From positions 69,362,354 through 69,426,353 of the forward strand of contig OY979717.1 of the NCBI GenBank assembly GCA_963855995.1: 64,000 bases of DNA. The letters run 5' to 3'. Source of the stretch: Muricea muricata. Lineage: Eukaryota; Cnidaria; Anthozoa; Malacalcyonacea; Plexauridae. Below the pieces are notes generated by a model. It made no database searches and was not told where the DNA came from. It saw only the letters and a list, made by a program, of their open reading frames with translations. A program made the position numbers and the translations under genes. Below are positions 1 to 64,000 of this stretch, in pieces; the stretch's first letter is position 1, and the number at the start of each line of letters is the position of its first letter.

Positions 1-1912
1 ACATCGTTAAAAAGAGCATGAAAATCTATATCATATATGTGAAAATAAAAAAAATTTATAGAATAGGTAACTAGAAAATTAAGTTGGTAGCGCTCGTGCG
101 CATTTTGCTCAATGATTGTAAATGTCATATTACGATGGCTGGCATTTAAGTTGAAAAAACGCATACAGAAAAGTTATTCCCAAGAACTTGTGATACATTG
201 TTAGAAAGAGCATGAAAATCTATATCATATATGTGAAAACAAAAAAGATTTATAGAATAGGCAACTAGAAAATTAAGTTGGTATTTTGCACAATAATTGT
301 AAATATCATATTACGATGACTGACATTTAAGTTTCAAAAACACATACAGAAAAGTTATTCCCCAGAACTTGTGATACATTGTTAGAAAGGGCATGAAAAT
401 CTATATCATATATGTGAAAACAAAAAAGATTTATAGAATAGGCAACTAGAAAATTAAGTTGGTATTTTGCACAATAATTGTAAATATCATATTACGATGA
501 CTGACATTTAAGTTTCAAAAACACATACAGAAAAGTTATTCCCCAGAACTTGTGATACATTGTTAGAAAGGGCATGAAAATCTATATCATATATGTAAAA
601 ACAAAAAAGATTTATAGAATAGGCAACTAGAAAATTAAGTTGGTATTTTGCACAATAATTGTAAATATCATATTACGATGACTGACATTTAAGTTTCAAA
701 AACACATACAGAAAAGTTATTCCCCAGAACTTGTGATATATGGTTAGAAAGAGCATGAAAATCTATATCATATATGTGAAAATAAAAAAAAAATTATAGA
801 ATAGGTAACTAGAAAATTAAGTTGGTAGCGCTCGTGCGCATTTTGCTCAATGATTGTAAATATCATATTACGATGGCTGACATTTAAGTTGCAAAAACGC
901 ATACAGAAAAGTTATTCCCCAGAACTTGTGATACATCGTTGGAAAGAGCAAGAAAATCTATATCATATATGTGAAAACAAAAAAAATTTATAGAATAGGT
1001 AACTAGAAAATTAAGTAGGTAACGCTCGTACGCATTTGGCTCAATGATTGTAAATATCATATTACGATGACTGACATTTAAGTTGCAAAAACACATAGAG
1101 AAAAGTTATTCCCCAGAACTTGTGATACATCGTTTGAAAGAGCATGAAAATCTATATAATATATGTGAAAATTAAAAAAATGCATAGAATAGGTGAGTAG
1201 AAAATTAGATTGGTAGCAATGATACGCAGTTGGCTCATTGATTGTACACTAAACATCATATTACAATGACTGATATTTACGATGCATAAACACATACAGA
1301 AAAGTTAGTCCGCAGAGCTTGGGATATATTGTTAGAAAAAGCATAAAATCTAAATCATATATTCAAAAATAAAGAAAATTTATAGAATAGGTAACTAGAA
1401 AATTAGATTGGTATCACTGATACGCAGTTGGCTCATTGATTTTACACTAAATATCATATTAGAAAGACTTATATTTAGGAAGGATAAACAGATACAGAAA
1501 AGTTATTCCACAGAAATTGTGATATATGATTAGAAAGACCATGAAAATTTTTACCAAGTATGTGAAAATAAAAAAAACCTATAGAATAGGTAATTAGAAA
1601 ATAAAGTTGATGTTACTCATGCTGAACTCGTCTTGCACATTTAATGCTGATATTGTTTCAAATTTACTGATATTTAAGATGCAAAAACACATAGACAAAA
1701 GTTATTCCCTAGAACTTGTGATATATTGCTGGAATGAGCATAAAAATCTGTATCATTTATGTGAAAATAAAAAAATTCTATTGAAAAAGTATCTAGAAAA
1801 TTAAGTTGGTAGCACTCGTAGGCAGATCGCTCATTGATTGTACAGTAAGTATCATATTACAATGACTGACATTTAAGTTGCAGAGAAACATGGAGAAAAT
1901 TTGTTCACCAGA
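1..1912. repeat. Tandem satellite array, about ten units of 181-199 bp
   Basis: A unit with the marker 'gcatgaaaatctatatcata' recurs at about 15, 209, 390, 571, 752, 947, 1141, 1340, 1538 and 1737, so the period is 181 to 199 bp. Three neighbouring units (about 209-752) are almost identical and lack a 13-14 bp block containing 'gcgctcgtgcgcat' that the flanking units keep. Units to the right (from about 1200) are increasingly diverged, as expected at an array edge. The array is cut by the left border of the window. Open reading frames across it are a by-product of the repeat and not genes. Confidence 0.95.
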
Positions 1913-2100
1913 AATGGTAATTTTGTTATTTTAACCTTTAAAGTATAAGTCGCAAGAGCTGTAATTATTATTGCTTCAGAGAGGAAAATTGAAAGTATTT
2001 GGAATGCTTAAAGCTTGATGTACGGGTAACGGCTGTTCGAATGATTGGAAATAGTAAGCATACCGCAGGTGGTCTTAATCTGTTTATATAATCTCATAAT

Positions 2101-2172
2101 GAATGTCGGGCGAATGTGGGGAGGAATGTGAGGACGAATGTGAGGACGAATGTGGGGACCAATGTGGGGACA
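2101..2172. repeat. 12-bp minisatellite, six units
   Basis: Six adjacent 12-bp units of the form gaatgtgrggac lie head to tail, with one or two substitutions per unit. No coding or regulatory role is visible. Confidence 0.9.
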
Positions 2173-2439
2173 GTTTCACAGTAGTGAATCTTTGGCCATT
2201 TACAGGTGATTGGCCATCACTTTTACCGCTGACAAACTACTGCACGAGGTCTTCTTGTTCTATACAATAATTATGCAGGCTAACTACCGCTGACAAACTA
2301 CTGCAGGAGGTCTTCTTGTTGCTGCGGAGCGAGCGAGCCTGAAGCGAGCGAGCGTATCAGCAGCCTAATTTGTGCAGAGAGGAAGTTTTGAACTAAATTT
2401 TATTAAGCGCATGGAATTGTAGTCGTGCGCGCTTGCTAC

Positions 2440-2880
2440 ACACGTAGAAATCTCACAACTTGTAGCAAGTCTGCAGACAAGCCGTCAACAAGATGTGTTC
2501 GCACTGCTTGGTCCAAAGTTGTCAACAAGTTGTTCCAAACTTGTTGACAACTTGTAACAAGCTTGACAAAAATATCAGACTTGTTACAAGGTTGTTCTAA
2601 CAGCTCTGATACAATCTTGTTGTAGCAAGTTTGTTACAAGATTGATAACACAAGGCTGTAACGATATTGTTATATCATGCTATATCAGTCTTGTTGGAAC
2701 AATCTTGTAACAGGTCTGATAGTCTCATCAAGCTTGTTACAGTTTGTCAACAGCTTGTTCCAAACTTGTTCTGACAAATTCGGAACAAGCAGTGCGAATA
2801 CATCTTGTCAACAACTTGTGAACAGACTTGTTACAACTTCTTTGCTGGTCTGTAGCAACTTGTGCGTTTTTCCGTGTGTA
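2440..2880. repeat. CAAGTTGT-type palindromic word repeat field
   Basis: The words acttgttacaag, cttgttgacaac, cttgtaacaag and their complements recur dozens of times with irregular spacing, so both strands read alike. The same vocabulary appears at about 5865-5900 and 21890-22340. The 93-codon reading frame at 2677-2958 runs through this repeat and matches nothing I know. Confidence 0.8.
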
Positions 2881-4825
2881 TGCGCAGAGCACCCATTTTT
2901 AACTCGCTCATTTCCATGTGCTTTCTGTGCTATTGTATTGAATAGAAGGACAGAGTGAATTCCCATCGAAATTTAGAGCTTTTTCAAGTCTATTTTGACC
3001 ATTAAAGGTAAGACATCTTGTTTGTATTTTGTATTACGATGCACTATCCAGTGGTCAAAACTTAAAAGCAAATGCCTTATCAAGGTTAAAGTATATATGC
3101 GAGAGGAAGACAATTTGTTTTTCTGAATATATTCATTTTTGAAGTCTGTTGTTTGCGTTAATAGTCAAGTACTAGAATTTAAAACGAGTTTGTTATTCGC
3201 ACGACAATATTAAATCTCGTATTAAATTGCAGTGGCATTTTAATATACATTCATAGTATCGCGTCTGTGAAACTGTATTAAAGCGCGTTTGTTTTGCCGA
3301 TAATAATTTTCCAACATTACCATTTGTGCTAATAGTCAACTGTAATCGAAGTTAACAAACCACAGTTGAACAGAGACGCTGCATAATATATTCATGTTAT
3401 GTTCTAAAACGCGTCTGCTGTTCACGCGACATTATTTGCCGTGGAATTATGACAGTTTTAAATTTCGTGTGTTTGTGATATAGCAAATATTTCCAACAAA
3501 CGTAATTATACAACAACTAAGTATTTCAGAGTTCACTGTAGCTGTAAGAAAATCGTTAGCGTATTATCCTTTATCGATAAGGCATTTGCTTTTCGACTTC
3601 GTTCATCGCTGACCCCTTTTGACCCCTAATGCTGAAGCCAGCCTGAAACATGATATCTTCTGGCAGACAAACTGAGTCAAGCCGAGTGATGTACTGGCAG
3701 GCTAGTAATGCACACTATCTCACTGAATATATTTTGGGTTGCATAAATGTCATTTTCCAATAACCTATAAAATAATTAAAGCTCCGCAGCATTCCCTACC
3801 TTGCAGGTAACCTAGTTCTATAAAATAATTATGCAGGCTAACTTACGCCTCAATCTCCGCTATTCTGATCGGTTCCAACGCAGGGTTCAAGACTTCGCAT
3901 TTATAAATTCTTCCTTTCGTTATGACAGTTATATAATTTGCTGTCGGCTCTGGTGCTATTTAAAAAAAATAATAACAAAGTTAATAACATGGTTTTGTGA
4001 AATGATAAGCGGTCGCCACATGTATCAATTTGCTTTTCGTAAAGATAGTACCCTTTAATTGAATAATGACTAACATGATATCGTTCCAGTGTTTATAGAG
4101 TTCATTCAATTACTTGCACGATATACTGTCGATTGCCTTTAACCTACAGGGGAATTCTGTTCATGTGTAAATCGCCAGATGTTCGAGTAAAATAATAACC
4201 TAGATGCGTATTACAGGTGAAGGATGAACAGTGAAAATTTTCTATTCTTACGTGAAACTTAAACAAAGAGGATGGTCGGTAGTGCTGCAGGTGATTTTGA
4301 CCACAATAACATTGTTCAATTTCAACTAATAACTTTACTCGAACCAGCTTTAACCGAATGAAATTTAATCCTGCTTGATTATAGTCAATACTGTATTTTT
4401 AATCTATACATGTACATAATTATGTACATTGCGAGTGCTTCTGGAATGAAGGACTTCTGATGTCCGTCTGTTCCCGAGATTATTATCTCTTAAATTTGTT
4501 CTAATTTGTTATTAAGTGTGTTCGTTATCTGCTTGTGTCCTCGATTCTTTCTTAGTCGTTCCATCTCTTCTTTAATCGAGCGAGGGAAGGTGATTCTTTA
4601 GAAAGCCAATACTCTTTATACCTCTTGTCTGTACCTGCTCTATTTCTTTGCCTAAATATTTGGGGAGCCCCCTCCCCTCCCCCCCCCAATAGTGTCGATG
4701 CATGTTGCAAAATTAGCCTCATTTGCGAAATGTACGTTTTAAAAGCCCAACTTCTTGCAAAAGAATGGAACGTCTACGTTCCATTAAGATCGACTGGAAG
4801 AAAACGCTTAGTCGGTAGTACTCAC

Positions 4826-7800
4826 CTGGTTTCAATTTAGCAACGTAAACATCAATATTTTTCTTCGGTATTCGACACCAAGATAATAAATTATAATACT
4901 GCGACATACTTAGTGGAGTATCACCTTTACCATCTACTGGAAATTCTTGCCTGTGCAAACAAAACAAGCACTGTATTAATGTTTTCAAAATAATATAAAC
5001 AAAGAGGTAGTACAGGTCGCTACAGTTTCCATGGATGATAAGTGGTAGAAATTCTGTATACATTTCGTTCAATACAGTTTCTGAAAAACTTTCTTGGAAA
5101 CGCGACATGGATGATACACAACTTAGATACAGACAACTAAGATATAATGAGACACAACTTGATTCATATTAATCTGACACTAAAGCGGCGGTCTAGAAAC
5201 CCGAAGATGCGAGTTCGAATCCCGCTCGAGACAACGAATTTTTCGTTGTTCTCTGCAGTGTCAGATTAATATGAATCTAGTTTTTCATATCTCTGAGGAT
5301 GGTTCTGAAATAGACACAACTTAGTTCGTAAAACATCTAATTAACTAAGACACTTTTTGCGTGTATGTTGCTATGGTAATGTAACGCCATGCAAACGCTA
5401 AATGTCATGGTGGCTGACTGGCTGTGCTGGGTCAACTAGTATTTTGACGTCACAAGATAAACTCTAACACTCAAACGGCTTTTAATGTTGACGATGACGT
5501 TCGACATTGCGCCAAAGTGACTTTTGACGTATGTTGCATATAGCGAAACGTCGTTGTAAAAAAAAATATTATCGCTTTCATTTGTTTAATTTTGCTGCAT
5601 TCTATTCCCATTACAGAAGTTTAAAATATTTGAGTGATATAAATCTTTATAATGAAAGTGTAGCAATAAATCAACGAAGAAATCTGGTTTGTTTTCATCA
5701 AAACATGTTATATTTTGAGACGAAAGTGCGTTAATGTTTGTTTATGTTGACATTTTTAGCCAAAACTTTACATACAAAGCAATTATCTTAGAATATCACC
5801 AGTACAAGTACATGAAATTCCAATTGGTCAGCAATACTGTTCAGCACTCTTACACTTGTTGAGATTCAGGCTCAACAACTTGTTGTCGCACCAACATTGT
5901 TGAATACTGTTTTTCAATATCCTGTAACAGCTCATAATTTTTTTTTATATGCATTGCACAGTATTGGATATGTGGGAGCAGAGATTTACCTTGACTAGTT
6001 AGTATACTAGTAAACGTAAATATGACAGGCATTGACAGCCACATTCAAGAGGTATTCCTTGCTTTATTGTTATAAACTGGCATCTGGGATTTACATTAGG
6101 ACAGGATACATAGATAGTAAATGGCAATGAGCAGTCCATAAAAATGGTCAGCCAGTGCACAGTAAGAATCTAGAATGCTAATCATCATCAAGACGTTTGT
6201 CTTTGAAAGTTCACAATGTTGTGTTCACAGCTTATTAATGTACTGTTCAGAGAATGTTAGAATTGAATATTTGTACTATTTGTTGTTAATTAATTTTTTC
6301 AAATAATTATATCTAATTTTGTTTGCAATCATTTGGTTAGAATTATGTAGCTTTGTAATGTCCACGACAAAACTATTACCTTCAAATTCTTGAGTCTGTT
6401 AAAGACGTTTTTTATTTATTAACCTAAAAACATATTTTTGAAACCTGATTTATACTAATATAGTACAGCGATGCAGCGCGTTTTTTAAAATAGCAACAAC
6501 GTAGACGCATGTACGCTTTGTGCGTACCTATTTATTGTTAAAGTCCACTAAGATTTATGTACCTGTTGTAACTCTTGTTTGATAATTTCATTGTATATAA
6601 AATATGTGTTCAAACATATGTCCCGCAAGATGTCATTATTGATACGCAATGTAATTTAATTTCTTCTTTTGTTAAGTAATAATCTAGTGAGCTTATCAAG
6701 CAAAATAAAAGTGGAAAAAGGACAAGCAAATGAAAAATAATAAAAAACTCTGAGAGTATCGATTTTTACAAACGTAATTATGTTTCAAAAATACCTATAT
6801 AATAACTTCCATTCATTTAACAAAAAGTAGAGGACGGTTGCAGCCCGATTGACTTGCGATCCCTCAAGTGCTGGCCAAATATCTTCATATAACATTATCG
6901 GACCAGAGACGTTTATGACTGGAGCCATAGGATATCGTGGTTTTAAGTAGGCAACCTCCTCCCACCATTTCTCCAGCTGCAAAGACATAACGAACAAAAC
7001 GTAAACAAAACAGTAAAATGTTACTGGCATAATAATTTACACCCCTTTACATATTTGTACAGGCTTGCACATTGTTATAATGAACAAAAACCATACATGC
7101 AGCTAGAGGGTTACACGCGATTTTACAGTATATGCTACAATGCATTTTTATTTTAATGTCTGACGTGGACGGGACATAGACATTCGTCGTAGTTTGCCAT
7201 TTTACTATTTAAATTTGACACTTCATGCAAAGAGTCAAGGGCGCAGATCATACGCGCGTGGTGAGGTCACTGAGTGAGGTAGGTCCAACCTCGAACCCAG
7301 GGCCTTTTTTAATTGGGTCCCAGCCCTTATGACAGGTTTCCACCTATACTAAGCAGAATATGAATTGTAACTAGAAACGAGTATGAAAATGTCACGATAG
7401 ATACTAGCAATGTGGCTTGAAGAATATTTGACTATTGCTATGATATTAAAAGCCAAAAGAACTGATGTAGACAGCATGTTTATTTTAACGGTGTAAAATC
7501 AGAAGAGAGTGGTTATAACTGATATAGAAGTATCCACGTGTAAAGTAGGACAAAACACATCATAGCGTGTGGCCCTCACCACGGGCGGGAAAAGCTAAGT
7601 CGAGGCTGACATTTCACGTTTCATATGATTGCATGACGTTGTCCTAGTGCATCTTCCCTGTTCTTCAAAGGTTTTTTTCTCCGGGTGCTCTGGTCTTCCT
7701 TCCATTTACGATAAAAAATCAACACACGTAGGGAGGGACATAAGTTTATGAGGATTAGTTACTGGCAACTTTTACACTCAAAATATAAAAAACCCCATAG

Positions 7801-9255
7801 AAACATATATATAAAAACTGAAGTTTTATATATTCCCATTCGGCATTACCAAGTTTAGTAATTTGGGCATATTTACAGAGAAAAGAGTATTGAATGTACC
7901 CAGTTCTTAGTGCGAGAAGCTCTATCCTCGAGCTTCTTTTGTAAAGCAGGACCAACACCACGGCAAAAATCATCAACTTTACTTTTTGTAATCGCGAATT
8001 CCTTCTCACTTACGCACGGTCTCACTATAATTAAAAAAAAAAGAATATCAGCATATTCAGCTGGCTGGTGAAACTATGAGCCTGGCACAACCAAGCACAT
8101 TCTCACTAGTCTGCTCACCGCTCACTTAATTTGCTTTGAGAATAACTTTAAACTTTTTACTTTGCCAAAATATAGCAAGAAAAAAACAAAGTAAAGGAGA
8201 GTACAAAAAATATTTGTTAAAAACGGTTAGATGGCCAGAAAACTGGCCAAAATGGACCCGCTGTAGATCCAGTCTAAAATTTCCAGCCATAGGGATCTCG
8301 CTAAGAAGGAGTTTTGTTTTCCGTTTGAAAAATTTACCGATCTAACCATTCTGGCAGTGCAAATGAAAAGTGCCGTTAGTCCTACCAATCAAATTGTCAA
8401 GCTCCCAGCCGTCATCTTGGTACTTCAGGTCCAGTCAGAAAGGTAGACAGGAAAGGAGGTGGGGGAGAATAGTAGAATAAGTTATTAAAAGCAGGCTAAA
8501 GTCATTGCTAATGTTGAATTCTGTCATAAAAATATTTTTGTTCATTATGAATATAATGCATCTTGTGATAATTTTCATAAGTGTTAAAATGTACAAGTTG
8601 AACACAGCTCTTGCAATTTAAATAACAAGCAGCCTCGACTAAAGAAAATGTGTTGAAAGTGATATCTCCTCAAAACAAGCACATCCCAAGCATAAATGCT
8701 GGTAAACGTGATGATGTGGTCAGATAGCCTGTGGCAAAATTGTACCTAGCTTGAAAGTTTTGTCTTTCCATCTTCTAGTGTTGTATCATATCAGGCAATC
8801 TGGGAAAATTTGTTGTGCAAAAAAGGGAAGAATCTGGCATTCTAAGTGAGTTTTTGCCTTTCCCCTGTGGGCGCCCATGTAAACAACCTCCCTTAAGGTG
8901 AGCTGGTTTGTAATAATATACTAGGAATAATTGGTATATGCCCAGCCTACAGAGTTTGTTATAATTATAATGGTCTGCATGCAAGCCAGAGCATATCCTT
9001 TTGAATATTGCAGAAGTACATATCCTGGCACATTACATGACAAATTACAAAGAGCATCAAGGCTAAATTAATCACAGTAATATCAACTGGCTTTTCTACT
9101 AAGTACATTCAAGAAGCAAAATATCTAATAATGTACTAACCTGACTCAAGATATTTTTGACATGTTTGTCTAAGTTGTGGGAGAGGCAAACTTGGCAATG
9201 TTTCTTCATATCTCAGAGTCTTCCCAATTATACCATGTATAATTTTGGATGACAT
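4826..9255 (-). CDS. CROT: Carnitine acyltransferase, CROT-like, N-terminal part (four exons)
   Basis: Enzymes of this family move medium or long acyl groups between CoA and carnitine; CROT does so in peroxisomes. Exons on the minus strand are 9255-9141, 8024-7900, 6976-6795 and 4950-4826, each with GT and AG borders and matching phases (1, 0, 2, then open in phase 1). The joined protein starts MSSKIIHG and shows family hallmarks in order: LPSLPLPQL near the N-terminus, GVGPALQKKLEDRA, KNWLEKWWEEVAYL, NVSGP, EGSQVNRAA, and PLSMSQYYNLLSWCRIP. NVSGP and the WP..EG.Q segment resemble CROT more than CrAT or CPT. About 181 residues are covered against roughly 610 in the family, so the catalytic His region is missing. 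No upstream stop fixes the start codon. It is either continued far left across the satellite array or truncated. Confidence 0.86.
5161..5277. mobile_element. Short element with 21-bp perfect terminal inverted repeats around a tRNA-like SINE piece
   Basis: 5161-5181 and 5257-5277 are exact reverse complements (21 bp, beginning gattcatattaatctg). Between them lies a tRNA-like part with a B-box 'gagttcgaatcccgc' and the words aacccgaagatg and ctctgcagtgtcaga. These also occur, in diverged form, in the minus-strand SINE copy at 50288-50402. The element sits in the last recognised intron-flanking region of the CROT-like gene, between that gene's exon at 4950 and the one at 6795. Confidence 0.8.
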
Positions 9256-10781
9256 GTTCAATCCAAACAAGTGAGTACTAAGATGCACTGAACTTATAGC
9301 ACACCAAAGGTTTACTTGTCTATAAATACAAAAATTCCATTATTTAGAGGACCGAGTGCTGCAGCAAATCCCTCCAAAACTGGGCAACAATTCATTTAAT
9401 ATCCTGCAATCCTGACATCACAGCATTTTTACTTGTTTACATTGTTACATGGAACAGACTTGATTTGAACCCAAATAGTTTTATAGATCTCTACCCCATC
9501 TCCACCACCCATTTTGATTCAATGTTGAAGTTAGAGTCATGCACAGACATTCTTTTAAATCTCATCTATGAAAGTAGGTGGGGGAGGGGAAGGGATTGCA
9601 GTACCTGCCTCATTGCTTTAAAAGATATCCACTGTCAAAAGATACTAGGTTACACTCCAGAGTTGGATAAGGTTGGGAAAGAGGTTGTCCTGGCGTTCCA
9701 GAAGGGTTTTCACTTAAAATTAGGTGCAATGAAGAGAGAACAGATTAAGACAAATCTGACACAAAACGAGGAAATTGAGTGTGTTATATACCGGTAATTT
9801 AGCGTGCGATAATTCTCAGGATGACACAATCTGATCTAAATTCTCTGATCCAAGTTAGGATAATGGTTTTGTATCTTCATATTTGATAAAAATAGACCAC
9901 AGAATTGAAATGTTTAAACATTTAGAGGAAGAGTAATGGCATTTCAGTATTTAGTTTTTCTAATACATTTCACTGCAGTGATCGACAAATGTTTTACTGC
10001 AGCCTCAAATTGCAGTCAATTAATGTATAGGTGACACAAAATTATTGTCCAAATGTCCAAATGACACAAAATCATTGCATAGTGCCGATTTCAATTCTGA
10101 GTTCTGTTATTGGCAAAGATGCGTAGATAGTAAATGAAAAACTGATGTCATGGGCATTTGGAACGCCTTTTGCAGCAAAAAAATATGACACCAATTTGCC
10201 ATGACTAGATTACTTTCTTATATCTAGGCAAGTTAAAAACATCCTGTCTTAACCCAGCCAGGACCATATGAACACAGTAGCGTCAAGCCAGCCCGACAAT
10301 TTGGTCATGCTATGCAAATTCAAATAATTATCATGATTCATTTCCAAAGAAATTTGTTCCTTATACGGTCAAAAACACAGAAAAATTTGCATTTGCATGA
10401 CCAAATGTCGGGCTGGCTTCGCTAGACGCTACGCCTGCCCTGACCTGCCTTTAGGCTTTTGGCAGTAGCCCATTGCCCTATGATCCCTGTTTTTTATCTC
10501 AAATTTAATGTGAAAGTAATTACTTACCAAGTCAACATTAGTCAAAACACATTTTTGCTCATAATATATATTCGATTAAAATCTCGCAAGAATCGTGTAT
10601 GGTACGATCTACGCTGACAATCCCAAATCAGTGGTGGTGATTGAGCAATGCTGCAGGAAAATGTGGAATTGTGGTATTACATGAAGTATTTCCATAGAAG
10701 AAGAAACAGACAGAAGAACGTGCTTCAATGTTCAGTGAAAAACCATCAGTTTGAAGTTCATTGAAAAGAATATCTCCACAA
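9256..10781. promoter_or_regulatory. Divergent spacer between CROT-like and EXOSC4 starts
   Basis: The two start codons (9255 minus, 10782 plus) face away from each other across 1.5 kb, so both promoters should lie here. I see no clear TATA box or other core element. A 156-bp inverted-repeat element occupies 10277-10432. The open frame at 9465-9797 has no recognisable motif. Confidence 0.45.
10277..10432. mobile_element. Palindromic MITE-like element
   Basis: The left end gtagcgtcaagccagcccga pairs with the right end, which reads tcgggctggctt then gacgctac. The right arm has six extra bases (cgctag-type) inside the arm. The arms continue inward through 'ttggtcatgc..gcaaatt', giving about 45 bp per arm. 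No coding capacity. Confidence 0.82.
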
Positions 10782-11871
10782 ATGGCAGGTCTTGAAATTC
10801 TCTCTCCTGAAGGATTCCGCTTGGATGGACGGCGCCCAGGTGAACTGCGCCGTTTAGTTTGTCGTATGGGTGTGTTTAGTCAAGCTGATGGATCGGCCTA
10901 TATTCAAATGGGTAACACCAAAGCATTAGCGGCTGTGTATGGCCCGCATGAAGTGTCAAACAAGACAAAAGTTCGCCATGATCAAGCATTAATAAACTGT
11001 GAGTTTAGCATGGCCACATTTAGTACTACAGAAAGAAAAACAAGAGCTAAAGGGGACAGAAAGTCTATTGAAATGTCTATGGCAATCAGACGTACATTTG
11101 AATCATGTATCCTCACCTCACTATATCCACGATCGCAAATTGATATTTTTGTACAGGTATGCAAATAAAAACTATAGATGTATTGTGTGTAAATATCCCC
11201 CTTTTTGTGGAAATTTTGTGAGGTTTTTGAGGGGTGTGTGCACTACTTCCATGACCCACAATGTATCAGCAAAATAACAATGGATACACCGGAAGTAGGA
11301 AGACACAATGACCCATTTGGCATGTGGGTACTTGCTGATACAAACGTATCAGTTGTATTCCATTTAGATGATACATTCAAATTTAAATTCAATTTTACTT
11401 TGATTAAATTTTGTTTTTGAAACTATGGACTCAGTATTGCCTCAGTACCACATGTAACCACTTCTGGTAGTGGTATACCAACATTACCATATATATCTAT
11501 TTTTCTTGCAGATACTACAAGCAGATGGAGGTAATTACAGTGCATGTATAAATGCTGCCACTTTAGCACTACTTGATGCTGGCATTCCTATGAAAGATTA
11601 TGTATGTTCATGTTCTGTAAGCTTCATTGATGATTCAGCACTCTTGGATATAAACTACTTAGAGGAATCTTCAAGTGCACCGCAACTGACACTTGCAATT
11701 TTACCAAAGTCTGAAAAAATTGTTCTTTTTAGGCTTGATTCCAAATTACATGCAGATAACTTAGAAAAAGTCCTTAATCTTGCTAAACAAGGCTGCAAAG
11801 ATGTGTATACTTTGTTACGAGAACATGTTCATGATTATGCAAAACTTTCATTGGCATCTATGTGCAGTTAA
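10782..11871 (+). CDS. EXOSC4: Exosome complex component RRP41 (EXOSC4), complete, two exons
   Basis: RRP41 is one of the six RNase PH-like subunits forming the ring of the RNA exosome, which trims and degrades RNA 3' to 5' in nucleus and cytoplasm. In animals the ring subunit is structural. Exon 1 is 10782-11156 (125 codons, donor gtatgc) and exon 2 is 11512-11871 (119 codons and TAA, acceptor ttcttgcag), phase 0. The 244-residue protein matches the human length (245). It starts MAGLEILSPEGFRLDGRRPG and contains GSAYIQMGNTKALAAVYGPHE, the RNase PH core with GDRKS, PRSQIDIFVQ, then LQADGG and NAATLALLDAGIPMKDYV. The ATG at 10782 is chosen because it aligns with the family start; the upstream in-frame codons lack an ATG. 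A possible poly(A) signal is aataaa at 12012-12017. Confidence 0.97.
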
Positions 11872-13057
11872 TACACTTATAGCAAAAATATTCTACACTG
11901 TAAATGTACTGACAAATTAAAGGTCATAGCTCAAAATGTGTGTTAATTCTCTTATTCTTTGAGTGTTGCTGATCAGCAACTGTGATAGAACAGTAGTGAT
12001 TCTTGACCTGTAATAAATTCTGTCATTTTTTAGTGAATTAAAAAGATGTAAAATTTAGTGGGGTTATGTTTGCATCTACATAGGAAAGATTTTAATTGGC
12101 TTGTTGTAATATCATTTGATCAGTCAGCAATGAGAGTGCTTTGTTCCTGAAAAGTCTTTGTACAAGAAGGTGCTAAATGCACCAATGACCTTTAAAGTAC
12201 TTTAAGAACATAGAATATAGTTTCTCATTGACAACAAGCTTGGCAGCTGTTGTGCGCAGTATCACTTATACTGTTGTGAATGTATTGTTTTGATGATATT
12301 AGAGCGACAATTCACGTGTTCACAAGATGGTAGGATGATGGATAGGGGGGGGGGGGGTAAGTTGTATACACAATAGGTTGATACAGACAACAGGCCAAGC
12401 CAGCCAAAACGAACACAAATTGTTGGGAATTATAGAAGTTTAAGCGGAATAGAGCTTCCCTGCGCAAGAGCAGATCAGGTTTGTGCTCAGATATCAGAAG
12501 GCTTTTGTCAGTCATCAATTCACAAGTATCTGAGCAGGGGGGGATAATTTTGAATTCATCAAAGTTAATAGGAACTAATAAAATTTTTTCTATACCTTGC
12601 TACTAACATTGGTAACATTATTTAGAGGTTTAATTGCATTGAAATAATAGATAACTATCATTTCTATGGTTAATTTCTATAGTGACTCGCCTTGACATGA
12701 TCCGTTGATCCGCGGAGCCTTTAGCCGCGCAGTCAACCGTATCTTGTTCGTATCATATTCGTAACGTGCCGTGAGAAAAACGTTTGCGTGCTCCATCGCC
12801 TGACATCGTTTTGCCTGGCCTGGAAGACAATCAATATGGCGGAATAAATTTTGTGAAAATATATTGAACCTTATTTATTCGAAACTGTTCACTTGACGGA
12901 AAGCAACTTTGATCCGCACTTTAGTTGACAGAATAGTTGCAATATAATGTCATCGACGAAAACTATGGACAATTTATCCATAAAAACAACCTATTAATTC
13001 GCTGTTTCATTTGGCACTGTGTATTCAATTGCATCCGATGTTTTTTCAAAGGCGGAC
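11872..13057. promoter_or_regulatory. Spacer between EXOSC4 and the ankyrin gene, likely promoter of the latter
   Basis: The first part is the EXOSC4 3' flank. A poly-G run lies at 12346-12357. From about 12690 the sequence becomes locally richer in CpG (ccgcggagcctttagccgcgc). An AATATGGCGG word resembling a YY1 site sits at 12833-12842, about 215 bp before the proposed ankyrin start. No gene is seen. Confidence 0.45.
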
Positions 13058-16000
13058 ATGGTAATACATCAGTTATCAGATGAGGTAAGACGATATTGTC
13101 AGCATTAAAATTAGATAAAAATTTTATTATTCTCAATTGTGTTGTCCGTAGAGACATTAGATCGCCGCAAAGTACTACTGGGTGTTTACAAACCACTTGT
13201 GAGCATGAAATTTATCGATTTCCGACCAATCAAATATCAATAGGATATTTATTAATGTTACATTAATTATTTCTTGTTCAAATAAGTATATTACTGTACA
13301 AAAATATTTTTAATACTTCCTACCACCTATATTTTAGAAGATTTAAACACGTATTAATTATACTCCATAAATAATTTTGTTAAAGATACATACAATCTAT
13401 TTTCTTTCCATGAGCATTGTTTTTACTTTATGATAACTGGGCACGGAAGAGCGTTTGGAAGCCGTTTATATTATGGAACTTAAGATGATTTTTCCACATA
13501 GTGTTGATAAAACTCAAGCAGATCAAATTTGTTTTAGTACTTGCTAAGAATCTGTCTTGAGTGTTTGACTTTCAATTGACATTGTGGCACTTCTGTATAG
13601 TAGTCTAACAGGAAAGGTTGGAAATTGTGAGCCCGGATTTACATAATTTAAAAGTACAAAGATATAATATAAAAATTATGCTGTATAATATGTACAAACT
13701 AGTCTGGCATTGTAGTGCAATATACTTTGGACAATATTCTGTGGATAGTTTGGATGATAGTACTTAGGATAATTCATGTTCACTCAGTGATAGTTGCAAA
13801 CCAAGTAAATTCTGTTGGAACAAATACTCCAAATTTGACTTTTGTTTCCCATTCATCACACATGTCTCTTGGAAGTAGCTGCATGATTTGTCTATTATAA
13901 TTATGTAGCTATGTAAACTTGTTGCCATTATATGCAGAATAACAAAAAAACAATGATTTTTATAATGACTGCATTTGCTGTTTAACAAAGGCAAATTTAA
14001 TTTATAACATAATACAATAACAGTATTAACATTTTTTTTATTAATAAGTAAAATCAAATCAAAATATCAATGTTCTTTATGCCTTGTCACTCTCAGACTC
14101 TTAATAAGAGCAAATCAGAACAAAATATCTGTCTAAAATCTAAAAAGCAGCTTCTGACTTTTCTCCCCCTTGACAGGGGTAAGGGGGAAGCCATTCCACC
14201 CCTCTTTCCCCTAGTTCTTGTGACCTGTCTAGGGCCTCCAGCGGGAATCAAACCTAAACAGGTACTGTACATATTTGTGATGCCAATGTTTTGACCAGTA
14301 AGCTACAGACTAGGTAGTTGTCAGCTATAGACACTCACACTCTTTCAAAAGTGTCAACAATTCTACTTTGATTTTTAGTACTGTTACAACCTTGTCCCCA
14401 GGGTCATCTTTGTGGGTGCAATGAGGAAATAGATGACCCTGGTAAAGGCTGTAAAAATCTCCAAGATTCGTGGAGATTTTCGAGCATGCGCAGTCATTGA
14501 ATAATGTGGCGCTGACTCAAGTTACCACTGGTACAGAGCATTGGCGTGCACATTTTCACAATATATACAGAAATTTACGAATATTTAAAGTTTAAGTCTC
14601 AGTTTTAACTACTCCCTTTATATTTGCTGCATATGATAAACTAAATATCCAAAATGTATATATAGTACCTACATAGAGTACAGTAAGATCCATTCGATCT
14701 GCACGCATGTTATTCTTACGCTACATTCGACCATCTAGTTTTTGTAATTTGTTGGACTAAATTGCGTCCTTCGTGTGATACTCAACATTAAAACAACTCA
14801 AACCAACCACAAGTTGTATATAAAAACCTGACCTAATAAATGTGCAGAAAACAGGAAGTAATATTATGCTGTCATTTCGTTAAACCAATCACATTTATTG
14901 TCACAAACCGTGTCTGGTCGAATGTGTTAACCAATGAACAAGGAGATTTTACAGCCTTTACCTGGGTCATCTATTTCCTCGCCGCGCCCACAAAGATGAC
15001 CCTGGGAACGAGGTGGGCTAGCATTCCAAAGGTCGTAGGTTCGAATCCCACCGTGGCCAGGCATATTTTTCAAGCTTGCCCGGTGTGGATATACACTCAG
15101 AGTAACAACACTTACATCATATTAACCTGAGTACATAACATCATTATATAGAAAAAAGATCATACTATTAGAATACATTGATATCGAAGGAACTAGACTC
15201 AGTTCTGAAATATCATATACTCGAACCGACTTGACCGCGTAGCTCAGTTGGTAGAGCGTTGGGCTAGCATTCCAAAGGTCGTAGGTTCGAATCCCACCGT
15301 GGCCAGGCATATTTTTCGAGGTTGATACTGTTATTGTCATTTGCCAAGATATGCCAGACACATATTATAGTTTAATAGTTAGTGAATTTGCAAGCACAGA
15401 ATTTCAACACACATCTAAGCAAACTCATGAACAGACTAGTGAGAATGTGCTTGGCTCAACCAGGCTATGGCTCAGGGCTGATGGCTCAGGGTTGATGGCT
15501 CAGGGTTGGTTTACTATTGTCCAAATAAATACTCTATTAAGTTCTATTTCAGGAGTACTTTCACTTGAGTGTATTTTTTCAGCACTTTTCTGTTACTTAA
15601 GTAAAAAGTTCAAGCAAGACTTCCATGTTTACTAAAGTAAAATTTTCAAGCATTACTTTCACGTGATAGTTAGCAGTTATAGATACTGTAAATATTACAT
15701 ATGTCATCAGTATCATGTAAACCTAAAAATATTGCTTGATTGCCAAGCACGTTAGAAAGATTCATAGTTCCACTAAACAAGGGGTACTGATTATTGGTTG
15801 AATCTGCCCCCTTCCTTTTTTATCATTCTGATGTTCCTGGACCTTAGTTGATGATGAAGTTTTCTCAACTGTTCCTGGCTTGAAACTCAACATACAACAT
15901 GTGTATTCCAGTTGAGAGTGGCCATATTCCAACTCACAACTTAAAATGGTCATTGCAAAAGATAGATTACAACTACAATTAGTTGCATTTACAGCAGTTG

Positions 16001-19000
16001 CATTCTTCCTGTAAAAGATTGATAATAATTGTATGTTTATTTGCTAGCTGTTACAGCCTTTTTGAACTTTGCTGGATGGCTTGGACCAGTACTTTAATTC
16101 AACTGACATATTTGTAATTAGAATTACAAACTCTGAGAGAAAATTCTTAAATTATGTATAGAAAATTTGGGAACTACATGATTATCTACTTTAAAGTTTT
16201 TCCAACTTATATATTTTCAGTCAAAGTGCTCAGTATAAGAACATTGTATACTCTAAAAATAATCTTTTCTGCAATGTTTTAAAGGGCTCATGGAATGCGT
16301 GGGTCTTAGGGTCATTTATTTTCTGACGATTTTGAAAAATGAACATTACTTCATTTCTCAAACAAATCATCTTACATTTTTTAAAAAAATGAAAAATGAA
16401 AGTTAAAAAGTCATTTTTCATTTTTTTGAAAATGAAAAATAAAAATTTATGTTTTATTTTTCATTTTTCGCCTGTACGAAAAATGAAGACAAGTCTTTAC
16501 ATTTTTTCTGCGTTTTGAAAAATAAAAATGACATTTTTCACTTTTGCATTTCAATTTTTATTTGTCAGAAAAAAGCAAGAATTGAATTTTTACTCTCATA
16601 TTAATCCGTTGTATTGTTCATTTTCCGAACCATATTATAGCTGCGTGTGTTGTCTTATACTCGTTCAAAATGGCGGCATTAGCTGATATTTTAAGTGTTG
16701 AAGCTGTCCGTGAACTAGTGCAAAACCACACGCTAAAAGAAGTTTCAAATATTCTTCAGACAGAATTTCCGAACCAGAGAGGCTAAAGTGTGAAAAGCAT
16801 AAAGCGTTTTTGCCAAGCACACGGAATAGCGAAAAGAAATATTGTTACTGACGATGAACTAGACCAGATTGTCGAGTCGTCTGTGCGACAGGTAAATCTC
16901 ATTATATTGTGGCCTTCAGTTGTGTTTTAATATTTTGCTTTACCAGCAAGCTCACTATACTTCACTGGATTTAATGGATAACCGGATAAGTACATAACAG
17001 TTTATTAATTTATTTTTGAGTAGATTTTCTTCGTTATCTCGGTTAAATACCTTGCATAAATAATTAGATCAAACTTATGAAAAATCTGAAACTTATGGAA
17101 AAAGTCGAAAGATTCCGCTAGAAACCCCCCTCAACGTCCTAATGTTATTAGATCACATAAATCTCTGCTTCGAGGTATTTATCTCTTACACACATGTTAA
17201 ATATGTGGCTGCCAGTAAAGGTCAAAAATAGTATTGACATTAGGCATATGTTGCGTATATATTTACATTTCCCTGGGAAAGTTGTTACATTGCCCGTCCC
17301 TACTCAAACTGCCTCGACTGTCATTGAACTACCCTAGTTGTTATTGGATTAATCATAGCCAGTCCAGAAGAACCAGTTTCGTTGAGGGGGGTTTCTAGCA
17401 GAATCTTTCGACTTCAAACAATTTAAGTTGAGATTCTTCGAGATTTTTCCACAAGTTTGATCTAATTATTTATGCAAGGTATTTATCCGAGATAACGAGG
17501 AAAATCGACTCAAAAATAAACTAATTAATTGTTATGTACTTATCCATTAAATCCAGTGAAGTATAGTGAGCTTGCTGGCACAGCAAAATATTAAAACACA
17601 AATGGAGGCCACAATATAATGAGATTTACGTGTCGCACAGAAGACTTGACAATCTGGTCTAGTTCATCGTCAGTAACAATATTTCTTTTCGCTAATCCTT
17701 GTGCTTGGCAAAAACGCTTTATGCTTTTCACACTTTAGCCTCTCTGGTTTGGAAATTCTGTCTGAAGAATATTTGAAACTTCTTTTAGCGTGTGGTTTTG
17801 CACTAGTTCACGGACAGCTTCAACACTTAAAATATCAGCTAATACCGCCATTTTGAACGAGTATAAGACAACACACGCAGCTATAATATGGTTCGGAAAT
17901 TGAGCAATACAACGGATTAATATGAGAGTAAAAATTCAACTCTTGCTTTTTTCTGACAAATAAAAATTGAAATGCAAAAGTGAAAAATGTCATTTTTATT
18001 TTTCAAAACGCAGAAAAAATGTAAAGACTTGTCTTCATTTTTCGTACAGGCGAAAAATGAAAAATAAAACATAAATTTTTATTTTTCTTTTTTAAAAAAA
18101 TGAAAAATGACTTTTTAACTTTCATTTTTCATTTTTTTAAAAAATGTAAAATGATTTGTTTGAGAAATGAAGTAATTTCATTTTTCAAAATCGTCAAAAA
18201 ATAAATGACCCTAAGACCCACGCATTCTCATGCTTTCACTTTCTGAAATTTTGACAACATTCAAATTTCACATGCAGGCTACTTTTTATCTGCTGCACCC
18301 ACCCCCCCCCCCAAAAAAAAAATATGGAATTTTATGATTATCACAATTTAAATTGTTTCTATTGAGAGCAATTTCTACTATATTTATTAGTGCTATTGTG
18401 TTTGAATTAATTTTAATTACAACATTTTCAATAAGATTTAATACTAGAACTTAAAAATCCTAGTATTATATACTATTGCAAATTTTGTAATTTGATTGGT
18501 AATCTCGTTTCAATCCAGTTGCTATGTATTTCTTGTCTTGAAATGTCAAAACATGCAATCATTTACCTGGCACTTTTTTGTGATGAATCTCTGTTTATAC
18601 TCACTCTCAAATTAGAACTGTGTCGTCGCACTGGTACATTAGTTGTTCAATAAAGTAAAGCATTTGATAAAGTATACCACGTGAAGCTGTTAGATCGTCT
18701 CCGTGAATTCGGATTTGGAGGAAGCATCAAATGGTTTGGCTCATGTATTTGACCAATCGGTATCAACAAACTACTGTTCTTGGAGCAACGTTAAGGCCGC
18801 TTCCAGTAACATCAGGAGTGCCACAGGCGTCAATCCTCGGTCCTTTATTATTTCTTCTGTATGAGAATCATCTCTCCTACGCTGTGACTAATTCAAGGAT
18901 TGCTATACATTTCCGGACGATGCCAAAATCTTCAAGACCATCAATTCAATCTCTGATGCATCTGCTCTACAAAATGATCTGTCAAACTTCTAAGATAAAT

Positions 19001-22000
19001 CAAGCCGTATCAACCTCGAAGTGAATAACACCAAATGCAAAGTATTAAGAGTCACTAGAAAGCACAATAAGATCACTTATCCATACAAGCTCAACGAAGC
19101 CATCATAGAAAGCACGGATTGTGAGCGAGATCTTGGAGTTTTAACATCTATTCTGACCTGGTCTAAACAAGTTGACCACCTGTGCAACAAAGCCACCAAA
19201 ATGCGAGGATATGTCCGAAGATCAACCTTAAACATCAAAGATACTACAGTTCGTCGCAGACTATATTTATGTCTTGTTCGCTCAAAGTTCTGCTATGGGC
19301 TCAAATCTGGGCACCGCAATCGGTGACCTCAATCAAACGCGTAGAAAGACTTCAAAGACGAGCAACAACGTACGCTCTAAATCTACCCTTCCGCTGTGGA
19401 AATGTAAGACGACATCTCTCAACCGAACAAAAAGAATTTGGAACATTTTACCTAATTGACAAGCAATAACACTAGTTTAGGACAATTCAAAAACAGACTT
19501 TTCAAATATTATAAATTAGCGGTGGAAGACGTTTTTGACGTTGAAGATCCAAGAACATGGAAATCTATATGTTTGTCTCTGTCCAGTCAAATATCGTGTT
19601 GTTGTTAGATTTGTGTTCTTTGTATAGTATTAGTATAGTCCTTGGGGCCCCATTGGTGAAAACTGTAGTGTGCACTGTGAGATATATTGTATATTGTCGT
19701 AAATTTACTGTAAAATGTTGCATGTTAGTTGGAAAGTTAAAAAAAATAAATAAATAAATTGTAATAAACGTAGTTTGATTTAAAATAAAACATGATTTAT
19801 ACAGTTAAAACTTAATTTACTATCATGTCTGTTTCTTTTGCAGCCTGCTATAGTTCAAGCATGTTTTCAAGGTGATGCTGTAGAACTTCGTTCTCTCATA
19901 ACTAGGAAAGAAGATGTTAATTCATTGGTAAATGCAACAAATTTTTACTCTAATTGATTTATACATTAAAAAATATTATCTATATTTTGTTTCAAAAAAG
20001 GAGTAGCAATGTTACACAGTTACTTAAGGCTCACTTGCACCTATTTTTACCATGTATTTTAAGCAACACATATTATTTACAATTTACTTAAGATAGTGTG
20101 TTTTTCAAAAGTGCAATTTTTAAAACCACATACCACATGTTACACAATCATGCACAGGTACTTAAAGGTGACTAAATCCATAGAGCATATGCATTTTAAA
20201 GACTTTTGAAACTCGCTACTGCTAGTTTTTATTACTTATTAATTTTGTGAACAAATTATACAGGTCAGGAGGCAGAAGATAGAAAGAATTACTTATAATT
20301 GCACTTGCAGATCAATAAAGCAGCTTCTGTACAGCCTGAACCTGAAGTCCTCCTGCAAATTTCAGTTCCTGTCCTTGTATTTGAATACTATTGTACTGTA
20401 TTTCACTGTACCATTTTTTATTAGACTGTTCATAGTAGATATATAGTGTTAGGTGAACCAGCTCTGTTTCATTGCAGGATCAAGAGAGACGAACTCCATT
20501 GCATGCTGCGGCATATGTCGGAGATATTGAAGTTCTTAATACTTTGATTGTCAATGGTATGTACTGACTCTTTAATCTAAAAATGTCAGTGGTAATTGTT
20601 GACCAAAAGGTATAGATGAATAATAGAAGTAATAGGAAAGAAACCAGATAGGTGAAATATAGTAGGTAGATGATAGCATAATATTTAGAGTGAATAGAAT
20701 ATGATACTGGGGTCGGTTGTGTGAACGCTGGATAGTGCTATACACCGGATAATGAATTTTTTCAACTGCCGCAAAAGGACATAAAAACAGTGACACTAAG
20801 AATATTGACCTCGCATAAGATACAAAGTGACTTTAACTTGAACGTGATGAACTTTAATATAACTTTTACAAGTTACTGAAAATGTTTAGAGAGTTGCAAA
20901 AAATCACTATCCAGTGGATAACGCTATTCACCTTTAGTGCAACCAACCCCTGTATTTGAGTGAGCTATCGTAGCTTGGTCATCCAGAATTGGCTCGTAAC
21001 AGGAATACATTAACAACAGCCTTAGAGCCAATCAATTGTTAAAATTAATTAAAAAGAAAAACAAGTCACAGCTTACTGTAACTACATGTAAGACACTTCT
21101 TCTTTCCTACATTTTAACTTATTTTCAACAAATTTCACCCCCTGTCCTTATTTTAGTCACAGTTTGCGAAGTTAAGGTACGACATATTTTCTTGATAGAA
21201 TAATTTGCATGTGTATTAGAGAAAGCTGTAGTGCGAAACCTTGCGCAAATGATTTTTTTATGTAACTGGGGTCGGTGGTTCGAAACGTAGATAGCTTATC
21301 CACTGCTGGTCCCAGATGTGAAGCTCAACAAACTATAATTTCATTCTAGGATCACGGGTGAATACAAAGGATACTAAATGGTTAACTCCACTACACAGGG
21401 CATGCGCTTCTGGAAACACCGTATGTTTTATTAAATTCAGCTGCTGTAATTTCATATTCAATAATATTAAACCATGTTGGTTGTAGTTCTAAAATAAAAT
21501 TTGGTCTATTTTTCTGTCAAGGAATGTGTTAAGTCGTTAATGAAACACAATGCAGATGTTAATGCGAGAGACAAGAATTGGCAAACACCTTTGCATTTGG
21601 CTGCTGCCAATAATCACATGAAATGTGCTGGTAAGTTGGTATTTGCGCGTGAAAAGGGCTGATAAAAATAAAATAGATTTCATATGTAGACATTACTCAT
21701 AATGGTGACCATCGCGGAAAAGAACTAGGACGAGAACATCAACGCAAAGGTACATGTAGTCAAGTATATAGCCCCCTAAGGGGGGACGAACAGAGAATCG
21801 TATCGCACGCTCTAAAAGTCCTTCCTAATAGTCTCCACTAACCTCTTGTCCAAGTGCTATGACGTAATATACATGACACATAAAACGCACAATTTGTAAA
21901 GAAACTGCAAACAAGTTGTAGGAAGTCAGTTATAACAAGTTGTGAACAAGGTTGTCCTAGTTTTTTTCGCCCTTTTCCCTGTTTGTCTCAAGTCGCAACA

Positions 22001-25000
22001 GCAATCGTGCAACAAGAAACAGCTTGTTATATCAGACTTGTTACATGGTCGTTCTGACCAGTTTGATACAGTCGGTTCTAATATTATCGAACCTTTGGAT
22101 GGTTGAACGGTACGTGATATATATTTCTACTGTTACAGTAGTTCCTAATGATTTTTACGTATCTTCAGCCGTGTGTCTCCGGAGTACATAACAGATACAT
22201 AAGAATCATGTTGGAACAACGTTACAACAAATCTCATAATATCAACAAGGTTTTGCAACTTATTTGTCCCCAACTTGTTGACAACTACTATAGTAACAAG
22301 CCATGAAAGAATCTGTTGACAGTTTGCTACATCTGTATACAAGGCGTATGATTTACCTGTGTATGTCAGAATTCTGCTGTTTTCTTAAATTATTAGTTTG
22401 AAGTACAGTAAGTTCTTGGAATTTTTAGAGCTACTAATTCCTCATCTTCAAAACGTGAACATAACTGATCGTGCTGGTCGGACCAGTTTACAGCATGCAG
22501 TTTATAATGGACATGTTCAGGTATGGCAGTGGCCGATTCATTTGCTTTGAAGCACAATATGAAATACTCCTCTCACCCATTAATTAAAGAAGAAATTACC
22601 GCATGGTCGTTGTAAGGTGTAAGTGCTAAGTGGGACGGTCTAGGTAACTACTGGGGAAATGCCATTTGAGTTTATCGCGTAAGTGGGCGAATTTCGCAGC
22701 AAAACGATGAACGCTTAATAATGAACTTAAAAGCAAATATTGCTACTTTCTAGTATGAAAATACCTTTAAACTTGTAGCTCGCTTAATGGACCATTCCCC
22801 AATTAGACAAACTTTCAATTTCGAAAACAATTTTAGCTCAACTGGAAAGAGCTTCCTAAATTTAGTGAAATTGTGAAGTTTGGTTGTAAAATATTGTAAA
22901 ATGTGGAAAATATGGTAATGTAAAGTTTGCGAATTTCGTATACTTTTGTATTACGCGGGAAAAAGCGTTACCACATTTCCACGTGGTGGTAACGCTTTTC
23001 CGTTCGTAATACAAAAGTATACAAAATTCACAAACTTTACAGGACTATATTTTCGACAATATTTTGCAACCAAACTTGACAATTGTATGAAATTTAGTAT
23101 GCTTTTTCCAGCTGAACTGATTGATTTTCTGAATTCAAAGGTTTGTCTAATAGGGGAATCCATTGTGCACACAAATGCTGTTTACCTCTCTGGCATCTCC
23201 AGTATAGCGACTGTTCAGTTAAAGTTTCTCGTAGTTTCGCTCGCGTGAAATGAGTTAGTCGATGTCCCCTAAAGTCGTGGATTTTTCCATCGGTTTCGGT
23301 TTGCTTGTACAAGTTATGTGCTAGTGTGGGATAGTGGTAGTACAAATCTGGTCTTGTCTTATGTATATCAGGATTAGGACGGTAGAGTTTGTTACTAAGC
23401 ATCGGAAACTGTTGGAAAATGCTTCGAGAGACAGTTATAGTATATGTTACTGTATTTTTTCAAGATGGTAAATTTGTTATTGTGTCATGGTGCTAACGTG
23501 GACAGTGCAGATAAGAGAGAAAAACGAGCGATACATTGGGCAGCGTATCATGGTAAGAATAAACGAATGTGAAGAAATGTACACGCGGATTAGTATTATT
23601 TTGGCAACATCCAATTACAGTACTCAAACGCTTCCACTACAATTTGTGCGAATACTTGTCGTCTTGATACTTTTGAGAGGTCAGATTTGACATATTACAT
23701 TCTCGTTAAACAAATTGCCGCATCCTCTCCTACCCCACCCTCCAATGTCCAATCAATCTTTCAATCAACTTTATTTAACGAAGGTGAACACTGAACTAAT
23801 AAGTGGCTCTCTTGCACTGTAACTATAATACATATCGAACAGACATTGCATTCACATATATATCGAAATGGTTTTGAGGCAAGAGTGAACACTGTAGAAT
23901 GAACATGGTATTAGTACAGGTGAAGGGAAAAGGGAGGGAGAGGATAGAATTTATTGCATGTAAGAGCAATGAAGGATCATGACCTTTACTGTAATTTGTA
24001 TTTGCAATCCCGTGCTGCCAGGATTGTCTTCATCAATTATTGCATGATTGTAGCTATCATGAACCGATCCCTGCACTTTAAAAACACTGCAGTATTACTG
24101 GATTTCTCAAACAGGGTGAAGCACCATGATTATAAGAATGCAGCCTGCATTGTATACAGCACTGTCCCGTTTTACGAGCGGTTATGAAAATATGCTTACT
24201 GAATTCTCTTGTTGTTCGTATCATTTTAGTGATATTCTATCTCAGTACAGTACTGTATTCGGAGGATTGGGTTTAAAAGAGAAATGTTTGTTCTTGATAG
24301 GTCATATCACATGTCTTGAAATGTTGATTGAAAGTAGAGCTGAAGTTGACTGTCGAGACAAAAAGGTGAGTGGCGGGTACTGTACAGTTGGGGCGTGTAC
24401 TTAGTGTAAGAAATAGCGTGTAGTTTGTGTCAGTGCAAGTGAAATGAACAAATTTCGTTTTTAGGCTAGTACTGGCTAGTACGTATTATTGTCAGTTGTC
24501 AAGCGTAAATGCCAACAACTGGGACGCGTACTGTTAGAATACAGTCATTGAATGCTGAATTGTTAAAGCTGACTCGAACACCTTTCTTTTCTACCTAACT
24601 CGTCTGTTCCAAATCGTATACATGCATTGCGATAATATTATGATTAAATGTTGTATTTTTTTATGTTTTTAGTTGTACACTCCACTTCATGCTGCAGCTG
24701 CTGGCGGTCAGTTGAATGCTATAAAAACATTAATCAATGCAGGAGCAATGGTAAATATCTTGTGTATTTATTAGTGCGAAACACAGAAAGCTCTTGGAAA
24801 TATTACCCGTTTTCGTATCCTTTGGCCTCACTGTACTGTGAGCAATTATATTTTATATAATAACTAGAGTTCATTCCAGTTTTTCATTGGGTCGAGGGCC
24901 GTGATTTATCAGAGGACAGACACATTAGTGACACCATCTCAGCGAGAAGCCAGTCACATCCATTTCAGAATTATTTGTCCTGTATGGATCATGATCACGT

Positions 25001-28000
25001 CATATAGCGTGGACAAGTCTTTTCGTCGCATTTTCAAAGCTTATTTTAACAACAACTATTTCACTTTTCTAATACATGTACTACGGAAGATAACATTTTA
25101 CCCTTGTCTGTTCAGTTATTGACTCGGAGTAGAGTAAGTATAGTTTCGTGCAAGAGAATAAGTTACACATATTCAAATGCAATGTCAATCTGGATTTAAA
25201 CTTATTAAAGCATACAACAAATGAAATGTATTTTACATGTACATTTTACCTAATTTTACTACTGTACCTTTAAAACTTTGCTGTTAAAATATTTCAAAGA
25301 GTATTTTTAGTAATTATTTATTAAAATTACTTCGTGTACTTGGAAGCCAACTCGAACTTCTCATAGCTGTGCTATTTTGTGCGAGGCATCTGGAGCAGAC
25401 TAAGATAAATATTTTTTCTTAGGTTGACAACCCAAATAATTTGGGCAATACTCCACTGCACGTGGCTTGTTATAACGGTCAAGATGTTGTCATTGAAGAG
25501 TTAATAAACAATGGCGCCAACGTTAACGCAGCTAATAGTAAAGGCTTGGTAAGTATTTTGTTAAGTGTATTAAATCATCTAATGCAGAAGAAAAGTTAGC
25601 GGACATTGTCGATTAGGTGCAAACATCCGCAAAGACAAACCAGCATTCCAGTTAATAAGAATGCACATTACTCAGCCAAAAGAGACTTAGTACGAAATGC
25701 CACTATATTATAAATAACCAGATTTTTTGGGCTTTTTTGTGGAAGAGGGAAGGGGTATCACCTTTTGAATAAAATGTGATCGTAAGGTGCTTCTTCCCCA
25801 TGTAACTTCATTGACATGTGGTATGCAGTCGCTAATATTTCCTCTCATCACAATTTTCTAATTTGAAATATTTTCATCTGCAGACGCCCCTTCACTACGC
25901 CGCAGCCGCTGAAAATGCCGATATGGCGCTGGAAATTTTATTGCACGAAGGAGCTACTCCAAATGCAAAGGTACGTCACGTTTGCCTGGTCAAGTTTTAT
26001 GGAATTAATTGAGAAATAACTTGTGGATTAAGCTCTGTGGGTATAGCTTGTGGATTAAGCTCTATTACAGATTGCTAAAATTATAGATTTGTTAGACAAG
26101 ACTCAGGCTACCCGCCTGTCTTAAATAATACACTGAAAGTCTAGAATCTGTTATGCATACATTTCACTAGTTTGAAATTGACACTACTTTGCTTAACGTT
26201 CAACAGTGCAAGAAAGGCCAGACTCCGCTTCACCTGGCAGCATTGAGTGGAAGAAATAAACGCACCCAAACTTTGCTTCAGCATGGTAAGATATATTCAT
26301 TTATTGTCGCATTCATTCATTTGATTTTGTTTCTACAATATCCATGTATATACATTGTCAATTTACGTTCACAAACAGATAGAAATAGAAAATTCAGTTT
26401 CCATTCTTGTTGAAAAACTACATGAATGATTTTTTATTCGCTGATTTTAAGACACATGATTATACTGCTAGTAAAGTTATAGACGCATTTCACATTATTA
26501 TCATATTCTATTGAAATATCTTATAAAAATAAACTTTTTCACCTGTACATCAGAGGCATAGCCAGAGGTGAGTGTTTGTGTACATGTGTCTGTGGGTACA
26601 TCCCTGGAAGTATTGCCAGTGTAATTCTGAAACAGATCCCCCGGGTTTCGCGGGCCCTTTATAAGAGGAAATCCTGGCTACGTCACTCCATCCATCACAC
26701 TCTCCCCCACATAAAAATTAACAATTTCACATTGTCGAAATTCAAGCTTTTTCACATTAAAGTTAAATATATTTCCACTAGTAACTTTACTGCCACTCGC
26801 ACTTTGTATATTATATATATTTTTTGTATATTTGTATGTGAAACAAATATCTTCTATTTCTGTAACAAAAATACAGTAGATCAAAACTAAGAACCCATGT
26901 GTAAAATCCTGAGTACGTATACCTTCGCAAAATCCCAGAAAAATAGTAAAAATAGAACACGCTCATTACGATTCTATGAATACGATACCATGATAACACA
27001 TTCGGTATATTACATTTCTTAGTTCAAAACAATGTGTGCGCGATATGTATATTTTCGATAAATTTTTCGTCTTAAAACATTTTGGGTGTGAATTTTTTCA
27101 CGGAGAATCTTTTGCCATTTAGATGTTTTAGTACACTTTAATGTACCTGTTAAAATGTGTAGTTTGTTGCGACATGTTGAACATTTCGCGATGGAATGTG
27201 TCAAAATTTGCCGTTTTAAACCATTTTGGAAGCGATTTTTCGGACTGAGAACCTCGTTGCTGTTTCGATATTTCAGAAACCATGTTAAACCATAGGCGGC
27301 CCATTCAGTGTGTAGTTTCATATAGAGATCAGTGCGCACGTAAACACACTTCGTATGGTTAAACTGTGTAGTTTGTTGAGATATCGTGTTAGAAAATAAG
27401 TTTATACTTTATACTGTTAGTTTCAGATATGGTATCCGATCAAAATTCTAGGTCATCCTTGAGCGCTGCACCAACTCTAGGCACCGAAAAAATAAGAAAA
27501 AAACGGTGGCTAATTTAAAACTTGGCTACGCCTACGGCAGGCGGAGTAATTATAATTTTAGACTGTGTGTGTGTGTGCCGTTGAAATACAGCATTTAACA
27601 TTTAAACATTTATAGTGCTATTTTGCTGCAGCGAAATTCTACCAAACAACTTTGCATTTCCACAATGGCGATAAACGTTGGCTTTTTTACAAAATTTAAA
27701 GATAGTGAAGCGGTGTATTTGGATGATGGCTGCGTAGTCTAATTACAAGCTATGTCTTTAGGAGCTTTTGTGAACTCACCTGATGACAATGGAAATACTC
27801 CACTACATCTTGGAGCATATTATGGACAACAGATCGTAGTTTGCGTTCTCTTGGCTAGTGGGGCTGATCATAAGAAGTGAGTGTGACAATGTTGGGACAA
27901 CAATTTCTTAATGCTCTCAACTCGCTGCTGAGAGCGCTTGGTCGAATAAGTGCGGTGAATTGATGAAAAGTAATAGTTTATGGTATTATCGTACTTGAGG

Positions 28001-31000
28001 AAAAACGTCCATGTTAATTACTGTTATGCGGACCGATATTCACCATTTTAAGGACATATTCAACCAACAGAGACTGTTTATACAATCTCTCAGCAATGTG
28101 AAACATACATGCAGTATGTTTAAGTTAGGATTAAGGAACTATTTTTAGTTTTTCAGAGCTTCGATTAGCCTTGGGATTAGGATTAGAACTTTGTTAAAGG
28201 TTTGGATTACAATGAAAATAAGGGACAGAGATAGGTTTAGCCCAGGTTTAGCCTTAGGATTGGATTAAAGGTTGGGATTTTGACTGGGATTATATTGACA
28301 CAAAAAGTCAAAAAATAGAAAAAAAAAACCCCAATAAAATGTAAAGGTTAAAATGTGGAAAAGACGTTAAACGTTACCAGAAACAGTTGCATAAAGGCAA
28401 CACCATATTGTTCTCTAGCAGCAAACTATAGCGCCCTTGTGTGCTTTATTCCCTGTTTAATGCTATAGTCTTTCTAGCATTATCTCGCATCATGTTCCAT
28501 AATCAGAATAATGTTGCTAGGAATCTAGAGACTCTCTAACAAGCTTTCGATTCATTTAAATTTCGCCGTTTAACACCTTATGATAATTCACACTCTTAGC
28601 CTAACTTTATACACTGCCTTCACAGTACTTCGTCTAGCACTTTAGATCTGGCGGTGATTATTTATTGCGCTAGGGCTACGATAATCATTTAAAAACACAT
28701 TTATCACTGCCCTAATGTGTGGCCTTGATAATCTTCATTTAGAATGGGTTTTGATGGAATGAGTCCATTGCATATGGCTAGCCTGGCTGGTCATGCTGAG
28801 TGCTGTCGGAAACTGTTGCAATATGGTAAATGCAATGTGATACTTACACTACACCAGTCTATTGTTCGTCCTATAGAGAAAGGTTTAGATTTGACTTCCT
28901 CCACCGCTACTCTTAATCAATCTTGTGTGCTGTACCTACCCGATTAACCAATCCGGTTCTTTAAAAATCGCAGTAGTGGAACTCAGATCTGAACCTCGAT
29001 CGCCTCAAGAAAACAGACATAAACCACTCGTTTGCTTCCATGGCTCAAGAAGTCTCGAAGGAAACGACCGTCACCAAGTCAGGGTGATATAGAGCAACTG
29101 TATAGTTTGAATAATATTGATAGCAATTATTTTCCGTCTAAGCTTTCAGAGATGAGGTGGTAGATGCCGTAGCACGACCTCATTTAAATATCTCTACTCC
29201 GTGTTTACTAGCTATATGCTTCTGAAGGAAAACTTCATTCGTCTAGTCGTTATAATTTCTGGCATTAAAAAGATAACAAACATAACTCAAATAATGTTTT
29301 AGCCTTGACATGTCGGTTTACCTCGATCCTTTGCGAAGAGCTAGCGAGAATAAAGTACTATCTACCAAAGCTTATGTTGACAAGTCACACTCCTTATATG
29401 GAGATAGTAGTAAAACTAATTTAGGTTTGGCAAAGGATTACGACAAAATCGACATGTAGCCAGTTTTTTTTTGTTATGATCTCAGTCAATCGCAGGTTGT
29501 AGAGCTATATTTTTTTAAGGAGCATCGATTAATGTAAAGGACAGCTACAACAGAACATGCCTCCATGCTGCGGCATGCAGTGGGTGAGTACACTGGTTTA
29601 CACGTCTGGGTCAGGATTAAAACAACCATCACTACTACATTACTGTATTTCAATTCACGACATACATCCCCTGATATCCACAACCTTTACTTCACTTTAC
29701 AACATACATCACCAGATATCCATTCACTATCTTTATTTCACTTTCACAACATACATCACCATATCTCCACTATTTTTACTTATCGGTCACAACAAACATC
29801 ACTAGATTTATACTATCTTTACTTTACTTCACAACAAATATCACCAGATATCTACTACTGTTCTTTAATTCACTTCACAACAAATATCACCAGATATCGA
29901 CTACTGTATCTTTAATTCACTCCCGTAAGATGCACGACCAGATATCGACTATCTTTGCCATGCCTTACGATATACATCCCCAGATATACCTGTGCTGTCT
30001 TTACTGTACTTCACAATATACAATTTCTACTTGAGCATGAAATGTTATGTTTTTAGGAATGTCGGTTGTCTTGAGCTCCTCATGAGCAACGGAGCTGATC
30101 ACCACGTTGCGGATAAGTTTGGAAGGTATGTTGTGTGTTAGCGTGTTTTGTTTACAAATATCAGTTACTGAACATGTTAAGAAAATTTGAGAAAATCGTG
30201 GATAGCGTTATTCATCTTTCCTACAACTGAATCAAGATTTATAAAATTATTGTAGTTTAAAGATCTAGACAACTGGCCCTAGAAGAATTATTCAACATTC
30301 TTCAACGTATTTACATGGCAGACAAGTCTATCATGCAATGTAAAATTTTCGACCTTGTAGGACGCCACTTCATTACGCTGCTGGTCATGTTCACTACGAG
30401 AGTGTCGTATTATTGGTTGGATCTGGTTGCAATGTCAACAAATCTGATACAAAATCCTGTACAGCATTACACTATGCTGCAGCTCATGATGAAGATGCTA
30501 AGTATGACATAATAATGGTATACATCATAACTGACATATGATCTGTGTTCACTGTACAAAATCCACCCACGCGATTGGTCAAAAACAATCACGTGTGTTT
30601 TTGTTACTTGGTAACAACGAGTCTTTTGGGGGCAGTATTGACAATAACACACGGAAAACGTGCATTATTCATTTAAAAAGGCTATAAATTTTGTAAAAAT
30701 CAATGAAATGAAAAGATATTTAACCAGACTGGACACAAAGCAGTTCCTAAAAGTACGAAAAGAGAAACAAAGTAAAGCATTGAAATTTTTCGAGGTAAAT
30801 AAACTAAGCAAAGATGTAGGCGTCCGGTATTTCAATTAGTACAGGCAGTGAACCCAGATCATATATTAAATGGGTTAGAGACGTTTAGTTCGTGTTTTGT
30901 TTACAAATAACGCGCTTGCTGAATGTACAATGAACTCAAAATTTTCTTTATACTGCACTTGACCCCGGCTGCCTCGTGCAGTATAAATAATTTTTCGTTC

Positions 31001-34000
31001 ATTGTACATTCAGCTTGTGCGTTATTTGTGAACAAAACACCAGAACAGTCTCTCAATATTAAATATCATAGTATACTACTGCTACTATTATACCAGAGGG
31101 CTGGTTGTTCAAAGCTGGGACCAACTTTTGCGGTTTCTGTATTTCTACACCTCCGTTTCTTTCAAAACATTAAAGACCAAATTAAATTACTAGAACTGAT
31201 TTAGACAAGGTCTCTGAAGAAATATTTTCAAACTTTTAAGCAAGCTGCTGGGAATTTTTTTATCTTATTTTAACCCTCGGATGAGCTGATCTGCTTCTGG
31301 ACAAATTACACCTGGTGTAGACGACCCGTATAAATTAGCATTGCATTGAACTATTGTCTTGGGATAGCCTAAACATTACTGACATGCAGTGAACTGTGAA
31401 TAAAAGTACAGTATTTATGCGGCAACCTTGGGATCCGTCACTTCAATAGACAAATTTGGTTAAAGTTTCTATGCATATATTCAGTTGGTAACTTTATGGA
31501 TAACTCACATACACCTGGCAAATCTTATTCTGATTGAGAGAAATTAGTCATAGCCGCAAGGACATGAAATAGAATTAACAAAGCTTAACGAGTCAGTATT
31601 ACAGACACGCCGTAATTTGTTGTTGTTCATACTACTGTACTTTTCTATGAAATTATTGATGTGATATTCTTACATTCTAGGATTGTTGAGCATCTCCTTA
31701 CGAATAACGCGAACGCCAGTAAGAGAGATAAAAAAGGTTTTACTGCCATTCATTATGCTTCTGTGAAGGGAAATAAACTCTCCATAGAAATGGTTAGTCC
31801 TTTACTGTGTACATTGTATTTTGTAAATACGTTTACACCTTCAATTTTGGTGCAATTTTTAGTGTATGATTTCTCACCTGAACATTTCCGACTGAATCAC
31901 TTGTTCACATCATGCAACAAAAGTAGAAATTAGGGTAAACAAGCCAAATGAGATGTCCAATGAAGTACCTCGCGAAATATCTGCACATTGTGCAACAATG
32001 TCTTTATCTTTCTCAAAATGAACTGCATCCAGCCGTAATTTTTTTACTAATAATGTTTAATGTTTCTAGTAATATATACGTTAAAATGTTTTTTCTCTGT
32101 TCTAGTTGTTAGATCATTGCTCTGCAGATATTTTTAACATTAGTTCTGGGTCTCCTTCAATAACACCTTGTCATTTAGCGGTAAGCATTTACTTCACTGC
32201 CACCGCATGTATACAGCAGAACATGATCCTTTTTCGTATCTACTGTAAATGTGTTTTTTTTCTCAATATTAATTAGCACTGTTTGTTCGTTAAATCTGGT
32301 AGATAAAAATTTTAATCAAGACATGATCGTGTGTTAATTTTAGGCATTTAACGGCCACTTCACAGCCCTAGATGCTTTGCTACAGTCCGCAATTAGTCCT
32401 GATGTCAAAGATGACAATGGTATTTTTTTTTCACGATTTTCCTGTCATATATTCTTAATATTGACGCATTTTACAAAACTTAGTATAGGTAATAGTATGT
32501 TATGAGAGTCACCCAATATTTTAATAAAGTATGCAAAAGAATAGTATCTAAAACAATCAAAATGATCATTTTAAAACAATCAAAGTGTTGTCCGGAGTAA
32601 CTATTCTTTTGTAATAGTATGACTTCGAGTGTAATTTAGAAACAGCATGCACGAGTATGTCGGACTCGTGTAATTTTGGCGTCATTCAAAAATCTACAAG
32701 GAGTGCAAGTTATTTCCAAATTGCACAAGAAACAACACTATTACATTTTAATAATATAAAAGGAAATGTTCGAGTGCGAGAAATGTTCTGTACTTACATC
32801 GCGATCGCTCCTCTTCACTTTTTCCTTTAAAAAACCTTAAATTTACACCCATAACCTCTTTATAAATATATGTAAAGTAGGCAAAACTTCCCAATCTTTA
32901 GATATTTATTTCAATTTTTCTATTTCGTTAAAAAACCAGCCAAATTGATCACAATTGTTCTCAAATTTCACCCGCCAAATTTGATCACAATTGTTCTCAA
33001 ATTGTTTTGTTAAGAAAATTTGCATTCCAGAAAATTAGCATTCATTGCAAGATTTTTGCAATGTTGCTACAGATTTTTCCACTCCTGTTTTAGATTAACT
33101 TCACTGAAATTGACCAATCACAGTCGAAAAACATTTCTTTGTTTATTATTATTAGTGAAAAAAATTAGTGCAATATATAGTGAAGATGTACATGAATTTC
33201 TGACGCTTCACCCGGTTGTATGCAGTATAAATATCGTCTGATAGAGTGTTTTAACCTGTACTAAACGCAGGTGAGGAGATCGGAGGTTTGGCCTTAGAAT
33301 GACAGCTAAATAACTTATACATGTAAGACAAAGATGTCCGAATAGAATTTTTCAAATTTTGTTTGGAAATAATGTGAAGTTTGACATTTTTGAATAATAA
33401 AGTAAAAACTGCGTCGATGTTATTACCATCCTTGTACCACTTTCTTACAACTTTCTTTAAACTGTGATAACAACAGCGGTCTCTGAGGTCTCAAGTTTTG
33501 TTCCCTCACCCAAAACTAGTTTTTAACTATGCTGTTATAATTCTGTGTATCTGACATTAATATGTCATTAGATGTCAAACAATATTTTTACCTATTCTCT
33601 TCTTAGGCCGTACTCCGTTAGATTTAGCTGCTTCCTATGGTCATTGGTAAGTGCTGCACCCTTATAGAGGTACTTTTAGTCACAAGCACTGTGATCTATT
33701 CAAAATTGTCCTTTGCAAGCCTTGAGGCCTAAACCTTAAACCTCGAAGCACGCAAAACGTAAAAGGAGCACAAGTTTCAGGCGTCGTAGTTGAATGTTAG
33801 AGAGGTTTAGCAAATACGACGCGACGTCGAAGAGGACGTGAAAATGACGTGACAGACAACAGTCATCTACTTCCGGTTTGATCTAGAACGGCAGATTTAT
33901 TTTTTTGCAAACATTTTTGTGGTTTTATCCCACCTGCTTATTTCGTTGGATATTTCAATCAGTTGTCAATAAATGGGCAAGGAAATGCTTTCTAAGGATG

Positions 34001-37000
34001 GCCTTCTGTCTCTGAAGATTGTATCTACAATCAGTCAACTATTTCTGGAAGAATAAACTGGAAAATTTTGTTGTTTTGAGAAGACGAAGTTTGTCACGGT
34101 TTTCGGAAAAATACAAAAGCTCAAGGTCATTTTTAAGGTAAATGCTTAACAGTTCTGGGTGGTTCCATCAGGTGTATGGGTTTTCAGTAGAATATAGCAT
34201 GTCAGTGATTGTCCTGGTGACATTTAGAAATGTTTTCGATAGTTTTTTTCTGGCTGAAATCTGTTTTTTAATTCGTGTACGTTTTTGAACTCTTGTGACG
34301 AAACAGCTACAATTGCTCGAGTTTTTACTGATTTGACCATGTAAAATCTTGTTTATTTCCTTGTTTCCTTTTTTAAAAAATACTTTTTGTTATAGCTTTC
34401 GTTTCTATACCCTCAAATATATCACTTGATGAAGAATAGTAGCAGTACTGAAGCAGCTAACATTGCTTGCAATTTTGTTGTTTTGCTATGGCGGCGAAAA
34501 CGTTTGTGAAAACCCGATACGTCCAAAAACTACCGAAATACTAAGAAGCAATCTTGTCGTTTCACAAAAGTTTACCTGGAACTAGCAAATAATATATATA
34601 TAGACGACAAATTATAGAGTGTTTTTTTTGGATGCCTACTGTCATATTTTTTGAATAAAAAGAACAAAACTTTGTCGTTTTGAAGACGACGTGAAAACAA
34701 CTCAATTAATTAACGTGCGTGGGCGACGTCCTAGACTAAACCGGATGTGGAATTTCGCGGGTCCACGCCATTTTCACGTCCTCGTCGACGTCGCGTCGTG
34801 TTTGCTAAACCTCGCTTTGCAGGCATCTGTGAATGGTCTGTTATCCTACGGAGACATTTACCGTGTCTGTATGAAATGACCCCTATACATGATTTCTGGT
34901 TAAATGGTTCTCTAGTATACTCTCCCTAATCGTGGTCGTCCTGACCAATTTCTAAATTATCAAAGATCCCCAATGGCCCTACCAAGAAACTACTATGCTG
35001 TAATTAAAGATGTCTGATAGTAACGTCCACACATTAATCGATCCTCATTGTTGTGTTTGTAGCGAGTGTGTGGAAATCCTGTTAATGCATGGAGCGACAG
35101 TTTTACTCCACGATGCTGTCATGAGAAGAACACCTTTACACGCTGCAGGTGAGCGTGAATTATAATAATTACTGCAACGTTTTACTACTACGGCTTAGCA
35201 GATTTTTAATCAATCCTGTTATTAACAATTCTCTCTTATGAATAGTTTGCAGTATCCTCAACGTACTATACAGGGTGCAAGTCTTGTTTTGAACAGATAG
35301 TGTTAAGATATGGAGTACATTGTATAAGATTGCAAAGTCTCAGACATTTTGTTGCAAGCACTATCACCCGGTGGGCATTCAAAAATCGCTTTACATGCTA
35401 AATTAACGCACGCGGTACTTTAATTTATGCAAAAAGGTAATTATGCATAAAATAATTTTATAATGAGACATAAAATCAATCATGGCAATGAATTGTGCAA
35501 AAGTGGCGAAAAGTCTAATTTTTAAAGCTCTCGTTCTCGAATTCGCGCGAATCAATTTGTCTAAAACTTTGCTCGTCTATTCAGCATACTCTATACTCCT
35601 GTCGTACTTATTTAAAATTGCTTTTCAGTAATCCATCTTTGTTCGCAAGGCATTTTAAAAGTGGCTTTTGATAATACGCCAGCTTAAGTCAAAAATTTAG
35701 TTTTGTTAACAAATGTTTTTTAGATGTTCGCAATGGAACTAAACTACTTAGAATATTTATTAAAACATCCAACGCTCTCTGCATTGGCAGAATTTTCCAA
35801 CTGTTAACTTTTTTGATGCACCCTGTATAATTAACAATTAGTCGCCGAAGGCGAGGTGATTACAAGCCTATATTCACTGAGCCGAAAGCGAAGTGAATAT
35901 AGGCTTGTAATCACCGAACCTGAGGCGACTAATTGTTTTAGTATAAATTTCCAGGTGTCTACAAATAATAATTCACTAAACTTTACAAAAATTCATTTTT
36001 TATTCAGTACTGTATAAAAAAGCAAAAATCAAAAAGCTATAGTCACTGGTCAGTGACTATCACTTCAGAGAAAGTGAATCTTGACCTATCAGAATGCAGG
36101 AAAATCAATAGTCACCTGGAAATTTATACTAACTGTGTTTCTGGACAGGTTGAACACTTGCCGCACGGCAGAAAATACCAACCTGTGCTGGATTGATGAA
36201 AACAAGACAGAACACCCTAATTCTGTCCGCATTGTCCAATGCTGTAAGCAATTTTGTCACACTCGATTGCAGGCTCGACGATATTGTTGACAATATGGAC
36301 AGCGCAGCATTGTTCAATCCTGTTCTCATCAACCCTGAAATATTGCCGTGCATCAAATTAGCGGCAGGGGGGGGGAGCGCTGCAGGGATATACCAAGTGT
36401 CGCGTAGCATCAACATATACATTTTTAAATAAACCTTTGTCTATTTTAAGCGTACAATGGTCATACAGACTGTATCAGAACTATTCTACAAAATACGAAT
36501 GTTTCGGATGTGATCAATTCAACGGATTCACAAGATAGGTTTGTATGAGTAGACGGACTATGTTCCCAGTGCACAAAGTTTTTCATACATAATTGATAGG
36601 TTAAACTTGCTGAAATAAACATCACTGGATTTGCACAGAAACATTGCCACATTACTGACCATCTGCTGTGTGGCATGGACGGTTTTCCGGGGAGGGAGTC
36701 TTAGCCCGCCACATTTTTAGTTATAACGCCCAAAATAAAATGTTCACCCCTCTAAAATATTCCCCCCCCCCCAATTCTCGGCATAGTGAATAGAGACGAT
36801 CATGTAAGTACCTATCTATCCATCTATCGTGTAGCTTCGAGCATATTTCATAGGCTTGTTTGTGCGCCAGGAACTTTTAAAAGACTCGACTAGATTGCGC
36901 TTTACTCCGCCTGTATTCTTAAGGTGTCGAGTTGTGACAGGTAGTCTAGGGAGCAGAAAACAAAGCACCGAAGCTCCTGAAATTTCTGGTACCACGTACC

Positions 37001-40000
37001 CCAGTAGAAAATATAAAAATCCGCTTATGTTGTTTTGCATTGTGGATCACGAATATTTACATCATTGTCTATTTTTGAACCTTATTTGTCATGTCTAGAA
37101 CTGCGCTGATGTTGGCTGCTACAAACGGATATATTGATAGCGTCTCGTTGTTGATTGGTCAAGGGTGTAACGTTATAGCTCACGATCTGTTCCAGAGGAC
37201 TGCTTTACATGCAGCTGTGAGTTTGATTAGTTTATTCTATAATTAATATATCGTAATTTATTATATCTCTTTATCAGATTAGCTATCCTAGAATTTAAGT
37301 TACCGTACAGCTCAACCTCGTACCCAGGCTCTCTTCTATACGCTCCTCGCTGGAGGAAGAGACCCTGGTAAATGCTAGTGGGTAGTACTTGTGGGTAGTA
37401 CTTGTTAATGTATGTAATTTTAGTCTTACATTTTATGAAAGGTGTGACAAGAGTTACATTTACACAAATAATGAAGAGACCCTGGTGACCAGCATTCACC
37501 AGGGTCTCTTCCTCCAGTGAAAAGCATGGAGAAAAGAGCCTGGGTACGAGGTTGCATGAAGCTTTAAAACCGTTGTTGCTTTTCCAGAATAGTGGTCCAT
37601 GTTTGTAGTTGCATGCATCAGTGGTGACTAATGGTGATCCACTATGTCTCTGCATGGCAGTATTCGTTTATTCTCTTTCATTATTTGAACGAGTTTATTA
37701 TAATATATTATAAATGTTTTTATACTATATCATATATCTAGTGTCTAGTGTGTTCAGGTTTGTGACTGGCTTATGAGATCATCGTTAGCTCCACCATACA
37801 GTGTGATGTTAGATATAGAGATCCCTAAAATTAACGTGCGTCATGGCCGTCACCAGTTATATAATGCACCACTGTATTTTTTAGTCTGCGAATGGTCATG
37901 AAGAATGCGTAGATACTTTATTAAATTACCAAGCGGATCCTTTAAGCAGGTTTGTAAAGTCCGTATAAACAGCTTCCAATAGACCTTAGAAGTGCTTACG
38001 TCACGCAGTTTTCAATGCATATAAATACAAGGTAAATTTTTCCCACATGTTTCTCACATTGCATGCATTGCAATTCATCGTTTAACTCTGGCGTGACGTA
38101 AGGACCTCTAACGTCTATTAACAAGGTGGCTAAAAAATACACAAATTATTGTACAATAATTGACGGATATATTTTCAGAGATTGTAATGGTACCAGTCCT
38201 ATACATCTTGCTGCTGGCTGTGGTCATGTTGGTATATTAGGTTCGTTATTACAAGTTAGTGGTACTGGACATGTGTTAGATGACTGTGGTTACACACCTT
38301 TACACTGGGCATGTTATAATGGTATGTTATGAATATTCTTGACTTTCCTACTTACTTCAAGGGCATCAAATACACTATTTGCAAGTCCCTACTCGTTGCA
38401 AGCTGAATAGGAGACCGATCTAACTGGTCCTAACACTGATCTCATAGAACGTTGGATATAGCTTGTTTGGCTATCAAAGTGAAAGCCTAATTAACAATGA
38501 AAAAATCATTTCAGGATGTTTTTCTTGTTCGCTGCCCGCCGTGTATTTCCGTAAAATTTAATCTCGCAGGATACGTTCGCCTATTCAGCTTAAAATTTGC
38601 ATGTACATATAATTAGGCTTTAATTTTGAAAACCATAGAAGCTACATCCAGTCTCACTGCGTTATATATTATATGTTATAATTAAATATGTAGTTGTAAC
38701 ACACAAAAACACCGGGTGATCTGACAACACGGAAAAATAGTGGCTCCTTTTGTCAAGTAAAAATTCATTTTCCGATTCAAACTACCAATGTTTCATGAAA
38801 TATTATTCAATTTCTCTACTAAATGTTAACATGATTATCAATTTCAACACGTTTCAGTAAGGGAAACAGATTAAAAATTGTAAGTGATTACTAACAATCA
38901 GATCTAGAAAACAAGCTTGATCGAGGTAAAGGTCATTGTTTGAACACAAACGTTTCAAGCCAATGAAAGTCAATTGTAGCACCAGCGATCGTGTAAATAT
39001 AAAATGGAGAATGGTAAAAATAGATAAAGAGCAGAGTCCGGTTTTATAAAAAAAGTGATTAAAGTTAAGTATGATTACTGGAAACGTTGACCAATCATAA
39101 CCACGTATTTTGTACTTAATCACAATTTACATAACTGCAAAACAGTGATTAAGAGTGATTAAGAGTTTTGTACAACCTCGGAGTTAAATGAAATACGGAC
39201 AAATAATTCGTTACTACTTTTTGTTTGAATATGTGTTCATATCAATGAAGTTCATATCCGTCCAAGGATTTTATTTAATTTAAGATGTGTCTGTTATTTT
39301 TACAGGTCATGAGAGCTGTGTCGATGTGCTTTTAGAGGTTGGCAATAGTTAGAAATATCAGTTTAAGATTGTATCCTATTTACGGTATTAACCGTAATAT
39401 TGTACGGTTGTTTTTAGGATGAAAATTGTCAAATATTTCAAGGCAATCCTTTTTCACCTCTTCATTGTGCAGTGTAAGTCTTAGTTGCAAGTTGTGTAAA
39501 TGTTCTTTCTTCTGTATTGTATTGTGCAGCTGCTGCCTCTACCCACTTCACGTCACTATACATGTTAGTCCTTTTCTTCTCACCATTCATTCTTGTGATT
39601 TCGTCTCTGATTATTTCTTGCTATGCCTCTCCATTCGTTCTGTATAAATGACGTTATATATTATAGAATAACAGACAATGGCTCGTGTGCAGAGTTGCTA
39701 CTGGATACTTTGGGTGATGAATTAGTGAATACAGTTGACAAAAAACAGAGGTCAGTGACGGGACCAGAGAGGTGTCGTGTCTTAATTCTTTCCTATAGAG
39801 GAAAAACTAGAAATGCTGTACTGTGCGGAAACGCCACAGAATGGATGTTTGTGGATTCTGTGTTTTCAGACTTGATGCGTGCGACTTATTTGGCAAATAT
39901 AGGGTTTTGAAACAATTTACATTCATGCTTGTGATTAATTTGTTGATATTGAGCCTGTTCATGCACAACCTGAGGCCGACTTGTTATTATCAAATCGGTG

Positions 40001-43000
40001 CAAGCAATTCATACGAACGCATATTGATATCGTCTTGATGCATAACTGCATGACCGCAAGACCTGCAGCAGACTTGCTGCAAGTGCACGTTTCTGGCTAT
40101 TTACTCACGGTTACATATGTAGGTTCTCCCAGAGAAAGCCATGACCGAATACGTTTTTTTGGTTTTTTGAAAAGAGTTAAACAATGAATTGCAATTCAAT
40201 ATGGGAAACATGTGGGAAAAATTTACCTTGTATTTATATGCATTGAAAACCGCGTGACGTAAGCACTTCTATGGTATATTGACTCTTCAATATATCGGAA
40301 ATTATTTTACTAGTTATTTTGATTTTGATTGTTTTATTTTGAAATTTCATGAATTGTTCCCAACGGCTTTTTAGTGATGTCTTTTACAATGTTTTTATTA
40401 TCAGTATCATTGATTGATTCTTGGGGCCTGATTATGTGGAGCATTCGGAGCCCTGGGTTGAACTTATCCCTGTGTTTACCTGGCTGAAATTTCAACCCTG
40501 CCTTTACTATAAATCGCTATTGAGTAGCGTGCGCGATTACGTAAGTAAATGGTCCATGTAATCAGGCCCTTGATGAGTTTTCATTATCAAAGTTTACGAT
40601 TAACTACCATACAGACAAGGACATAAGACATTGCTCCAGTTAGTCATTGAAAAGATGATAAGATGTATTTATCTAATGTTTTTCCAGTTTCATACGAAAA
40701 TATTCAGTACAAAAATTTCGAAAAGTTTGATATTGCCGCGGTATTTTTTTCGATATTTTTTTCAGTATCGGAAACAGTCTGTCAGACAGTAAATAGTAGA
40801 ACTTTGGATTTTAAACAGCACTTTCATCTCAACTATGTTAAGACCTTCAATACAGAGATCAAGCCAAAGTTTAAACCTTGGTCTTCTTCGTTGGAATATA
40901 AGTGAAGCGAAACAACATTAAGCATACCACTCTAAAGTTGTTGGAGTTCGAGGAATCTGTCATTACACTGTTACAGTATTTAAGACTGACGAGAATTGTG
41001 GTTTTACTTAATTTGGTAAACCAAGATTTAATCACTGCTTGTGCAGCTGGTTTTCTATACAACTTCCTTTAATAATACTCTGTAAAAGTGTCTTGAAGTC
41101 CGTTCAGGGAAATCGACTTCAGTAACTTAGCCAGAGCTAGAAGTCGACGTTTTCTCTTATTAATGCACGTGTATTGTATGCCTTTAGGACAGCGATGCAT
41201 GCAAGTGCTTATAATGATCGGGTTGAATGTATGGAACTGTTGGAGCAACACGAAGGAAACGTGAATGCTGTTGATGATGATGGATATACTCCATTAATGA
41301 TAGCGGCAGAACGAGGCCATGATAGAGCAATGGGTAATGTTTCCAGATGTTTATAACCGAGGGAAAACTACTGGCTGTTATTGCAGGAAATCACAGTATT
41401 TATCGCAGTTTTTAAGGCGAATATCTTCGCGCGGGGTGACTTTCCACTGGACTCATGAGTGGACTAAGAAAATAAATAATAAATTTTATGCAAACAAATT
41501 CGCCAGTGGAAAATCAGCTTCAGAGATCTCGTCCTAAAAATAAAATCATGAGGTCGTATGCAGAATAAATATTACATGGTGCTGTAGGGCGCACGAAACT
41601 AAATTTTAGCTACCTTTTATTTTAGACCACATTTCGCAATCACATTCAAATATATTTTAAGTATTCGAAAGATAATTAGCATTGGTCTAATGACACGATA
41701 AACTATAAACAAAACATTTACCAATGCATTTTACATTTATTTACTGGGTACGAGGGAAATACGTCGACAGGGGATCACAAGACATCCTTCTTTCCCGAGG
41801 GCCCAGTAAATAAGTGATTATTATGCCAAGTGTCAAAGTGAACGACCTGAGGTGAACGACAGTATTAAACAAGACAAAAACTGTTTTTATTGCGCATATT
41901 TTCGCCCTCCATTGGTTTGAAAACGCGAAAAACAACGCTCGGCTTCATAGGTATAAATGTCGCGTTTTCGCGTGACATATGTATGACTTCCGGTTTTATC
42001 ACCGCCGGGCATTAATACGTGGGAATTAATACTTTTATTACTTGCATTAATACTTGCCCTCGCACACCTCATGCGGTCAACAGTTGAATTTCGTGACTTT
42101 CACGTGATCCTCTTTTAACCAGTCAGATACTAAATTGAATGAGCTTTGGCACTTGATAGATAACAAACATGGTTATTACCTTGGTGTGACAACAACGTAC
42201 ATGTATATATCCAATTTTCTGTTCTTAGAATTCTTACTGGAGAACGGTGCTGATGTATCTTTGACTAACAATGATAATAATTCAGCTTTACATCTTGCTT
42301 GCATGGAGGTAAGGTTTTATTTGTATTTATCCAGACTGACAACCCTTGTACGTTAACAACGCAGTCCCGGCTAGCTAATGTAGCTTTTCTTTCAAAATCC
42401 TGGATATCTTGTCTTCTACAATTCCTATGTGGAAACGTGTAGGAAAGTAGAACAGCTATCTGGTACCAACGTTATTGACACCTGGTGGGTTTTAACTTGG
42501 CCAATACAATATATTTTATTAGAAGTTATTCTTGGGTTCACGTTAAATCATAAATTTCAGTGGCACTCAACACTAAATCGAAGTAGACTCGTTTAATGCA
42601 GATTGCATTAAGCGCGTTTATAATTTGTTACTGTGCTGGCTTGGTATGGCAAAAACGTACGGATTCGTGTGATTTGCCAAGTACAACACAGAAGAAACAT
42701 CGAGCCCACCCAGATTCACTGTATGATGGCGTACTGAAACCCAGAATACATGGTAATATGAACGAGAAAACATTCGTACTATATAAAGAACTATATATAT
42801 GAAGAACTATACTATACTTATCTCACTTTTGCAAGTTATTTTCCCATTATCTCCACGTTACACGACGGCTTTAATTCTCATGCCTTTGCTCTTTTCAAAA
42901 TCCCTATCTGTATCACGAGTCTTTCTGCCCATGCAGTGTGTCTCGGGGAAAGTGCCTCTGCGTCTAGCAAAATAAGCAATAAAATCACTTTTGTTTGAAA

Positions 43001-44885
43001 TACAGTAAAAAGAAATCACTTTTGTTTGAAATACAGTAAAAAGAAATCACTTCTGTTTGAAATACAGTAAAAAGAATTGATGAAACAAGAAGTTGGTAAT
43101 GTTGCCTGGCCTCCTGTTAATCATCAGCTGCTTTCATTTAGATACGACAGAGAAATAAAGGTTTTTATTATATGGCTTTGAAGAATCCTACATTCTGATT
43201 GGTCGACGTGCGGTCCGTAAAAACCCGTATTCGGATCGTAGTCCATAAATTTCCGTAATCGGATCGGGCTTTTTCCCGGTGTTATTAATCGCACTTTTAC
43301 TGCGTGCAATATACTAATGAATTTAATTTTTTGCTGATATGTTTGAAAACTTTATGTGTAAAAAATATTCAACTTTTTTGTATCCTAATTTATAACGAAA
43401 CCGCGTTCGACGTCATTTAAATACAAAAATCAAAATGTCACACTAACTCTGAAAATGACTGCGAGCCATACAATAAACATTTTATTGACCTCGCTTGTTC
43501 GGTCTGTACCGTGAAATATCGGACTTCGGTTTTTTTAGTACTAAAAAACCTCAAAAAGATGCTCGAATCCCAAAACGAGCAAAACGAAATGCATTTGCAT
43601 ACACTCTGCATGTCAAAAATTCAATTTTGGCAAAAGTTGCACTTTAAAATAACGCCATGTCAGCGTGTTTGTAGAATGTTGCACGTATGGAATGAGGATT
43701 AAACAGTGATATTCATTTTGCTGCAATCATATGTTGGCTGCTGCACTTTAATAAAGTTGGGAAATTGAGAAAAATCCTGGCTTAAATCGAAAGGCAATAT
43801 TTCTGTGATGCGTCGATGAATGTTCTTCAAATTAACAGTAATGCTAGTCAACATAACAAAATCAAACATAATAATATTTCACTTGCAAAAAATCTTTATG
43901 AAGAATGATTCTATTTAATTTTTCGTTGTAGTGAAGTGAAGTGAGACACGCTACATATGTGTTATTCAAATTGTTTTTGTTGAAACTGAGATCTTGTTTT
44001 ACAGGGTCACGCCTCGTGTGCATTATCGCTTCTAAAGCAAGCAGATGAGAGTATTATTGATCGTGCTAATTCACAAGGACAAACGTAAGTTATATTTTCC
44101 CCTTACTTCCTGATTATTGTTACAGATGTTCAAAGGTTCTGGGTTAAATTTGGCTATTTCTTCGTGTCAGTTGAAATCAAAGTAAACGTACCTTTCATGC
44201 GGACACAAAATATGTCGTACATTATAAACGAGTTACTAGGAATGCTTCCAGTTTAAACTTCCAGCCTCTGATCGTTTGTAAGGGACGGCATGGCCGCCTT
44301 CTTAATGGATCAGATAAAAATAATTTGGCAAGAATTTCTTTGCTGTTTTAATATCAAGGGATTGAGTGACAACGATGTTGCCAAAGTTACGAATTTTGGT
44401 GCGAAGTGTCTTATCGTTTAGAATCGCTTTGTTCTCACTCACATTCTTAATATGTCTTGACAACCATAAGGGGTGAACTGGGGGAAGTAATCACATTGGA
44501 AACTATTACTTGCAAGAGTTGCAAGTCTGTTCTAAAAGCTGGCTATCACAGAACTATAAATAATAGAAATCGTTATCGTTAATGCTAGGTAACATGTATT
44601 ACCTTTATTTATTCTACTTTACTTAGGGCATTGCACATTGCTGCAAAAAACGGTCTAGAGGACGTTGTGGAGGAGCTGGTAACTAGAGGAAGTGACGTAT
44701 TTACCGAGGATGAGAACGGTTTTACTCCTGCGTTAGCTTGTGCTCCTAATACACATGTTGCCAATTGTTTGTCTGTATTATTAAAGGCGATGGCTTCGAA
44801 AGCCAGTAATCCTCCACCGCCTGTAAGAAAGAGAAGAGAAGTTTCACATTTGAATTTTAAACCGTCTTACAATTCAACTATATAA
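13058..44885 (+). CDS. ANKRD28: ANKRD28/44/52-type ankyrin repeat protein (PP6 regulatory ankyrin subunit), complete, 33 exons
   Basis: Vertebrate relatives are ankyrin-repeat scaffolds of the cytosolic protein phosphatase 6 holoenzyme, bound through the SAPS subunits. Thirty-three exons, given in the three block entries, join with consistent phase to 2997 nt, or 998 aa plus stop; human paralogues have about 990-1080. The protein is almost wholly ankyrin repeats (many TPLH, SPLH or TALH turns) and ends with the family-specific segment [12 protein letters not shown] and a short basic, proline-containing tail ([10 protein letters not shown]). Family-diagnostic stretches include [44 protein letters not shown] and the N-terminal [11 protein letters not shown]. 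Introns 1 (6.8 kb) and several others are loaded with transposable elements. Which vertebrate paralogue it corresponds to cannot be told; it probably predates their split. Confidence 0.95.
14160..14330 (-). mobile_element. tRNA-derived SINE-like copy
   Basis: Read on the minus strand, an A-box-like 'tagcttactggtcaaaac' is followed about 45 bp later by a B-box-like 'ggtttgattcccgc'. After that comes a purine- and pyrimidine-rich body (cccctgtcaaggg and similar words). This layout is that of a tRNA-derived SINE; the tRNA of origin cannot be named. Confidence 0.5.
14390..15013. mobile_element. Inverted-repeat DNA element with CCTCGTTCCCAGGGTC-type ends
   Basis: 14390-14462 and 14941-15013 are inverted copies of about 70 bp, with a few mismatches. 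The ends read ccttgtccccagggtcatct on the left and, reversed, cctcgttcccagggtcatct on the right. Each arm also contains an inner agatgaccc(t/a)gg that mirrors the end. The 480-bp interior has no transposase. A second element with similar ends is at 37313-37554. Confidence 0.82.
15014..15310 (+). repeat. Two tRNA-Ala-like SINE heads, one truncated
   Basis: 15233-15305 folds as a 73-nt tRNA-like sequence: D-arm tagctcagttggtagagc, an anticodon loop ctagcat giving AGC (Ala), and T-arm ggttcgaatcc. The acceptor has a mismatch. A second copy at 15017-15060 keeps only the anticodon and T-arm part. Both are followed by the same ggcatatttttc, so these are repeat copies (SINE heads) and not an isolated tRNA gene. 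Confidence 0.7.
16670..16891 (+). pseudogene. Integrase-like gene, first exon, left arm copy
   Basis: An ATG at 16670 in a perfect CAAAATGGCGGC context opens a frame of 74 codons ending at a gtaaat donor (16892). Landmarks are [32 protein letters not shown], then [14 protein letters not shown] and [14 protein letters not shown] at 16784-16786 interrupts it after FPNQRG. From memory this pattern resembles the N-terminal part of rve/integrase-core transposon proteins common in cnidarians and fish. The rest of the gene is absent. The same stop is present in the other arm, so it predates or accompanied the duplication. Confidence 0.65.
17630..17851 (-). pseudogene. Integrase-like gene, first exon, right arm copy
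   Basis: This is the inverted copy of the exon at 16670-16891, with ATG at 17851 reading inward on the minus strand and the donor gtaaat at 17629. It has the same in-frame TAA after the FPNQRG-equivalent (here FPNQ reads FPNQ with minor base changes), and the last exon base differs (cac instead of cag before the donor). Few substitutions separate the arms, so the inversion is young or the arms are homogenised. Confidence 0.65.
18640..19760 (+). pseudogene. Non-LTR retrotransposon 3' fragment (reverse transcriptase), frameshifted
   Basis: The reading frames, joined by several frameshifts, give [16 protein letters not shown], then [20 protein letters not shown], a catalytic box reading FPDDAK in place of the usual F/YADD (18909-18923), and [13 protein letters not shown]-terminal part with [19 protein letters not shown] and [15 protein letters not shown] follows. 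The 3' end runs into aaataaataaataa at 19741-19756. The 5' part is missing. It is a dead copy of a jockey/CR1-L2-like LINE, inserted in the sense direction in intron 1 of the ankyrin gene. Confidence 0.85.
20707..20952. mobile_element. MITE flanked by TA, ends CTGGGGTCGGTTG
   Basis: The left end ctggggtcggttgtgtgaacg pairs with the right end, whose reverse reads caggggttggttgcactaaa. The arms continue through gataacg/ggatagtg words and a poly-T for about 55 bp. TA lies on both sides (20705-20706 and 20953-20954), as for Tc1/mariner-type insertion. No coding capacity. Located in intron 3 of the ankyrin gene. Confidence 0.85.
21890..22340. repeat. CAAGTTGT-type word repeat, second field
   Basis: Words such as acaagttgtgaacaag, acttgttacatgg, caacttgttgacaac recur as in 2440-2880. 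It lies in intron 5 of the ankyrin gene. The reading frame at 22145-22342 is a by-product. Confidence 0.7.
22790..23163. mobile_element. Near-complete palindrome (foldback MITE), about 370 bp
   Basis: The sequence is one long inverted repeat centred near 22980 (ttaccacatttccacgtggtggtaa). The outer ends attccccaattagacaaac and its reverse gtttgtctaataggggaat mark the element. The inner arms share gtaaagtttg, gtatacttttgtatta and aaagcgttaccac. It sits in intron 6 of the ankyrin gene. Confidence 0.85.
23745..23950 (-). mobile_element. Possible LINE 3' end remnant
   Basis: On the minus strand the sequence ends cttcgttaaataaagttgattgaaagattgattg, like the 3' tail of a non-LTR element with a short GATT repeat. 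No coding remnant is readable. Confidence 0.35.
29650..30013. repeat. Minisatellite of about 45 bp, eight diverged units
   Basis: Units built on acaacatacatcaccagatatc plus a tactatctttacttcactt half recur with gatatc-like markers at about 29673, 29715, 29760, 29803, 29848, 29892, 29941 and 29983. It fills intron 15 of the ankyrin gene. Open frames here (for example 29565-29915) are repeat artefacts. Confidence 0.88.
30855..31070. mobile_element. Palindromic MITE-like element
   Basis: gtgttttgtttacaaataacgcgcttgctgaatgtacaatg on the left is mirrored by an arm ending cattgtacattcagcttgtgcgtt with a few mismatches. The inner hairpin is tactgca..tgcagta around 30955-30990, and weaker pairing (atattaaat, agagac) extends outward. 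Intron 17 of the ankyrin gene. Confidence 0.78.
33802..34813. mobile_element. DNA element of about 1 kb with 90-bp inverted repeats (GAGGTTTAGCAAA ends)
   Basis: Left end 33802 gaggtttagcaaatacgac and right end 34813 (reverse gaggtttagcaaacacgac) continue as matching arms through gcgacgtcga, gaggacgtgaaaatg and atccggttt for about 90 bp. The 830-bp interior shows no transposase frame. It is the largest element in intron 21 of the ankyrin gene. Confidence 0.85.
35271..35825. mobile_element. Element flanked by TA, ends CAGGGTGCA
   Basis: cagggtgca at 35271 pairs with tgcaccctg ending at 35825; TA lies on both sides (35269-35270 and 35826-35827). The inverted ends are short (9-11 bp) and the interior of about 535 bp is non-coding. 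The ends resemble those of mariner-like elements. Confidence 0.7.
35834..35936. mobile_element. Short hairpin element (103 bp)
   Basis: The arms acaattagtcgcc..gcgaggtgattacaagcctatattcact and their reverse form a nearly perfect hairpin around gagccgaaagcga. It abuts the CAGGGTGCA element on its left and another inverted-repeat element on its right. Confidence 0.85.
35940..36130. mobile_element. Element of 191 bp with exact 18-bp inverted ends
   Basis: 35940-35957 (agtataaatttccaggtg) and 36113-36130 are exact reverse complements. A second small palindrome agtcactggtcagtgact lies inside near 36040-36060. Non-coding; intron 22 of the ankyrin gene. Confidence 0.8.
37313..37554. mobile_element. 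MITE with CAACCTCGTACCCAGGCTC ends
   Basis: The left end caacctcgtacccaggctct pairs with the right end, whose reverse is identical over that stretch. Both arms then share ggaggaagagaccctggt. Length 242 bp, in intron 24 of the ankyrin gene. The terminal word is related to that of 14390-15013, so the two may belong to one superfamily. Confidence 0.85.
37978..38122. mobile_element. MITE with CTTACGTCACGC arms, full copy
   Basis: The left arm aatagacctta..cttacgtcacgc pairs with the right arm gcgtgacgtaagg..gtctatt. The interior carries ttcaatgcatataaatacaa and ttttcccacatgtttc. A second, inverted copy is at 40171-40284. Intron 25 of the ankyrin gene. Confidence 0.82.
40171..40284. mobile_element. 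MITE with CTTACGTCACGC arm, truncated inverted copy
   Basis: It is the reverse complement of 37978-38122 with high identity (aaaatttaccttgtattta, gcgtgacgtaagcacttct), but lacks the second terminal arm. It lies in intron 29 of the same gene, in opposite orientation to the full copy. Confidence 0.82.
41733..41816. mobile_element. Short inverted-repeat element (ACTGGGTACGAGGGAAA)
   Basis: cacttatttactgggc/acatttatttactgggt arms face each other across 30 bp. Pairing covers about 25 bp per side with a few mismatches. Intron 30 of the ankyrin gene. Confidence 0.65.
42982..43074. repeat. 31-bp tandem triplication
   Basis: Three head-to-tail copies of a 31-bp unit (starting aaatcacttttgtttgaaat) at 42982, 43013 and 43044; only the third has a substitution (ttctg). 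Recent slippage or unequal exchange. Confidence 0.95.
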
Positions 44886-47800
44886 TATACGAAGTAGGCT
44901 ATATACGAAGTTGCGTTGTATTAGAAATTTAAAAATTTTGTAACTTATTAGAATTATTAACTTTAGCTGTGAAATGAATTCAAAGGCAATGCAGGCCGCG
45001 CACAAAGCAAGTGTATATGAAGGAGTGGGACCTAGCCCTGTGAATATCGTGATTAGGGGTGGGGGTGGGATTGATTTAAAAAGATTTGCTTTAATTTATG
45101 TGGGCGAAACTGTCAGTTTACTAAACATTTTGCAGCTATAAACTCGATATCGATTCTTCATGTGAGTGAGCGAACAAGCTTTTTGTACCTGTTTATTTGA
45201 TATTTTAAAAGGAATTGACATGCGTTGCGAAGGAGTTTATTTCGGCTACTAAAAGTACTCAGCCACTGCATAATGTAGATCAATAAACAGCTCTTTTCAA
45301 CTAACTGCATGACCGGCTTCTCTTGACATGTTAATGCAACCTGATAAAGTTTTTCGTAATAAAAGCTTATTGAAAAGTCGACTGGAAAGTTTTTGCTATA
45401 TAACGACATTTTTTCGTAAGGTTATGCTCGAGGAAATTCTAAAGCTAATCTACAAGGAAATGGTTGTCCAATATGGTTTGATTTCCATGAAGTGAGCTGA
45501 ATTTTACTCGGAGTGTTGGGATGTATTCGTATGCTTCTCTTATGTGAATATACAACGCAATCAAATATTAACTTAACTATACGCCTTTATCTTATTTAAT
45601 ATTTTTAACAAGTCGTTATACTCGATTCTGATTGGTTAAGAAATATACTCGGAAATATACCGATTAAAAAATAATCGACACCGAAACGAGCCCACGCAAC
45701 ATATGATTGTATCAGTACGTCGTGTAGTAAAATGTTTTCTGATTAGATTTGTCAACATTTTAAGTATTTTTATTTTGAAACATTTAGAAACAATTGGAAA
45801 CATTTTAACAAACATCTGTATTTGACAAAAATGATTTCAACGTGGTGAATTGATGAATAGTTTTGTTCGACAAGGTTTGCGCGGCCACATTACTTAAACC
45901 TGGTTCATAAATAAGCTCTGCGGAGGAGAGACAATGGCAACTATACTCGGCTACAGGTGTCTAAATTTCTCCATTAATATTATAAACTAGTAAATAGTGC
46001 TTACAAAAATATTAAATTGATATGCAGTGATGTTGTTATTTTTCATCGATGTTTTTGTCTGAGATGTTATGGCATTATTTTAAAAGGCTGTACTTTAATT
46101 AACACCGGTTATAAATACAATAGATATAGATCTTTAAGATGTTAGGCGTACATTTTTACATATAGCTTGGTTTCACTAAAGGTTAATTATATAGATACTA
46201 ATCTGGCGCCAACTGCACAATAAGGAGTTTTTTAACAAACTTTATTTTATAAAGACAATAGGCAGGAAGTTGAGTTGAAAACCCACACAATAAGTGTCTT
46301 TCTTTTCAAATCTGAAACTCTCAACTCGGGTTTTTCCTGCCTAACTGACCAACATAAAGGGTCTTAAACCCATTAATCGAGGTCGGTTAATATAAAGGAA
46401 CAATACTCTGACAATGTGATATTTAATATTGCTTTATGTTCTGCACCCACTGAGGCCAAGTATGAATTATTTGTGTGCGGAGATGCGTATCATAAAAGAG
46501 TTCTTTTTTATACTGCAATATAATTCAAGGTTATGAAAACAGTCTCGAAAGTACTTGAGATAAGTTCCACTTCACCAGAATCCTAGAGGCAGGACTAACA
46601 ATCGTAACATGACATGACATACAGCGCTGTTATTCAGATACACGGGAAATATTTGTCCACTTCCGACGTCTTTTTGCGCTGAAAAAAACTCGGAATGAGC
46701 GGCAAACACATTTTTGTCTCGACTATTCATTATTAGACATTAATTGTTATTCAACTTTGGGAAAAGCGTACTCAGCTTCGTGACCCCTTACAAAGCAAAT
46801 AAGCTGTTGACACAGGACTTTATTAGTTTTTATAACACTAAAATTAGCCTTTTTTGGAATGTATTTTCTAGCAAACTTGCTTAATTAATACTGATGTGCA
46901 TTGCGTGCCTTTCGTGTGTTTTTTCACATTGCGTGTCAGGGTGAGTGCGTTTGATGTCAGTGATGATGTCTTTCAGTTTACAGAGGATCAGCTAGGGTTT
47001 TGATTTGAAGGGACACTTAAAGTCATCGGCATACGTGATCGAGCTAACTTCTTACAAAAACCTTTATGCCAAACTACAGTCATGTACTTTGAATTAGCAT
47101 GTTCACAAGGGACTCAAACGTGTTCTATAGTGTATAGTAACGCTATCATGTTACCTAGCTGTTGTACGTTTATCGATCTAGCTCGATCACTCTGATTCAC
47201 TGTTATAAGAGAGTGTTTGAACAGGGAGCAAGCATCGCAAAATGAGGTGACAGCGCGAAAATCACTGGGAAAATCACTTGATTATGTCCATTATTGTAAA
47301 AAATCCTGGGCTCCGCTGCTTTCCTTTCACTTCACCAACTGACTGGCGCCAACTGTATTCAGGAAGTTTTAACAAAATTTATATTTTTAGCATTAATAAG
47401 GTTATGAACAATTTAATCACCCGATAACTATCAGCTGCGTCCATCATTGTACTGCATATAGTATGTTTTGATAAGAATCATAATCAACATGCCCCCCCCC
47501 GAAAACACATTTGTATCTTGACGCCTGTTTAAGAAAAGATTTGACACTACACATGCATCTTGTTTTTTAAATCACATTTGACGAAATTCCTATTTACTAT
47601 GTAGCCCATAAAAGACATCTTTGTCGGTCTTAGTCCAATCATGATCCGAGAACAAGAAAACATCTCGAAAGTACTTATGTCCCTCCTCTGCCACTTAAAA
47701 TGGAGCAGATGCATTAATATACAATATGACATACTGTTCCGACTTTATGTACTGTTTAGATATTCTTCACAATATTTATATTTATGTACACTTCCGACAT

Positions 47801-50706
47801 CGTTCCCTATTCTAAAACAGGCGAACGACTGGCTGGATAAGCGATTGTTTTACAAGTATTCATAGTCATACAAAGTTAGTCTTTGTTCTCTGACTTCGTG
47901 CTATTTTATTTAAGCTCAATGACCCGTTGCATGGTAAAAAGACGACACGCTGTTGGCTACAGACATGTAATCAACGTGTAGCCTTTGCTTATGGCACCCA
48001 AGGTATGTTCAAATTTCGATGTTTTTATTATTTAGTGTACAGAAGTTTGTAGCCAATTAGAAGACAACATTCCATGTAGTATTATATATAATTTATGGCA
48101 TTGAACACGCATACAAATATTATCAATATTCAACATGGTATTTCAATAGCATGTTTTGAAGTAGTGAACACTCTGTGTTAAATAAGTTGTCATGAAAAGT
48201 TGTAGATAAAAGCTAAGCTCTTATTCTCATTTCATTTACAAAGATAGCAAATTGTTTGGCGCATGGACGTATATACATGTTATATAAGTCGGTAGTTGTG
48301 CTGCATAAAATTAAATGCTGGATTTTATACATGTTTACTGTAGTAATATGTTATATTATCTGGGGCAGGGGGTAATAAATATGCATACATGAAGGCAATA
48401 GTCGATAATGCTTAAAAACCTAGCTAGCAATAAAAACCATCCAAAGCTAGCTGAGTGTGTACATACATCATAAACACCCATTATCAATATGCACCTAATT
48501 TGCATATGTAGTAACAAAAATTTATCTAGTCACGTTTACCATCGATCAAATTTTAAAACAAAATGCACATATATACGGTGCAAGTCCGAATCTATGTCGG
48601 CAAACAACCGCGCATCGACAAAACTATTTGGCCTAATTTTGGTTAAACAGCTGTGTTTAGCTCCCCTACTCTTGTACCAAAATTAATGTGAAAAATGCAA
48701 AATATCATTCGTGACAAATGTCAAATGTCAGAAAAGAACACTTATTTGCATATGCCGCTGCAGCTGTGTTCAGAACTGATATTCTCAGGTTAAGTAAAAG
48801 TAAACTATATTAAAAACGATTTTAATGATTGGTGCTAAAAAATATTGTTCTGCTGCAACTGAAGGTTTGAAAATAGTTTACTTAAAACGTTTGCATATCC
48901 TTGTCATTGATATTGTAAAATACTGAAGACACTGATCGGTAGTGTTACAGACTTACAGTGGACTGAACAAGTATTTGTATTCATTCCATCTCCATTATTG
49001 TGAGGGATTTATAATTTTTAATTTGTTGCGAAGGCCGTAATTATTGCCTTTGTGTACAACATATATTTTGAAAGACAAAATTAATACATATGCGCGACAT
49101 TAGTGGATTAGTGACCAACATCCCACGTAACTCTTGTTTTCTTTTTCAAATGTGTCATAAGAGCACAATATCCGTATTGACATTTACTGATACATGAAAG
49201 GCTTTTTCTTAATGTTTCAGTCTTAACCAACTTCGATATATATAGATAGCATTATTGAAGAAACGATGTTTTTCGGTCTTTGGTGCACTAAGTAAGGATA
49301 TCATATTTGTACTAGTGAGTATATTTCAATCAACGTAATATTTATCTGAGAAACAAAGTTTATATTAATGCATTGAATGCTATTGAGAGAATATATTGAG
49401 AACAGTTTTTTAAGACAGCGACACACTAGAGCTGGTTATTTAGTTATTTACTTGATTTAGCCTGCGCTGAGAGGCCAAAATTCAGCAAATCCTCATACTA
49501 TAGTATCGTACAATTGGTGTCAAATATTGGGCAAATCTTCTTGCCATGCGATAGTAAAGGCACCGCACTGATTCTCGCCATGGACGCGCAGAAGAATGAA
49601 GCAAAGCAATTCGTGATTACCTCAACCAAGGGCCCTCGTAATTTGGGTGAAACCCAAAATCATGCATGCATAACTTAAACTATTTAAAATATCATGCATT
49701 TTTTCAAAAGTGTATATATAGAATATACATATATTATATAATCCTACTAAGATCATACATATCATATAATCCTACTAAGGCGCTCACTGTCGTCAAAAAT
49801 TGATATAGGCCTATATCTGTATTGTATATAATGTAGAAAGGAACTAACAATGCATCAATTTTCTTGTTATTAAAATTAAGTTCTTCCCACGTGTAAATTC
49901 CGCTTGTGAATATGTTCCGGTTTTAGTTATAAATCATTGGCATTGCAAATTAAAGTTCCTTTTTAGCCGGGGCGCAGCAGTGGGATATCGTTTTAATGTT
50001 AGATGATTTACACCATCCGCAATTCTGTCTCAACTGCTGACAGTCATCCCAGTCCTATATTTCAAGATATCGTCAATAACAGTTACATATCAGCATCTTC
50101 AGTGGTCAGTGTGCAGGGATTTGGAGGCACAGCTGTCAAGGAAACTCATACTCTTCAGAGATTGCCCTTTAGAACTCTCACTATAGACTCGTCGCATTTC
50201 TTCATCATTAAGGAAGGTCATGCGTTACATTACCCTCTATTTGGCATTTCAGACGATCCTCATGGATATAAAAAAACCAAATTTATTTTATTCTGACAGC
50301 GCAGAGAAAATTTATGCCCTCCACATTCATCGTTTCTCGAGGGAGATTTGAACACTCATCTTCGGGTTTGCGGCCCACTATCCATTGACAATGAGCTATC
50401 GTGCAGCCAAAAGAGTTTGTTTGATTGATGCTCAATAAGTAGAAAGGTGATCTACCATACCGAAGATGCAAGTAAAATCGATCTCGCTCGGGACACAAAT
50501 GTGAAGTTCAGTGTTAGTGAAGTTTGTTTTTAGCTGATCCACGATATATTATGGAATCATGCGTTTGCATGATTTCAGACGAAATTGCACTTTGAATTAG
50601 CAAACGAAATCATAGTAAGGCAATTATGATATGGCTATTATAAGCCAAATAAATTGGAAGTTGTAATCGAATAAATTGACTTGTATCTATTGTGTTTCTA
50701 TTACAG
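44886..50706. other. Gene-poor region between the ankyrin and synaptotagmin-like genes
   Basis: No gene is supported across 5.8 kb. Two diverged copies of a repeat seem to lie at about 46200-46800 and 47340-47930, sharing ctggcgccaactg, ctcgaaagtactt, cacttccgac and cttcgtg in the same order. 49720-49790 repeats catataatcctactaag twice. 50288-50402 is a SINE. The frame at 50003-50296 has no motif I recognise and could be noise or a 5' exon. Confidence 0.55.
50288..50402 (-). mobile_element. tRNA-derived SINE copy
   Basis: On the minus strand it starts near ggctgcacgatagctcattg (A-box tagctcattg), then aacccgaagatgagtg and a B-box-like gtgttcaaatctccc. It ends ttttctctgcgctgtcaga. The order and words match the piece inside 5161-5277 (aacccgaagatgcgag, ttcgaatccc, ctctgcagtgtcaga), so both belong to one family. 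It lies just upstream of the synaptotagmin-like coding exon. Confidence 0.75.
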
Positions 50707-50739
50707 GGATGATGTTTAAACCATAACTGTTATACAGCA

Positions 50740-53700
50740 ATGGCTACGATTGTGTTTATCTTCATAATAAGTGCTGTAACAGTCGTTATTTTGTTGTCAA
50801 TTGTCGCCGCTCTTAACATCTTACGCAAAAGATACTCCTCGACGCAATACAACTACAAAATTCAAAAAGAAGAGCACGACACAGCTAACTTTCAGTTTAT
50901 TGTTCCCACCCATGTGCCAAAAATTATTACAGTTCAAGAATTTGGCGACGATGAGTGCGTCACTGATGGAAATTGTGCCGGGCAAATTGATGCAGATCTT
51001 ATTGATCCAGAACTATACAAAAATGTGCCTGAAGAAACAAATAGCAAGGATGGTCTGAGCTTAACACCTGGCAGGTTATGCTTTAATGTGAGATACGAAA
51101 ATGACACAGAGAGACTGATTGTCGATTTACTTCGAGGAGAACAAATTCGTCAGCGAAAGAACTCCAGGGCTACCGCAGCCACTCCTTATGTGAAAGTTTG
51201 TTTACTTCCAGATAAGAAAAAGAAGTTACAAACCAAAACACGTCGAAGAACATCAAACCCATTATTTAATGAGCAGTTCATTTTCCCATGCCCATTCTCT
51301 GGCCTAAAAGAGCGCTCTTTGAGGTTCACAGTCTGCGATTTTGATCGATTTTCGCGCCAAAGTGCTGTGGGAAAAGTTTTGTTTCCATTGGAAGAATGTT
51401 ATGAGAAAATATTGACGGAAGATGGTTGTGAAGAAATATGGTGCGATATTGAAGATTGTGGGACTTGTGAGGTGGAGGTATGTTAAACAATATATAAGAC
51501 CTGCTCATAACTTTACGGCTTATATATTATTGCTAATACTATTACTATGCAAAAAACCTAAAAAAATCACTTGCATAAAACTTGTAGATAAAAAGCTTCG
51601 ACAGTCAACATAAATCATATCCATTACCTGACAACTTTTGTCTGCTAGGCAAATCTCAAATCGTTATCATTAACAATAGACAAATTTGGCTAAAAAAATT
51701 TTTTCCGTTGCCACCCAATCCCCAACTTTGGATTATTCATATGGTTGGATATCATTGTTCTCGCTTGCGGAAGAGTACATTAGGACAAAAGTAACCAGGC
51801 ATACGAGTGATGAATATGAGTTATTCACTCATGTCAGGCCATACTTCTAAATGCGTAGTTACATTTGTTCGCCCGCTTACGCTGCCGCAAGCTAATATAA
51901 CAGTAACTAGGCATGTGAGTGATCTTAAAATGTGAATTGGGTATAAACAAACGTCACCCAAAGTTGTGTATTTCTTGAGAGACTGTTAACCAGTTGATCT
52001 GAAAACATGGAAAAGTACTGGCACTAGTTGTCAAATAGAAATGCATTTCTCGATCCAAGTTATCAAATTTCTCATGAAATATATTTTACTTTGTTTGTAA
52101 ATTTCTGGTAAACTTATAATTTTCTTTACTAAAGTTTACAAAGTTTCAACAAGTTTCACAAAGGAAAACAAAAGATATAAGTGTTTAACAACAGTGAAAT
52201 GGATTTATATTTGGTAGCTAGTTCTAGGCTTTTACTCACGGTCAGATCAACTAGAATGAATACGAAAATGTTTTCATAGCGGGATTTTATAGTCCGCTGC
52301 GCAACTGTTTCCAGACTTTTTCCTGTTATCAGACGAAGCACCGACGACAGCAAATTTTGTGACAGTAAAATGTTCGTTTTAAGAGAAAAATTAATTTTAC
52401 CAAACTACATATCGTTAAGTTCATTTTCATTCAAAGTAATTGTAGCTTGAATGTATGAGGTGCATGGCACTTGCGACGATATTGCCGAGTCAATGCCGCT
52501 ACTAATTCTTGCCGCTGCCGCTCGGTCTTATATTATCACTCCGTTTGGCTGCAAGGACATGGCGGAGTTTTAAATTCACCCCGTTTCTGTTTTTCTCGAT
52601 GTAAGAAACGGTGCTACAAGGTGTTATCGCTCAAGAGCTATACCACTGGCATCGTGTGAGCCCAGATCAACACATTGTTTGATCAACCTGATACTTTTGC
52701 GTGAGATGAAACAAATATCAAAATTATGTTTGCCAAAAAAATCACGCCTGAAAAATTGGCTATCAAATTCGTAAGCATTTGTATGATATTTTTGCTTTCA
52801 AATTTAAATATTAGACGTAGTTTCACACCACACCTGTCAACATTTCCTGCAGGAGGAAATTGGAGTACTAGAGTAATATCTGTACTGACTTTCGGCACAG
52901 CATTGACGAGCTTTTTTCAGACTTTCGAACCAAAAATCAAAGCTATGTCCTTGGAAGGCGGTTCCTGGAACAATTGCGCCACGGAAGCGCCTCAAATTCG
53001 CAATTCACAATATTGGTTGAATGTCCTTCTGTTTGTTAAAGCAGCATGTCTGCAAGTCCATAAAAAACGATTGAGTTGATCTAATTTCTAAAAGTGTTAT
53101 AAAACGGTTTCAATACTGTAAATTATGTACTGTACAGTTATTTTATATACGGTATAGTACAAGCTTAATACGACCATGGTTTTGGCGAGGGTCTTTTCAG
53201 TTTTTGATCATCATGTTGGGATCATATAGGGATGTCAACGTACGTACTGGGTAAAACGACTGCTAAGGTATTCACTCTGACTTACGTGTTGAGAACAAAA
53301 GTGGTACAGAGTGTAGCATATTACGTGACGCTGCTAGAGGACTTGTGAAGTACTAAAACAACTAACACCAGTTAGATGGTAAACTATATTGATCAGGATA
53401 GTTTTACCAATATGAATTATAGGTCCTAGCTATGTATGCACATATGCAATGCATTGCAAAATTAAAAGTACCACAAAATGTTTGAAATACTGTTTATGTA
53501 TTCACAGTAACTCATTATTGTAAATTAAATTTTTCGTAGCAATCCTGGCAGTCCTTCAACTATTATGCATGGATGTGCAATAAACATCAGGAAATTTTGG
53601 CTAAATAAGTTACGGTGGCAATAGAAATAGCATTTTTGAGTTTCAACTTTTTACTGCAAACTCCGAAAATGCACGCATTCACTCACCACTGTCGTTTAGC

Positions 53701-56700
53701 AAGTATTTAAATTTTCAGTTCAAACTTATCAAGCAGATCAAAAGTGTTATGTAACATGTAAAACAAGAGTGGGAGTCTTTTTATTAGTTCTACGCTTAAA
53801 ATTTCTGGGCTCAGCAAGAGATTAAGAATGTTAGATATCATGACATTGTATGATCTTGATAAAATCATTTTACATTTATATCACGTCTTATGCACGGTAC
53901 ATTTAAACTGGTATTTTCGGCGCCATATAATTAATACGACGCAGACGCCAACTGTTTTAGAATTATCCATAGAACGTTTTGGGAACAGGCATTTTCTAGC
54001 AACAACATTGACACAATTTTTGTAAAAAAGACAAAAATTGAAAAGTGAAAGCATCGAACAGCACTATATACGAACTATAATAACCACAGTTTTCAATCAG
54101 CTCTGTTTATGTAGAAACTGTTTATGTGGGAATGGCGCGACAATATGGAGAATGACAATAGGGTTATTCTATACAGGGTGTCTCGTAAAAAATGTCGATT
54201 CGAAATAACAATCCGAAAATTTAAATAGAATCAAAGTCAATATTATTATGGTATTTTGTTATGTTAACTAGCATTGCTGTTCATCAAAGAACATTCATCA
54301 ACGCATCAGAAAAATGTTGATTTAAACCATGATTTTTTCCTCAATTTCCCAACTTTATTACTGAAATTTATTGAACCACTGATCAAAATTTAAAAAGAAC
54401 GAGATACAGCCCTATAGCCCTACCGCTGATGAAGGATAGGATTGTCATCGCTGTTTCGGCTCAGACTCAGGGTGTTGGTTCTTGTACTGTATATGACGAC
54501 CATGATAACGTAGCTCTTTCTAGAAGGCCAGCAAGTCCCTTGAGCACTTGTATATAAGCCCGTCACTTTATGTGGTCCACTGTGTACCGCGTTTGTTCTC
54601 GGCAAGGAGATCAGAGTAAACGCCGTAACTATAGCAGGCGTTTTATCTAGTTAACATCGCTATTATCCCAACAAAGTTTACAAAAACCTATAGCTAATCT
54701 TCGCCAAAAATGATGGACGCTTGTACTACTGTTTATTATAAGGTTATGGGTGTTTTACCGCAAACTAAAACACTCTTATTTTCCATATTTTCACTAGTGA
54801 AGATATGAAAAAATATGAAACGCGTGAGAAACGCGTTTGTTTTCACGCGGGATTTTATCTTCTCTGTTCGCTTGTTTTGACTTCTAACCTGCATACAATA
54901 CAGTAAAAAATAATATTCATATCACCGCACCACCATGTAGTATCTTGCATATATAATCTACTTGCACCATACATAATACATTGTTATTGAAACAGTTTTT
55001 GTTCCTAAATAACACGTTTAGTTCAACTCAATTACTTTCAATAAAAGAGCGCTTTTACCCAGACTCCCTAAAACTCGCAGACATGGCAAACAGTAGAACT
55101 ATAATACTCAACCAACACTATTTAAGAGGCTTCGTTGGCGTATAATAAGTCTCTGCTACACAGAGATTTTTTTATTCTTACGTACAAATTAATTGAATTT
55201 ATATGGTCTATCAAAAATAACACAGAAAGGGCTCCCTAGGGCCTAGAGAATTAAAACATTCAAATTCGAACATGTGGCTTTAATGTTTGATTTCAAAGGG
55301 TAGCAGTAGAAGTATACAAATACAACAGTGAGAAGTACCACAAAATGTTTGAAATACTGCTTATACAGCTAATTCAATTAAGGTTGACATTGGCAATAGT
55401 CAAATGTGCAATATGATCGATCGAGTGCCAAAAGAATGACGTTTCTTTACACGCGAATGTAAAAGATATCATTATATAGATACTATATTTATAATCCAGC
55501 AAGGCTGCTGATGTGTTGATCTTATTTAAAACTATATTGTTACCATCATTTTTTTATGCTGATGCATATTGCACATTTGCCATTTGAGTATTGCTGATGT
55601 CAACCTTATTTGAATTAGCTGTATATTCACAGTAACTCATTATTGTAAATAAAATTTTTCGTAGCAACACTGGCAGCGCTCCACTAAGTATTATGCATAG
55701 ATGCAATAAACAAACAACTTTAGAAAATTTTGGCTAAAGGAGTTACGGTGGCAATACAAATAGCATTTTTGAGTTTCAAATGTTTACAGCAAAACTCTGA
55801 AAATGCATGCATTTGCTCATCACTGTCGTTTAGCAAGTATTTAAATTTTCAGTTCAAACTTATCAAGCAGATCAAAAATGTTATGTAACATGTAAAACAA
55901 GAGTGGGAGTCTTTTTATTAGTCATACACTTAAAATTCCTGGGCTCAGCAAGAGATTAAGAATTTTAGATATCATGATATTGTATAATCTTAATAAAGTC
56001 ATTTTACATATCACGTCTCACGATACATTTCAACTGGTAATTATGAAACACGCGGTAACAACAGTGCCGGCCTCTCTATCTTGCCGAATGAAAAAAGCAT
56101 GTTAAATACATTTTAAAATTATGCTCTTACCGACTTCTTAATTCGTACATCTAATTTAGACTTTGGTATAAAAGATATCACATTTTTCAAATAGCATATC
56201 CATGCATTGACGTGTATTCCGGTACCACAGTTTGACGTTGGACTCGCCGCAGTTAGTTTAGAATTATATTGTATCTTAAAAATTGGCGTTTTGGAACTTT
56301 TCTAGCAACAATGTTGAGATAATTTTTGTAGCGCTTGTGTAAAAAAATCGAACAGCTCTAACGAACTAATAAAAATAAATCAACCACAGTTTTTAACTTA
56401 ACTTTCTTAGCGGTGCCAATACCCGAATAGGGTAGGTTTACGAAAGTAGCACATTTCTGCAGAAATTGTCTCTTTCCTGGTGTTCTTGGGGTCACATTAT
56501 GGGGAATGGGTATAGAGTCACTCTAGTGAAGTCTGTGTGCACGCTCGTGTCGCATCATGCATGCATGCATGACATAATATACCGTTATACCAGTCCTTCA
56601 CGGCAACTGCAATGGTGAGAACTTGGCAGTTTGGATTAACTGTTAATTATAGGTTTGACTATGCAGGTTGCACAAGATGCAAACTTTGTTTTAATGTACT

Positions 56701-57610
56701 CCATCTGGATGCAGGTGTAGTCTAAACCGATATTTGAGTTGCAGAATACCAGCATTTTGTTCGACACATTATTTTACCAAGATTTTGTGCAATGAAATGA
56801 ACTTGTGAAACAAGAGTAACATGCAAAAAGATAAAAAACCGGCAAAGAATTATTCTAGAGCCAAGATGGAACAAGCAATCTCCTAATCAATCACAACCTC
56901 CATTCCCTGCATGCCATTTTTTTCAAACCTTTTTCTTTGTTTTTCATTCAGAATTCATACATAGGAGAAATTCTTCTCTCCTTACAATATTTACCAGCAG
57001 CGCAGAGGTTGTCAATTACCGTCATGAAAGGCAAAGGATTTGGTATCGAAGGAAGTTCTAAAATACCATGTAAGTCAGAGGTATATTGGAGACATATCTC
57101 TCGTATCTTCATAAGTTATCCGTTTCTGATAATGTATCGACGAATTCACAAGCGAGCCGACAGGCGTGGGTGCAATATGTATATGATCATGTTCTTAACA
57201 GGGTGGATAGACAGGGGGGCTTCTCCCCAGATTCCAACGCAGTATAGTATTGGTAACCCACCAATTTTTATTTAGGTGCCTATAACTTTTTAGATACTCA
57301 CGATATTTTATATTTTGTAGCTGTTCACGTGAAAATCGCCATGGTTTTTGGTGGAAAGACAGCTCACATACGAAAAACAGCGAAGAAAGACAACAATGAC
57401 CCAGTATTTAACGAATCATTTCATTTTGACTTGGGAGTCGAGTCGTTAGAACGGACCAGCTTTGTGTTGACCATAACAAATAACAAATTTATAATTGGAA
57501 AATGTTTTGTTGGACCCCCTATGTATGTCACAGGAACTGGACTTAACCACTGGAATTCAATGCTTAATTCACCACGAAATGCCGTCGCAATGTGGCATGC
57601 ATTATCATAA
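50740..57610 (+). CDS. Synaptotagmin-like protein with degenerate C2 domains, three coding exons
   Basis: Synaptotagmins are membrane-anchored C2-domain proteins in vesicle traffic. Coding exons are 50740-51477, 56952-57069 and 57321-57610 (phases 0 and 1), giving 381 aa. The exon begins with 5' UTR at 50707 after a ttacag acceptor, so another untranslated exon lies upstream. Residues 3-26 are a hydrophobic membrane segment with almost no luminal tail. C2A spans about 111-226 (TPYVKVCLLPDKKKK, TSNPLFNEQFIF, CDFDRFS). C2B spans about 250-381 (GEILLSLQYLP, DPVFNESFHFDL, HWNSMLNSPRNAVAMWHAL). Of the five C2A aspartates only the DFD pair (200, 202) remains. C2B loops lack the ligands and loop 3 is shortened, so calcium binding is unlikely. 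A small upstream ORF (50709-50726) precedes the start. Subtype cannot be assigned. Confidence 0.92.
53466..54110. repeat. Intronic duplicated segment, copy 1
   Basis: This stretch recurs at 55333-56400 in the same orientation. Shared words in order include taccacaaaatgtttgaaat, cacagtaactcattattgta, cagttcaaacttatcaagc, acaagagtgggagtcttttt, ctgggctcagcaagagatta and, more diverged, ttttctagcaacaa and aaccacagttttt. This copy lacks the MITE found in copy 2. It is in intron 1 of the synaptotagmin-like coding region. Confidence 0.9.
55333..56400. repeat. Intronic duplicated segment, copy 2, carrying a MITE
   Basis: This is the second copy of 53466-54110. It is interrupted by the 256-bp element 55366-55621 and has about 150 bp more between cacgtct and the gccgcagttag part. 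The first 380 bp are the best conserved. Confidence 0.9.
55366..55621. mobile_element. MITE of 256 bp flanked by TA, with empty-site evidence
   Basis: The left arm cagctaattcaattaaggtt and the right arm (reverse cagctaattcaaataaggtt) pair over about 50 bp, including gacat, caata and tcaaatg. TA flanks both sides (55364-55365 and 55622-55623). The duplicated copy at 53466-54110 reads straight through the same point (tttatgtattcac), so it shows the empty site. This is a Tc1/mariner-type non-autonomous element. Confidence 0.92.
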
Positions 57611-58777
57611 GTTAACTCGTAACATAGTAATGGCCAAGGGGCGATGCACAACATTATACATAAAACAAAAGGTTTTCTTAAAACAGCATCTGTATCTTCA
57701 AGCTGTTCTTGCTCACGTTTGTACAGCGTGCTTGTTCAAACCATCCTACTATTTTGATCAGTGTTGCTTTTCCAAACACTATTTTCTAAGAGCTATTTTT
57801 TCTAATTAGTTGCTGGTCAATAAGGTTGAGACGTCCCCCAGCTAAATATATAATTTATTATAACGTGCCAGCTCTGAGCCGCAGGTCTTTATCCTTCACG
57901 GGTTGATCAGCTAATGACTTTATATCCGTTAAAGTAAGGACCAGTTGTTGTAAGTTGTAGTCTTGCAGCTCAAAGCGCGTTTTATTGATTGCTTTATTAC
58001 GTATGTTACCATATTCCTGCGCTGGTAATCATGACTAGGTTTAGCCCTGGGTGGCCTGCTCATGTAAAAAGAGCAGGCTACGCCCTAGGTAGCACTTAGA
58101 AAGCAGTATGAGTGCAACCTAGTCACTATTATGTAAGTTAAACGCTCGTCAAACGGGGATGAGTCGATATTTATTTTAGAGCTGAAGAAGCAAGAGGCTA
58201 AAACATATAAAAAGGATGTCGGTTTTTCAAGAGAGCGGTGCTCAGAACATCGGAGTTCTTTTGTATGTAATAATTTGTGAGATATCAAAATTCAAAATTC
58301 TTTAACAGTTTTAACAATTCTATTGTATTTGGATAGTAATTTGACATCATGCCTTCATTCTTGTAACCTCGACTGAATGTTGTATTGTTGATTTTTTCAA
58401 CTGTTTTTTACACGACGAAGATTCGCAGAGCACGTCATTTGGATGCGCCGTCGCAACTCTGCTGACACAGTATAGGGAATGGACGGTAGGCCCACGCAAA
58501 TCGCATTACGCATATCATTTTGCGTCTTACGCATATGGCATTACGCATATCATTACCATTATGCTAGTCAGTAAATTGCATTTTTAAGAACATTGGACTG
58601 ACTGGTGGTCTGTCAATTGCAAATAATAAGGCGTCACTGCACTGCTGAGTGCCCTGTTGTTCATTCGCGATACTGTGGCACTGACTTAGATCTTACATGA
58701 AGTATTTCACAGTCGAATTAACAGAAAATAATGTGATGTAATGTGATGTAAAAAATTGTTCTTAATGTAAATGGTAA
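57611..58777. other. Spacer between synaptotagmin-like gene and PNPO
   Basis: No gene is seen. It holds a short palindromic repeat at 58033-58124 (gactaggtt..aacctagtc outside, gcctgctc..gagcaggc inside) and short attacgcatat repeats at 58508-58560. The PNPO promoter should be in its right part, but I recognise no core element. Confidence 0.5.
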
Positions 58778-59046
58778 ATGACTTTTCGAGTAAACCATAT
58801 CAGGCAATTGTTGCAACTTCGCTTCAAACGGTATATAGCTACTTGCGTAATGTCAAATGTAGGTAACAAAATGGTGGACACAAATATAGCTGGAATGAGG
58901 ATCAATTATACTGTTGATAAACAATTAGACACAGGGAACTTGCCAACGAAAGATCCAATTAGTTTGTTTCAAATTTGGTTTACTGAAGCAAAGGATTGTG
59001 GAAAGATCGAGGAACCAAATGCAATGACACTAGCGACTAGCACCAG
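58778..59046 (+). CDS. PNPO: Pyridoxamine 5'-phosphate oxidase, first coding exon only
   Basis: PNPO is an FMN enzyme that oxidises pyridoxine or pyridoxamine 5'-phosphate to pyridoxal 5'-phosphate. The exon encodes 89 codons and two bases, ending at a gtaata donor. Its second half, MRINYTVDKQLD, LPTKDPISLFQIWFTEA and IEEPNAMTLATSTR, matches the N-terminal part of the family just before the FMN-binding fold. The 34 residues before MRINY are basic and lack acids at first (MTFRVNHIRQLLQLRFKRYI), compatible with a mitochondrial presequence. A shorter start at MSNVGNK or MRINY is also possible. The following exons (with the SARMVLLKG-type segment) were not found before the right edge. Confidence 0.9.
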
Positions 59047-60740
59047 GTAATAAAAGTTTATTTTAATTAAAATTATTTAAAGGCTAGTTTAGTCAATAAT
59101 ATATTCCATAGTATGTAGAGTTTTAGGTAAAACAAATAGAATACCTGACCACTAGGGTTAAGAAATCTTGGTATTTTTTATGATATAAAACCTTTGATTC
59201 CAAACTGATCAGGGTTGTCTGGGGATGACCTTGAGGTACATGGAGTTTTGAGCCTGAGGAGACAAGGAATGGGGGGTATGCTGTGTTCTGTGTTTCACAC
59301 AGGTGTAATTCCTTATTTGTAAGATGCTTTTGGGTCATAAGTTATCAAATCCTGCTACACTATTGCTAAGAAATAACTTGGCATTGTGTCTACATGCGGT
59401 GCATGTCTACTGCATGTGCAATGCGTGTCTACCTAGTTGTGAGCATTTCACATCTACAGCACTTGCATCGATAGTGTCTGTGTCTTTCCTCAATGACAAC
59501 TGCATCTGTTTGGATGTATATTCAGCTTGCCATATTGTGAATGAAAAAACAAATTCTGGTACTAAAATAGTTTATTGTTGAAGATACAATACGCAGGTTG
59601 GACAGTTTACCAGTGTAAAAAAAACTTTCGCGACTAAACATTTTTAAAACATTTTTGTGTCATTTCTATCTGAGTAGTGCATACTGTACTTACCAAGTCT
59701 CATGCCCAGTGTGTGTGCGACACATGCCTCAGTGTTTCAGACTGCATGCAATACACCTACCGCCACAGACCTATGGCTTGAGGATTTTTGAGGTATGTGG
59801 TGCTTGTTTACCCACCAACTTGGTAGAAATTACTGGAGCACATGAAGTCTTGTCATGTATGTAAAAATCCAGTTGATGCTATTTGTACGTGCTTGTACGT
59901 TTACTGACGTTGACGAAGGTTATGGATTAAAAGTAACATACAGAAACTGTGAAGAAGATGAGTCATCTGTCAAAAGACTACAACTTGGTCTATAATTTAT
60001 CCTTCCAGTTCTTAACTTAAACAGACAAACATCACAGACTGCTAAATCTGCAACAGCAAATGTTGAAAAGAGATATTTGCTTGCCATGCTACTATAACAA
60101 GTAGACCCAAAATGTTTGTGATGTGTAGACAAGACCGTAGCACAAAAGAGGGCACATCAAAGGACATCATCCTGGAAGAACTTTAAAGAAATTCAAATAT
60201 ATAACTTTGAGTGTCATGGAAGTGACCTGGAACAGGCCCGTCTGTTGTACTATAAGAGTATCAACAGTGCAAAATCCTCTAATTAAAAGTACCTATTCTC
60301 AAACGTTTGTATCTGCTGATGCAATAGAATTTGTTTCGCACCTTTCAAAACAACCCGGTCTAAACAGGCATGACATCTTTAAGCATGAAAGTGGACCAGT
60401 TGATTGAATCAGTGAAAGAACTCAAGGTCTCAAGTTTTGGGCCAAAAGATGGTAAACCAGTCTCGGACAAGCAGCTATGGACTTTCAAGTTCAGAATGTT
60501 GATGACTGGAAGGATAAAAGAACATTATTAAATTATTAATCTGGTTGATAATGTTCGTGTGCTACAAGTATATGCAGGTGATTCATCTACCAAGACTCTG
60601 TCAGTAATTCGATGCAAAGTATGTTTCAATCTCATCGTGCATAGAATGAATCAAAAGAGAGCCGAGCAAATATCGTACTGTGTGGCATAGGAAAGTACTC
60701 TGGTCTGGGTCCTTTTCTTCCGGTCTTCGTCTTCCACATA
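59047..60740. other. PNPO intron or flank, with no supported gene
   Basis: Short plus-strand frames (59324-59581, 59655-59864, 60207-60407) look like remnants of one degraded coding sequence, with Cys-containing words such as CNACLPSCEHF and ADAIEFVSHLSKQPG, but stops and frameshifts separate them. I recognise no family. It could be an old transposon. Confidence 0.4.
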
Positions 60741-62745
60741 ACAATTATTATTATTATTTATTAAAACTTTATTTATACAGGATAAAGCCTTATTCAGTAT
60801 ACCTAAATACTGCTATCCATAAGGGTCCTGTGACTAATACTAAGTTTATAAATGTAGATAAAAATATGCTAATATGCTATACGTACAATATTAATCATAA
60901 AATGATACTTGATGTCTAGAAACTGTTCATTTGCTTAAAATGTACGATGGAGTTCATTTGGCGAGCATGTAAAGGCAATTTATTAAAAGCCTTTCCTCCT
61001 TGGAAATAAAAGCCGTTCCTTGCAACTTCCAATTTAACTTTCGTTAGCCGCAGACAATCGTTATTACGGTACGAGTATTTTGTTGATGACTCATTATTTG
61101 AAAATAGTCATTAAATGGTTCACATGAGAGACCATTTAAAGCTTTAAAAACCACCATAACCGCATTAAAAATACGTGTCGAGTAAAGGCACGTATTTTTA
61201 AATCATCGTTTTCAATACTTAATCCATTTGCAATAATTTTCTTTGCCCGATTTTCCAAATCGACGAACTTTGATAGCCATGATTCAGGTAGATCTAAAGT
61301 TACCATATCGCAATATGTCATTAATGGAACAATCATAGACTGATAAATCATACAAGGAAACTGGACTGTCAAAGAGGAACGTATCTTCTTGAGCATTTTC
61401 AGTTTACTTGATGTTTTCTCGAAGGTTCTATGCAGATGCTGGTCAAAGATAAGCATTGGGTCTAGCTTATACATATGAAGTGGTACGTCTAATTACATCA
61501 CTTCCAATTTGGACACACAGGGATGAATTTCCTTCCTTTGCTAAACGTCTTGCTGTACCAAAAACCACAGACTCTGACTTATTCATTTTAAGATTAATCA
61601 CCAACTGATTCCTCTGAAACCATTGAGCAACTGCATCCATGTCTTCAGACAAAGCAGCCTCAATATTTTTAATATCCTCATGATAACGTTAGAGTGTTTT
61701 AAAACCTTGGTTTTAAAACCAATGTATATCAAAAACATAAGTGGCCCTAGGATGGATCCTTGAGGAACACCGTAAGAAACCGGGTAATTATCCGATCTAT
61801 AATTATCATAGATCACTACTTTTTTTCTATTTAATAAATAGTCAGTAAACCATTTAAGCTTGACACCCCGAACACCAAGCATCTCCATCTTTTTCATTAA
61901 GACAGCATGGTCGGCAGTGTCGAATGCCTTACAAAAATCTATAAAAACTGCCCCCGTTAGCTTTCCACGGTCCATTTCTTTTCTGATTGAATCTGTAAAG
62001 TAGGTAACTGCTAGACCAGTTGAGTACTTAGATCTAAAACCAAACTGGGTAGGTGATAACAGAATTGAGTCTTCCAAAAATTTTGCCAGAACCAGGCGCT
62101 CTGCAATTTTGGAAATAGCGGGTAGAATTGAGATTGGACGGTAGTTGTCCAGCTCCGAGACGCTGCCAGATTTATAGACTGGTATAATTTTAGCGTTTTT
62201 CCATTGAGCAGGATACATCCCAGAAGACAATGATAGATTATTGATATAAGCTAGAGGTGGAGCAATATACTGAGATGCATACTTGATCATACTAGGAGGG
62301 ACGTCATCGAGACCAGTTGCTTGGGTACTTTTTAACTTATTCAGAGCTTTCAATACCTGAGATGGACAGATTTCCTCAAAGCGAAAGACTGGATTAGGAA
62401 TTCTATTACAAGGCAATATTTCCTGAACCATTTTCTGCCGAATGGAGTTTCCCAAAGTATTTAATGATTCTTTCAGTTTTTGAGCAATGGAGGAGAAGAA
62501 CAAGCCCAAGGCATTTGCAGAATTGTCTAGGGTTATTCCTGTTATCATTACGGTAAGCAGAACGGTCATATCGACCAAAACACCGAGTTGTAATTATTCT
62601 AGCTTTAAATTTCGATGCATTAATTTTCCTATTGATTCCAACCATAACATGGTCGCTCAAATGAGCCGAAATAACTTTTGACTTAATTATTCTCTCGGGA
62701 TTAGAAGAGAGAACAATATCAATTAACGATGCAGACGATTTTGTT
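60741..62745 (-). pseudogene. Non-LTR retrotransposon, 5'-truncated, reverse transcriptase without YADD box
   Basis: Read on the minus strand, the element opens in the end of an endonuclease domain (SASLIDIVLSSNPERI, AHLSDHVMV). It continues into a reverse transcriptase: LKSTQATGLDDVPPSMIK, NYRPISILPAISKIAERLV, QFGFRSKYST, AVFIDFCKAFDTADHAVL and YGVPQGSILGPLMFLIYI. The next frame should contain Y/FADD but instead reads straight into a spurious tail; the frame resumes with NIEAALSEDMDAVAQWF. So a deletion removed the catalytic aspartates near 61690-61735. Endonuclease to RT is also frameshifted. A C-terminal frame ends near 61136, and the 3' end at 60741 has a TAA-type short tail (ttattattattattt on the plus strand). 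A jockey/CR1-like LINE. Confidence 0.9.
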
Positions 62746-64000
62746 ATTTTGCAAAACAGAAAGTGTAATGAATGGTGGAAACCAGTATTGGTATGGGATC
62801 AAGAGATGCGTAAAGCAGCCCGTAAATTGCACTGGTGACCATTTGCAGTTGCATTTTGAAGCACTTCAGCATCAAGCACTATATTCAGTTATAACTTCGC
62901 TAAATGTTTTAGAAGGTAACAGTAATAGTAACCGTAACATTGATTATCTGCAGTATCAATGCACTTGTCAAAAGCGAAGTTAGCAAGAATAATTTATGGA
63001 GATGAATTTACCTACAGTGCATCACAGGCACATTTAATGTGCTTACATCACTAAGTTAGTAACACACTAGTCTCATGTCTTTGTTAACCTTGCAGCATGC
63101 CAGTTGTACTGGTGTAGGATTCAACTAGAGGTGGAGCTTAATGTAATTGTTGATATTGCTTGATCATCACAGAGTAATTTCTGATTTACAACAATTAACA
63201 ACAGTGAATATTCATTGAAAATGGAAAAAGGGAAGGGCACAATTTTGTATTAAAATGATGTAATTTAATTATTTTGCTGCCAGAGAAACAAGTGCTGGAA
63301 CAATAATGCTCTGTGGTCTGTTGGTTCGCTGCTTAATACCTCCATAAGTACTTGTTAATGTCAGCCAGGGACTTAGCTAGAATTGAAAATTTGTCCGTCC
63401 AATGATTCAGTGCTGAATGTAGAAGACTTCTAGCAAAATCCCGGAGCGTGTTCTCCCGGGGATTTTTTTAAATGTGATCCCCACAAAGCTCAGAAATACA
63501 TTCAATTTTTGTAGCTGTTGTGAAACAGGCTTTATAAAGTTCGCAGGAAAACGGACGCGAAGAAAAATATATTGTAAATTTCATGGCCATACATTTTACA
63601 AATTCCATCCAAGACATGAATTTAATCACGTATTTAAGTTGGTGCAAGTATCATAACTATAAGTCTATAATTATGAGTCAATCGTTGACTTGTTGAGTCA
63701 GTTTGAATCGAATCGGTGTCTCTTCGTTACAAATTTGTGTATAAGATAAGTTACGTCAAGATTCAAATCAAATTTGAAATTGCGAACCAGAACATCTATA
63801 TACAGTATATTTACACGAGTCTTTTAGAAAATACAACTGGCAAGCGTCAATGACTCAATGCAATGGTTGTACTAGAATTTGTCATTGTTATTTGTTGATG
63901 ACTTTTTAAGTTGTTATAATCGCCTCTTAGCAGACAGCATAAAACTACATACAGCAGTGTCGCTGTATTGTCAGCAACTATTTTTCCACGTTGAATCAAC
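62746..64000. other. Right-hand end, no gene recognised
   Basis: AT-rich sequence with short frames only. If PNPO continues, this would be its intron. I saw no PNPO exon, RNA gene or clear repeat. Confidence 0.5.

What the first reader, a model, noticed from the sequence alone, without database searches (positions are those of the whole stretch)
16293..18227. Foldback element built from two inverted copies of a transposon 5' end, each with promoter, start codon and first exon
Seen: arms of about 850 bp, 243-bp centre, 5-bp TCATG duplication, and in each arm a 74-codon exon starting in CAAAATGGCGGC and ending at a gtaaat donor, both pointing inward. Known: integrase-core (rve-like) transposon genes with similar N-terminal words exist in cnidarians and fish. 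Inferred: an inverted duplication of one end of an autonomous element produced a mobile palindrome that kept a complete 5' terminus on both sides. Transcripts from either arm would read into the other and fold into long double-stranded RNA, a natural trigger for small RNA silencing of the parent family.
Basis: partly seen in the sequence, partly recalled or inferred. Interest (0 to 1): 0.75.

Follow-up and report, generated by a model that had tools for sequence, protein, structure and literature searches.

The report
Mobile palindromes from transposon front ends
This is one copy of a jumping-DNA family that consists of the front end of a transposon copied twice in mirror image; at least three distantly related transposons in the same animal-like genome have given rise to similar mirror-image elements, so their folding and possible self-silencing can be tested.

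Summary
The foldback at 16293-18227 is real: arms of 844 and 848 bp (95.3% identical), a 243-bp centre, an inward-pointing 74-codon exon in each arm. Two corrections: here both exons carry an in-frame stop at codon 39, and the family's target duplication is 6 bp, not 5. The window's own genome (453 Mb) could be searched. Of 25 other loci, 23 hold palindromes with the same centre; 11 of 17 copies with both ends placed have exact 6-bp duplications, so the palindrome itself moved. A broken parent-type element (L067) has the same 5' end, exon and intron, then integrase-core-like exons and a 16-bp imperfect 3' repeat. The foldback is the parent's 5' end joined to its own inverted copy, with the junction in intron 1. 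The anatomy recurs: exon 1 gave 33 convergent neighbour pairs (21 of this family, 12 others), 1 divergent, 0 same-strand; a second family (L064, L068, L069) and single palindromes (L065, L070) were read. Mu killer and Galileo are precedents: a new variant of a known kind. Double-stranded RNA and silencing are plausible but untested, and no intact parent was seen.

The parts
   Evidence: family length of 6 bp from 11 of 17 copies
16293..16293 (.). extra base G between duplication and element in this copy
16294..17136 (+). left arm: terminus AATGCGTGGGTC, subterminal region, exon 1, part of intron 1
   Evidence: aligns to parent-type L067 268-971 at 84.6%
16335..16531 (.). subterminal repeats: 8 AAAAATGA/TCATTTTT octamers within 16293-16600
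   Evidence: shuffle mean 0.49, maximum 3 in 1000; at most 1 in each of 1229 other 308-bp stretches of the window
16670..16891 (+). exon 1 of the transposase gene, 74 codons, stop at codon 39 in this copy, donor GTAAAT follows
17137..17379 (+). centre; its right 110 bp (17270-17379) continue the parent's intron 1 (95.6% over 113 bp with L067 979-1087)
17380..18226 (-). right arm, inverted copy of the left
17630..17851 (-). exon 1, second inverted copy, same stop at codon 39
18227..18232 (.). right target-site duplication CTCATG

Best explanation
A non-autonomous foldback DNA transposon. The 3' part of an integrase-core-like transposon (L067 type: exon 1, intron, core exons, imperfect 16-bp terminal repeats) was replaced by an inverted copy of its own 5' end; the junction lies in intron 1, some 60-80 bp before the core exon. 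Shown: structure, colinearity with L067, spread of the whole palindrome with 6-bp target duplications, neutral decay of the exon, occasional copying of changes from one arm to the other. Inferred: the duplication arose by template switching in gap repair after excision or at a replication fork; the parent's transposase, acting on two like 5' termini with their AAAAATGA repeats, moved the palindrome in trans; a transcript that starts in one arm would read the other as antisense and fold into a long hairpin, a possible source of small RNAs against the parent. Similar conversions happened to other relatives in this genome: the window family, the L064 family and L070 show no DNA similarity to one another in the comparisons run; L065, with only short weak similarity to the window element, may be a fourth case.
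For: Own-genome search with the terminus: 40 scored long matches (86-100% identity) of 70 candidates, at 26 places including the window. I fetched the 25 others; 23 of 25 have arms, some partial, on both sides of the same 243-bp centre, 2 (L031, L033) are one-armed pieces. Exact 6-bp duplications in 11 of 17 copies with both ends placed. Side-specific differences are shared across copies (two bases at arm positions 686-687 present in 13 of 19 left and 0 of 20 right arms), so one palindrome was copied as a unit. Parent-type L067. Its exon 2 DNA has 7 matches, of which only itself and one other (88%) are close, against 23 or more palindromic loci. Exon changes look neutral: 33 of 160 synonymous, 25.3% expected, p 0.20. 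Private changes: 191 on one arm, 9 on both arms of a copy, in 8 of 17 copies. Fold of 16601-17911 as RNA: -874.4 kcal/mol. Recurrence; control with exon 4.
Against: L067 has no target duplication (CATCAG against TTCCTC) and its terminal repeats match at 13 of 16, so its ends are less sure. A 182-bp stretch of the foldback (element positions 796-977) is replaced by 7 bp in L067, so L067 is a relative, not the source. Of 70 terminus candidates only 40 were scored. Six of 17 copies, the window's among them, lack an exact flush 6-bp duplication (L023 has 5 of 6, L009 4 of 6). In the exon 4 control, 2 of 16 matches also sit in a convergent pair. No transcript or small RNA data exist here.
Confidence: 0.9

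Rival explanations
1. The family simply has long terminal inverted repeats from the start, as in foldback-type transposons, and the palindrome is an internal deletion of a long-repeat autonomous element.
For: Foldback-like Galileo copies reach repeats of 959 to over 4000 bp, one with transposase sequence inside (PMC4168063 passages).
Against: The 3.9 kb of L067 held have no self-inverted stretch of 60 bp or more and a 16-bp imperfect repeat just behind exon 4; the left arm and part of the centre are colinear with its 5' end and intron.
Confidence: 0.08
2. The palindromes are active silencing loci: hairpin RNA from the arms is cut into small RNAs that shut down the parent family, and the palindromes persist because of this. 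(This adds a function to the best explanation and does not exclude it.)
For: Anatomy like Mu killer (PMC3440606 passages); long hairpin; only 2 close copies of the parent's exon 2 were found, both broken elements; the anatomy recurs.
Against: No RNA data. The exon decays neutrally, though a silencing trigger needs no open frame. Loss of coding copies while non-autonomous copies multiply is ordinary for DNA transposons. The two arms of a copy differ by 3.6% on average over positions 1-770 and are not kept identical.
Confidence: 0.2
3. Assembly artefact: a hairpin read or chimeric join.
For: Inverted duplications are a known artefact of some library methods (general knowledge).
Against: Arms differ by 39 in 835 aligned bases with separate indels; 23 other loci have the same structure, 11 of 17 copies with exact 6-bp duplications of different sequence.
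Confidence: 0.01

Closest known systems
Mu killer of maize (PMC3440606, abstract and passages seen)
   Same: Both ends derive from the transposase-gene end of the parent, with partial copies of the transposase gene in inverted orientation.
   Different: Mu killer is described there as one locus, with read-through from a flanking gene proposed as its transcription, from a MuDR element; here a multi-copy, mobile family with its own target duplications, from an integrase-core-like element, with no RNA evidence.
Galileo of Drosophila (P superfamily; PMC4168063, passages seen)
   Same: Foldback-like copies with long inverted ends, one with transposase sequence in both repeats; insertions in one arm becoming part of both.
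   Different: There the final piece of the transposase ORF is in the repeats and the duplication is 7 bp; here the first exon, and 6 bp.
IS3EU/GingerRoot transposons (PMC10045372, first part and passages seen)
   Same: Integrase-like transposase; usual target duplication of 6 bp.
   Different: Termini are stated to be TA..TA (GingerRoot occasionally TG..CA); here AATGCG..CGCATT and, in the second family, AATCAG..CTGATT.
Muta1 of Aedes (PMC5225508, passages seen)
   Same: Terminal repeats with subterminal repeats, classed there as a type 2 foldback element.
   Different: Mutator-like transposase, 8-9 bp duplications, 145-bp terminal repeats.

Membership tests
Foldback DNA transposon | long inverted arms flanked by a target-site duplication | tested here: met
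   arms 844/848 bp; exact 6-bp duplication in 11 of 17 copies
Foldback DNA transposon | many dispersed copies of the same palindrome | tested here: met
   23 of 25 other loci
IS3EU/GingerRoot | 6-bp target duplication | tested here: met
   also L068 and L069 of the second family, not L064
IS3EU/GingerRoot | TA..TA termini | tested here: not met
   AATGCG..CGCATT, and the base before it varies
IS3EU/GingerRoot | integrase-core transposase of that clade | tested here: inconclusive
   PF24764 below its cut-off on L067 exons 2 and 4; no tree made
Ginger1/Ginger2 | TGTNR termini and 4-bp (TDD: 5-bp) duplications | tested here: not met
   definition from PMC2836005 passages
IS481EU | TG..CA termini, duplications of about 4, 15 or 25 bp | tested here: not met
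   definition from PMC10045372
Mu killer type silencing locus | both ends from the transposase-gene end, inverted partial gene | tested here: met
Mu killer type silencing locus | small RNAs and silencing of the parent | not testable with these tools
   no RNA data

The most novel reading that the evidence does not exclude
Integrase-core-like transposons of this genome are repeatedly turned into mobile palindromes of their own 5' ends, which then outlive and outnumber the coding parents: a recurrent, self-made and self-spreading hairpin trigger that limits each parent family, a mobile animal counterpart of Mu killer.
Probability: 0.2. Interest if true: 0.8.

Novelty: new variant of a known kind. 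Interest (0 to 1): 0.52.

Why it matters
Mu killer is the well-known case of a transposon wreck that silences its parent, but it is described as a single locus in maize. A genome in which several distinct transposon families have each produced palindromes with the transposase's first exon in both arms, at least two of them mobile, turns 'do such wrecks regularly end transposon invasions?' into a countable, testable question: small RNAs, ages of palindromes against ages of last coding copies, and junction positions can all be compared. It also bears on how foldback elements form, because parent-type element and palindrome can be aligned base by base.

Tried and rejected
Exon 1 against Pfam (E up to 10) and NCBIfam: no family; against PDB sequences: 2 chains at E 0.15 and 0.46, taken as chance. 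Exon 1 in viral contigs and genome contigs, and the terminus as an exact pattern in both: no relative, as expected of an animal element in those collections. Bacterial promoter and terminator scan: no more than chance, and not fit for this genome. Ginger1/2 and IS481EU: rejected on termini and duplications. First idea that the shared stop predates the inverted duplication: rejected, because 37 of 37 other arms have a sense codon there; it is a change private to this copy that is now on both arms. In one search my script entered 0 of 16 for exon 4 in the test; the same output showed one convergent pair (2 of 16; gap 3,987 bp), and repeats the test with 2 of 16. Six-frame Pfam scan of 9001-24000 (E up to 1) gave no transposase match there.

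Full report
Observation. The inverted repeat is there as described. Arms 16293-17136 and 17380-18227 align with 39 differences in 835 bases and three gaps; without the ragged inner 74 bases it is 24 in 761. The centre is 243 bp. Both arms hold the ATG and a GTAAAT donor 74 codons on.

The copy is one of a family. The window lies in an unnamed 453-Mb genome of 74 contigs. The first 408 bases of the element gave 40 scored long matches (86-100% identity) of 70 candidates, at 26 places including the window. I fetched the other 25. In 23 of 25 the arm occurs on both sides of the same centre (88.9-95.5% where the hit covers most of the centre); some are truncated or interrupted, and L016 holds two palindromes side by side. 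L031 has one arm and the start of the centre, L033 part of an arm. For 17 copies (window included; L016 taken as one) both ends could be placed. Taking the element as AATGCG..CGCATT and trying lengths of 3 to 9, 11 of 17 are flanked by exact 6-bp direct repeats; 3 bp fits once, in a copy that also fits 6, and no other length fits any. Of the other 6, L023 agrees at 5 of 6 and L009 at 4 of 6 bases.

History of the arms. I aligned 39 arms of at least 550 bp (19 left, 20 right); shorter arms and L016, L031 and L033 were left out. The exon is open in 23 of 39 and the donor GT is kept in 37 of 39. Changes from the majority are 122 non-synonymous, 33 synonymous and 5 nonsense, as expected without selection (p 0.20; 25 of 107 distinct events synonymous, p 0.74). 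Mean distance over arm positions 1-770 is 3.6% between the two arms of a copy (17 copies) and 4.1-4.3% between arms of different copies: this fits a burst from a palindrome whose arms were then nearly alike. Side-specific differences shared by many copies show that the palindrome was copied as a unit. Of 200 changes private to one of the 17 copies, 191 are on one arm and 9 on both, in 8 copies. Equal rates would give about 0.3 double hits by my hand estimate, so some copying between arms has probably occurred. The window's stop codon is one of its two such changes; the 37 other arms have a sense codon at that place. The outer 307 bp of the window's arms differ less (5) than the intron part (10 in 163; p 0.012).

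Parent. L067 (C1:72133500-72137400) carries, in order, the same terminus (AATGCGCGGGTCTTAG from 269), the arm (84.6% over 797 columns), 113 bp matching the right part of the foldback's centre (95.6%), and then open stretches at 1145-1648, 1839-2057 and 2554-2787. I read the words HVDQNEKL, QVRVDHGKEF and PVERFW in these as the three catalytic positions of an integrase core; that assignment is recalled, not tested. Pfam supports an integrase core weakly: PF24764 at E 2.4e-5 on the last stretch (24.6 bits, cut-off 26), E 0.05 on the first, nothing on the middle one. Five bases after the last stretch is CTAATACCCAGGCATT, matching L067's 5' terminus in 13 of 16 when inverted. L067 has no target duplication and has stops in exon 1. 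Its exon 2 DNA has 7 matches in the genome; only itself and one other, at 88%, are close, and that other one has stops too. So the left arm plus the right 110 bp of the centre is the parent's 5' end up to some 60-80 bp before the core exon, and the right arm is the same 5' end again, inverted. The foldback has 182 bp where L067 has 7, so L067 is a relative rather than the source.

Recurrence. Exon 1 as a protein gave 124 rows of 166 candidates (150 scored), 115 after merging pieces. Among neighbours closer than 4 kb, 33 pairs are convergent, 1 divergent, 0 on the same strand; 66 of 115 matches sit in a convergent pair. By place, 21 of the 33 are of the window family and 12 are not. The first part of the core (from L065) gave 108 rows, 106 merged: 35 convergent, 1 divergent, 0 same strand; 70 of 106 in a pair. 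As a control the last core exon of L067 gave 17 rows, 16 merged, with one convergent pair (2 of 16, gap 3,987 bp), one same-strand neighbour and none divergent; p 8.9e-4 against exon 1 and 6.2e-5 against exon 2. Copies of one family are not independent, so these p-values overstate; and exon 4 was sought with a query from one family, so its other families may be under-represented.

I fetched seven places besides L067. L064, L068 and L069 are palindromes with arms of about 1.0-1.1 kb (93.5-97.9% alike). Their arms contain the start of the core, and in L064 exon 1 too was read in both arms; exon 1 matches lie at both arms of L064 and at one arm of L069. They align with one another at 88-95% including centre sequence; the window element matches none of them and L064 does not match L067, so they form a second family. 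Termini are AATCAG..CTGATT; exact 6-bp duplications TTAAAC (L068) and GTTTTT (L069), none at L064. Its terminus has 147 candidates, of which the 40 scored give 9 convergent pairs, 0 divergent and 0 same-strand; the other scored ones had no scored partner within 4 kb. L065 is a third palindrome (88% over 470 bp, 89% over 166 bp) with exon 1 and core in both arms; its ends were not found, and short stretches of 57-86 bp match the window element at 73-77%. L070 is another (97.1% over 476 bp) with exon 1 in both arms (50% over 44 residues) and no core seen; it matches L066 and none of the window element, L064, L065 and L067. L066 itself is no palindrome: it has one copy of exon 1 in 6.1 kb, between 38-bp inverted repeats at 805-842 and 1357-1394. 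L071 is a worn palindrome related to the window family at 76-80%. At least three separate inverted duplications (window family, L064 family, L070) are the least I can count, with L065 a likely fourth; a tree was not made.

How it works. Shown: structure, movement as a unit, neutral exon, signs of arm-to-arm copying. Inferred: formation by template switching; movement in trans by the parent's transposase on two like termini, for which the eight AAAAATGA/TCATTTTT octamers are candidate binding sites; hairpin transcripts. RNA of 16601-17911 would fold end to end at -874.4 kcal/mol, as any such palindrome would.

Known cases. Mu killer has both ends from the transposase end and inverted partial genes (PMC3440606, abstract and passages). 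Galileo has transposase sequence in long repeats and insertions that became part of both repeats (PMC4168063, passages). IS3EU shares the 6-bp duplication but is stated to end in TA..TA (PMC10045372, first part and passages). My literature searches around foldback, inverted duplication, Mu killer and silencing (open-access library only, listings and beginnings of abstracts) listed no paper that I recognised as reporting several integrase-core families turned into 5'-end palindromes in one animal genome; that is no proof of absence.

Noticed in passing
G000 contig C1: The 17 matches to the last core exon of the parent are all on contig C1, which is 27% of the genome, while palindromes are on many contigs. 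It could be biology or a limit of the search; the control searches did not complete.
   Followed up: partly
C1:72133768-72140926: The parent-type element in L067 lies about 2 kb from a palindrome of the same family (L017).
   Followed up: no
C1:82386676-82393991: Two sets of core exons of a relative face each other within 8 kb, possibly two longer elements in convergent orientation.
   Followed up: no
G000:C2:69441571-69444691: A palindrome of the second family (L064) lies about 15 kb beyond the end of the window; one end has an extra tandem copy of its last 127 bp.
   Followed up: partly
L066 805-1394: A single exon 1 relative lies between 38-bp inverted repeats (84% complementary), perhaps a small non-autonomous element.
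   Followed up: no
window 22794-23159, 2457-2839, 30892-31040, 35833-35937: Other palindromic sequences of 105-383 bp (75-82% self-complementary), MITE-like.
   Followed up: partly
window 1-1913: Tandem array with a period of about 181/362 bp, about 5 to 8 copies.
   Followed up: no
window 15232-15306 and 15014-15078: tRNA-Ala (AGC) gene; its 3' part and flank (15260-15324) occur again 246 bp upstream at 97%.
   Followed up: no
window 10761-11871, about 21500-23570, 50740-51486, 61598-62578: RNase PH-type exosome subunit exons, ankyrin repeats, C2-domain protein, reverse transcriptase fragment: an animal-like genome; the taxon was not determined.
   Followed up: partly
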